From the IMG/VR virus record IMGVR_UViG_3300034682_000239, positions 1 to 37,515 of that record: a stretch of 37,515 bases of DNA; one strand, given 5' to 3'. This document shows, one piece after another, positions 1-37,515 of the stretch; positions within the stretch are counted from its first letter, which is position 1, and the number at the start of each line of letters is the position of its first letter. This DNA is from a virus. A program made the position numbers and the translations under genes. The notes beneath the pieces were generated by a model that worked only from the letters and a program-made list of their open reading frames with translations, had not been told where the DNA came from and did not search any database.

Positions 1-51
1 TGAAGCCGCGCGCGAAAAATTAGCGGTTGGATCTGCGATAAATGCGAAAAA
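1..51. promoter_or_regulatory. Left terminus: Mu R1/R2-like transposase-binding end
   Basis: Bases 1-19 (TGAAGCCGCGCGCGAAAAA) differ from the Mu right-end terminal site, as I remember it, at only two positions. Bases 36-50 (CGATAAATGCGAAAA) are identical to the core of Mu R2, shifted by one base relative to Mu. This is the end beyond the tail-fibre genes, the same place R1/R2 occupy in Mu. It is the expected cleavage and strand-transfer end for the transposase encoded at 30485-32248. The comparison is from memory. Confidence 0.8.
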
Positions 52-65
52 TCCTTTTTTCGCAT
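42..65 (-). terminator. Inverted repeat at the end of the late operon (possible terminator)
   Basis: ATGCGAAAAA (42-51) and TTTTTCGCAT (56-65) form a perfect 10-bp inverted repeat with a 4-base loop, 27 bases past the stop of the last late gene. It could end leftward late transcription before the phage terminus. The stem is AT-rich and lacks a clean U-run, so intrinsic termination is uncertain. One arm is also part of the R2-like transposase site, so the symmetry may reflect protein binding instead. Confidence 0.35.
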
Positions 66-91
66 CATGAAACATCTTTTCAGATTTAGCG

Positions 92-433
92 TTAGCCGTT
101 GATGGTTATCGTTCCGGCTTTTGTCTTGTGCTGTCCTTGTGCTGCATATGTCTCTGCTTGAGGATAAGCGCCAACCTTCTTCGCTGTTGCCCCTTGCCAC
201 AAAACATAGTGTGAGACCGTCGAGCCGGGAGGAACGTCCTGCAGTACATCTGCCGACTGCTGGCGTACACCGTCGTCAGCCGCTCCGAAGGCTATAGCCT
301 TACGTGAATAGATTGCTCCAGCGGTTGGCAATTCATTGGCCAATCCATCTGCACCAGGTGCGCCTGAGTGCAGTGAAATGGTGTCTACAGTGATGGCATT
401 CGCTGCCTGATTTTTAGCTGCTGCGGTTAACAT
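92..433 (-). CDS. Small tail-fibre/appendage protein, last late gene
   Basis: About 113 residues from ATG at 433, two bases after the previous stop. A longer frame to 520 exists but is basic and overlaps the upstream gene. An N-terminal stretch TISLHSGAPGADGLANELP, followed by IYSRKAIAFGAADDG, resembles the 'SLHTADPG..NE...YARQ..F' pattern of small phage tail-appendage proteins encoded beside fibres. The rest looks beta-rich, with the closing segment KAGTITING. Its terminal place in the late operon fits a fibre-associated or head-tail accessory structural role. Family membership is recognised by pattern only, and no enzymatic motif is seen. Confidence 0.6.
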   Translation of the reverse strand: MLTAAAKNQAANAITVDTISLHSGAPGADGLANELPTAGAIYSRKAIAFGAADDGVRQQSADVLQDVPPGSTVSHYVLWQGATAKKVGAYPQAETYAAQGQHKTKAGTITING

Positions 434-435
434 GG

Positions 436-756
436 CTAATTCCTTACTTTTCTTGGTTTGAACTGAAGTGGTCCGTCTAGGACGATAAGGTCGCGGCCAT
501 CGGTGTCGATAACCGCGCATTCGTGGGTATAAAATGTGTTCAACTGGTCAGCCATTGCTGCAGTGATTGTGATGGCGATGACACCGCCACTCCAGCTGAT
601 GCCATTGCCAAGTGACAAAGTCAGCAGTACTGCGCCGTCCCTGTCGAACAACTGATACTTCGCAGCCTGAATGCCGCTAATGGGCACGCCATCGACGTCA
701 TGCGCTACATTGATAACGCCGCCAGTGCCCTGACGGAGGGTTAATAACTCAGACAC
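436..756 (-). CDS. Tail appendage protein with Ig-like/BppU-type fold (putative)
   Basis: About 106 residues. A GTG at 756 is preferred because a GGAG ribosome site lies six bases upstream; an in-frame GTG at 762 is the alternative. The start overlaps the end of the upstream fibre gene by eight bases, implying translational coupling. The sequence alternates hydrophobic and polar residues (GAVLLTLSLGNGISWSGGVI, then THECAVIDTDGRDLIVLDGP), a beta-sandwich pattern seen in N-terminal domains of baseplate or fibre-connector proteins. The position between two fibre-like genes supports a structural tail-tip role. The fold assignment is inference. Confidence 0.55.
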   Translation of the reverse strand: MSELLTLRQGTGGVINVAHDVDGVPISGIQAAKYQLFDRDGAVLLTLSLGNGISWSGGVIAITITAAMADQLNTFYTHECAVIDTDGRDLIVLDGPLQFKPRKVRN

Positions 757-2110
757 GTGCACCTCCGCTGGATGTCTTTAAGTGGTAGCTGTAGCGGCCA
801 GAGGTCCGCATGCTGTGGGTGTAACGGCTGCTGCTGCGTACAAACAGCAAGGCAACTGGAGCCGGCAATGCAGCAGGGTTGCTGCCAGAAAGGGATATGG
901 TTGCTGACGCTAAAACGGCGACTGAGCCGAGGCCTACTTTGTAGCCATCGGCAGATAATGAGACAGCGCCTGCAAGTTGTGTTGTCGCATGACCGGTCTT
1001 GCTGGCCTGCGCTACGATTGCAGCATTCGCACTGGCAGTGACACCAGAAGCGCCTTGTTTAACAACTGAGCTGTAAACAGCAGCGGCTGCAGCAAAATGC
1101 ACCTGGCTTTGGCCAACCTTCTCGCCCTGGACTGAAGCAAGCGCCGTTGCAGTGACAGAGAACGTCCCTTCGCCGACAACGATATTGCCTGCATAAAGAC
1201 TGATATCTGCGACAGCCTCTACATAAAGTGGAGCAACGCCGACTTTGTTTGCTGCTATGCCCAGCACCGCATTAATTGGTACCGTGATACTGGCTGAGGT
1301 GTTTTTACTCGCCGACAAAAGGATGCCGGCAGTTGTGGGCAGACTCAGTACTGCAGAGCCAATTTTACTTCCCTGAGTGGCCGCCACTGCAGCAGCAACA
1401 GCCGACACAGATGCATTACCAACTTTGGAACTGGCCAAAGCTGCTGATGCTGTCGCGCTGACACTGATTGTGCCTTCACCGATGTAAAGGTTGCTGTAAA
1501 ACACCCACCAGCTGTTGGTTGTACCAGCAAAGCTGATCAGGGTAAGATTTCTATCAGATGCGTCATTGACCCAAGCAGTGCCTGAACCACTCGAACCGCT
1601 ATCATCCCATTGTGATTGATAAGTACAGTTAGTCCCATAAGTGCGGACGCCGTATAGCTCAAATGCCGCAGTGCCGGGAGCTGAAGATCCAACCTTTCCT
1701 ATCTGATTCCACGTTATGTTTGTGATTAGTGAGTTTGCGGCGGGAGCAACATAAGGCCCGGCAATACGAACACCGTTTTTTGTTAAGTACAACGATTGTG
1801 TAGACTCTTCCCACTCAGCACCGTATCTATGGCGTTCATTGAGTGGAGCTGTTCCGGCAGCACTTTCCAGATAAACAGTGCTGCTGTATCGCCATTGCAG
1901 CGTTTGTGTTGAGACATTTATACGCAGCGCAGTGACGTTAGTCGTAGTCGTGCCAAGTAAATTTACAAAACCGCTAGCGTTACCAGCCAATGGTTTAATG
2001 TCAATTTCGAACCCACTAACGTCCGTGTTCGCAAAAGCGTTGATTGAGAACGAAGGTATCGAAATAAAGGCGTCGGTACCTTGGCCCTGAGTGGTCACTG
2101 CATGAGGCAT
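749..2110 (-). CDS. Tail fibre protein with ten ~20-residue repeats
   Basis: 453 residues, starting one base after the upstream stop. Residues ~1-205 look like a lectin/LamG-type jelly roll (aromatic and Asn-rich strands such as LQWRYSSTVYL and ITWNQIGKVG). Residues ~210-411 are ten imperfect repeats of about 20 residues, most ending in K-V-G, K-I-G or K-x-G and built of small residues (A, S, V, T), as in beta-solenoids. The C-terminus is Ser/Arg/Tyr-rich (SSSRYTHSMRTSGRYSYH). No cysteine-based or enzymatic motif is present. Position near the end of the late operon fits a receptor-contacting fibre. The function is inferred from architecture and place. Confidence 0.65.
   Translation of the reverse strand: MPHAVTTQGQGTDAFISIPSFSINAFANTDVSGFEIDIKPLAGNASGFVNLLGTTTTNVTALRINVSTQTLQWRYSSTVYLESAAGTAPLNERHRYGAEWEESTQSLYLTKNGVRIAGPYVAPAANSLITNITWNQIGKVGSSAPGTAAFELYGVRTYGTNCTYQSQWDDSGSSGSGTAWVNDASDRNLTLISFAGTTNSWWVFYSNLYIGEGTISVSATASAALASSKVGNASVSAVAAAVAATQGSKIGSAVLSLPTTAGILLSASKNTSASITVPINAVLGIAANKVGVAPLYVEAVADISLYAGNIVVGEGTFSVTATALASVQGEKVGQSQVHFAAAAAVYSSVVKQGASGVTASANAAIVAQASKTGHATTQLAGAVSLSADGYKVGLGSVAVLASATISLSGSNPAALPAPVALLFVRSSSRYTHSMRTSGRYSYHLKTSSGGARV
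878..1478 (-). repeat. Ten ~60-bp coding repeats in the tail fibre
   Basis: On the minus strand this stretch encodes about ten units of 20-22 residues, for example NASVSAVAAAVAATQGSKIG followed by SAVLSLPTTAGILLSASKNT. The units are related at protein level (small beta-prone residues, a Lys-x-Gly or Lys-x-x end) but diverged in DNA, so they are old repeats rather than recent slippage. A repeated solenoid rod is the simplest reading. Confidence 0.7.
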
Positions 2111-2111
2111 A

Positions 2112-2801
2112 TCAGACCGCCGTCACGTTGCCGTCAATACAATATTCACCACCACGCCAACGCATCCGTCGTGGCAGCCCGTTATTTGGTACCGCAAAAG
2201 TATACGGCCGCAATTGATGGACACCGTGCAGTGCTGTGACGTGATACCACTCAGACCACTCGCCGTCGTTTTCCTGCATCTGTACCACTATATAAGTGGG
2301 TTCTGGCGTGGCCGTGGTCAACTTCAGGCGTAACTGGCGGGACTCACCTGGCTCTACTTCGACCCAGTCACCGACATCGACCAGTTCAGGTTCAAAATAT
2401 GCCACTACATCACGCAACGTCACGCTTGGCCAAAGCGGTTTCTGGTAAGTAGCCAGTTGCACCAGGTAGGCCTTTTCAGCTGATGCCAAGACGCCAGCGC
2501 TGACCGCATCGGTCAGTAGCTGCGCGACTTGTGGGTCGGCCAGATTGATGCTGTAAGAGTCTTCTCGCGCCAGATAAGCTGGTTGAATGGCTTCGGTCAC
2601 TGCTGCCGCTGCAGCTGCTTGTTCAGGTGTTGCATTGGCCAGTCGGTTGCGTAAACCGGTCCCACCAATAAACGACTGCAGGAGTTTCAGCTGGCTGCCT
2701 TGGATTTTGCCAATGGCAGTTGCTGATTGCTGGCGCAACGTTTCAAGGATCACAGGATATGACTGGCCACGCATGGCCTCCATTGCTGAATTTAAGCTCA
2801 T
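2112..2801 (-). CDS. Tail/virion protein of unknown function
   Basis: 229 residues, ATG at 2801 overlapping the upstream hydrolase by four bases (ATGA). The N-terminal ~95 residues are helical and Ala/Gln-rich (TPEQAAAAAAVTEAIQPAYL). The C-terminal half is beta-like, with aromatic and acidic patches (DVGDWVEVEPGESRQLRLKL, ENDGEWSEWYHVTAL) typical of a small carbohydrate-binding or fibronectin-like module. I do not recognise the family. Its place between a putative peptidoglycan hydrolase and the repeat fibre suggests a tail-tip structural protein. Confidence 0.6.
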   Translation of the reverse strand: MSLNSAMEAMRGQSYPVILETLRQQSATAIGKIQGSQLKLLQSFIGGTGLRNRLANATPEQAAAAAAVTEAIQPAYLAREDSYSINLADPQVAQLLTDAVSAGVLASAEKAYLVQLATYQKPLWPSVTLRDVVAYFEPELVDVGDWVEVEPGESRQLRLKLTTATPEPTYIVVQMQENDGEWSEWYHVTALHGVHQLRPYTFAVPNNGLPRRMRWRGGEYCIDGNVTAV

Positions 2802-3259
2802 GCTGCTACTCCTGCGATGTCATTTGCCGGCTGTGTCACAATCCACAAATGCTCCGGCGCTAAACGGTTCAGGCGTTCCTGGCGCAAAGTGCCAAGGATG
2901 ATTGCTGTATGGTGGCTACACCACAGCGCATACGGGTTATCCAGTTTGCGAGTGCCAAACCCAATGCCAACGGCGCCCCAGAAATCGTACTCAAGACCAA
3001 GCAAGCTATTGGCCCGAGTTTGCCAGCCAGGCGTGGCGTATGCAGTTGCGATTTCCCAGTTGCCAGCGCCATAGCGGTCTTTGAATTCCTGCAGCGGCGT
3101 TTTCACCACACCATCCGGATAGATAGCCTCGTGCACCACATCGCCAATGATGATGGCGACGTGGGACCAGCGCGACTGGTAACGTACGCGGATCGCATAA
3201 CTGCCAACCGAGTGACCCCGCGCAAAAATTACTTGTACTTTTTGTAAGTCATCCATCAT
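2798..3259 (-). CDS. Permuted NlpC/P60 (YiiX/LRAT-like) tail-associated hydrolase
   Basis: 153 residues. The His-first, Cys-later order of circularly permuted papain-like hydrolases is visible: His33 in SRWSHVAIIIG, a His-Glu pair (43-44) in VVHEAIYPDGV, and candidate nucleophile Cys114 in ALWCSHHTAI. The intervening YDFWGAVGIGFG segment is also typical. There is no signal peptide, so it probably acts as a virion tail-tip enzyme cutting murein or a lipid amide on entry, rather than as the endolysin (a separate enzyme at 26517-27161). The start is at the first of two ATGs behind AGGG. The fold call is from motif order; the substrate is unknown. Confidence 0.65.
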   Translation of the reverse strand: MMDDLQKVQVIFARGHSVGSYAIRVRYQSRWSHVAIIIGDVVHEAIYPDGVVKTPLQEFKDRYGAGNWEIATAYATPGWQTRANSLLGLEYDFWGAVGIGFGTRKLDNPYALWCSHHTAIILGTLRQERLNRLAPEHLWIVTQPANDIAGVAA

Positions 3260-3270
3260 TTAAACCCTGT

Positions 3271-3630
3271 TTAAACGTCGATTTGATAGCCGGCAGCGAC
3301 AAAGGTCTGCTGGATGGCCGGTGGTAACTCATGCCATTGCACTGGAGCTGACAAAATCTCCGCAGGGCGATTTGCAGTCAAAATGTTGGCAGCAACTAAT
3401 GCCGGCAACGCGACTGCAGAATAAGTCGGGTCGTCCAAATCAACGTGTGTGGCCACGACCGCGGCCAGACGTTTATCAAGCACTCGCAGCTGTGCACTCG
3501 ATGCCAGGGCATTTTCAAATGCCAGTGATTCAGCGGGTGTGAAGCGGCTGCGAAGGGCGTTTACTGTAATTTTGCGGCCGAGGTTTGCTTCTGAAACCTT
3601 CGGCGGGTCAATACGGATAAATTCACTCAC
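3271..3630 (-). CDS. Small tail protein of unknown function
   Basis: 119 residues from GTG at 3630, sharing one base with the stop of the preceding gene (TAGTG). The sequence MSEFIRIDPP...GRKITVNALRSRFTPAESLAFENAL is followed by helices and an Ala/Leu-rich middle. It contains neither membrane segment nor cysteines. I do not recognise it. The tight coupling between the propeller-like tail protein and the tail hydrolase implies a structural or assembly role in the tail tip. Confidence 0.6.
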   Translation of the reverse strand: MSEFIRIDPPKVSEANLGRKITVNALRSRFTPAESLAFENALASSAQLRVLDKRLAAVVATHVDLDDPTYSAVALPALVAANILTANRPAEILSAPVQWHELPPAIQQTFVAAGYQIDV

Positions 3631-5117
3631 TATTTAATCCTCACAAAATGGGCGGCGTATGAAGCCGCTGAAGATGTCCCGTCCAGTGGTGCTGCCGCTG
3701 GCAGACCAACCATCCATTTAAAATCAAAGGCGCTGACGCCATTGCCGTTTCCGACTTGATAGAAGAAATTGCCAAGGCGAATCAACACCATTCCACCGCC
3801 AGAGCGGATAAATCCTTGGCTGGCAAATGAGTTCGTTGTGTTGTAAGGCAGAACCTTTTGGCGGGTCATGTTAAAAGCTGTAATGGCCCAGCTACTGACA
3901 CGGATAATCAGTCCCTGATAATTCACTGCGTGCTGTGGGACGTAAGTGGTATCCATGCCATTGGCACCAATCTCTTGTTGGGCGACTAAAAAAACACCTG
4001 CACTTGAGCGACTAATCACAGCACCAATCCGGTTACTGGTGCTTGATTGAACCCAGACTTCAAAATCGGTGGAGTTTCTTGCCGCCGCAGCTTGCAGGGT
4101 CATGTCCGACGACTGGTTGAATAGAGTCAGAGTGAAGTTACAACCAAGTCCTGCGAAGGTCTCACTGACGGCAATAAAAGGCGCATTACGGCTCATCGAG
4201 GTCGAGTAATAATTCCCCCACAGCATCGTTTGGCCGTTGCTGGTTTCCACAGCGCCACGCAAATCCCGTTGCGCCAGTGTTTCCCCATCCGCATTCGGTG
4301 CTGCGATATCTGCCTGTGCTGTCCAACCGGCCAGTGTGTCTGAGGTCCAGTGTTTGTTCAGAATGAACAGATGAAACTTAGTGCTGCCGGCAAAGACCAG
4401 GGCGTTCGCATCTGCTGACCAAGTCGGTGGACTAGATGGCAGTGTAACCACCGTCCAGTTGGTGCCGTCTGTCGACTTCACCATTTTGGTACTACCACGG
4501 CCAATCATGACAAACACACCAAGGCGCGCATCCCAAGTGATGGAGACCCAGACCGAGCCAGACAGCGCACCACTGGCGCCGCTGATTGTGGTGCCAACAG
4601 TGGTAAAGTCGCCAGACCAGCGTGTCAGTGATGTCCCTGCAGTATTGATGGCCACAACCACGGAACCATTGCTGGCAACACGCTTTGGCGTAATGCCAGC
4701 AAGTGCAGGCTGACTCACCGGAGTTGGTGCCGCTGAGGCATCATTATTGATGACCGGTAATTTACTGGCGTCCGGGTAAGATGCTGTGTCATAAGTGATG
4801 ACACCGGCCCGCAGCCAAATCCCGCCATAAATATCTGTAAAACTATCTTTGTCTGAGAAAAATGGCCGGATCTCATTGATGTAGGACAGTGGCGTCTGCA
4901 CCGGCAGCGCAATGGCTTCCTGAAACAGTTCATCGAGTGTTGTAGCGCCATTATTATTTGCGATGCGCAGCGATAACTCATTGTTCAGGACCGTTTCATC
5001 CAGAAAAAGACCACGGGCAGCGCGGCGCAGCCGAATGAGGTCAATGATGGTCGTTGCCGATGTCACGGCATTTAGCCGTGCCTGCAGTTCAGTTCTTAAG
5101 TTGGTGGTCACCGTCAT
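3630..5117 (-). CDS. Large tail-tip protein with propeller-like repeats, candidate receptor-binding protein
   Basis: 495 residues, ATG at 5117. The first ~110 residues are helical (RTELQARLNAVTSATTIIDL) and could anchor to the tail. From ~140 onward there is a series of beta-strand motifs, such as VASNGSVVVAINTAGTSLTR, and TKMVKSTDGTNWTVV, which carries the S-x-D-G-x-x-W signature of BNR/sialidase-type propeller blades; further blades run to the end. Propellers of this kind are common in phage receptor-binding proteins. No catalytic residues are obvious. The target is probably a surface glycan or outer-membrane protein (inference). Confidence 0.6.
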   Translation of the reverse strand: MTVTTNLRTELQARLNAVTSATTIIDLIRLRRAARGLFLDETVLNNELSLRIANNNGATTLDELFQEAIALPVQTPLSYINEIRPFFSDKDSFTDIYGGIWLRAGVITYDTASYPDASKLPVINNDASAAPTPVSQPALAGITPKRVASNGSVVVAINTAGTSLTRWSGDFTTVGTTISGASGALSGSVWVSITWDARLGVFVMIGRGSTKMVKSTDGTNWTVVTLPSSPPTWSADANALVFAGSTKFHLFILNKHWTSDTLAGWTAQADIAAPNADGETLAQRDLRGAVETSNGQTMLWGNYYSTSMSRNAPFIAVSETFAGLGCNFTLTLFNQSSDMTLQAAAARNSTDFEVWVQSSTSNRIGAVISRSSAGVFLVAQQEIGANGMDTTYVPQHAVNYQGLIIRVSSWAITAFNMTRQKVLPYNTTNSFASQGFIRSGGGMVLIRLGNFFYQVGNGNGVSAFDFKWMVGLPAAAPLDGTSSAASYAAHFVRIK

Positions 5118-5118
5118 G

Positions 5119-5529
5119 TTAAATCCCTGCCAATGCTAATAATTCAACGTCTGCGATGCGTTGTGTCAGTCCCGGAATATCCGCAATCCCGATGGACACG
5201 TTTTGCGTGCCGTTGAACTGCTTGCCGTTAATGGTCCGGGTTGTTTGAAGCTGCACGGCATAAGTCGCGGTATTCCCGGCGGTGCCGATGGCGGCATAGG
5301 CCGCCTGTAGGTTCTGTTCAGCCTGTTGAACTAATGCAGCTGTTTGTTGGCGTAACTGGTCGGTTGCCTGCCTGATTTGTTCTGCGGTCGCTGCAGCAGC
5401 CAGTTGCTGGTTAAATGCTTCAAACGCGGTATCCACACCAGCGGCTAATGCCTGCAGCTTTTGTAGATAATCGCCGCCTTTATTCGAAGCGCTAAAAACC
5501 ACATTGGGTTTTACTAACGGCTCGCTCAT
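5119..5529 (-). CDS. Tail-fibre-like coiled-coil protein
   Basis: 136 residues. Residues ~20-85 are Ala/Gln-rich and heptad-like (AAAATAEQIRQATDQLRQQT), consistent with a trimeric coiled coil. They are followed by TRTINGKQFNGTQNVSIG, the R-x-I-N-G-x-x-F-x-G-x-x-N motif repeated in many long tail fibres, and a short C-terminal helix. Start ATG at 5529 directly adjoins the upstream stop. It probably connects the tail tip to the receptor-binding proteins encoded next. Confidence 0.65.
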   Translation of the reverse strand: MSEPLVKPNVVFSASNKGGDYLQKLQALAAGVDTAFEAFNQQLAAAATAEQIRQATDQLRQQTAALVQQAEQNLQAAYAAIGTAGNTATYAVQLQTTRTINGKQFNGTQNVSIGIADIPGLTQRIADVELLALAGI

Positions 5530-6372
5530 CTATGCCTCCCGGACCACAAATTTGGCCGTGTAATTGTTGTAAAAGGTGTTGGTCAGAGGTGGCAGCGCCG
5601 TGAACTTCGCAGCCATCGCATGTTCGATTTCTTTGATACCGCCGGCTTCGGGGTACAGGCTGATAAACCAATCCCGCGATAAACCGGCGTGCTGGATAGC
5701 GGCGCTTAAATGCGGCCGCTCAGCCTCGGGGACGTACTCCATACTGAAAGCCAGTTGCCGCGTTTTTGGCTTCGCGGCTGCAAATACTGAACCTGCAGCG
5801 GATTGCTTTTGTGATGCAGTGGTTTGCCAGGCAAATTCAGTACCCCAGCTGAAATTCACCGATGGTTGAAACGCCTGGCCAAGATAGACACGGTCAAACT
5901 CGTGGATCCCGTCCCGGCTGTTGTCGTCCTGCAGCGTGATGCGGCCTGATAAAGCGAACGTCTCGCTAAACCACAGTTGGCTGAATTTAAAAGGCCAGGT
6001 ATCAAAGGCGCTCGATACCAGCGGGTCAACTAACCAATCAAGTTCACCCAACGTTTTGGTCGGGATGGCGTCAATAAACCCGGAATCAAACAGTAAGCTG
6101 CCGCTGCAGTTTGGGCCTTCGAATAGCTCAATACGCCAGGTGGCGCCGTTGCTGAGCCAGTGGCGATAAAGCACCAGGCCATTGACCAGCGTCAATGCAT
6201 CGAGGTTAAACATCACTGCCGAAACGCCGTTGTCAGGGGTAATTGCGCAGGTTTTGCTGCGGCCATAGGTCTGGCTGTAAGTCAGTGGCAATTCTGGAAC
6301 GGCAACACCGGTTACCACTGACAGCTCGGCATCGTCCCAGCGATTCACAATCATCATGCGAATATTGCTCAC
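5530..6372 (-). CDS. Tail tip (distal tail/baseplate) protein
   Basis: 280 residues from GTG at 6372, behind a strong GGAGG ribosome site seven bases away and overlapping the upstream stop by four bases (GTGA). The sequence is beta-rich, with many aromatic residues (SNGATWRIELFEGPNCSGSL, FSWGTEFAWQT). Lying just downstream of the tape measure and hub-like gene, it fits a tail-tip component of D3112/B3-type siphoviruses. I do not recognise a specific family. The C-terminus FYNNYTAKFVVREA has no membrane segment or catalytic motif. Confidence 0.6.
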   Translation of the reverse strand: MSNIRMMIVNRWDDAELSVVTGVAVPELPLTYSQTYGRSKTCAITPDNGVSAVMFNLDALTLVNGLVLYRHWLSNGATWRIELFEGPNCSGSLLFDSGFIDAIPTKTLGELDWLVDPLVSSAFDTWPFKFSQLWFSETFALSGRITLQDDNSRDGIHEFDRVYLGQAFQPSVNFSWGTEFAWQTTASQKQSAAGSVFAAAKPKTRQLAFSMEYVPEAERPHLSAAIQHAGLSRDWFISLYPEAGGIKEIEHAMAAKFTALPPLTNTFYNNYTAKFVVREA

Positions 6373-7796
6373 CGGATCACCTCCAGCGTGCACGTGTCCT
6401 GCAGTAGTTCGTCACGTAACCGGGTGATCACGGCCTGTCCTGGCACAGCAAAATATTGGGGATACTCAATGGTCACGGTTTGGCCTAAATCGAGATTAAA
6501 CGGGGCTGCAAAGGCAGAGCATTCAAAAATTGTGCGCGGTACCGCCGACCATGCAGCGCGTCTGTTTGCTTCAGTTGTCGCATCTGCCAGGGTCACAATC
6601 AGCGTGCTGACAGATACGTCGACCGCATCCGGATCATCAATGCCGGCATTGGTCGCGGTGAATGAGGATTCTGATTGTTCGTAGGTCGCTGCAACGGCTG
6701 GAGTGGTCTCCCGCACAGAGCCGGCAAGGCCATCTGCCTGTGGTGTCCAGTTGCGCCGGTACCCAATTTTCACAGTTTTCGCTGGGGCAATACGCCGGCG
6801 CGGCCAGAGACTGTTGTCTTCAATGTCATCACTGGTCACGCTCGCGACTGGTGCACCGGGGCCATTAAAAAACAGCCACTGCAGCTGACCGAGCCGGCTG
6901 TAATACCAGGCAGCGCCGACACTGGCGCTGATGTCATCCAGTGCTGTCGCCAGGGCTTTATCGCCAGTGATGTAAAGCCCAAGTTGGTAGGCCGGAAGCG
7001 TTGCCAATCCTGCCGGCACGGCAAGGCCAAACCGGCCAACCAGATAAGTGATCATCTGCGCGGCGTTCTGCAGCCAGGTACCAGCTGGTTTTGCGCCGTC
7101 GACATCTGCGGTCACACGACCTTTGGCGTTATTGGTCAGGGTAAAAGTGCCTGCAGCCAGATTGGCGGTGTACGGAATGGCCACGCCGTTTTCCCGCACT
7201 GCGGTAATGGCTTGGATAGCGCCGTCATGCACCTGGTAGGTTTTAGTGGCGTCGTTCAGCAGCACTGGGCTGACGTTAAAGCAGCGCCCTAAACAAATCG
7301 GCACTGGCTGGCCAGCATTGGGGCCAGAGGCAATTAATGTGGTTTGCAGCTGCCGGCGCAGCAGCTCTGAAGTGTCGCGAAGTGTCAGTTGGACGGTATC
7401 GTAACTGGTCGCCCTCAAAGCCTCTGCAGTGGCGGTGATGACCACGCCAAACTGTGCAAGTGGCCAGCTGGCATCACCGCAGCGGATTGTCACTGGCAGG
7501 CCGCCAACACTGGCCGTCTCTAAAAGAGCCTGCAACTCTTCGTCCAGGAACAAATCAATACTGGTGCGCGCAGTGGTACTGTAGCCGGTAAAAAGCTCCG
7601 TCAATTCCCGGCCCCAGCTACCAACCGACAAAACGGTGTCGTGATACGGGGTAAATGCCGGCGTATCAGTTGGGCTTGAACGGTACGGATGCGTCGAACG
7701 CCGGATAGTGTTCACCTGGCCAGCCTGGCGCACCTGAAACTCAACCAGATAGCAGCGGTCCATACCAGGCGTTTTAATCCAGTCAGCAAACATCAT
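6369..7796 (-). CDS. Tail hub/baseplate-like protein
   Basis: 475 residues, ATG at 7796 with GGAGG upstream, overlapping the tape measure stop by four bases. Mixed beta architecture: an N-terminal module (~1-140) with repeated strand patterns, a middle with ATALDDISASVGAAWYYSRL, and a C-terminal FNLDLGQTVTIEYPQYFAVP segment reminiscent of hub proteins that bind a ligand-like cap. The gene order tape measure, this protein, tail-tip protein is the usual order for siphovirus tail-tip assembly. The hub assignment rests on position and length more than on a recognised domain. Confidence 0.55.
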   Translation of the reverse strand: MMFADWIKTPGMDRCYLVEFQVRQAGQVNTIRRSTHPYRSSPTDTPAFTPYHDTVLSVGSWGRELTELFTGYSTTARTSIDLFLDEELQALLETASVGGLPVTIRCGDASWPLAQFGVVITATAEALRATSYDTVQLTLRDTSELLRRQLQTTLIASGPNAGQPVPICLGRCFNVSPVLLNDATKTYQVHDGAIQAITAVRENGVAIPYTANLAAGTFTLTNNAKGRVTADVDGAKPAGTWLQNAAQMITYLVGRFGLAVPAGLATLPAYQLGLYITGDKALATALDDISASVGAAWYYSRLGQLQWLFFNGPGAPVASVTSDDIEDNSLWPRRRIAPAKTVKIGYRRNWTPQADGLAGSVRETTPAVAATYEQSESSFTATNAGIDDPDAVDVSVSTLIVTLADATTEANRRAAWSAVPRTIFECSAFAAPFNLDLGQTVTIEYPQYFAVPGQAVITRLRDELLQDTCTLEVIR

Positions 7797-10700
7797 GCTT
7801 GCCTCCGGATTTCATACATCATCGCTTGTGTGCGTTGCAGATCATCCTGCAGGGCCGACATTTGGCGCGCTTGTAGTTCACTCGCATGACGTTGCTCTGC
7901 CAACTGCTGTTGCAGCAAATCAGCCATATTCGATTCGGCTCCCGCTGATGCTTGCTGAGTCGCAGGCGCAGCCACTTGAACTGTCACATTCACAACTGGT
8001 GGTGGCATGTTGCCTATCGCGACGATAATGTCATTCATGCCGTCACGTAATGACGTCGCTGCATCGAGCTGCTGTTTTGCAAGGGCTAATGCTGCGTCGC
8101 GCTGGGCTGCGGCCTGGGACTCAAGTTGTTCCAACATTGCCTGCAGGGCATTTAGCTCAGTGATCGCACCTTCTTGCAGCGCTAACTGGCGTGCCTGGTA
8201 GGCAGCGATTTCCGCTTTGGCCAGAGCTTCTGCTGCAGCTTTTTCTTCAGCGGCCTTTTTCTCCAGGCCATCGAGTAGCAGCTGTAGCTCTTCCAGTTCT
8301 TTGATGCTTTGTTGCTGTAACAAGCTGTCAGCTTGCTGATACTCAAGTACGGCGCGTGGTACTGAAGCTTCAGCAGAGTTCGCTAAACCACCAAAGCTTC
8401 GATAGGCCTGTTGCACCTGAGCAAAAATCGCCGCGTATTCCGAACTGCCACTCGCGTAATAATCCCGCGCCAACTCCAGATAGCTGTTTCCGACACCGGA
8501 TAATTGTTGCATTGCATCCGCATCACCACTGCGAGCCTTGTTTAACAGCTGATTAAACTGCTTTTGCGCCTCAGTAAATTGGTCGCCCATCAGTGCCGGG
8601 TTGAGGTCGCTGAGCAGCAAACTATCCGCTGCAGCTAACAGTTGTTTCGCTGCATCACGCAGCGCGTTGTGGGCTGCGACATCCGCCTCATAGCGGGCCT
8701 GTGCAGCTGTTGCGAGCTGGGCATTGGCTGCCAGTTCTGCGTTGTAGCGGTCGACAATGGCTTGCTGCAGGGCTGATACGGTGTTGATTTGGTCCAGAAC
8801 AGAGCCTGCACCTAATTTGCTTCGAAGGCCTGTGATATTGCCTTTCTGATAACCGACTTCATTCCAGCCGCTACCCTGGCGGCGGATATCTAAAATCGCG
8901 GCCGAAATCGAGCTGCGCACGCTGGCTAGGGATGATGTCAGCTCGCCCCAGCTGGCGTTCAGGCTATCGAGTGCCGCTTGCGCTTGTTGCATCAGCAGGT
9001 TATTGGCGCTGATGTCGGCCTGATACCGGCTGACAATGGCGCCCTGCAGGGACTGGATGGCTTTGATTTGGGCGGTGATGTCGCCGGTACCGAGCTGACC
9101 GCGCAGCTGTTTGACCTGACCAGCTTGATAGGCAGACTCGTCCCAGCCGGTCATTTGACGGCGAATATCCAGAATCGAATTGCCAATGCCGGCGCTGGCC
9201 GATTGGATACTATCGACCAACTGTTTAAAAGTGTTGTTGATCTCAGTCGTTGCTTTTTCAAGCTCAGCCGCAATCAGCGCTGCACGTTTACGGTCGTAGA
9301 GCTTTTCCAGCAGGCTGGTATCCGCGCCGAGTTCGGCCGCTTCTTTAATTTGCGCGTCATACCAGGCTTTTAAATCAAACAAGCTCTTTTGCAGGTCGGT
9401 CATATCGAGTTTGGCCAACTCGTCGCCGATGGATTTGTTGAAGCTGGCCAGCTCCCGTGCTTTGCGCTCTTGCTGGTCATAGTACTGGTCCATTGCCGGT
9501 ACCAGCGCCATCAATGCAGCAAACATGCGCTGTCCAGCGTCGGTCGTTAAATCGAGGCTATCGACCAGCGCTTTAAAACCATCTCGGCTTTGTGGCATTG
9601 CCACACCAAGGCTTGCGAACTGCGCAGTTGCGGATTTAGTAATAGCGGCCAGCTGCTCTTGTTCAGAGTAAAACTCAGCAAAATAGTCCGCCGTAGCTGA
9701 TTGGAATTGCTCGATGCCGCCCATCAGTTCAATGATGCTTTGGGCCACTTCCAGCTCAATGGCTTTGGTCACGCCGGCAAAGCGGCTTAACTGCAGCCCC
9801 AGATTGTCCAGGGCAGAATTAAACACAGCTTGTTCCTGGGCAACCCGGATAAGGGTGTCATACAGGCCTTCGCCGATTTGCTGGAACTCGGCTATGCCAG
9901 GCACCAGGTACTGGACCATTAAATCGCCTTGCTGCGAGAACATCGCCTGCAGCTCTTTCTCGATTTCATCGCCTTTGAGGTCTTTAAACGACAGCGCCGG
10001 CAGGTTGATGACAAAGGATTCCAGCGTTTTGTTAGTTTCTAAACCCAACAGGTTGACCGCTTCAGTCACGGATTTACCCATATGACTGAAAATGCGACTG
10101 AACTCTGCCCGCAGCGCGTTATCAATGGCGCGATATTCGGTGCTTTCCGAAGTAGATTTACTGAGGCCAAATAGTTTCTTTTTGGTGGTTTTAATGACGT
10201 CGTAGACGGTCGCATTCATTAAACCGCTGCTGATGATGTCGCCCAGTTCCTGTGCCGCAAAGCTCAGGCCGCTGTCGACCAGCTCCGTCTTTTTGCTGCC
10301 AAAGAGGCCACCGAGCAGTTTGTTGGTGAGACCACCAACCAAGCCTCCCAGCAGTTTATCTGCCACCAAACCAATCACACCGCCGCCAACGACAGAGGCC
10401 AAGCCGCTGCCAAGCTGCAGGTTATATTCTTTGCCGAGTTCGCCTGGGTAACTGGATTCGTTGAACTTGCCATAACTGGCCACAAGGTTGACGGCCAGAT
10501 TTTTGATGCCGGCAGAGAGTTCGCGGATACTGCCGTTAATCGAGCGCAGCTCTGCGTATTGGTCCAGCTCCAAATCCTCGATACGGCCAAGCGCATTAGC
10601 AATTGATTCAGATTTGGCGCTGTCATCACCAAGGACTGTGCCGGTGCCCTGGGATTTCTGCCGGTCTTCTGCGCTGACACCGCCGCCACCGGCAGAGCCG

Positions 10701-13483
10701 CTGAACACACCAAGGCCAGCCATTAATGCGGCCATGGCCGCAATCCGGGCAAAGGCAGAATATGGGTCGCCGCCGCCCTGGTTCGTAATTGCGGTCAGCG
10801 CATTGGCTGCCGCTTTTTTCAGTGCCAACGCTGTTTCAATCGCTGCAAAAGTAACTTCCAGCTTATGCAGTACCTGGCGGCCTTTGGACTGCTCACTAAA
10901 CATCTTGCTGGCCGCGCCGGTCAGTGAGGCAAAATGCCCCATCTGGCTTTGGTAGTAGTCGTTTTTAAGCTTGGCTTCTTTCTCGTCAACGGCTGCTTTG
11001 CCCTTGGCATATACAGCACTGTTTTTATCAAGAATGTTTAACTTGGCCTTTTCGCCCGCCAGTTCTTTTACTTTTTCGTTGTACTGCAGCTGGCTTTCGG
11101 TCATCGCATCCAGCTGCTGCGCCACTGAGCCGAACGCCTGCACCAGTACATCGCCAATGTTGGTGGCGATGCCGTTCATGGCAGTCATGTCATCCAGCAT
11201 CTTGTCAAAAGCGCCACTGCTGATTTGCTCTGTCAGCTCAATTTGGTCTTTGAGTTTTTGCTGAACACGGATTTGATTTTCAATCTCGGCAATAACGGCC
11301 GGATCACCCCCTTTGAGCTGATACAGCGCTTTTTGTACTTCATATTCCTTTTCACCTTTTGCCAGGCGAATTTGCAAAAGCTCAGTCTCTTTTTTCAGGC
11401 TGTCGAGGGTTTCTTTGTCTGTGACCAGTGCTTGTTTCTTTTCAATCAGCTGCAGTTCACGCTGCAGGGCCGCGAGGGCCGCAGGATTGGCACCGGTAAA
11501 CTGCTGCAGTTTCTTTTGCAGGTCGGCTGATTGCTGGCCGCGACGAAGCCGTAAATCCAGCAGTTTTAATTCTTCGCGCAGCTGCTGCAGGTACGTATCA
11601 GCATTGAGGTTTGCCGTGGCGGTTTTTGCCTCTTCAGCAAATTTTTTGATGGCAGCAGCCGCATTGGCCGGCAGTGTTGTAGCTTCAATAAACTGGGCTT
11701 TGAATAAATCGAGGTCTACGCCGGTTAAGGCACGGCCTTGAGCGTCGATAGCCTGAGCTGACAACATTTGGGTGTTGTATAGCTTAAGCATTTCGTCTGC
11801 TAATTTATTGGTGCTTGCCGAGTTATCAACAAGTTTGGAGCTATACGCATCGAGACCTGGTAAACCGGCGTTAAAATTCTTATTCAGCCCCTCGATAACA
11901 GCGTTGAGTTCAGCTGCGCGACTTTTCAATTCTTCTTGCTGTTTTTTTAGTGCTTCCAGCTGCTGTGTGTCAGCGATTGGCATTGAAGCACCAACTGTAC
12001 CCGCACCAAAGACTGGCCTATTTCTGGTAGCTTTTAGTTTTGCTTCAACTTCTGCTACTTGTGCGGCAACCTGCTGCAGTTCTGCAACAGTATCTTGATA
12101 TAAGCCAGCCTTACGTTTGGCGCTCATACGCTCGAATGATGCTGTCAATTCATCACTCTTCACTTTGGCTTTTTCTGCGGCCTCTTCATAAGCAAACCAT
12201 GCACCAGTTAAAACCCCGGCAATGCCGATGACTAAACCGATTGGGCCTAATAATGCACGTTGTGCAATGGCCAGTGCGTTAGATGCCACTGTTGCAGTGC
12301 CTGCCGTGGTTGTTACCAGGCCAAGTGCTGAAACCTGTGTAACGGCTGCTGTGTTGACCAACAGCATTTCAATCAGCACTAAAGCTTGTTTCTTTGCAAA
12401 CCCAGCAAAGGCTGCGACACCAACAACGCCGATCGCATAAGCCAGCAGCTCAGCTGTTTTTATCGAAGCCTGAAGATTTGGACTTAGTTCCTCAATACTT
12501 CCAGTTCTAAAACTATCAAGGATCTGCGACACGCTTACTAAGGATTCAGCCCATGCCTTGGACAACTCAAGAGTTTTATCTAGATGCGCCACAGTTGCAG
12601 CAAAACTGTTTTCGACCATGACATTAGCCCGAGCCAGATTGACAGGCAGCTCGCCGAACTGAGCCCGGATCTCAGGCAGTTGTACTAAAATCGACTTCAG
12701 TACATCTTCCGATAGCAGCTTACCTTCCAGTACCAGGGCGCGCATTTCGCCAAACCCCAGTTCTTTTGTTGATTTGCCAATATCGTCCATGCCCCGGCCA
12801 ATTCGTGATGCCAGCTCTGGGATATTCTCCAGAATAGAATTCCACTCTTCAGCCCGAAGTATGCCGCCTGATAAGCCCTGGCTAAGCTGCATTAAGCCGT
12901 TATCCATCGCTTGCATGGACGACCCACCAATAACACCCAGCATTTGGACAGCATCGGTCAGGCCCAGCATTTCGGCATTGGTTGCTTTGAGGTCTTTACG
13001 GCTGGTTGCCATGCGCTGGAACAAATCAACAGATGCGCTGAGTGCTACCCCGTTTTTCTGTGAGATGTCGAACATTTCAGCCGACACCTGGTTGTAGTCA
13101 TGGGTTTCGCGGGTTGCCGTTTTAATACGTTGCTGTAGGCCATCGAATTCTGACGCAACAGTGGCAAAGCCTTTCACTGCATTGAATGTTTCAAAAGCAG
13201 CATAAAGAGCAGCAGTCACTCCAACCATTGAGCGCAAGCTACCGGCAAGGCTTACCGCAGTACTTTCGTTCTCCTGCAAAGCGGTGCTGAGCTGTTTGCT
13301 GCTATTAGCAGCTTTGCTCAGCCCCTTGGCAGATTCGTTGCCAGCGGTATCGAGCTGCTTTAACGACTTGGTAGCCGTTGTTGTGCTTTGAGTAATGCCA
13401 TTGATGTCTTTGACAACGACCTGACCACCGGCAACGGCAAAGCGGATGGCAATGTTCATATCGTTGTTATTCATAAATGGCAT
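7793..13483 (-). CDS. Tail tape measure protein (1896 residues)
   Basis: The largest gene, 15% of the genome. Its N-terminus contains a recognisable tape-measure domain (roughly residues 75-290: FATVASEFDGLQQRIKTATR, LSQGLSGGILRAEEWNSILE). Hydrophobic segments lie near 330-420, a long helical coiled-coil region runs through ~430-900, and a Gly-rich hydrophobic stretch near ~1050-1085 could insert into membrane. The C-terminal third is Ala/Gln-rich coiled coil. Two internal tandem duplications are annotated separately. Start ATG at 13483 overlaps the upstream stop (TAATG). At the lambda ratio of ~0.15 nm per residue it would set a tail of about 280 nm (inference). It follows the G/GT chaperone genes, as usual. 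Confidence 0.93.
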   Translation of the reverse strand: MPFMNNNDMNIAIRFAVAGGQVVVKDINGITQSTTTATKSLKQLDTAGNESAKGLSKAANSSKQLSTALQENESTAVSLAGSLRSMVGVTAALYAAFETFNAVKGFATVASEFDGLQQRIKTATRETHDYNQVSAEMFDISQKNGVALSASVDLFQRMATSRKDLKATNAEMLGLTDAVQMLGVIGGSSMQAMDNGLMQLSQGLSGGILRAEEWNSILENIPELASRIGRGMDDIGKSTKELGFGEMRALVLEGKLLSEDVLKSILVQLPEIRAQFGELPVNLARANVMVENSFAATVAHLDKTLELSKAWAESLVSVSQILDSFRTGSIEELSPNLQASIKTAELLAYAIGVVGVAAFAGFAKKQALVLIEMLLVNTAAVTQVSALGLVTTTAGTATVASNALAIAQRALLGPIGLVIGIAGVLTGAWFAYEEAAEKAKVKSDELTASFERMSAKRKAGLYQDTVAELQQVAAQVAEVEAKLKATRNRPVFGAGTVGASMPIADTQQLEALKKQQEELKSRAAELNAVIEGLNKNFNAGLPGLDAYSSKLVDNSASTNKLADEMLKLYNTQMLSAQAIDAQGRALTGVDLDLFKAQFIEATTLPANAAAAIKKFAEEAKTATANLNADTYLQQLREELKLLDLRLRRGQQSADLQKKLQQFTGANPAALAALQRELQLIEKKQALVTDKETLDSLKKETELLQIRLAKGEKEYEVQKALYQLKGGDPAVIAEIENQIRVQQKLKDQIELTEQISSGAFDKMLDDMTAMNGIATNIGDVLVQAFGSVAQQLDAMTESQLQYNEKVKELAGEKAKLNILDKNSAVYAKGKAAVDEKEAKLKNDYYQSQMGHFASLTGAASKMFSEQSKGRQVLHKLEVTFAAIETALALKKAAANALTAITNQGGGDPYSAFARIAAMAALMAGLGVFSGSAGGGGVSAEDRQKSQGTGTVLGDDSAKSESIANALGRIEDLELDQYAELRSINGSIRELSAGIKNLAVNLVASYGKFNESSYPGELGKEYNLQLGSGLASVVGGGVIGLVADKLLGGLVGGLTNKLLGGLFGSKKTELVDSGLSFAAQELGDIISSGLMNATVYDVIKTTKKKLFGLSKSTSESTEYRAIDNALRAEFSRIFSHMGKSVTEAVNLLGLETNKTLESFVINLPALSFKDLKGDEIEKELQAMFSQQGDLMVQYLVPGIAEFQQIGEGLYDTLIRVAQEQAVFNSALDNLGLQLSRFAGVTKAIELEVAQSIIELMGGIEQFQSATADYFAEFYSEQEQLAAITKSATAQFASLGVAMPQSRDGFKALVDSLDLTTDAGQRMFAALMALVPAMDQYYDQQERKARELASFNKSIGDELAKLDMTDLQKSLFDLKAWYDAQIKEAAELGADTSLLEKLYDRKRAALIAAELEKATTEINNTFKQLVDSIQSASAGIGNSILDIRRQMTGWDESAYQAGQVKQLRGQLGTGDITAQIKAIQSLQGAIVSRYQADISANNLLMQQAQAALDSLNASWGELTSSLASVRSSISAAILDIRRQGSGWNEVGYQKGNITGLRSKLGAGSVLDQINTVSALQQAIVDRYNAELAANAQLATAAQARYEADVAAHNALRDAAKQLLAAADSLLLSDLNPALMGDQFTEAQKQFNQLLNKARSGDADAMQQLSGVGNSYLELARDYYASGSSEYAAIFAQVQQAYRSFGGLANSAEASVPRAVLEYQQADSLLQQQSIKELEELQLLLDGLEKKAAEEKAAAEALAKAEIAAYQARQLALQEGAITELNALQAMLEQLESQAAAQRDAALALAKQQLDAATSLRDGMNDIIVAIGNMPPPVVNVTVQVAAPATQQASAGAESNMADLLQQQLAEQRHASELQARQMSALQDDLQRTQAMMYEIRRQA
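8715..9190 (-). repeat. Tandem duplication in tape measure (ILDIRRQ repeats)
   Basis: Two ~70-residue segments with ~92-residue spacing start with ILDIRRQMTGWDESAYQAG and ILDIRRQGSGWNEVGYQKG. Each continues through an LRGQLG or LRSKLG motif to QAIV/GAIV-x-RYxAxxxAN. Approximate protein positions are 1434-1505 and 1526-1597. The DNA copies are diverged. Such duplications change the tape measure and hence tail length. Confidence 0.7.
11250..11595 (-). repeat. Second tandem duplication in tape measure (LR(L/I)xxG helical repeats)
   Basis: Two neighbouring ~55-residue helical segments align: LREELKLLDLRLRRGQQSAD, leading to FTGANPAALAALQRELQLIE, and LKKETELLQIRLAKGEKEYE, leading to LKGGDPAVIAEIENQIRVQQ. 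Both have the order helix, short G-(A/G)-(N/D)-P turn, helix. This is a diverged internal duplication within the coiled-coil region. Confidence 0.6.
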
Positions 13484-13851
13484 TAACTCCTGTTTTGCTC
13501 TGCCTGGTAATTCAGTACTGTCTTTTCGATAACCTGCAGGCCGTTCCAGACCCGGTCTTTTAGTTCGACCGCTAAGCCCTGATAACCGGGCATCTGATTC
13601 GCTCTTACTTCAATTGCCGGGTAGTTCAGGCCAACTCTGGCACCTGCCATGCCGGCATACACCCACTGGGTTTGCACCCGGAAAAACAACTCCACGATGT
13701 ATTGATTGCAGGGTTGAATGTCCGGTGCCTGGGCTTTTTGTGCTGCATACATCTGCACAACTTCGGGAGGTGCACCGGCCGCTTCCAGCGATTCAGCCAG
13801 GCGCTTAGGGCTGGCGCTGCCTCCCGAAACCCACCAATGGGCTATTTCTTC
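13483..13851 (-). CDS. T-part of the GT tail assembly chaperone, reached by -1 frameshift
   Basis: This open frame runs without stops from the slippery site to the tape measure start and encodes 122 residues beginning E-E-I-A-H-W-W-V-S-G-G and ending YQAEQNRS. The W-rich start and the VQTQWVYAGMAGARVGL segment look like DUF1799-type proteins in the same slot of other tails. No ATG with a ribosome site precedes it (only GTG at 13758 or an internal ATG), so it is best read as the extension of the upstream G protein. The fusion would be about 259 residues. GT proteins recruit tail tube subunits onto the tape measure. Stop and tape-measure start overlap by one base. Confidence 0.75.
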   Translation of the reverse strand, partial: EEIAHWWVSGGSASPKRLAESLEAAGAPPEVVQMYAAQKAQAPDIQPCNQYIVELFFRVQTQWVYAGMAGARVGLNYPAIEVRANQMPGYQGLAVELKDRVWNGLQVIEKTVLNYQAEQNRS

Positions 13852-14261
13852 AAATTTTTGTCAGCAACTCCACCAGCGCGGGCTTCGTTGTAGGCTTTGC
13901 GCACAGCCTCTGCGACTTCTTTGCTGTTCAGCAAAATTGCGATGTTTTCCGGGGTCGATGGCACATCTGCATCACCATTCTTGAACGGGAACGGATGTTT
14001 CGGGTGCTTCTCAAAGCCGATGAAAACAGCGCGGGTTTGTTCTTTCAGCAATTTACTGACCCGTGCTAAATCGGTTTCATCAACGGTATTGAGCTGATTG
14101 ACCAGGGCTTCGCTTTCGGCTTCTGAGACAGACTGGAAAGTGGCAATAAAGTGGGCTTTAGCCGGAATGGTTTGACCGTCTTCATCAATTTGGTCGGTTG
14201 GGATCACGGCACATACTGCGGCTTTGAAAACGTTTTTTGCTAAGGCGTTAATTTGAAACAC
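13842..14261 (-). CDS. Tail assembly chaperone G
   Basis: 139 residues, mainly helical and charged (ATFQSVSEAESEALVNQLN, KEVAEAVRKAYNEARAGG), between tail tube and tape measure, where lambda G-type chaperones lie. The reading frame ends at TAG (13842-13844), three codons past a slippery heptamer. It should therefore yield both G alone and, on slippage, a GT fusion. Lambda uses the G:GT ratio to pace tube assembly on the tape measure. Start ATG at 14261 is the first in frame. No catalytic motif is present. Confidence 0.78.
   Translation of the reverse strand: MFQINALAKNVFKAAVCAVIPTDQIDEDGQTIPAKAHFIATFQSVSEAESEALVNQLNTVDETDLARVSKLLKEQTRAVFIGFEKHPKHPFPFKNGDADVPSTPENIAILLNSKEVAEAVRKAYNEARAGGVADKNLKK
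13851..13857 (-). other. Programmed -1 ribosomal frameshift site A_AAT_TTG
   Basis: On the minus strand the zero-frame codons are GAC AAA AAT TTG AAG AAA TAG. The heptamer AAATTTG fits the X-XXY-YYZ slippery pattern with X=A and Y=T. A one-base backward slip continues as GAA GAA ATA GCC, exactly the frame of the downstream 122-residue open region. It lies in the tail chaperone slot, where -1 slips are conserved across long-tailed phages. Confidence 0.8.
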
Positions 14262-14335
14262 GGTCTTACTCCTGAATTAAAAGGGAGGCATCCTTGCCTT
14301 ACTTTCATCCCTGGCGCTGCTTGGGGTTTATTCGG

Positions 14336-15277
14336 TTACCGGAAAATCATTTCAAAATCGTTGTCCCGCGCCGTCGGTACCACATCGAGCACACAGCGCA
14401 GATGGCTGATGCCGTCGATAATGGTTGGCGCGATGCTGTTCAGCTGCAGGTTCGGCACCAGCAGCTCGAAGATGCGGCCGATGTCTGTCACGTCTTCACC
14501 TAACTGGTAAGCCATGGCGCCAAAGGTGCTCAGCTTGTTCCACCAGTTGAAGTCGTTCAGTAACGGCTCTTCAAACACGATTTCAACCTGCGGCCGCCGG
14601 CTGGTGATTTGCACGCTTTCGTCGTTGGTCACTGACCGGTAGGTCACTGTGTTACCAAGGCGGAACGTCAGCTGGGCCATGTTCACTTCCTGCCCAAACA
14701 GCTGCATTTTGGTGATGCTGACGGGGTCAGTGACCAGCGGGTTTTTGAACTGGGTAAAGTCACAGTTTTGGAAGTCAGCAACCTGTGCCGGGTTGACATA
14801 CAACCCCATCAAGTTGTTGAACGTGAATTTTGGTAGTGCGTCGGTACCCAGGCTTACTTCCAGGTTGCAGCGCGCACCCACACATGGATGCTTCACTTTG
14901 CCGCGAAACACATGCAGCGTGACGCTGTCATGATTCGATGACACCGGCTTATAAGTGACTTTCGTGGTCGGGGTCACTGTTGGTTTTAAGCCTGCCGCTT
15001 GCAGCAGTGGGGCAATAGCCGGCGCTGTGCCTGCAGCAGACACGCCTGCCACATAACCGGTTAACGTGCCGGAGATTTTCTTGTTGCGCTGGATGGAGCC
15101 TTTACTGCCGCCACGACCAGCATCGAATTCCATCGCTTCCTGATCACCGTCAAGCAGTGTCATATCGGCTTTCACCCGCATGGCATTTGCGGCAGCGGTT
15201 GGTGCCTTGTCAGTGCCATAGACAGTTTCTACAGCGGCCAGTACACAGGTATCCTGCTCTAAAATGCGCTCACCCAT
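14336..15277 (-). CDS. Major tail tube protein
   Basis: 313 residues. The N-terminus LEQDTCVLAAVETVYGTDKA is the usual entry of long-tailed phage tube proteins ('...AVETTYGTDP..'). Beta-rich repeats follow (KISGTLTGYVAGVSAAG, LTFRLGNTVTYRSVT), with WWNKLSTFGAMAYQLGE near the end. It sits directly upstream of the G/GT chaperones and tape measure. There is no sheath gene next to it, so the tail should be non-contractile. Start ATG at 15277 overlaps the previous stop (TAATG). The length is somewhat above lambda gpV, in line with D3112/B3-type tube proteins. Confidence 0.8.
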   Translation of the reverse strand: MGERILEQDTCVLAAVETVYGTDKAPTAAANAMRVKADMTLLDGDQEAMEFDAGRGGSKGSIQRNKKISGTLTGYVAGVSAAGTAPAIAPLLQAAGLKPTVTPTTKVTYKPVSSNHDSVTLHVFRGKVKHPCVGARCNLEVSLGTDALPKFTFNNLMGLYVNPAQVADFQNCDFTQFKNPLVTDPVSITKMQLFGQEVNMAQLTFRLGNTVTYRSVTNDESVQITSRRPQVEIVFEEPLLNDFNWWNKLSTFGAMAYQLGEDVTDIGRIFELLVPNLQLNSIAPTIIDGISHLRCVLDVVPTARDNDFEMIFR

Positions 15278-15441
15278 TATTGTTTCACCTCATTTCTGCG
15301 GGCGGCGCGTTGCGCTGCCAGGTAACCGTTTTTACTGTTGTCTGTGCTGACAACAGCTTCCGCTTCAGGCTGGGCAGTAGGCTTGGCCTGTTCAGGCATT
15401 GCAGCCGTTTTGCCTGGCGCCTGAGTTGTTTTATCCGTCAT
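15277..15441 (-). CDS. Small polar protein between tail terminator and tube
   Basis: 54 residues from ATG at 15441, which has GGAG eight bases upstream and lies two bases after the preceding stop. A longer frame to 15570 runs through the upstream gene and is rejected. The sequence is Pro/Ala/Gln-rich (MTDKTTQAPGKTAAMPEQAK) with a basic C-terminus (AAQRAARRNEVKQ), probably disordered. The slot corresponds to Mu gp38, but there is no sequence resemblance to that family that I can recognise. The function is unknown. Confidence 0.6.
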   Translation of the reverse strand: MTDKTTQAPGKTAAMPEQAKPTAQPEAEAVVSTDNSKNGYLAAQRAARRNEVKQ

Positions 15442-15443
15442 GG

Positions 15444-15872
15444 CTAAACTCCGTTGGTAAAATAGTTGGTCTGATACATGTCCACCCAAAGCAGGACGTT
15501 CTGGTCGTAGTCGAGTACTTCGCCGCCTAACCACACGCAGCTTTGAAACTCGCGGTTTTCTGGCCGCCACCCAATCAGGGCATCGCGGGTTTGGCCAATG
15601 AGCGCCCGCGCTTCCCGCATCAAGTCCGCAGGCCTGGCGCAGCGGGTAGCAACAACAACCCCAAAGCGCGCAAAGGTCTGGTTGGTATGGCGCGACACAT
15701 CGGCACTGTTTTTTTCATTGTCCAGCACCACAAAGGCCCGGCTGTCAGTGATAAGCCGCAGCTCTTTAATCGCATCAAACTCGATAGCGTCACTGACTCC
15801 ACGCAGTGTCGGCACAGCACTTTTAAGCCGGCTGATCACCAGGTCCGTGTTTAATGGCAGATTCCCGGTCAT
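15444..15872 (-). CDS. Tail terminator-like protein (Mu gp37 / DUF1834-like)
   Basis: 142 residues from ATG at 15872, sharing one base with the upstream stop (TGATG). An extension to 15920 lies inside the previous gene. The sequence has the alternating helix-strand pattern of tail terminators (TDLVISRLKSAVPTLRGVSD, AFVVLDNEKNSADVSRHTNQ, RFGVVVATRCARPADLMREA) and ends with LLWVDMYQTNYFTNGV. Following gp36, it occupies the gp37 slot. Such proteins cap the tail tube and join it to the head connector. Confidence 0.72.
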   Translation of the reverse strand: MTGNLPLNTDLVISRLKSAVPTLRGVSDAIEFDAIKELRLITDSRAFVVLDNEKNSADVSRHTNQTFARFGVVVATRCARPADLMREARALIGQTRDALIGWRPENREFQSCVWLGGEVLDYDQNVLLWVDMYQTNYFTNGV

Positions 15873-16372
15873 CAGTAATCCTTCAGCGCATTGCGAAAAG
15901 TTGATTGGCCGGCGCTCCACTCGGGGGCGTTGCTGCTGGTTGATACCGGATCAGTTGCTCCCAGGGAGAACTTGCCGTCCGCGGTTAACCGCAGCAGTTT
16001 TAAAGCGTCGTTGTAATCACGGGTGATTGGGTCTTTGTCATCCGCGTTCAGCCGATTGATATGCAGCTTGTAACGCACGATGGCCCGGCACCACACCACC
16101 AGGATGTCTGGTATCTGCTGCAGCGGCAGATCGCCACGCGTAGCCAGGAACCCGTCAATCAAGCCGGCAGCGTCGGTAATGGCTGCATTAATTCGGCTTA
16201 CTGCCTGCTCACAGGCATCTAATTCTTCCGGCTGCCATGCCGCACGACTGGCGCCTGTCAGCCTGGCGTGCATCAATGCAGCATCAACAATTGGCAAATG
16301 CTCAGGCGTGGCAACTTCGGCCAGCTCTTTGGCGCCTGGATTTACTGCCATTTGGTCCAAAGTGATGTACAT
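15872..16372 (-). CDS. Head-tail connector, Mu gp36-like (DUF1320)
   Basis: 166 residues. The N-terminal MYITLDQMAVNPGAKELAEV, then ACEQAVSRINAAITDAAGLIDGFLATRGDLPL and VVWCRAIVRYKLHINR follow the DUF1320 pattern: 'AI..A...IDGYL..RY.LPL..vP..l...c..ia.y.L'. The family forms the head-completion adaptor in Mu-like particles. The C-terminal ~35 residues (STSSNAPEWSAGQSTFRNAL) are also typical. Its place just before gp37 agrees. Confidence 0.85.
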   Translation of the reverse strand: MYITLDQMAVNPGAKELAEVATPEHLPIVDAALMHARLTGASRAAWQPEELDACEQAVSRINAAITDAAGLIDGFLATRGDLPLQQIPDILVVWCRAIVRYKLHINRLNADDKDPITRDYNDALKLLRLTADGKFSLGATDPVSTSSNAPEWSAGQSTFRNALKDY

Positions 16373-16406
16373 ACACGCTCCTGGTAAAATTTGGTCCGGT
16401 TAGAAA

Positions 16407-16427
16407 GGTTGACGCCCGCTATCAACC
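16407..16427 (-). other. Hairpin in the gap between gp35-like and gp36-like genes
   Basis: GGTTGA (16407-16412) and TCAACC (16422-16427) flank a nine-base loop in the 95-bp gap 16373-16467. No U-run follows. It may stabilise or process the mRNA between two genes needed in different amounts, but this is a guess. Confidence 0.4.
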
Positions 16428-16467
16428 GGCAACTTCACAGGCAAGGGAATCCCTCCCGGCCAATGAC

Positions 16468-17100
16468 TCAGCTTTGAGCTGCGTCCCCTTTGGCTTTTTT
16501 CTTATTGTCCTTTTGTTCTGCGGCCAGTCGGGCTGCTTCAGCCTGGCGTTGCTCTTCAGCCAGACGGGCTTCTTCGGCTTTGCGTTGCTCTTCAGCCAGA
16601 CGGGCTTCTTCAGCTTTGCGCTGCTCTTCGGCCAGACGGGCTTCTTCGGCTTTGCGCTGCTCTTCGGCCAGACGGGCTTCTTCGGCAAGCTCTTCCTGCT
16701 GCAGGATTTCCGCTAACTGTTCGCAGGTGATGAGGTCACCACATTCAAGTAACGGTGCAGCCTCATCGGGGGCCAACAACATAAACTGACGTTCGGTAAA
16801 GCTCTTGCCGAGGCGCTCAACGGAACGACCATCTGCGACGATAAAAACGCGCTTACCTGCCGCGACTGAATCAACAACCAAGCCCTGCAGCTCATTGGCT
16901 GTAACCGGCGTTAAGTCCCCGGTTAGTTCGTCCATGGTGAACAATTGGTCGTCATCATCCAGTTCAATGCCATCGACTAATGGCACCAAGCTGCCGGAAA
17001 TAACCAAGGGTTCGGCTTCTTCCGCCGTCAGGGTGATTAAGCCCTTGTGCTTGATTTCGCCGTTCAACTTGAACGGACTGGCAATTAAAAATTCTGGCAC
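16468..17100 (-). CDS. Mu gp35/HI1506-like protein with Glu/Arg coiled-coil repeats
   Basis: 210 residues. The N-terminal ~40 residues (PEFLIASPFKLNGEIKHKGL, then TLTAEEAEPLVISGSLVPL) look like the 'FluMu' N-terminal domain found in gp35-type proteins, which sit between capsid and gp36. A second similar half follows (ANELQGLVVDSVAAGKRVFI...FMLLAPDEAAPLLECGDLIT). Residues ~136-195 are tandem KAEEARLAEEQR units, a long charged helix, with a basic tail (KDNKKKAKGDAAQS). The role is unknown. A head-associated fibre or internal coiled coil is possible. Confidence 0.65.
   Translation of the reverse strand: MPEFLIASPFKLNGEIKHKGLITLTAEEAEPLVISGSLVPLVDGIELDDDDQLFTMDELTGDLTPVTANELQGLVVDSVAAGKRVFIVADGRSVERLGKSFTERQFMLLAPDEAAPLLECGDLITCEQLAEILQQEELAEEARLAEEQRKAEEARLAEEQRKAEEARLAEEQRKAEEARLAEEQRQAEAARLAAEQKDNKKKAKGDAAQS
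16515..16694 (-). repeat. Five 36-bp tandem repeats encoding 12-residue coiled-coil units
   Basis: Units start at 16515, 16551, 16587, 16623 and 16659. The middle three differ by only one to three bases, the first is diverged, and the last is truncated in similarity. Each encodes K-A-E-E-A-R-L-A-E-E-Q-R or a variant. Near-identical DNA copies mean recent expansion and likely copy-number change by slippage or recombination. The copies are contiguous, so this is not a CRISPR. Confidence 0.9.
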
Positions 17101-17113
17101 TTCGTCCTCCAGT

Positions 17114-17133
17114 CACCCGGCCGCAGCCGGGTG
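17114..17133 (-). other. Strong hairpin just downstream of the major capsid gene
   Basis: CACCCGGC (17114-17121) and GCCGGGTG (17126-17133) form a perfect 8-bp GC-rich stem with a four-base loop, 18 bases past the capsid stop and before the GGAGG of the next gene. There is no U-run, so it is probably an mRNA-stabilising or partial attenuation element that would keep capsid message high. Confidence 0.6.
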
Positions 17134-17150
17134 TCATGTTGAGCCGTGGG

Positions 17151-18080
17151 TTAAGCGACGTTCTGCAGCAGGTAGCCGGCAGTGATGCCGCTCAGGACTG
17201 CCGAACGGTCGTGGTTGACTGGATAAATCCAGGACTTCGCCGACTTGTCGTAATAAGGTTCTTCAACCAGCGGATTGCCATCGAGGGTATAGGTGTAACC
17301 AAATGACGGCTCTTCGATATTGACGTCACCCGTTTGCGGCGCTGCGTAGGCCAACACGACATCGGTGCCCCAGACATCGCTGAAGCTGCCGGCGTTATCA
17401 GCCACAACTGCGCCACCGACTTCGACTTTTTCGACATCCCACAGCGAGGCCAGCATTTCAGCGGTCACAGAGTCGCGGCCGGTGTATTTGAAGCGCTCGA
17501 TGATGTTGGCGTTGTTCTTGGCCGCCGCAAATGCTTTGGCTGACAGGATCACCACATTGGGATACATACCGATCGCAGCGCGGATGGCTTCTTTACCGGT
17601 CTCAATGTCTTTGCTTGGATTGTTCGCGTCATTGGTCCATTTGGCTGCTGCCAGGTCGACCTTTTGACCAGCCGGATAGTTGACAGGGTTTCGAGCCAGC
17701 TGGGCCTGCTCGTATTCAACGGCCAGTGACATCGAACTCATGACGTTGTTGACGGCACGTTGACCAAGCTTCACCCCCGGTACTGCGGCTTCATCCGCAT
17801 GTTCACGCGGTACGACACCTTCCAGGCTATGACTGGCCAGGGCAAACGGCTTACCTAAGTAACCGAACTGAATGCGCTTGGTATTGGTGCCTGGCGAACG
17901 TTGAGTGTTGTAAAGCACGAATGCTTCTTTACCAAACTCAATAACCTGACCGCCACGTTGGCTGACCGGTGCGCGTGGGAACAGCGCGTAGCCTACATGG
18001 CGTTGTTGGCGATAGCCCTGAGCATGGGTGGTTAAGACCGGGTCAACGACGCGGGCCGCGGCATTATTCATCTGTGGCAT
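17151..18080 (-). CDS. Major capsid protein
   Basis: 309 residues from ATG at 18080, with AAGGA upstream. It has features of HK97-fold coat proteins: an N-terminal arm (VDPVLTTHAQGYRQQRHVGY), an E-loop-like region (VIEFGKEAFVLYNTQRSPGT), a spine helix (VNNVMSSMSLAVEYEQAQLA), a P-domain motif PNVVILSAKAFAAAKNNANI and a C-terminal DVVLAYAAPQTGDVNIEEPS. It follows the decoration protein and protease, the expected order. It is not a close match to Mu gpT as I recall it and looks like the capsids of siphovirus-type transposable phages. A strong hairpin follows the gene. Confidence 0.85.
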   Translation of the reverse strand: MPQMNNAAARVVDPVLTTHAQGYRQQRHVGYALFPRAPVSQRGGQVIEFGKEAFVLYNTQRSPGTNTKRIQFGYLGKPFALASHSLEGVVPREHADEAAVPGVKLGQRAVNNVMSSMSLAVEYEQAQLARNPVNYPAGQKVDLAAAKWTNDANNPSKDIETGKEAIRAAIGMYPNVVILSAKAFAAAKNNANIIERFKYTGRDSVTAEMLASLWDVEKVEVGGAVVADNAGSFSDVWGTDVVLAYAAPQTGDVNIEEPSFGYTYTLDGNPLVEEPYYDKSAKSWIYPVNHDRSAVLSGITAGYLLQNVA

Positions 18081-18089
18081 GGTGGATCC

Positions 18090-18422
18090 TTAGTTTGGAA
18101 TTAACAGAACTTCGATACGGCTGCCGGCACCCGCTGCTGCTTGCAGCGCTCGGGCGACAACTTTACCGGCTGACTTGGTAACGGCCTGACCGGCTGCACC
18201 CACTTCAATTTCGGCGCCGTCGGCAATCGCGGCGGCGGCTTGCACGATGGCAGTGCCTAACACGTCGACTGGAAATGTTTCGCCAACCGCTGCATTGGAG
18301 CGTGCCACACCGGCAGTATTGCCTGCTGCAGTGGCCACAGCGCCCGTGGGTGACACGAAGCGTTCAGCAGTGATGACTGCGAGAGCTTTGCGCGGCAGTG
18401 TCAAAATCGGAAAACTTTGCAT
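18090..18422 (-). CDS. Head decoration protein (DUF2190-like)
   Basis: 110 residues. The pattern ITAERFVSPTGAVATAAGNT, GVARSNAAVGETFPVDVLGT and ADGAEIEVGAAGQAVTKSAG is the Gly/Ala-rich beta architecture of DUF2190 proteins, which sit between protease and capsid and trim or decorate the shell. Start ATG at 18422 lies 12 bases from the protease stop, and the stop lies nine bases from the capsid start. No cysteines are present. Confidence 0.72.
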   Translation of the reverse strand: MQSFPILTLPRKALAVITAERFVSPTGAVATAAGNTAGVARSNAAVGETFPVDVLGTAIVQAAAAIADGAEIEVGAAGQAVTKSAGKVVARALQAAAGAGSRIEVLLIPN

Positions 18423-18434
18423 GACTATTCCTTA

Positions 18435-19601
18435 TTAGCTGACCGCTGCAATGGCGGTGCTGTAATCGCATTTATGCTGGGCCTGATAGGCCAGCGCTTT
18501 GTTGTGTAACTCCAGACGTTCCGGATTTACCTGGTAACCTGCAGGGGCTGCAAAAGACGCCGATTCGGTATTGTCCGCAGCACCTGATTCGCCATAAGGC
18601 ACCCGAGCGGGTAGGCTTTGCATAAAGCCTTGAAACCACGCTTTGGAATTTGGGGTGGTCATTTCGCCATCTTCAGCAGCAAAGCTGACGACACTGTCGG
18701 CCGGGATATGCGCCATAAAGGCCACTAAGGCGTCCTTTTCCCGTGGCAGTAACTTGCCTGTTGTGATCAGCTGCTCTGCAAAGCTGGCAAATTCAGCCGT
18801 GCGGGATGCTGCCTGCGTTTGTTGCTCAAGCACTGCGGCCTGCTGTTCGCGAGCCAGCAATGCGGCTTCACGTGCTGCCAAATCATTTTCACGGGCGGCA
18901 AAATCGGCGGCAGCTGTGTTGTCAGCAACTGGCTTATTGTCGGTTTCAGTTGGTGCAGCAAAGCCCGGCATGACCGTAGAGTCAGACATGGCTTGGGTGT
19001 TTGCCGTCTCGACATCACGCACCACGTAATCAGGGATCACCTGGTCGGCTTCTTCCAGGCCGAACTTGCCAATCATCCAATCCCGCATCGAGCGCGCCAG
19101 ACGGCTCAGTGACCACAGCGCGTTATCAGCATGAGAAGCGGCAAAGTCGAAGGTGACGACGTCTTTATCATCCGCCGCAAAGCTGGCTGGTTTTAAACCC
19201 GGCAGTGCTGGTGCAGCAGCGCCCAAAAAACCCACATGACGCAGATACCAGCCTTCCGGCTTCGGGTTTGCTGAATGTCCTGGAGGAAACCAGGAAGCGC
19301 TCATTTTTGGGAAGCGGCCTTCGTTCACCAGTGCGGCAAACTGCGCTTCCACATCTTTAGGTTCAGCAGTGATAAGGCCATCTTTGATTTCAAGTTTGTT
19401 TACCCAGCCATACGCCGGGTCGTTTAACGTCGGATGTCCGACAACCAAGGGGGCTGCAAACAAGGTCGGGTCATAGGCAGCAACCGCCGCTTGCATGTCG
19501 GCCTCGGTAAAATTCCAGGTGCGACCGCTGACGTCGGTTTGTTGGCCGGTGCGGAAAATTTCCAGCGGCTTCGGGGCTGGTTTGGTTGCTGGTGCTGGCA
19601 T
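18435..19601 (-). CDS. Prohead protease with C-terminal scaffold (Mu gpI-like)
   Basis: 388 residues from ATG at 19601, chosen because GAGG lies five bases upstream. GTG at 19616 is an alternative. The N-terminal ~155 residues match the Mu I protein pattern (PLEIFRTGQQTDVSGRTWNF, APLVVGHPTLNDPAYGWVNK, then FPKMSASWFPP and GWYLRHVGFLGAAAPALPGL). The Ser in the SASW element and the His in LRHVGFLG are candidate catalytic residues. The remainder is charged and coiled coil (AREQQAAVLEQQTQAASRTA), like a scaffold. Mu makes a separate scaffold from an internal start; I see no clear internal ribosome site here. Confidence 0.82.
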   Translation of the reverse strand: MPAPATKPAPKPLEIFRTGQQTDVSGRTWNFTEADMQAAVAAYDPTLFAAPLVVGHPTLNDPAYGWVNKLEIKDGLITAEPKDVEAQFAALVNEGRFPKMSASWFPPGHSANPKPEGWYLRHVGFLGAAAPALPGLKPASFAADDKDVVTFDFAASHADNALWSLSRLARSMRDWMIGKFGLEEADQVIPDYVVRDVETANTQAMSDSTVMPGFAAPTETDNKPVADNTAAADFAARENDLAAREAALLAREQQAAVLEQQTQAASRTAEFASFAEQLITTGKLLPREKDALVAFMAHIPADSVVSFAAEDGEMTTPNSKAWFQGFMQSLPARVPYGESGAADNTESASFAAPAGYQVNPERLELHNKALAYQAQHKCDYSTAIAAVS

Positions 19602-19616
19602 GGTGTCCTCAGTCAC

Positions 19617-19789
19617 AGATTTTGATTTGGGATCAGAAAGTGACTTCAGATTGCCGATATCTCAGGGAAAGGTCTTTTGAACTCGGTCAAAATGTTCGGC
19701 AAGGGGAAAACAAGGCGTTTATAAACGTTTATGAGTGGGGCAAAGCCCCAAACCCGTCCACTGGTGGCGAGTAAGGGGCTTAAAACGCG
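19617..19789 (-). promoter_or_regulatory. Largest late-operon gap, with palindrome and hairpin
   Basis: 173 bases without a gene, between gpG and the protease. It holds a perfect 12-bp palindrome CGTTTATAAACG (19716-19727), continued by TTTAT, and a hairpin TGGGGC-AAA-GCCCCA (19736-19750) just upstream in transcription order. An internal promoter for the protease-capsid block or a regulator site is possible. No convincing -35/-10 pair was found. Confidence 0.35.
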
Positions 19790-20362
19790 TTACAGCGCGT
19801 TTGGTACGGAGGCGAGATTATTGAGGTATCGAATGGTCAGGCGGGCAATAAACTGTCTGTCTTCATCGCTGAGCCCTAAAAATGGACGGGCTGGCATATC
19901 AAACTCATAGTCGCTGACCGACACGGTCTGCACAAAGTTGGACTTCTTCTTTTTAACAAACCGGTTGCCCACAGTACCGTCTTTGTTTTGCCGGAAGTAC
20001 AGGTTCCGCTCACCGCCTGAACGTTTGATGATCCCACCGAACTGGTGGATGCCGGCATACTGGACATTGGTACCAAATGCCAGACCATTATCGTCAAACT
20101 GGCCCCGCAAGGTGCCCTGCAGGTAACCGCGCAAGGTCAGTATCTTGTCCTTGTTTTTGTGCTTACGCTTTAGATAGCGGGCCGACAATGGCTGCCAGGC
20201 TGCACCATCAGGACCGGTTTGTGTTTTAAAGCGCGCCCTGGTTGAGCGCATCATGTACTCATTGATCCGGGCAAACAGTGGCGCCGGGTGTTGTACCAGG
20301 TCTTGTAGCTGCGCCATTTTTGCTGCCACGTCCGAAGTGATGTCTACCTTTACGCCTGCCAT
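19790..20362 (-). CDS. Virion morphogenesis protein gpG (Mu gp31-like)
   Basis: 190 residues. The sequence fits the phage virion morphogenesis family: TRARFKTQTGPDGAAWQPLS near residues 50-70, LTLRGYLQGTLRGQF, and the NVQYAGIHQFGGIIKR motif (Y-A-x-I-H-Q-F-G-G), with ARPFLGLSDEDRQFI near the end. These proteins act in head assembly or head-tail joining. It lies between the gp30 head protein and the protease, as in Mu. Confidence 0.88.
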   Translation of the reverse strand: MAGVKVDITSDVAAKMAQLQDLVQHPAPLFARINEYMMRSTRARFKTQTGPDGAAWQPLSARYLKRKHKNKDKILTLRGYLQGTLRGQFDDNGLAFGTNVQYAGIHQFGGIIKRSGGERNLYFRQNKDGTVGNRFVKKKKSNFVQTVSVSDYEFDMPARPFLGLSDEDRQFIARLTIRYLNNLASVPNAL

Positions 20363-20453
20363 TGAAGCTCCTATAATCAGATTTCGCTATGGTGGATAGG
20401 CTCCCGGCAACAGAGCCGCCAAACACCATGGTTCCCCTGGTGCCGGCTGGGGG

Positions 20454-21710
20454 TCATTCTTCCCGTCGATAAATCCTGATGCCTACCCGTAAATCCTCGA
20501 TGTCCTGATCGCTTTTATACGTTGTAATTCCAGACCAACCATCCGGACTCCATTCAAAGACTGCCAGCGCCGGAATGTCTTCACCAGGCACGGTAAACCG
20601 AGCCAGATAACGCCGGCGGATGACTGGCTTTTTCTGGGCTTCGTGGTATTCCATCCGCACCCAGATTTCGTCAGGCTCCATCAAGCCCTTGGCCAGCAGC
20701 GCCATATAGGGGCCACGACCATTTTTATCCGCTTTCAGTTTTCCGGTTTTACGGGTCACAAAGAGATCAGCGCCAACTACCAGCGCATCACCCATCACAT
20801 CGCGCCAGACCACCGGCTCTGTCAGGGTGGCGCCGAACGGCTCCAAAAATGCCTTGGCGTACTGCTCGTCCGGCAAGCCAGGCTTTAGGATTTGACTGGC
20901 TGATACCTTGCGAGGCGCAGGCAACGGCGAGGCAGCCCGCCGATTTGGTAAACCGTAACCACCGGCACTACCACTAATGGGCGGCTCTGGCCGTTCCGGC
21001 GGTACCATACTTTCCAGCCGGCTGCGGCCGGGCGCATGTTCAAAGCCTGGGTCTATCCCCTCCGGTACCATTACCGTGCGCGGGCCGTCCGGGTGGCGCA
21101 GACCCACCCGTTGTGGCTGCAGGTTTATTGGTGGTGCAGTGTCTGGCTGTTTACCCTCTGCCTGCAGGTCATCTTCAGTGACACCTTCGACATAGCACTG
21201 GCAGCCCCAGCCATTGGGTGGATAGTGTGTTTTCCACCACGGATCTGATGCTGGCAGCGTCAGGCCATCCCAAAACAGATGTTCATGGCGAGGGTTTTCC
21301 ACTGCATCACTATGGCGATACCGCCAGTACGGAATGTCTTTTGTGTACTGACTCAACTGTGCCTGGCGGCCGGCGTTGTAGCTGCTGAACAGGTTAGTTT
21401 CGTAAATGACGCGGCTGCGCCATTCGCGGCCGCCTTTATAGTCCCAGCCGTGGCTGGCAACTATGTTGTCAAAGTCATCGCGAAACTGCTCCAGGGTACC
21501 GCCTTGGGCGATCACCTTTTCAATGGCGCTGCGAAAGTCGCCAAGCAACGCATCGCGGTTGGCACCGGCCACCATAAACGCCCAGTCGTGCTCTTTGCTG
21601 TATATGTCTGCCCAATGATTGGTCGGCATATTCAGCTTGCGGCGGAAAAAAGCTATCTGCTGCTCAAACGGGACAGAGCCATAACTGACGTTGCTATTAC
21701 TGCTGGCCAT
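20454..21710 (-). CDS. Minor head protein gp30/gpF with C-terminal PBECR2-like nuclease domain
   Basis: 418 residues, overlapping the portal gene by 14 bases. Residues ~20-190 are the SPP1 gp7/Mu F head morphogenesis domain: WADIYSKEHDWAFMVAGA, VIYETNLFSSYNAGRQAQL, HLFWDGLTLPASDPWWKT and PPNGWGCQCYVEG. After a Pro-rich linker (~200-265), residues ~268-418 (SQILKPGLPDEQYAKAFLEP, GDALVVGADLFVTRKTGKLK, GRGPYMALLAKGLMEPDEIW, VRMEYHEA, RRRYLARF, SPDGWSGITTY) fit the PBECR2 barnase/EndoU/ColicinE5-RelE-like domain found fused to phage head proteins. A few molecules per virion would carry the domain into the cell. RNase activity is inferred from the family, not shown. Confidence 0.82.
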   Translation of the reverse strand: MASSNSNVSYGSVPFEQQIAFFRRKLNMPTNHWADIYSKEHDWAFMVAGANRDALLGDFRSAIEKVIAQGGTLEQFRDDFDNIVASHGWDYKGGREWRSRVIYETNLFSSYNAGRQAQLSQYTKDIPYWRYRHSDAVENPRHEHLFWDGLTLPASDPWWKTHYPPNGWGCQCYVEGVTEDDLQAEGKQPDTAPPINLQPQRVGLRHPDGPRTVMVPEGIDPGFEHAPGRSRLESMVPPERPEPPISGSAGGYGLPNRRAASPLPAPRKVSASQILKPGLPDEQYAKAFLEPFGATLTEPVVWRDVMGDALVVGADLFVTRKTGKLKADKNGRGPYMALLAKGLMEPDEIWVRMEYHEAQKKPVIRRRYLARFTVPGEDIPALAVFEWSPDGWSGITTYKSDQDIEDLRVGIRIYRREE

Positions 21711-23190
21711 GTTGTTCCTGCACCTCGATACGACCTGCTAAATGGGCTGCGCTGTTGGCTTGTGCCATCGCTGCAGCGAAACCTTCCAGCGACAAGTCCG
21801 GATACAGTTCCAGCAACTGGTCCTGCAGCTGCTCTAACGACCCGGCTTTGTCGACCAGCGCTTTCACCTGGTTAATCCACTCTGCAAGTGCAGGCTCTGC
21901 GAGACTGCGTGCTGGCTCCAGCATTTGGCTGGGGGGCTGGAAACCAGTCGTGATGGCAGCGGCAAAGCTCGCCGGCTCTTTTGAGGCCGGGCCCGCAGGT
22001 GCCTGACCAAGTTGTGCCGGTACTGGCTCGGGCTGCTTTTCTTCAAAGCCATCGCCATAGGTCTGCTGGATGTACTGCAGGGTCGGTTTATAGCCAAGGG
22101 TAAGGATCTTGGTATCGCGCTCAGCACGACTACCCAAATCTTCCGGCGGCTCGATGTTACGAAAAACCCGTGGCAATTTGGCGCCAGGGAAATTCCATTC
22201 CACCAGCCACTTTACGATGCTGCGGTTGAATGACTCACAGACCAGGTCGCTATCCGCTTTGATGATGTCAAGCCTGACATCGCCCTGCAGGTCGTCATTA
22301 CCAAGCCGGCCCGGTGTGCCCTGGGTGCTGGCTGTCTGGCCCAAGACAACCTTGGCTATCGCCGCATCCATCCGGTCGTATAACGATACATAGTCGGCGG
22401 TACCGGAACGGGCCGCTTCAATCAGTTCGATTTCCATACCGTCAGGGATTGCTATACCTGAATCCGTTGAAATGGCCGCCAGAGCCTGCAGCAGTTTGCT
22501 TTTCTCATCTGGGCCGGCGTTCGGGCCGTATTTACCCTTGGCCGTTGGCTGACCAAACTTCTCCAGGAACAGCAGCCAGTACTTCAAGCCGTTGCGTTTA
22601 AAGAATGCCGGCCAGTAAAGCCAGTGGCCAAGGCCGGTCCCGTATGGGTCATCGTCATGATCTGAGCCGGTATTAAAGGCCCAGAATTTACGGTCTGGCA
22701 GTAGCTCGCCCAGCGGTTGCTGGTGGGTTTTCATGCGTAGCCGGCCATGGCCGTCGAAGCCAAAGCGGCGGCGGTTACGCACCTTAATGTCAGCCAGTAC
22801 CACATTGGCCCCGTCGCGCTCATAAATAGCCTCGCTGACTGCAAAGCCGTAATACACGCCAAACAGCATGCCATTGGTGACCCGGTCCCAGCCCACGTTG
22901 TTTAATTGTTCGCGGATAAAGTCGGCGGCCTTTTTGTCCTGGCGGCTGGTACCACCGGCATCCACTTGCCAGTTTTTACCAATGACTGCGAGCTGGCGCT
23001 GGCCGAAACAGGTTTTCACCTGGTCGTCGCGCAGCACCTCCGAATAAATCCGGTAGTCACCGCCACCGCGTAACTGCAGTACCGGGTCGCGAACCGGCTG
23101 CACAGCCAGCGGGTCGACGTAGCCAATGGTGATGTCGCGGCCATCGGCGGTGGTGGCGATTTCCTGCATGATGGGAGCGTTATTTGACAT
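21697..23190 (-). CDS. Portal protein (DUF935, Mu gp29-like)
   Basis: 497 residues, ATG at 23190 sharing one base with the terminase stop (TAATG). DUF935 landmarks are visible: LRGGGDYRIYSEVLRDDQVK, CFGQRQLAVIGKNWQVDAGG, VTNGMLFGVYYGFAVSEAIY, LKYWLLFLEKFGQPTAKGKY, VLGQTASTQGTPGRLGN and SFNRSIVKWLVEWNFPGAKL. The family forms the dodecameric DNA gate and head-tail junction. The C-terminal ~110 residues (Ala/Gln/Pro-rich, then ELYPDLSLEGFAAAMAQANS) are the usual variable tail. Confidence 0.92.
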   Translation of the reverse strand: MSNNAPIMQEIATTADGRDITIGYVDPLAVQPVRDPVLQLRGGGDYRIYSEVLRDDQVKTCFGQRQLAVIGKNWQVDAGGTSRQDKKAADFIREQLNNVGWDRVTNGMLFGVYYGFAVSEAIYERDGANVVLADIKVRNRRRFGFDGHGRLRMKTHQQPLGELLPDRKFWAFNTGSDHDDDPYGTGLGHWLYWPAFFKRNGLKYWLLFLEKFGQPTAKGKYGPNAGPDEKSKLLQALAAISTDSGIAIPDGMEIELIEAARSGTADYVSLYDRMDAAIAKVVLGQTASTQGTPGRLGNDDLQGDVRLDIIKADSDLVCESFNRSIVKWLVEWNFPGAKLPRVFRNIEPPEDLGSRAERDTKILTLGYKPTLQYIQQTYGDGFEEKQPEPVPAQLGQAPAGPASKEPASFAAAITTGFQPPSQMLEPARSLAEPALAEWINQVKALVDKAGSLEQLQDQLLELYPDLSLEGFAAAMAQANSAAHLAGRIEVQEQHGQQ

Positions 23191-24650
23191 TAAAAACCTC
23201 GGAAGTCATTGCGGCCGGCGACGGTACCAAAGCCGGTTTCGGTGATAATGGCGCTGGTGTTCTCGCCCAGGGCGCTCAGAGTTGGCCGGCGGCCGGTTGA
23301 TTGAAAGTCCAGATAAACGCCTGGTGTTGATGCTGCATGGACTGCAAGACCAAGTGCCCAGAAGTGGTCAGCGTGGCCGTCGACTGTGCGCTCAGCGGCA
23401 AAGCGAATGTTGCCTGCTGCAGTGACTTGTTTTGTCACCTGGCGCAGGTCAGCCCGGATTTTGGGGTCGTGTGGAATGCGCAGCAGGCGGTCTTCCATTT
23501 TGCCGCGAATTGGATAAGCCAATGCTTCCTTCACTTTGGGCGTAAAGGTGACAGCCTCAACCCGATGTTTGCCAAAAAAGTCCTGCGCATCATCCGCCCA
23601 GCCAATCCCCAAGCCGGTTGCGTCGATGCAAATCCGCTCGCAGCGCTGCAGCCATGGCCACATGATCGCTTCCTGTTCGGACTTGCGCATGTTTTGCAGC
23701 CGCTCAATGTGGCGGGTGTACAACACATCACCCAGCAGCTCTACTATCCACAACACGGTTAAGTCACTTTTGCGGCCGATGTCGATACCGGCAAAGAGCC
23801 GGCCACCTTCGATGGCTTGCCAGTTCGCGGTGGACGGATATTCGGCTGACGCAATGAGGTCGTATTCCAGAAACGCCACGTCATCGTCAGCAGGGTTGCA
23901 CATAAACTCCTGCTGAAAGCTTTCCTCGTCAGCACAGCCAGCGCGGACGTAGTCAAAATATCTGGCTTCGTCCATGTCCTGGCGCTCGTCGTCAGCGGGT
24001 AACATCTGCTGCAGCTTAAACAAAAAGCCTTGGTCCAGAGCGTCCTGCAGGGTGACACGATGCAGGCTGATCCCTTTTGGGTTGCCGTGTTCGCGCACTT
24101 CACGAATGAGCTGATTAAAGAAATTGTGGCTACCGCGATGGGTAGAAATTAATTCAAGGCTGCCGCCCCAGGTAATGCCCGGATAAGCAATGGCCCATAA
24201 CTGCCGGTTGTCTTTGTTCAGGGCAAATTCGTCCAGGATACGGCCACCGCGCTTACCCGCTTGTGCGTCCGGGTTAGAACTCATGCTGTGGATCCGGCGG
24301 CCACTGGCGAACTCCAACACATAAGCTGAGATTTTATTTTTGGCGTCAATGACGATTTCGCCCAAATCCCTAGCGGCCATATTCATGATGCCAGCCCACA
24401 TCTTACAGTCTTCGATAAATAACTTGGCCTGCAAATCATCACGGCTGCTGACCCACTGGTCATGGCGGGCACCCTGGGCCGCAGTGCGTTCGTCTGCAGC
24501 ATAGGCAGTTGACCAGGACAAACCGATTTGACGGGCTTTTTCCATACCTTTGAGGCGGCTGTTATCCATGATCCATTTGGACTGGTACGGTAGAAAAATC
24601 CCTTCAGGGTCTAATGGGATGCACTTGGCGTTGCCTTTGAATTTGCTCAT
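23190..24650 (-). CDS. Terminase large subunit (Mu gp28-like)
   Basis: 486 residues. An ATPase domain with Walker A-like KARQIGLSWS (residues 38-47) and Walker B RILDEFA (137-143; Asp140-Glu141) is followed by an RNase H-like nuclease domain beginning LFAGIDIGRKSDLTVLWIVE (Asp290) and continuing ICIDATGLGIGWADDAQDFF. This is the headful packaging motor: it would cut phage DNA with some host DNA on each side, as in Mu-type phages. The start ATG overlaps the small terminase stop by four bases. The length is normal for the family. Confidence 0.93.
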   Translation of the reverse strand: MSKFKGNAKCIPLDPEGIFLPYQSKWIMDNSRLKGMEKARQIGLSWSTAYAADERTAAQGARHDQWVSSRDDLQAKLFIEDCKMWAGIMNMAARDLGEIVIDAKNKISAYVLEFASGRRIHSMSSNPDAQAGKRGGRILDEFALNKDNRQLWAIAYPGITWGGSLELISTHRGSHNFFNQLIREVREHGNPKGISLHRVTLQDALDQGFLFKLQQMLPADDERQDMDEARYFDYVRAGCADEESFQQEFMCNPADDDVAFLEYDLIASAEYPSTANWQAIEGGRLFAGIDIGRKSDLTVLWIVELLGDVLYTRHIERLQNMRKSEQEAIMWPWLQRCERICIDATGLGIGWADDAQDFFGKHRVEAVTFTPKVKEALAYPIRGKMEDRLLRIPHDPKIRADLRQVTKQVTAAGNIRFAAERTVDGHADHFWALGLAVHAASTPGVYLDFQSTGRRPTLSALGENTSAIITETGFGTVAGRNDFRGF

Positions 24651-25222
24651 GAGCGGATCCCCAGTGCTTCCCGGATAGCATTGCGGGTTTCTTCGGTAAC
24701 GCCGCCTTTGGTTTCCATGGCTGCCAGTCGGGCCTTCTGCTCTTCCAGTAACTGCCTGCGGCCTTTTTCCTCTGCCTCTTCCTGGTACCGTTTTAGGGTG
24801 ACGGATGACCGGGTCAGCGTGGCGATGTTTTTGGCGGCTTCAGCCAGCAAGCCAATGCGCTGTGCTGGCGTCATTTCTTCGTCGCTGGCTTCCTGCAGGT
24901 TCATGATGCTTTCAAACAGCTCAGACTGGATCATGGCGGTCAGAGCTTCTGACCGGGCATCTTCCTTGTCTTCGGTCTGTGCACGGATGATTTTGGCGGC
25001 TTCAGTACTGGCCCGGATAGCACTTAACCGGCGCTCCAGTTTTTGACCATAACGACCAACAGCGCTGCGGCTTGGCAGTTCTCCGGCCGCAGCTTCTTCC
25101 GGAAAGGCCCGCTGCAGGTCGGCGATCAGTTCATCCAGGGTCAGCCGGTTGTCAGCCAGCTTGCCCTGGATATAGGCGCGGATCACATCAGGCAATTTAT
25201 CCAATGATGATTTGCGGGCCAT
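24647..25222 (-). CDS. Small terminase-like protein (DUF3486, Mu gp27-like)
   Basis: 191 residues from ATG at 25222 (MARKSSLDKLPDVIRAYIQ), four bases after the gp26-like stop and behind GGTGA. An extension to 25285 lies within the upstream gene. The pattern 'R.S.ld.LP..vr..i...L....Tldeli..L', SRSAVGRYGQKLERRL, EALTAMIQSELFESIMNLQE and LTRSSVTLKRYQEEAEEKGR is characteristic of DUF3486. It is the probable DNA-recognition subunit acting with the adjacent large terminase. The N-terminal part is a helix-turn-helix; the rest is coiled coil. Confidence 0.88.
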   Translation of the reverse strand: MARKSSLDKLPDVIRAYIQGKLADNRLTLDELIADLQRAFPEEAAAGELPSRSAVGRYGQKLERRLSAIRASTEAAKIIRAQTEDKEDARSEALTAMIQSELFESIMNLQEASDEEMTPAQRIGLLAEAAKNIATLTRSSVTLKRYQEEAEEKGRRQLLEEQKARLAAMETKGGVTEETRNAIREALGIRS

Positions 25223-25226
25223 GGCA

Positions 25227-25538
25227 TCACCAATACTTAACTGGGCGGGCGATGCCAGGCGCACAGTCCACTGTGTACTCGGCAATGTCAGTGCCGTACC
25301 GGGTTAACTCTACCAGCCACTTGCCCGCGGGCTCTTTTTTGATAGCCAGCAGCTTGCGGTCGTCCAGATAATCCATTTCCTTACGCAGTTCCAGCGGGGT
25401 GGCGTCTGGGTATTCGGACTGGATCACCGAAAGTACCGGCCCTTCATAAATCGGATAGGGCCGAGCGTTGTTCAGAGTTAACAGGATCAGCCAGCGCATG
25501 TTTTCACGCCGCACCTTGGCCAAGTCGATTTGAGACAT
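25227..25538 (-). CDS. Mu gp26-like winged-helix protein
   Basis: 103 residues. MRWLILLTLNNARPYPIYEG, then VIQSEYPDATPLELRKEMDYLDDRKLLAIKKEPAGKWLVELTRYGTDIAEYT, reads as a winged helix (helix, helix, recognition helix, beta hairpin, GTDIAE end). This is the usual form of the gp26-type proteins found between DUF2730 and DUF3486 in Mu-like phages. It may bind DNA near packaging; the function in Mu is not known to me. Confidence 0.75.
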   Translation of the reverse strand: MSQIDLAKVRRENMRWLILLTLNNARPYPIYEGPVLSVIQSEYPDATPLELRKEMDYLDDRKLLAIKKEPAGKWLVELTRYGTDIAEYTVDCAPGIARPVKYW

Positions 25539-25553
25539 ATCTACCTCCGATGT

Positions 25554-25898
25554 CTATTTCTGCGCCAGACTGCGCAACTGCAGGTTTTCAATCTTCAAAG
25601 CCAGACCGTCGAGCTTTGCCTCGACAACAGACTGCCCACGCACATGGTCTTCACGGCGCACATAGTTCAGTGGCAGCTCAGACTTAAGATCCAGTAGTTC
25701 ACGCTCAACGCGTTGCCACTGAGCCATCTCTTCTTTATTGGCGGTTTCTATTGCGTGGAGGCGCTGCCCAATAGTTGATAAGGTTGTGTCAAGGTGCTTC
25801 TGCAGCAGCCCCATCACATAGCGAAAAGTCGCCGCGCAAGCCCCCAGAAACGCCACTAACAGCAGCACCAGCTGCCAAAAATCTACTTGTACCGTCAT
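25554..25898 (-). CDS. DUF2730 protein (Mu gp25-like)
   Basis: 114 residues. One N-terminal membrane helix (FWQLVLLLVAFLGACAATFRYV) is followed by a long coiled coil (TTLSTIGQRLHAIETANKEE, VERELLDLKSELPLNYVRRE) and a second helix ending in LQLRSLAQK. The 'LPxxYVRREDxxR' element is typical of DUF2730. ATG at 25898 overlaps the Rz stop (ATGA). It is probably an inner-membrane protein of unknown role at the junction of lysis and packaging genes. Confidence 0.85.
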   Translation of the reverse strand: MTVQVDFWQLVLLLVAFLGACAATFRYVMGLLQKHLDTTLSTIGQRLHAIETANKEEMAQWQRVERELLDLKSELPLNYVRREDHVRGQSVVEAKLDGLALKIENLQLRSLAQK

Positions 25899-26527
25899 CC
25901 ATTAGTTCCCTGTGTTGGTTGTTGTTTTTCCAGATAATCCAGCAGCTGATTCAGCTGGCTTTCGAGGTCATTACAGCGGGCACCGTACTGGGTGACGTGC
26001 TGCAGGATGTCGGATTGTTGGATGTTGCTTGGGTGCAGGCTGGTGTCAGCAGCGGTGGCGGTTTCGGCCGCTCCCGCAACTCCACCGGGATATGTAGCGG
26101 CGGGCACGTTGGCGGCACTGGGGGCAATGGACTGGTTGTACACGCGGACAAAACCATTGGTATAGACACAATGAGGCAACGGCTCAGGCTGTGCTTTGCC
26201 AGGCGGGATCCAAGTACTGGTGACATTTTTAATTTCTCCCTGCAGCAGTTTTAGCTGCTGATCGGTTGCTGCTTTTTTCTGGCGTAAAGTGGCCACCGCA
26301 TCGTCAGCATCCTTAAGCTGCTTTTGCACAGTTGCCAGGGCTTTTTGGGTGCTGAGTAAAAGGGCTGCGTTGGTGTCGGCGGCGCATTGGTTTTTCGCAA
26401 TAGTGACGCCGTCTGATTTGGCGCTATCCAGTTGCTGGTTGTATTCACGCAGACAGATAAGCGCTATGGCCAACAACACCAGGCCAGCAGCGGTGCCCAG
26501 CACCCACTTTGGTTGATTAGAAGGCAT
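25895..26527 (-). CDS. i-spanin, Rz-like
   Basis: 210 residues from ATG at 26527 (MPSNQPKWVLG), which overlaps the transglycosylase stop and has a G-rich ribosome site. A 33-base longer frame is less likely. A single N-terminal membrane anchor (VLGTAAGLVLLAIALICL) precedes a long periplasmic coiled coil (LLSTQKALATVQKQLKDADD, LRQKKAATDQQLKLLQGEIK) and a C-terminal helix (ARCNDLESQLNQLLDYLEKQ). This is the standard inner-membrane spanin plan, encoded after holin and endolysin. It should pair with the nested lipoprotein to fuse the membranes during lysis. Confidence 0.82.
   Translation of the reverse strand: MPSNQPKWVLGTAAGLVLLAIALICLREYNQQLDSAKSDGVTIAKNQCAADTNAALLLSTQKALATVQKQLKDADDAVATLRQKKAATDQQLKLLQGEIKNVTSTWIPPGKAQPEPLPHCVYTNGFVRVYNQSIAPSAANVPAATYPGGVAGAAETATAADTSLHPSNIQQSDILQHVTQYGARCNDLESQLNQLLDYLEKQQPTQGTNG
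25951..26226 (-). CDS. o-spanin lipoprotein, Rz1-like, nested inside Rz
   Basis: 91 residues in a different frame, wholly inside the Rz gene. ATG at 26226 has GGGAG upstream. A basic N-region (SRLAKHSLSR) and hydrophobic core (CLIVSIPMVLSAC) end in the lipobox L-S-A-C with Cys29 as the lipidation site. The mature part is Pro-rich (TTSPLPPVPPTCPPLHIPVE, RPKPPPLL), the hallmark of Rz1. It should be anchored in the outer membrane and bind the coiled-coil end of Rz. Full nesting copies the lambda Rz/Rz1 arrangement. Confidence 0.85.
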   Translation of the reverse strand: MSPVLGSRLAKHSLSRCLIVSIPMVLSACTTSPLPPVPPTCPPLHIPVELRERPKPPPLLTPACTQATSNNPTSCSTSPSTVPAVMTSKAS

Positions 26528-27161
26528 AGCAAACCCCCAGGCCCCAGCCGTTACTGGCATAAAGCGATTGCCAACGCTTGATGATGACGGTCGGGTAATG
26601 CCGGTTTTCTTTGAATGCGGCTTTGGAACGCCCGGCGTTAAATTGCTCTACCTGCTCAAACCAGATGGATGGATCAGCGCCTGCTGCAGCGGCCACCTGT
26701 TGGTCCCGTTTGACCCATGCCAAACCGCCGTTGTAAGCCGACAGCGTAAAGGCCCAGCGCTCGCAGGGACTTGACGCATCAACTCGCTTAAACAACCAGG
26801 CGTCGTACAACACCATGGCCCGGAGCGCCCAGGCAGGATTGAATGGCTGCGCCGGTACCAGTTCACGATTGACCTCTGTCATCCAAATGGCGGTGCGCGG
26901 CATGAACTGCGCTAAACCTTCTGCACCGGCTGGTGACCGGGCATCAAAGCGCCAGCGGGATTCCTGATGCACTTGCGCGGCAAACAGTGCAACCGGGGCG
27001 TCTAAACCCCAGCTGTAGTTGGCCGTGCGGACCAACAAACGCTGGTGCACTTTGGCCTCACGCGGAATTTCAGAGGCGAACGCCGACGACCAGCAGCAGG
27101 CCAGTGCCACCAGCAGCCCCAGAACCGGCATAGCAAAACTACGTGTTTTGAATTTGCCCAT
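26517..27161 (-). CDS. Endolysin: exported SLT-type lytic transglycosylase
   Basis: 214 residues. The N-terminus MGKFKTRSFAMPVLGLLVALACCWSSAFA is a signal peptide or signal-anchor. The catalytic domain starts near residue 40, with Glu67 in QVHQESRWRFDARSPAGAEGLAQFMPRTA (the E-S...G-L-x-Q-F-M-P signature). The TLSAYNGGLAWVKRDQ (A-Y-N-x-G) element follows, then HYPTVIIKRWQSLY. It cleaves the glycan strand of peptidoglycan. It lies between holin and spanins. A Sec-type N-terminus means export may not need a large holin hole. Confidence 0.9.
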   Translation of the reverse strand: MGKFKTRSFAMPVLGLLVALACCWSSAFASEIPREAKVHQRLLVRTANYSWGLDAPVALFAAQVHQESRWRFDARSPAGAEGLAQFMPRTAIWMTEVNRELVPAQPFNPAWALRAMVLYDAWLFKRVDASSPCERWAFTLSAYNGGLAWVKRDQQVAAAAGADPSIWFEQVEQFNAGRSKAAFKENRHYPTVIIKRWQSLYASNGWGLGVCYAF

Positions 27162-27163
27162 GA

Positions 27164-27448
27164 CTACAGCCCCAGTGTCAGGCCCAGCACGCAGGCAATA
27201 ACAACCAAGGCACGCCTTAGCATGGCCATGCCGCGTGGGATTAGGTCTTCACCGGATTCATCATAGGAATGTGGGCGGTCATAAGGGAATAAAGCGCGGT
27301 CAATCCAATAGCCAAGCACGGCACCAGTGGTGACCATAGACAGTTTATACAGAATTACAGGTAGCTCAGTTGGGCTGGTAAAGCTGACAGAAACCAGCAG
27401 CAAGATGCTGATCAGCATCCAGGTAAAACAGCGGGGTAACAGTTGCAT
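27164..27448 (-). CDS. Holin (Mu-like/HP1-like small membrane protein)
   Basis: 94 residues with two or three membrane segments: CFTWMLISILLLVSVSFTSP, LPVILYKLSMVTTGAVLGYW and ALVVIACVLGLTLGL. The central LGYWIDRALFPYDRPH motif is one I associate with holins of transposable phages (Phage_holin_2_3-like). Start ATG at 27448 follows GAGG, which is partly inside the stem of the hairpin at 27458-27485. It is the first gene of the late/lysis operon and times lysis by permeabilising the inner membrane. Confidence 0.78.
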   Translation of the reverse strand: MQLLPRCFTWMLISILLLVSVSFTSPTELPVILYKLSMVTTGAVLGYWIDRALFPYDRPHSYDESGEDLIPRGMAMLRRALVVIACVLGLTLGL

Positions 27449-27457
27449 TTTGCATCC

Positions 27458-27485
27458 TCAGAGGTGACAGAAAGATCACCTCTGA
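27458..27485 (-). promoter_or_regulatory. 10-bp perfect inverted repeat overlapping the holin ribosome site
   Basis: TCAGAGGTGA (27458-27467) and TCACCTCTGA (27476-27485) are perfect complements with an eight-base spacer. In the minus-strand mRNA the 3' arm ends in CTGA, so half of the holin ribosome site GAGG is in the stem. It may delay holin translation or be a dyad site for an activator such as Mor. It is not followed by U residues, so it is not a typical terminator. Confidence 0.7.
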
Positions 27486-27569
27486 GTGTGCATTAAAGGA
27501 CACAAGCAGTAATTTGAACGGGGGCAAAATATTGATGCTTAAGATATAGCTAGTACTGTTAACTGAAAT
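27486..27569 (-). promoter_or_regulatory. Probable late promoter region upstream of holin
   Basis: This gap separates the accessory pair from the lysis genes. On the minus strand a TATATC -10-like box lies at 27543-27548 with no good -35 at the right distance. That is what is expected of a Mor/C-type activator-dependent promoter. It would give a leader of roughly 85-90 bases containing the hairpin at 27458-27485. No transcription data are available. Confidence 0.35.
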
Positions 27570-27881
27570 CTACTCAATTTCGTTATTCGCTGAATTCTTA
27601 AAACTATTTTTCGCAATCGTTCTGATGTTCAGATTAATCGCGGCGATCACCTGACACAAAGCCATAAAGACGATGCCAGAAAAGATAATTCCAATTCCCC
27701 AGTTAATCATCGCTTGGTTTGGCTCAGAACCATAATCTCCGCGATCGGCAGAACCCGATACAATAAAATTAAATCCGCCAAGGATACTCAACACCAGATA
27801 AATCCATGCGACCATTTTTAAGAACTCACTTGAACCTTCGCCTGGTAAGGCCATTTGTTTTCTTTCGATTGTTTCTGACAT
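27570..27881 (-). CDS. Two-helix membrane protein, accessory (moron) gene
   Basis: 103 residues from ATG at 27881, with AGGGAA upstream, ten bases after the preceding gene's stop. Two membrane helices are clear: FLKMVAWIYLVLSILGGFNF and WGIGIIFSGIVFMALCQVIA. The short loop carries charged residues (GSADRGDYGSEPNQAM). The layout resembles small bacterial membrane proteins of unknown function with a 'GIGIIxSGIIF' second helix. The DNA is visibly more AT-rich than the structural genes. Together with the TPR-like gene it forms a two-gene accessory unit that might act in superinfection exclusion or host fitness (speculative). Confidence 0.65.
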   Translation of the reverse strand: MSETIERKQMALPGEGSSEFLKMVAWIYLVLSILGGFNFIVSGSADRGDYGSEPNQAMINWGIGIIFSGIVFMALCQVIAAINLNIRTIAKNSFKNSANNEIE

Positions 27882-27891
27882 TTTTGATTCC

Positions 27892-28308
27892 CTATCGGTT
27901 TAATTTTCTATTCAGCTTCACCCATTCACGGTCATGCTTTTTTGAAAGTTTTTCGTATTGCTCACTTTCTTTGAAACGGTTCTCTCTATCACAGGCCAGT
28001 CGCATTTTGTCGTAGATGGCACACATATCAGCATGGGTTAGCATTTCCAGTACCAAGGGCTCAAGCGGTGAGTCCTTTTCTCTGGTTATTGGTGGGTTTT
28101 CTAGCAGATCATTAAACTCAGCCATTGCTTCATTAAAACGGCCAGCTTGTTGCAAAAACAGTGGTAACCGCAACCAGCTATCAATTGGGCAACTGATTGG
28201 ATTTTGGTTCGCTAAAAGTTTTGCTTGATATAAAAGACTAATGGCGTTTTCTATATCACCTGCGTTTTTATAAGCTGTTGCGTTTTTGTGGAGTGTCGAA
28301 ATATCCAT
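27892..28308 (-). CDS. TPR-like helical protein, accessory (moron) gene
   Basis: 138 residues from ATG at 28308, with the strong ribosome site GAGGGG four bases upstream. A longer frame from TTG at 28401 lacks support. MDISTLHKNATAYKNAGDIENAISLLYQAKLL and WLRLPLFLQQAGRFNEAMAEFNDLLEN are two TPR-type helix pairs (A-Y-x-x-x-G-x-x-x-x-A-I). The C-terminus, RFKESEQYEKLSKKHDREWVKLNRKL, is a charged helix. It is AT-rich like its partner gene and located between repressor and lysis genes, a common place for lysogenic-conversion cargo. TPR proteins bind partners; the partner here is unknown. Confidence 0.68.
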   Translation of the reverse strand: MDISTLHKNATAYKNAGDIENAISLLYQAKLLANQNPISCPIDSWLRLPLFLQQAGRFNEAMAEFNDLLENPPITREKDSPLEPLVLEMLTHADMCAIYDKMRLACDRENRFKESEQYEKLSKKHDREWVKLNRKLNR

Positions 28309-28333
28309 AAACCCCTCTTTTACTGGCAGTCCA

Positions 28334-28362
28334 TTTGTATGGTTATGGTCTTCTGAATGCAA
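28334..28362 (-). promoter_or_regulatory. Candidate promoter for the accessory pair
   Basis: On the minus strand TTGCAT (28357-28362) and TACAAA (28334-28339) are separated by 17 bases, about 25 bases before the TPR gene start. Both boxes are partial matches (3/6 and 4/6) to the sigma70 consensus. An own promoter would let the pair be expressed in the lysogen. A TACCAA-A-TTGGTA palindrome lies just upstream at 28396-28408. Confidence 0.35.
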
Positions 28363-28412
28363 TCTGTTATTGATGGCGACTTTACGAACTAGCAATACCA
28401 AATTGGTACAGA

Positions 28413-28838
28413 TTACCCCGTATTTTTAAGCGCATCTAAGGCTTCGCGCAACTCCTTATAATTATCCTCTAGTTCTTGGATGCGTTTCTTGTCTTCAAGA
28501 GCTGAGAGTATTTCACGCTGTTTATCATCAGGGAGAGCATCGAACAAACCGAGAACGGCTTTTTGCCTAGGCGTGAGTTCAGGTAGTGATGACTCCCGCA
28601 CTTCGTTAACAAAACCATTTTTATTCATCACGCCCTCGCCAGTTAGCAGCCAATCCAATGAGATTAGGTGCTCTTCGGCAAGCTCTACACATAATGAGTA
28701 AGGCACGGAGTTTCTGGACTTCCAGTTACTCAATGTTTGGCGATTCACTCCGGTTTGCCTACACAGCTCAGAGTCATTATCTACACCCAATGCAAGCCTG
28801 ATCCTTGCCAAAACGGCATCGGCACTTTTTTTATTCAT
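28413..28838 (-). CDS. CI-type lysogeny repressor (HTH only)
   Basis: 141 residues. The N-terminal ~70 residues match the phage CI repressor helix-turn-helix family: ADAVLARIRLALGVDNDSEL, RQTGVNRQTLSNWKSRNSVP, then VELAEEHLISLDWLLTGEG. The C-terminal half is a coiled coil (RQKAVLGLFDALPDDKQREI, LEDKKRIQELEDNYKELREALD) for oligomerisation. There is no LexA/S24 peptidase domain, so direct RecA-stimulated cleavage is not expected. It is transcribed leftward from the control region and should silence the divergent early arm. Confidence 0.85.
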   Translation of the reverse strand: MNKKSADAVLARIRLALGVDNDSELCRQTGVNRQTLSNWKSRNSVPYSLCVELAEEHLISLDWLLTGEGVMNKNGFVNEVRESSLPELTPRQKAVLGLFDALPDDKQREILSALEDKKRIQELEDNYKELREALDALKNTG

Positions 28839-28955
28839 TTTGAAACATCCATTATTGCATTATTCATTTTGTGTAGTACACTTACACGTATTGAGTACAT
28901 TCTAGCTAATTAAGCACAACTGAGCCAGCAGTTAGATCAATAGGACACACGATAT
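28839..28955. promoter_or_regulatory. Divergent repressor/early control region with operator-like dyads
   Basis: 117 AT-rich bases separate the divergent repressor and Ner-like genes. An 11-bp palindrome GTGTA-G-TACAC lies at 28871-28881, and the half-site AGTACA occurs at 28875-28880 and again at 28894-28899, 19 bases (about two helical turns) apart. This is where repressor and Ner should bind. Unambiguous -35/-10 pairs could not be assigned for either direction. Confidence 0.6.
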
Positions 28956-29180
28956 ATGAACAAGCATCAAGTGCACGCCAAGCTGATAGAAACCGGCAGT
29001 AACTTTCGGCAATTCGCTTTAGCAAATGGTTATGAGCCGCGAACTGTCCTGGCGGTAGTTGACCGTTGGGCAGGTAAAAATGAATTACCTCGCGGCCGAC
29101 TTAGTTTTCGAATTTTGCGGGATTTAAGCAAAGCGATAGGCAAAGAAGTGACCCCCGGAATTACGCAGGATGCAGCATGA
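28956..29180 (+). CDS. Ner/Cro-like early DNA-binding protein
   Basis: 74 residues, first gene of the early arm. The sequence HAKLIETGSNFRQFALANGYEPRTVLAVVDRWAGK...FRILRDLSKAIGKEVTPG has a helix-turn-helix (F-A-L-A-N-G-Y-E-P-R-T-V-L) of the kind in BcepMu gp16 and Ner-type regulators. Position opposite the repressor suggests it turns down the repressor promoter and limits early transcription. Its stop overlaps the next start by four bases (ATGA). Confidence 0.7.
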   Translation: MNKHQVHAKLIETGSNFRQFALANGYEPRTVLAVVDRWAGKNELPRGRLSFRILRDLSKAIGKEVTPGITQDAA

Positions 29181-29485
29181 GTGATCAAACCAGAATTATC
29201 AGCAGCGCCCTGACCGTGCTGGATGTGATGAAGGCACTGAAAGGGCACAGCCTGGCGGGCCTGAGCAATGGTGAGCTGGCTAAAGCTTTAAATGAAAAGC
29301 CGCCGACTATTAACCGTTGCCTCAACACCCTGATTGAAGCCGGCCTTGCTACCAAGCTGGATACCGGCCGGTTCGCGCTGAGCGTGGGCATGCTGCAAAT
29401 CGCTCAGGCACATGCCAATGAAATGAACCGTGCCAGTAATCGAATTCATGAACTGACCCAGCGCATTAACGCTGGCAGCCTGTAA
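29177..29485 (+). CDS. IclR-type winged-helix protein
   Basis: 102 residues consisting of little more than an IclR N-terminal winged helix: IISSALTVLDVMKALKGHSL, LSNGELAKALNEKPPTINRC, then LNTLIEAGLATKLDTGRFAL. A short helix follows (ANEMNRASNRIHELTQRINA). The ligand-binding half of IclR is absent. It is translationally coupled to the Ner-like gene. Probably a second early DNA-binding regulator or a partner of the following coiled-coil protein; its target is unknown. Confidence 0.72.
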   Translation: MSDQTRIISSALTVLDVMKALKGHSLAGLSNGELAKALNEKPPTINRCLNTLIEAGLATKLDTGRFALSVGMLQIAQAHANEMNRASNRIHELTQRINAGSL

Positions 29486-29501
29486 GTAAGAGGAAAAAAC
29501 G

Positions 29502-30482
29502 ATGGTGCAGCAAGTAGGAACAGAAGAACAACAACTGGACATAGAACTGGATGCGAACAAAGCGGTAACCCTGCAAAACACAGCAGCATTACTGGAGCAA
29601 CAGAACGAAGAGCGGGACACCCTGAACCAGATTATCGGTCAGATCCAAATGACCGACGCAATCGCAAAACTGACGACGGTCGTCGGTTTGTCGAAACTGG
29701 CTCATATCAAGGAAACCCGCATGTATAAAGCCTTGGCGGGCAAAAAAGGGGTTGATCGCCACGGCAACGAAATTGCTGACGTCGGCACTTGGGAGGGTTT
29801 TTGCCTGGCTGTCGGCACTACTCGGCAAAAAGCTGACGAAGACATTTTGAACCTGCGGCAGTTTGGTGAAGAAGCGCTGGAAAACCTGACACGCATCGGT
29901 GCCGGTTATCGTGAACTGCGCCAGTTCCGCAAGCTGCCTGCAGACCAAAAGCAGGCGCTGATTGAAATAGCCAAAGCCGGCGACAAAGAAGGGTTTGTGG
30001 AGCTGGCCGAAGAAATCATCAGCAAGCACAGCAAGGAAAAAGAGCAGCTTTCTGCCGACCTCGAAGAAGCCCGCGCCGACTATGACGCCCAGGGCCAACT
30101 GCTGAAGAAAACCCGTGACGAACTGGACCAGACCAAGCTGGCGCTGGATAAAGCCAAGTACCGCATCATCGTGCAAAAGCCGGATGACGTAGAGCATCAG
30201 TTACGCACTGAGACCGCAGCCATTGCCGCCGAAATCGACGCGCTGTTTAAAAACAAGTTGTCCTCTGCAGCCCAGTCGCTGATGGAGCATGGCAACAAAA
30301 CTTCGACCGACCAACACAGCTACTTAGGCACCATGATCAGTTATCTGGAACGCCAGTTAGAACAGCTTAAAGAACAGTACAGCCTGCAGGATTCGCTCTA
30401 CGACGGAGAGCCGTCCTGGATGCGGCCAGAAGCACTGGCAGAAGCTGAATCGCTGGTAGCCCAGTTTAACCAGGAGCAATAA
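29502..30482 (+). CDS. Early coiled-coil protein upstream of transposase, unknown function
   Basis: 326 residues with AGAGG upstream. A helical N-terminus (VTLQNTAALLEQQNEERDTL) leads to a compact region with DVGTWEGFCLAVGTTRQKAD and EDILNLRQFGEEALENLTRI (~100-150), similar in feel to a small DNA-binding or DUF3102-like module. A long coiled coil follows (~170-230: EEIISKHSKEKEQLSADLEE, KKTRDELDQTKLALDKAKYR), then a helical C-terminus. It lies three bases before the transposase gene. I do not know the family. An accessory role in transposition or host-DNA handling is possible. Confidence 0.65.
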   Translation: MVQQVGTEEQQLDIELDANKAVTLQNTAALLEQQNEERDTLNQIIGQIQMTDAIAKLTTVVGLSKLAHIKETRMYKALAGKKGVDRHGNEIADVGTWEGFCLAVGTTRQKADEDILNLRQFGEEALENLTRIGAGYRELRQFRKLPADQKQALIEIAKAGDKEGFVELAEEIISKHSKEKEQLSADLEEARADYDAQGQLLKKTRDELDQTKLALDKAKYRIIVQKPDDVEHQLRTETAAIAAEIDALFKNKLSSAAQSLMEHGNKTSTDQHSYLGTMISYLERQLEQLKEQYSLQDSLYDGEPSWMRPEALAEAESLVAQFNQEQ

Positions 30483-30484
30483 GT

Positions 30485-32248
30485 ATGACCCCGGTCGTTG
30501 TGGAGCGCATTGCTGCGCTGGCCAGAGCTATCCGCTCTGCTGGTCACGGAGAGAAGCAGCAACTGGTGAACGCCGCCGCAGAGGAACTGCAGCTGTCTGT
30601 TCAAACCATTTATCGCCATCTGAACAAGCTGACGGTGAAGTCGACCCCACGTAAACGCCGGAATGATGCGGGCCAGCATGAACTGGCCCGTGACGAAGCG
30701 CTGATGATTGCCGGTGTAATGACCGACAGCATCAGAGGCCACGGCAAACGTCTGTACAGCCTGAATGATGCGGTAGACCACCTGCGGGCGAACGGCCTGA
30801 TTAAGGCTGAGCGGATTGATACCGAAACCGGCGAAGTACTGCCTTTGAGTTACAGCGCAATTGCCCGTGCGATGCGCGCCATGGGTGTACATCCTGACCA
30901 ACTGGCGCAGCCGGCACCACATATTGAGATGGCGAGTTTACACCCGAACCATGTGTGGCAAATCGACGCTAGTTTATGCGTGCTTTATTACCTCAAGCCA
31001 GGTAAAGGCCCGAACGGCCTGCACGTGATGGACAAGGACAAATTCTACAAAAACAAACCGGCCAATCTGGACCGGGTGATGGCTGACCGGGTTTGGTCTT
31101 ATGAAATCACCGACCACGCCAGCGGCTGGATATATGTGGAATACGTGATGGGCGCTGAGAGCGGCGAAAACCTTTGCAGTGTGCTGATTAACGCCATGCA
31201 GGAACGCGGCGGCGCAGACATGCTGCACGGGGTACCGAAGATTTTGTACATGGACCCAGGCAGTGCCAACACCAGTTACATGACCAAAAACCTGTGCCGC
31301 GCTTTGGGCATTCAGGCCATCGCCCACGAAGCCGGCAATGCACAGGCAACAGGCCAGGTGGAGAACGCCCGGAACATCATTGAACGCAAGTTTGAAAGCG
31401 GTCTGCGCTTTCGGCCTGTGGCTGATTTAGCTGCGCTGAATGCCTTAGCTGCACAGTGGCGTGCCGTGTTTAACGCAACAGCAGTGCACAGACGCCACGG
31501 TGCACCGCGTTCAGCGGTATGGATGCGGATCAGCGAAGCTCAGTTGATTAAAGCGCCGTCTTTGGAAGTGTGCCGGGAACTGGCAATTGCAGCCCCGGTA
31601 GAACGCAAAGTGACGCCGAAGTTACGGGTCAGTTTTGGTGGCGCTGAGTATGACGTGAGAGACGTTCCAGGCGTGCTGGTTGGCCAGAAAGTACTGGTCA
31701 CCCGAAACCCTTGGCGCTCAGATGCGGCACAGCTGGTCAGCCATGACCTTGACGGCAAAGAAGTGTTCCATGTCATTCCCGAAGTCATCAAAGGCGAGTT
31801 CGGATTCTCTGTGAATGCACAGGTTTTTGGCGAAGGGTTCAGCCAGCGCGCAGCAACACCAACGCAGCAAGCGAAAACAGAAATCGAGCAGCTGATGACT
31901 GGCACCAGTTCAGTGACAGAGGCAGAGGCGGCCCGCAAAGCAAAACAGCTGCCGCTGGGTGGGCGCTTCAACCCATACAAGCCGCTGGAAGATGCCGAAC
32001 TGCCGGTATTTATGCCGCGCCGCGGTACTGCACACAACCTGCAGGCACCGCAGGTTGAACATCTGCAGCTCAGCACTGTTGAGCTGGCAATGCGCCTGCA
32101 CAAAGTCATGGGGTCCAGCTGGACACCTGAGCATTTTGCCTGGCTGCAACAACGTTATCCGGAGGGAGCCACCGAAGATCAGCTGGATGCTATCGCCCAA
32201 CAACTGACTAAACCTGTGGCCAAGCTGCGGGTGGTGGGGAATGAATAA
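30485..32248 (+). CDS. MuA-like DDE transposase
   Basis: 587 residues. The N-terminal helix-turn-helix region (AAEELQLSVQTIYRHLNKLT) would bind ends. The RNase H-like core has Asp161 in HVWQIDASLCVLYYL, Asp257 in ILYMDPGSANTSYM and Glu293 in GQVENARNIIE, with 35 residues between the last two. A beta-barrel-like segment follows (KLRVSFGGAEYDVRDVPGVL), then a C-terminal helical region that should contact the ATPase. It catalyses end cleavage and strand transfer for replication and integration. Its stop overlaps the ATPase start (TAATG). Mu's D-to-E spacing is larger as I recall. Confidence 0.95.
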   Translation: MTPVVVERIAALARAIRSAGHGEKQQLVNAAAEELQLSVQTIYRHLNKLTVKSTPRKRRNDAGQHELARDEALMIAGVMTDSIRGHGKRLYSLNDAVDHLRANGLIKAERIDTETGEVLPLSYSAIARAMRAMGVHPDQLAQPAPHIEMASLHPNHVWQIDASLCVLYYLKPGKGPNGLHVMDKDKFYKNKPANLDRVMADRVWSYEITDHASGWIYVEYVMGAESGENLCSVLINAMQERGGADMLHGVPKILYMDPGSANTSYMTKNLCRALGIQAIAHEAGNAQATGQVENARNIIERKFESGLRFRPVADLAALNALAAQWRAVFNATAVHRRHGAPRSAVWMRISEAQLIKAPSLEVCRELAIAAPVERKVTPKLRVSFGGAEYDVRDVPGVLVGQKVLVTRNPWRSDAAQLVSHDLDGKEVFHVIPEVIKGEFGFSVNAQVFGEGFSQRAATPTQQAKTEIEQLMTGTSSVTEAEAARKAKQLPLGGRFNPYKPLEDAELPVFMPRRGTAHNLQAPQVEHLQLSTVELAMRLHKVMGSSWTPEHFAWLQQRYPEGATEDQLDAIAQQLTKPVAKLRVVGNE

Positions 32249-33396
32249 TGCTGAAGCTGAAACAAATTTTGCTGGCCAACAAAGCCAGCCAGGCCGAACT
32301 GGCCAGACACCTGGATTTAAGCCCGGCCGCCGTGGCGCAACTGATTAACCATCATCAGTACCCACGCAGCATGGACCAGGAAGAAATTAAGAAAAGTATC
32401 ACAACGTGGCTGGTCAGCCTGGGAATCGCCCGGAACGACATTGACCAGGCATTTGAAGAAGAGACCGGAGCTGCTGCGAACAGCCCCGGCCAGTCAACGC
32501 AAACGTCCTTGGAGGACCAACTAATGTTACTACGCAAACACCAGTTAACGCCAGCCGCTAAACGTACCTTCAATTTACCGCGCAACCCATTTGATGAAGT
32601 GCGCAGTAGTGACGAAGTGTTTTTAACCCCTGAGATCCGCTATGTGCGTGAAGCCATGCGCATGACAGCCCGCCACGGTGGTTTTATGGCCGTGGTTGGT
32701 GAATCTGGCTCTGGTAAAAGCACGCTGCGCCGCGACCTGATTGAGTGGATTAAAAGCGAGAGCCAGCCGGTTCTGGTTATTGAACCTTATGTACTGGGGA
32801 TGGAAGACAACGACACCCAGGGCAAAACGCTGAAAGCCGGCCATATCGCTGAAGCCATCATGGCCACGGTCGCGCCGGGTGTCACACCGAAGCGCAGCCC
32901 CGAGGCGCGGTTTCGCCAGGTGCACAACACGCTGAAGGAATCGTTCCGCGCTGGTAACCGGCACATCTTAATTATCGAAGAAGCACACGGCCTGCCAATT
33001 CCAACCCTGAAACACCTGAAGCGGTTTTTCGAACTGGAAGATGGTTTCAGCAAACTGCTGGGCATCGTGCTGATTGGCCAGAGCGAGCTGGGCCAAAAGC
33101 TGGACGAGCGCAATCCGGCAGTGCGTGAGGTGGTGCAGCGCTGCGAAGTGGTCAACCTGCTGCCGCTGGACAATGAACTGGAAGGCTACCTTAGCCACCG
33201 CTTCCGTCTGGTGGGTCGGCCACTGAACGAAGTGATGAACAGCAAAGCGATTGAAGCGCTGCAGCACAAACTGACTGGCCAGAACTTCAGCGTGTTGTAT
33301 CCGCTGGCCATTCATAACGTGCTGACTGCAGCGATGAACCACGCTGCTGTGATTGGCGCGCCACTGGTAACACCGGAATTAGTTTTGGGGGTGTGA
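32248..33396 (+). CDS. MuB-like AAA+ ATPase, target-DNA activator
   Basis: 382 residues. An N-terminal helix-turn-helix (LANKASQAELARHLDLSPAA...LINHHQYPRS, ~10-40) resembles the MuB N-terminal domain. Walker A GESGSGKS is at residues 151-158 and Walker B ILIIEEAH near 240-247. A sensor/arginine segment follows (LIGQSELGQKLDERNPAVRE), then a C-terminal helical lid. It should form ATP-dependent filaments on target DNA, bring targets to the transposase and give target immunity. It is coupled to the transposase by a one-base overlap. Confidence 0.93.
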   Translation: MLKLKQILLANKASQAELARHLDLSPAAVAQLINHHQYPRSMDQEEIKKSITTWLVSLGIARNDIDQAFEEETGAAANSPGQSTQTSLEDQLMLLRKHQLTPAAKRTFNLPRNPFDEVRSSDEVFLTPEIRYVREAMRMTARHGGFMAVVGESGSGKSTLRRDLIEWIKSESQPVLVIEPYVLGMEDNDTQGKTLKAGHIAEAIMATVAPGVTPKRSPEARFRQVHNTLKESFRAGNRHILIIEEAHGLPIPTLKHLKRFFELEDGFSKLLGIVLIGQSELGQKLDERNPAVREVVQRCEVVNLLPLDNELEGYLSHRFRLVGRPLNEVMNSKAIEALQHKLTGQNFSVLYPLAIHNVLTAAMNHAAVIGAPLVTPELVLGV

Positions 33397-33397
33397 T

Positions 33398-33685
33398 GTG
33401 AAAACACATAAACAGATTATTCAAGAGTTAAGCGCTGCCCAGGTGGCGGTGCAAAAGTTGGGTGAATACGGCTTTAAGGTGCTGAGTGTTGCCATGGGCA
33501 ACCTGCACCCAATCATCACCATTCAGCCGCCAGTTCAGAAGCTGATTAATAAAAAGCTGCAGGACGCACAACCGATCAGCGTGCGTTGCCGCTCAAGCAA
33601 TCCGGAACGCATTTACGCAGCCCGCTTTCACGGCTGCATGGTGACCTGGGCCGCTGAGTTCTCAAGCGTTAAGGGGGCAGCATGA
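33398..33685 (+). CDS. Small early protein, unknown
   Basis: 95 residues from GTG at 33398, one base after the ATPase stop. An N-terminal amphipathic helix (KQIIQELSAAQVAVQKLGEY) is followed by beta-like VLSVAMGNLHPIITIQPPVQ, and the C-terminus RIYAARFHGCMVTWAAEFSS. I do not recognise the family. It is coupled to the next gene by ATGA. Confidence 0.6.
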   Translation: MKTHKQIIQELSAAQVAVQKLGEYGFKVLSVAMGNLHPIITIQPPVQKLINKKLQDAQPISVRCRSSNPERIYAARFHGCMVTWAAEFSSVKGAA

Positions 33686-33960
33686 GCATGCTTCCAACGA
33701 CTGAACGCATCCAGGTTGAGATTGCAGTGGCCATGAGTATTCGCGAGCAGTACGGCACCAATCAGCCTGGCAAAACTTATGAAGATGGCATTGCTGAAGC
33801 GCTGCTGTGGGTGCTGGGTGGTCAGGAACCACAGAATCACGCTCAGCAATGCAGTGGCTGTGGCAGAACCGGCGGTGGCTATTGCCCAGACTGTGGGCCG
33901 GTCATGGGTGACAGTACTTATGCCGGCATGACCACAGCTTTAGCAGGAGGTGCCAACTGA
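33682..33960 (+). CDS. Small early protein with C-terminal zinc ribbon
   Basis: 92 residues. Helical N-terminus (TERIQVEIAVAMSIREQYGT), then CSGCGRTGGGYCPDCG, a four-cysteine zinc-ribbon knuckle pair (C-x2-C ... C-x2-C), followed by a Gly/Ala-rich end. The ribbon suggests nucleic acid or protein binding. Four-base overlap with the previous gene and one-base overlap with the next. Function unknown. Confidence 0.65.
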   Translation: MSMLPTTERIQVEIAVAMSIREQYGTNQPGKTYEDGIAEALLWVLGGQEPQNHAQQCSGCGRTGGGYCPDCGPVMGDSTYAGMTTALAGGAN

Positions 33961-34643
33961 TGGACGAGCGCATTTTAGACAAAATCAAAAAGCTGCTGGC
34001 GCTGGCCAAATCGACCAGTAGCGAACATGAGGCTGCCAATGCGATGCGCAAGGTTCAGGCTTTGATGAAAGAGCATCAGCTGACTGAAACAGATGTGGCG
34101 TTGCATGAGATTGCCGAGCAGCACACTAAGCGGGCGAATACTTCCAGCAAACAGCCACTATGGGCCTCGATGCTGTCCAAGACTATCGCCAGTGCTTTTG
34201 GCATTGATTATCTGCTGAGCTGGCAGCCGGCGATTGGCCGCTGCATCACCTTTATTGGCCCCAAAGACCGGGTTGAGATTGGCACCTACTGTTACGACGT
34301 GCTTGCACCTCAGCTTGTTAAGGCCCGCCGCGAATTTCTGGCAGGCCTTAACAAAAGACTGAAAACAGCAACCAAAACCAACCGTGCTGACCTTTTCGCT
34401 GAAGGCTGGATCATCGCTGTACGCCGCAAGGTTGAAGCATTAGTGCCAACCGAAGACGAGCAGCAACTTATCCAGCTGTTCATGGAGAAGAACTACCCGG
34501 ATTTGCACACTACCAACTCACGCGCTGCAGCAACACGCGCACGCGATATGGGTAGCAAATTCATGGGGATGGCTAAGGGCCAAAAAGTCCAACTTAATGC
34601 CGGTGTAGCGGGTGCTGCACAGGGCAAACTTACTTACAATTGA
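33960..34643 (+). CDS. DUF2786 early protein
   Basis: 227 residues, start in TGATG overlap. The first ~45 residues, ILDKIKKLLALAKSTSSEHEAANAMRKVQALMKEHQL, are a clear DUF2786 domain ('KIrkLLaLA.st.n.hEA..A...A..Lm..h.l'). The rest holds WASMLSKTIASAFGIDYLLS, FIGPKDRVEIGTYCYDVLAP and a helical basic section (REFLAGLNKRLKTATKTNRA, then WIIAVRRKVEAL). The family is frequent in phage early regions; its function is not known to me. Confidence 0.82.
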   Translation: MDERILDKIKKLLALAKSTSSEHEAANAMRKVQALMKEHQLTETDVALHEIAEQHTKRANTSSKQPLWASMLSKTIASAFGIDYLLSWQPAIGRCITFIGPKDRVEIGTYCYDVLAPQLVKARREFLAGLNKRLKTATKTNRADLFAEGWIIAVRRKVEALVPTEDEQQLIQLFMEKNYPDLHTTNSRAAATRARDMGSKFMGMAKGQKVQLNAGVAGAAQGKLTYN

Positions 34644-34655
34644 TAGGAGTTCGTC

Positions 34656-35276
34656 ATGGAAAAACCAATCCCTGAAGGTTACTGGAAGGATGCCCGCGGC
34701 TCGCTGGTACCAGTTGACCTGATTAAACCAATCGACAAACAGCGCGACCAGCTGGTGCGCGAAATTGTTGAAAACGCAAAACAGTTAAACGAGCTGATGA
34801 CGAAATTTAAAGCCAACACCTTTGGTGACATCGAGGCATTTGTTGACCTGTCATTACAAGAATACAACACCAAGCTGGGTGGCAAAAAAGGCAATGTCAG
34901 CCTGGCCACCTTTGATGGCCAATTCAAAGTTGTGCGAGTCAATGCAGACAACATCAACTTTGACGAGCGCATTCAAGCCGCTAAAGAGCTGATAGATGAA
35001 TGTGTCGCTGAATGGAGCGTTGGTGCACGGCCGGAAATTAAAGCCATCATCGACAATGCATTTGCGGTCGACAAGCAAGGCAAAATTTCTATCGGCCGGG
35101 TGTTAAATCTGCGCCGGCTCGACATCAAAGACCCGCGCTGGGTAAAGGCGATGGATGCGATCAGCGATTCACTGCAGGTTATCGGCAGCACCTCTTACAT
35201 CCGCGTCTATGAGCGTGTCGGTGACACCGACAATTACCTGCACATTCCACTGGATATGGCGGCGGTGCGGTTATGA
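34656..35276 (+). CDS. DUF3164 early protein
   Basis: 206 residues with TAGGAG upstream. The opening, IPEGYWKDARGSLVPVDLIKPIDKQRDQLV, is the DUF3164 signature ('P.gY..da.G.lvP...ik..d..rd'). KKGNVSLATFDGQFKVVRVN, AAKELIDECVAEWSVGARPE and VLNLRRLDIKDPRWVKAMDA also fit. The protein is widely conserved in the early arm of Mu-type phages, close to GemA, but its role is unestablished as far as I know. Confidence 0.88.
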   Translation: MEKPIPEGYWKDARGSLVPVDLIKPIDKQRDQLVREIVENAKQLNELMTKFKANTFGDIEAFVDLSLQEYNTKLGGKKGNVSLATFDGQFKVVRVNADNINFDERIQAAKELIDECVAEWSVGARPEIKAIIDNAFAVDKQGKISIGRVLNLRRLDIKDPRWVKAMDAISDSLQVIGSTSYIRVYERVGDTDNYLHIPLDMAAVRL

Positions 35277-35428
35277 CAGCAGACGACTTTAAAGCGAAAG
35301 CAGCCGAGTGCGCTGGTGATTGTGATGTGTACGAACTGTGCCTTACCTACCTGCGCCACCAGGCAAAGTCTGATAAGCAACCTGTCGCGTTAAAGGCGAT
35401 GGATATTTACGAAGAGGTGATGGCATGA
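35273..35428 (+). CDS. 51-residue early protein
   Basis: Reads MTADDFKAKAAECAGDCDVY and continues ELCLTYLRHQAKSDKQPVAL to a stop inside the next gene's start. It overlaps both neighbours by four bases (ATGA at each end), a strong sign of a real coupled gene. Three cysteines and mostly helical; no family recognised. Confidence 0.65.
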   Translation: MTADDFKAKAAECAGDCDVYELCLTYLRHQAKSDKQPVALKAMDIYEEVMA

Positions 35429-35736
35429 GCGAGAACTACACCACGATCACAATATCCGTTCCTGAAGGCGTTGATTTAAAGCTTGGTCCAAAAATCAATG
35501 TCCAGGGGATTGAAGTTGATTGTCATGCGATCGCCTGGGAAGAAAACAGTATCGGCCGCACGTTTGCCTTAGAGCAGCGTTTAGAAGTTGCACTGGAACT
35601 GTTGGAAGACGGCAAATATTCCGAAAAGGATATTTATGGCTACCGCGCACGGCTTGAAGAACTGAAAAACAGTGGCGGGTTGATTGGGGTTGAGCAGTCC
35701 GACGAAGCAGAAGAACTGGTTGAGTTTGACGACTAA
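35425..35736 (+). CDS. Acidic early protein, unknown
   Basis: 103 residues. Beta-like N-terminus (MSENYTTITISVPEGVDLKL, GIEVDCHAIAWEENSIGR) then helical, strongly acidic C-terminus (YRARLEELKNSGGLIGVEQS, DEAEELVEFDD). No known motif. An acidic, DNA-mimic-like surface is conceivable but unproven. The start overlaps the previous stop (ATGA). It is followed by two hairpins before the next gene. Confidence 0.6.
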   Translation: MSENYTTITISVPEGVDLKLGPKINVQGIEVDCHAIAWEENSIGRTFALEQRLEVALELLEDGKYSEKDIYGYRARLEELKNSGGLIGVEQSDEAEELVEFDD

Positions 35737-35741
35737 GCGAA

Positions 35742-35777
35742 ACGCCGCAAGGCGTCTGCCGGTGGTGGTTCACCGGC
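35742..35777 (+). other. Two adjacent hairpins in the early operon gap
   Basis: ACGCC-GCAA-GGCGT (35742-35755) and GCCGGTG-GTGGTT-CACCGGC (35758-35777) are perfect stems of five and seven base pairs, separated by two bases. They lie six bases past the stop of the acidic protein gene. No U-run follows. Possible attenuator, processing site or mRNA 3' end guard before the GemA-Mor segment. Confidence 0.55.
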
Positions 35778-35815
35778 ACTGACGAGCAGCCAATAGATAG
35801 AACAGGTGGTAATTG

Positions 35816-35989
35816 ATGGACTGGGAATCGCTTTTTATCAACATGAAATACGGCGGTATCTGCGGTTGTCTGGTGGCAGGTTTAATTATTGGCGTTGGTG
35901 TCATGTTTTCAGAAGCCGCTATGCAGTGCGGCTTCTATTTGTTGGTTCCCTCGCTTGCGAGTGCTTTTATTGGGGAGATGCTGGCGTGA
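35816..35989 (+). CDS. 57-residue membrane protein
   Basis: MDWESLFINMKYGGICGCLV continues AGLIIGVGVMFSEAAMQCGF and YLLVPSLASAFIGEMLA: two membrane helices with a short loop. ATG at 35816 has a CAGGTGG ribosome site upstream, and the stop overlaps the GTG of gemA (GTGA). Unknown role; small membrane proteins in this slot could affect host envelope or superinfection. Confidence 0.68.
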   Translation: MDWESLFINMKYGGICGCLVAGLIIGVGVMFSEAAMQCGFYLLVPSLASAFIGEMLA

Positions 35990-36561
35990 ATCCTACCGGC
36001 AAAAAAGTTTCAAATCGCAGTCGTTTGATTCAGTTGATTCATATCGGCAAAGGCCAGCTGTTAATGGCCGACGATAGCTATCGCGCCTTACTGGCCTATC
36101 ATGGTAGCGGTAAAGAAAGCAGCTCAAAGCTGACAGAAATGGAGCTGCAGGCTGTACTCGATAACATGGCCAGACTCGGTTTTAAAGTAACCCCCAATAA
36201 GCCAAAGCATACAGAGAAACGCCTTAGTCCGAAAACACCTGAACAGGGTGCAGACGAACGCAGTGTGATCAGAGCTATCTGGATTTTTATGTTCAATGCC
36301 GGTTTTATCAGAGACGGCTCTGAGACAGCGCTAAACCGCTGGGTGCAGCGCCAGACATCGGAACTGAATAATGGTGCCGGTATCAGTTCGGTGGAATGGC
36401 TGACGCCAGGCAGCGCGTTAATGGTTCTGGAATCACTAAAGAAGTGGTGCCGCCGATTAATGTTCAGCGCGCTGCAAAAAAACGGGCACTCAGTTTTTCC
36501 GCAAATGAGTTACAACCAGCTGCTGGCCAAGTGGAACAAAGTCCACGGAGCTGACGCATGA
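35986..36561 (+). CDS. gemA: GemA-like regulatory protein (Mu gp16 / DUF1018)
   Basis: 191 residues from GTG at 35986, overlapping the membrane protein stop. A longer open frame from 35806 merely runs through that gene. Family signature: LIQLIHIGKGQLLMADDSYR, then ALLAYHGSGKESSSKLTEMELQAVLDNMARLGF (the 'D.eYR.lL....G..S...Lt..el..vl..l...GF' pattern). VIRAIWIFMFNAGFIRDGSE and NRWVQRQT follow, with a C-terminal LMVLESLKKWCRRLM. GemA in Mu is reported to alter host gene expression and DNA topology. Confidence 0.85.
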   Translation: MNPTGKKVSNRSRLIQLIHIGKGQLLMADDSYRALLAYHGSGKESSSKLTEMELQAVLDNMARLGFKVTPNKPKHTEKRLSPKTPEQGADERSVIRAIWIFMFNAGFIRDGSETALNRWVQRQTSELNNGAGISSVEWLTPGSALMVLESLKKWCRRLMFSALQKNGHSVFPQMSYNQLLAKWNKVHGADA

Positions 36562-37046
36562 AGCTTGGCCGCTGCCCGATTTGCCATTCCAATATCCATC
36601 TTGATCAGCTGGTTGCTGATGAAACTGGCCGGCAGTTGCTCGGCATTATTTCTAAACTGGGGTACCGCATGGGCCCGGCGCTGGTAGCATATCTGGCACT
36701 GTTCCGGCCAGCCAAACAAGACCTCAGCAATGCCAAAGCATTGGCATTGGTAACTGAAACACTGGAGCTGAGTAACAACCATGCAGTGTTATCTGAAGCG
36801 CTGCAGGACACGGTCAGTTCAATTCATTCAAGCCGGATCAATGGCCAGGTAAAACAGCTGGCCAATCACAACTATCTGAAAAAAGTACTGGCAGCCAAGC
36901 TGGCGACAGCAACTGTGACAACGACCAGTAGTTCCATCGAGCTGAAACATGAGCGCCCTGAATCGAGGGAAGAAGCCATGGCAGCATTTAATGCACGGAT
37001 GCAATCTTTAGGCGGACGAACGGTGGCACCCGATGACAGAAATTAA
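36558..37046 (+). CDS. Early protein with N-terminal zinc motif, unknown
   Basis: 162 residues, ATGA overlap with gemA and 14-base overlap with mor. N-terminus MKLGRCPICHSNIHLDQLVA carries C-x2-C-H-x3-H, a possible zinc site. Next, LLGIISKLGYRMGPALVAYL and ALFRPAKQDLSNAKALALVT are helical, and the C-terminal half is polar, with a Ser/Thr run (TATVTTTSSSIE) and EAMAAFNARMQSLGG. It is locked between gemA and mor, so probably co-regulates or supports replication. No family recognised. Confidence 0.65.
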   Translation: MKLGRCPICHSNIHLDQLVADETGRQLLGIISKLGYRMGPALVAYLALFRPAKQDLSNAKALALVTETLELSNNHAVLSEALQDTVSSIHSSRINGQVKQLANHNYLKKVLAAKLATATVTTTSSSIELKHERPESREEAMAAFNARMQSLGGRTVAPDDRN

Positions 37047-37401
37047 GACAGACAAAGTTGGAATGGCGGCATTGCGCCATGAACTTTTAGACGACGTCGT
37101 GGAGCAGGCAAAAAACGTTTTGGTTGACCACGGCGTTGATACCGACGTATCAGAACAGGCTGCAACGGCCATCGCTGAGCACCTGGCTGACCATTGGGGC
37201 GGCCAGCTGATTAATTTCCCGAAGAACTTCCTGTACAAACTAGCCCAACGCGACCGCGTCATATATGATGAATTCAACGGACGAAACATTGCAGAGCTTG
37301 CTCGCAAATTTAATATGTCCGTTCGGGGAATCTACAAGGTGATTAACCGGGCACAGAAGCGTGCAGTGAAAGAAAAACAACCTGATTTATTTGGCGATTA
37401 A
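37033..37401 (+). CDS. mor: Mor-family transcription activator of the late genes
   Basis: 122 residues. The C-terminal ~75 residues match the Mor/C family: IAEHLADHWGGQLINFPKNF (H-W-G-G-x-x-x-x-F-P-K), then RDRVIYDEFNGRNIAELARK and FNMSVRGIYKVINRAQKRAV (helix-turn-helix). The N-terminal part is the dimerisation region (ELLDDVVEQAKNVLVDHGVD). Mor proteins bind a dyad upstream of a promoter with a poor -35 and recruit RNA polymerase. Only one Mor/C protein is present, so it should activate the late promoter in front of the holin directly. It is the last gene before the right terminus. Confidence 0.92.
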   Translation: MTEIKTDKVGMAALRHELLDDVVEQAKNVLVDHGVDTDVSEQAATAIAEHLADHWGGQLINFPKNFLYKLAQRDRVIYDEFNGRNIAELARKFNMSVRGIYKVINRAQKRAVKEKQPDLFGD

Positions 37402-37515
37402 TTTTTGCTTATTTTGAAACTGTTTTTCTTTTTTTGTTTCGTTTAATCCCTTTCTATCCCGTTTGATCCCTTAATTATCTCAGTTTCTCTGGTCTATTTA
37501 TCTCACTCTCTCTCA
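37402..37515. promoter_or_regulatory. Right terminus with phased decamers and terminal repeats
   Basis: This gene-free end starts T-rich (37402-37440). It then holds three adjacent decamers, GTTTAATCCC, TTTCTATCCC and GTTTGATCCC (37441-37470), each ending ATCCC, one helical turn apart. Two 16-base direct repeats follow, TTATCTCAGTTTCTCT (37475-37490) and TTATCTCACTCTCTCT (37498-37513), 23 bases apart, and the terminal CA. It is the expected second transposase end but does not resemble Mu's left-end sites as I remember them. Confidence 0.65.

Follow-up and report, generated by a model that had tools for sequence, protein, structure and literature searches.

The window, by which we mean the whole 37,515-nucleotide stretch of viral DNA analysed here, is one complete genome of a B3-type transposable phage, and its bases 1-50 are the right transposition end of the element. 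Our results suggested that the striking likeness of this end to the right end of phage Mu reflects an end code that transposable phages have in common, and not a stolen Mu end. The explanation that best covers all the observations, to which we give a probability of about 70%, is that the element has the ends placed here, that both carry paired sites for its transposase TnpA, that the right (R) end keeps an ancient signal, and that a phased array restricted to the left (L) end would be a packaging (pac) site.

A new member of the B3-like group in inverted orientation

We place the phage in the B3-like group, as a new member. It encodes a B3/BcepMu-type DDE transposase, TnpA (rve, phrog_310; 30485-32248, + strand), which is 60% identical to that of Pseudomonas phage B3 and is directly followed by the AAA ATPase B, a DNA transposition protein (phrog_296; 32248-33396, +). 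Of transposase domains, a Pfam search detected rve alone and none of the MuA type (PF02316, PF09039, PF02914 and PF09299). Also as in the B3-like phages, the early operon is inverted, a Mor-type late activator (37033-37401, +) is the final gene ahead of the left end, and the late genes lie on the opposite strand, among them those for the large terminase (23190-24650, -) and for a small terminase of the Phage_Mu_Gp27 family (PF11985, phrog_426; 24650-25222, -). Since Mor comes last before 37515, with the early operon running rightward and the late genes leftward, the order is that of B3 reversed. Thus, the window is inverted relative to B3 and Mu, base 1 being the R end and base 37515 the L end, and the likeness to Mu is one of right end to right end.

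With B3 and its relatives the phage shares the TnpA family, the early operon with mor at L, the Gp27/TerL/portal cassette, an L end of the form TGAGAGAGAGTGAG, an R end beginning TGWAGC, and TG...CA ends found at differing host sites (one host junction here, several sites in relatives) with a 6-bp duplication in the relatives. BcepMu-like prophages of Enterobacteriaceae and other hosts have a TnpA 58-60% identical and the same L-end architecture, array included; they differ in that several have contractile tails, as judged from the annotation of PhiKM and KP12. Megablast found no nucleotide match between window 1-12000 and any phage record. One metagenomic contig (L167, IMGVR 3300035670_000241) is 98.8% identical to window 1497-5549 and unrelated from its own position 4053; it is either a recombinant or a close relative whose tail segment at the right end is a different one. 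Two further genes are worth recording: 16468-17100 (-), between the capsid and head-tail genes, is predicted to encode a protein with near-identical EEARLAEEQRKA-type repeats, and 27892-28401 (-), adjoining the lysis genes, a small TPR-like protein (weak Pfam match).

The ends of the element are fixed to the base

The original prediction, made from the sequence, was that the window is an intact transposable phage with an exact boundary, starting with TG and ending with CA, and both parts were borne out. The terminal dinucleotides are as described. Moreover, a contig (L007) 99.93% identical to window 26415-37515 departs from it exactly after base 37515, and what lies beyond is a host HD-domain gene (PF13487). 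An independent contig of the same phage carrying the R junction was sought and not found, and the window's own target duplication is not visible. The boundary at base 1 is supported through relatives. The R end of Rheinheimera baltica is 80.7% identical over window 1-82, the match beginning exactly at base 1. In addition, we took the R-end TG in eight related elements and sought its flank past the L-end CA; six of the eight, R. maricola included, showed perfect 6-bp host duplications at the equivalent ends (TCGTTA, CCTGAC, GCGTGG, GCATGA, CCAGCG and GCCAAT). Duplications of 5-6 bp had been proposed as a check, and they are seen, at 6 bp, in relatives though not around this element itself. This is the length reported for B3/Tn552-type transposases (PMC8705779). 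We regard the ends and boundaries of the element as placed here as nearly certain. Note that in one contig (L008) the DNA past the L end (7422-11561) is 69-81% identical to window tail genes (9465-10920 and 12640-13138), which points either to an adjacent second phage or prophage or to a chimera.

The right end closely resembles the Mu right end

Comparison with the Mu record upheld the predicted matches in every detail: window 1-19 and the first 19 bases of Mu R agree at 17 positions, and window 36-50, which reads CGATAAATGCGAAAA, is identical to Mu 35-49 (15/15), shifted by one base. Over both strands of the 37.5-kb window, the best match to Mu R 1-19 is at position 1 (17, the runner-up scoring 15), and the sole 15/15 match to the core is at position 36 (runner-up 12). 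The spacer between the two motifs (20-35) differs from that of Mu. Extended to 34-50, the second site fits the Mu transposase consensus with two mismatches and is the only such site at a window end, whereas Mu has several at both; across the window, MuA consensus sites showed no clear excess over shuffles. The phage also differs from Mu in having 22 bp, not 23, between the two sites, and in an unrelated L tip; the target duplication is 5 bp in Mu and 6 bp in the relatives of the window phage.

Two trivial origins of this likeness have next to no probability. The motifs are of simple composition, a GC-rich and then an A-rich stretch, which speaks for a chance similarity; however, the best match among about 75,000 positions sits exactly on the element boundary, with the second motif one base off its expected place, and we reject chance. 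Contamination by a sequencing adapter was weighed because the adapter of Nanopore rapid kits is the Mu right end, and because a single dataset (3300045125), in which the exact Mu end stands close to the ends of contigs, supplied most matches to the Mu-end pattern in viral contigs. The window end, by contrast, differs from Mu at many positions, its whole spacer included, and the same end form is flanked by 6-bp duplications in an isolate genome, that of R. maricola; these two facts refute an adapter origin. As for that dataset, in many of its contigs (L128-L145) the exact Mu right end, followed by an invariant tail, is found close to an end; most likely this is transposase-adapter sequence from Nanopore kits that was never trimmed from public viral contigs.

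Both ends carry the same pair of sites

Beyond what had been predicted, the L and R ends share the same two sites, and the L end carries in addition a phased array. The motif GNGAWAAAT occurs twice at each end, at bp 12-20 and again at bp 35-43. At the R end, the tip TGAAGCCGCGCGCG (1-14, +), of the family-wide form TGWAGC plus a CG-rich stretch, overlaps site 1, GCGAAAAAT (12-20, +), a putative transposase site within the stretch resembling Mu R1 (1-19); site 2, GCGATAAAT (35-43, +), lies within the extended site 34-50 described above, and a palindrome, TGAAACATCTTTTCA (TGAAA-N5-TTTCA), follows at 68-82 (+). At the L end, the tip and site 1 form TGAGAGAGAGTGAGATAAAT (37496-37515, -), the site itself being GAGATAAAT at L bp 12-20; site 2, GAGATAATT, occupies L bp 35-43 (37473-37481, -), and the palindrome, AGAAAAACAGTTTCA, L bp 87-101 (37415-37429, -). 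The palindrome thus starts 68 bp into the R end but 87 bp into the L end, and is conserved in relatives. The insert between site 2 and the palindrome that L has and R is missing is the array: three GGGAT motifs at exact 10-bp spacing (L bp 46, 56 and 66; 37446-37470, -), our candidate pac site.

The relatives with proven duplications have equivalent sites, with graded scores, at either end (bp 12 and 34/35), and the Rheinheimera-type group adds after site 2 a second half-site, GCGAAAA, which completes a Mu-type site. The Mu-like R end is therefore the shared two-site pattern plus an R-specific tip. These regularities make it very likely that sites 1 and 2 are TnpA targets. The transposase would bind them at both ends, pair L with R and cut 3' of the terminal CA, leaving the 6-bp duplications.

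The right-end tip is shared by phages with different transposases

The R ends of B3-type phages form a graded series in their likeness to Mu. B3 itself scores 13/20 and 8/15 for the two motifs, the Rheinheimera group 17/20 and 14/15, and a further element (L141) 18/20 and 15/15; R. baltica, R. maricola and L141 carry the same R-end form as the window, whose own end (17/20, 15/15) is nearer to that of Mu than B3's is. R ends of MuA-type phages of Vibrio, Sinorhizobium, Bacillus and Faecalibacterium also start with TGTAGC and a CG-rich stretch. Across MuA-, D3112- and B3-type phages the identity of the R tip (bp 3-16) is 0.69-0.77. Among six genomes, mean pairwise identity over these positions was 0.77 for R against 0.31 for L, and between MuA-type and B3-type tips it was 0.70 for R and 0.19 for L; random 16-mers starting with TG gave 0.255 +/- 0.031 and never exceeded 0.40 in 20,000 draws. 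The exact R-tip pattern was present in 3 of 30 further MuA-type records, and most of 15 MuA-type records inspected had no recognisable R end, matching of target duplications yielding one clear further case (L266); from these counts, universality of the tip is not proven.

The two transposases turned out to be remote, profile-level homologues. It had been stated that the proteins of this phage are far from those of Mu, and in sequence this holds, TnpA lying outside the MuA Pfam families; yet a diverse MuA profile (A4) aligns with TnpA 119-445 (probability 95.6%, E 1e-8), spanning the catalytic domain and the beta-barrel as well as the last part of the DNA-binding region. A narrow MuA profile gave nothing against TnpA (probability 4%), and a PDB sequence search returned essentially retroviral-type integrases alone. 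The AlphaFold model of TnpA, which is weak (pLDDT 69, pTM 0.40), best matches TnsB of ShCAST; MuA was absent among the fold matches listed for it.

The prediction left open whether the end had been conserved or acquired. Conservation is the part that stood, through the graded versions in relatives; a specific acquisition was not supported. We consider it improbable that this phage or a recent ancestor recombined with a Mu-like phage and so gained its right end. R-end modules can indeed move between phages: the R end of B3/PM105 and the tail DNA next to it recur in DMS3 (85% DNA identity to PM105 over about 2 kb), a phage with a MuA-type transposase, so that a single R end is able to work with two types of transposase. 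Against a transfer from Mu, however, the window and Mu match in short motifs alone, with a different spacer and the second motif shifted by one base; the same form recurs in R. baltica, R. maricola and L141, with graded versions in other B3-type ends; R sites 1 and 2 match the phage's own L end; and the R-end tree already partly follows the transposase tree. A conserved ancestral signal is the likely reading of these comparisons. The Mu likeness would then be no recent gift from Mu, and would be an ancient right-end signal held by constraint while the transposases diverged past the reach of simple sequence search.

A phased GGGA array marks the left end

The phased GGGAT triple of the L end is the sole one in the window on either strand. 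Similar phasing emerged when 25 distinct B3-type L ends (representatives below 75% identity), chosen by bp 1-20 only and without use of the array, were pooled: 87 of 147 GGA pairs (59%) were exactly 10, 20 or 30 bp apart, compared to 10% in shuffles (maximum 23%), and the spectrum peaked at 10.1 bp with a power of 35.8 (shuffle maximum 11.4). The statistic is significant in the pooled set and not at every single end; those of B3, PM105 and P. pseudonitroreducens show imperfect 10-bp spacing, not significant singly. In 15 MuA-type L ends 57% of GGA pairs were phased, compared to 10% in shuffles (maximum 24%), a set biased in that some members were picked partly by phasing, though Mu, V1.028, Mushu and StopSmel were not. 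As in the window, GGA recurs every 10 bp in the Mu L end (at 34, 44, 54 and 64), and the Firmicute phage Mushu also carries the array. Moreover, upstream of MuA genes at 50 MuA-type loci, 42 phased triples lay on the inward strand, adjoining TGTAT left ends, and 9 on the other. The R ends checked have at most two GGA each. The L end of BalMu-1 (L272) has no GGGA array; in the same region it has a ATCTCGTAAAG repeat about 20 bp apart. We did not find the array, its exact 10-bp spacing or its spread over transposase families described in the literature that could be searched.

The array accompanies the Gp27-family small terminase in the phages checked

Small terminases (TerS) of the Gp27 family are encoded by the window phage, Mu, V1.028, phiSHP3, Mushu and StopSmel, and indeed by every clear-array phage whose terminase was checked. 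D3112 is the sole lineage lacking both: D3112 and DMS3 have a DUF1804 protein in the Gp27 position and no array. DMS3 thus resembles the window phage in an R end like that of B3 and differs in its MuA-type transposase, its unrelated L end, the DUF1804 protein beside the terminase and the missing array. BalMu-1 is an exception, with a weaker, divergent Gp27 match and no GGGA array. The TerS of the window is predicted by its model to have an N-terminal helical DNA-binding-like region and a long helical hairpin; a fold search with this model gave no match at E <= 0.001.

An array that turns up with MuA-type as well as B3-type transposases, and at the L end alone, is not a general transposase site. 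Its position at the L end follows from gene order, and the direction of packaging is known from Mu, which packages by headful beginning at the L end (PMC2837660). We propose it as pac because it is present only at L, goes with Gp27, and lies at the end where Mu headful packaging starts, and because of the coordinates of the Mu site. That site was reportedly mapped by Groenen and van de Putte in 1985; we take it to lie at about bp 32-54 of L, where it falls on the phased GGGA array of Mu.

A different role, which we think less likely, is that the array is additional DNA for transposase, HU/IHF or bending and gives the L end its shape for synapsis. In B3-type ends it comes straight after site 2, its GGGAT unit is similar to the site GNGATAAAT, and in Mu the array lies in the L1-L2 spacer, which is bound by HU. 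However, it is absent from R ends, which the transposase must bind too, the same array accompanies MuA-type and B3-type transposases, and DMS3, without Gp27, has none despite its MuA-type transposase. On this comparative evidence we lean towards the candidate pac site. The Gp27-family TerS, proposed to form a ring, would read the array from one face of the helix, and packaging would begin at L and run past R.

Discussion

What looked like a Mu end in a distantly related phage is thus better seen as part of an end code common to transposable phages: a conserved R tip, sites that recur at the two ends and, at L only, a phased array which is probably a packaging signal. More tentatively, at a little under even odds for the two parts together, transposable phages with unrelated-looking transposases may share a two-part code. 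Its first part would be the R-only tip (TGWAGC plus a CG-rich stretch), constrained in a way that the L tip is not, and its second the L-only array, read by Gp27 as pac.

The analysis places both ends of an uncultured phage with single-base accuracy and sets apart three layers of end signal that usually go together under the name of transposase sites. A 2022 review (PMC9611059) calls the way in which small terminases find pac unclear and controversial, and models of nucleosome-like wrapping are disputed. An exact 10-bp array that goes with Gp27 terminases of several lineages (BalMu-1 excepted) offers a defined substrate for this question. The better conservation of the R tip than of the L tip raises in turn the question of which right-end-specific step imposes it. 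If the packaging reading is true, the L array would be an example from nature of a phased pac site, and would inform the disputed question of how small terminases that form rings recognise DNA.
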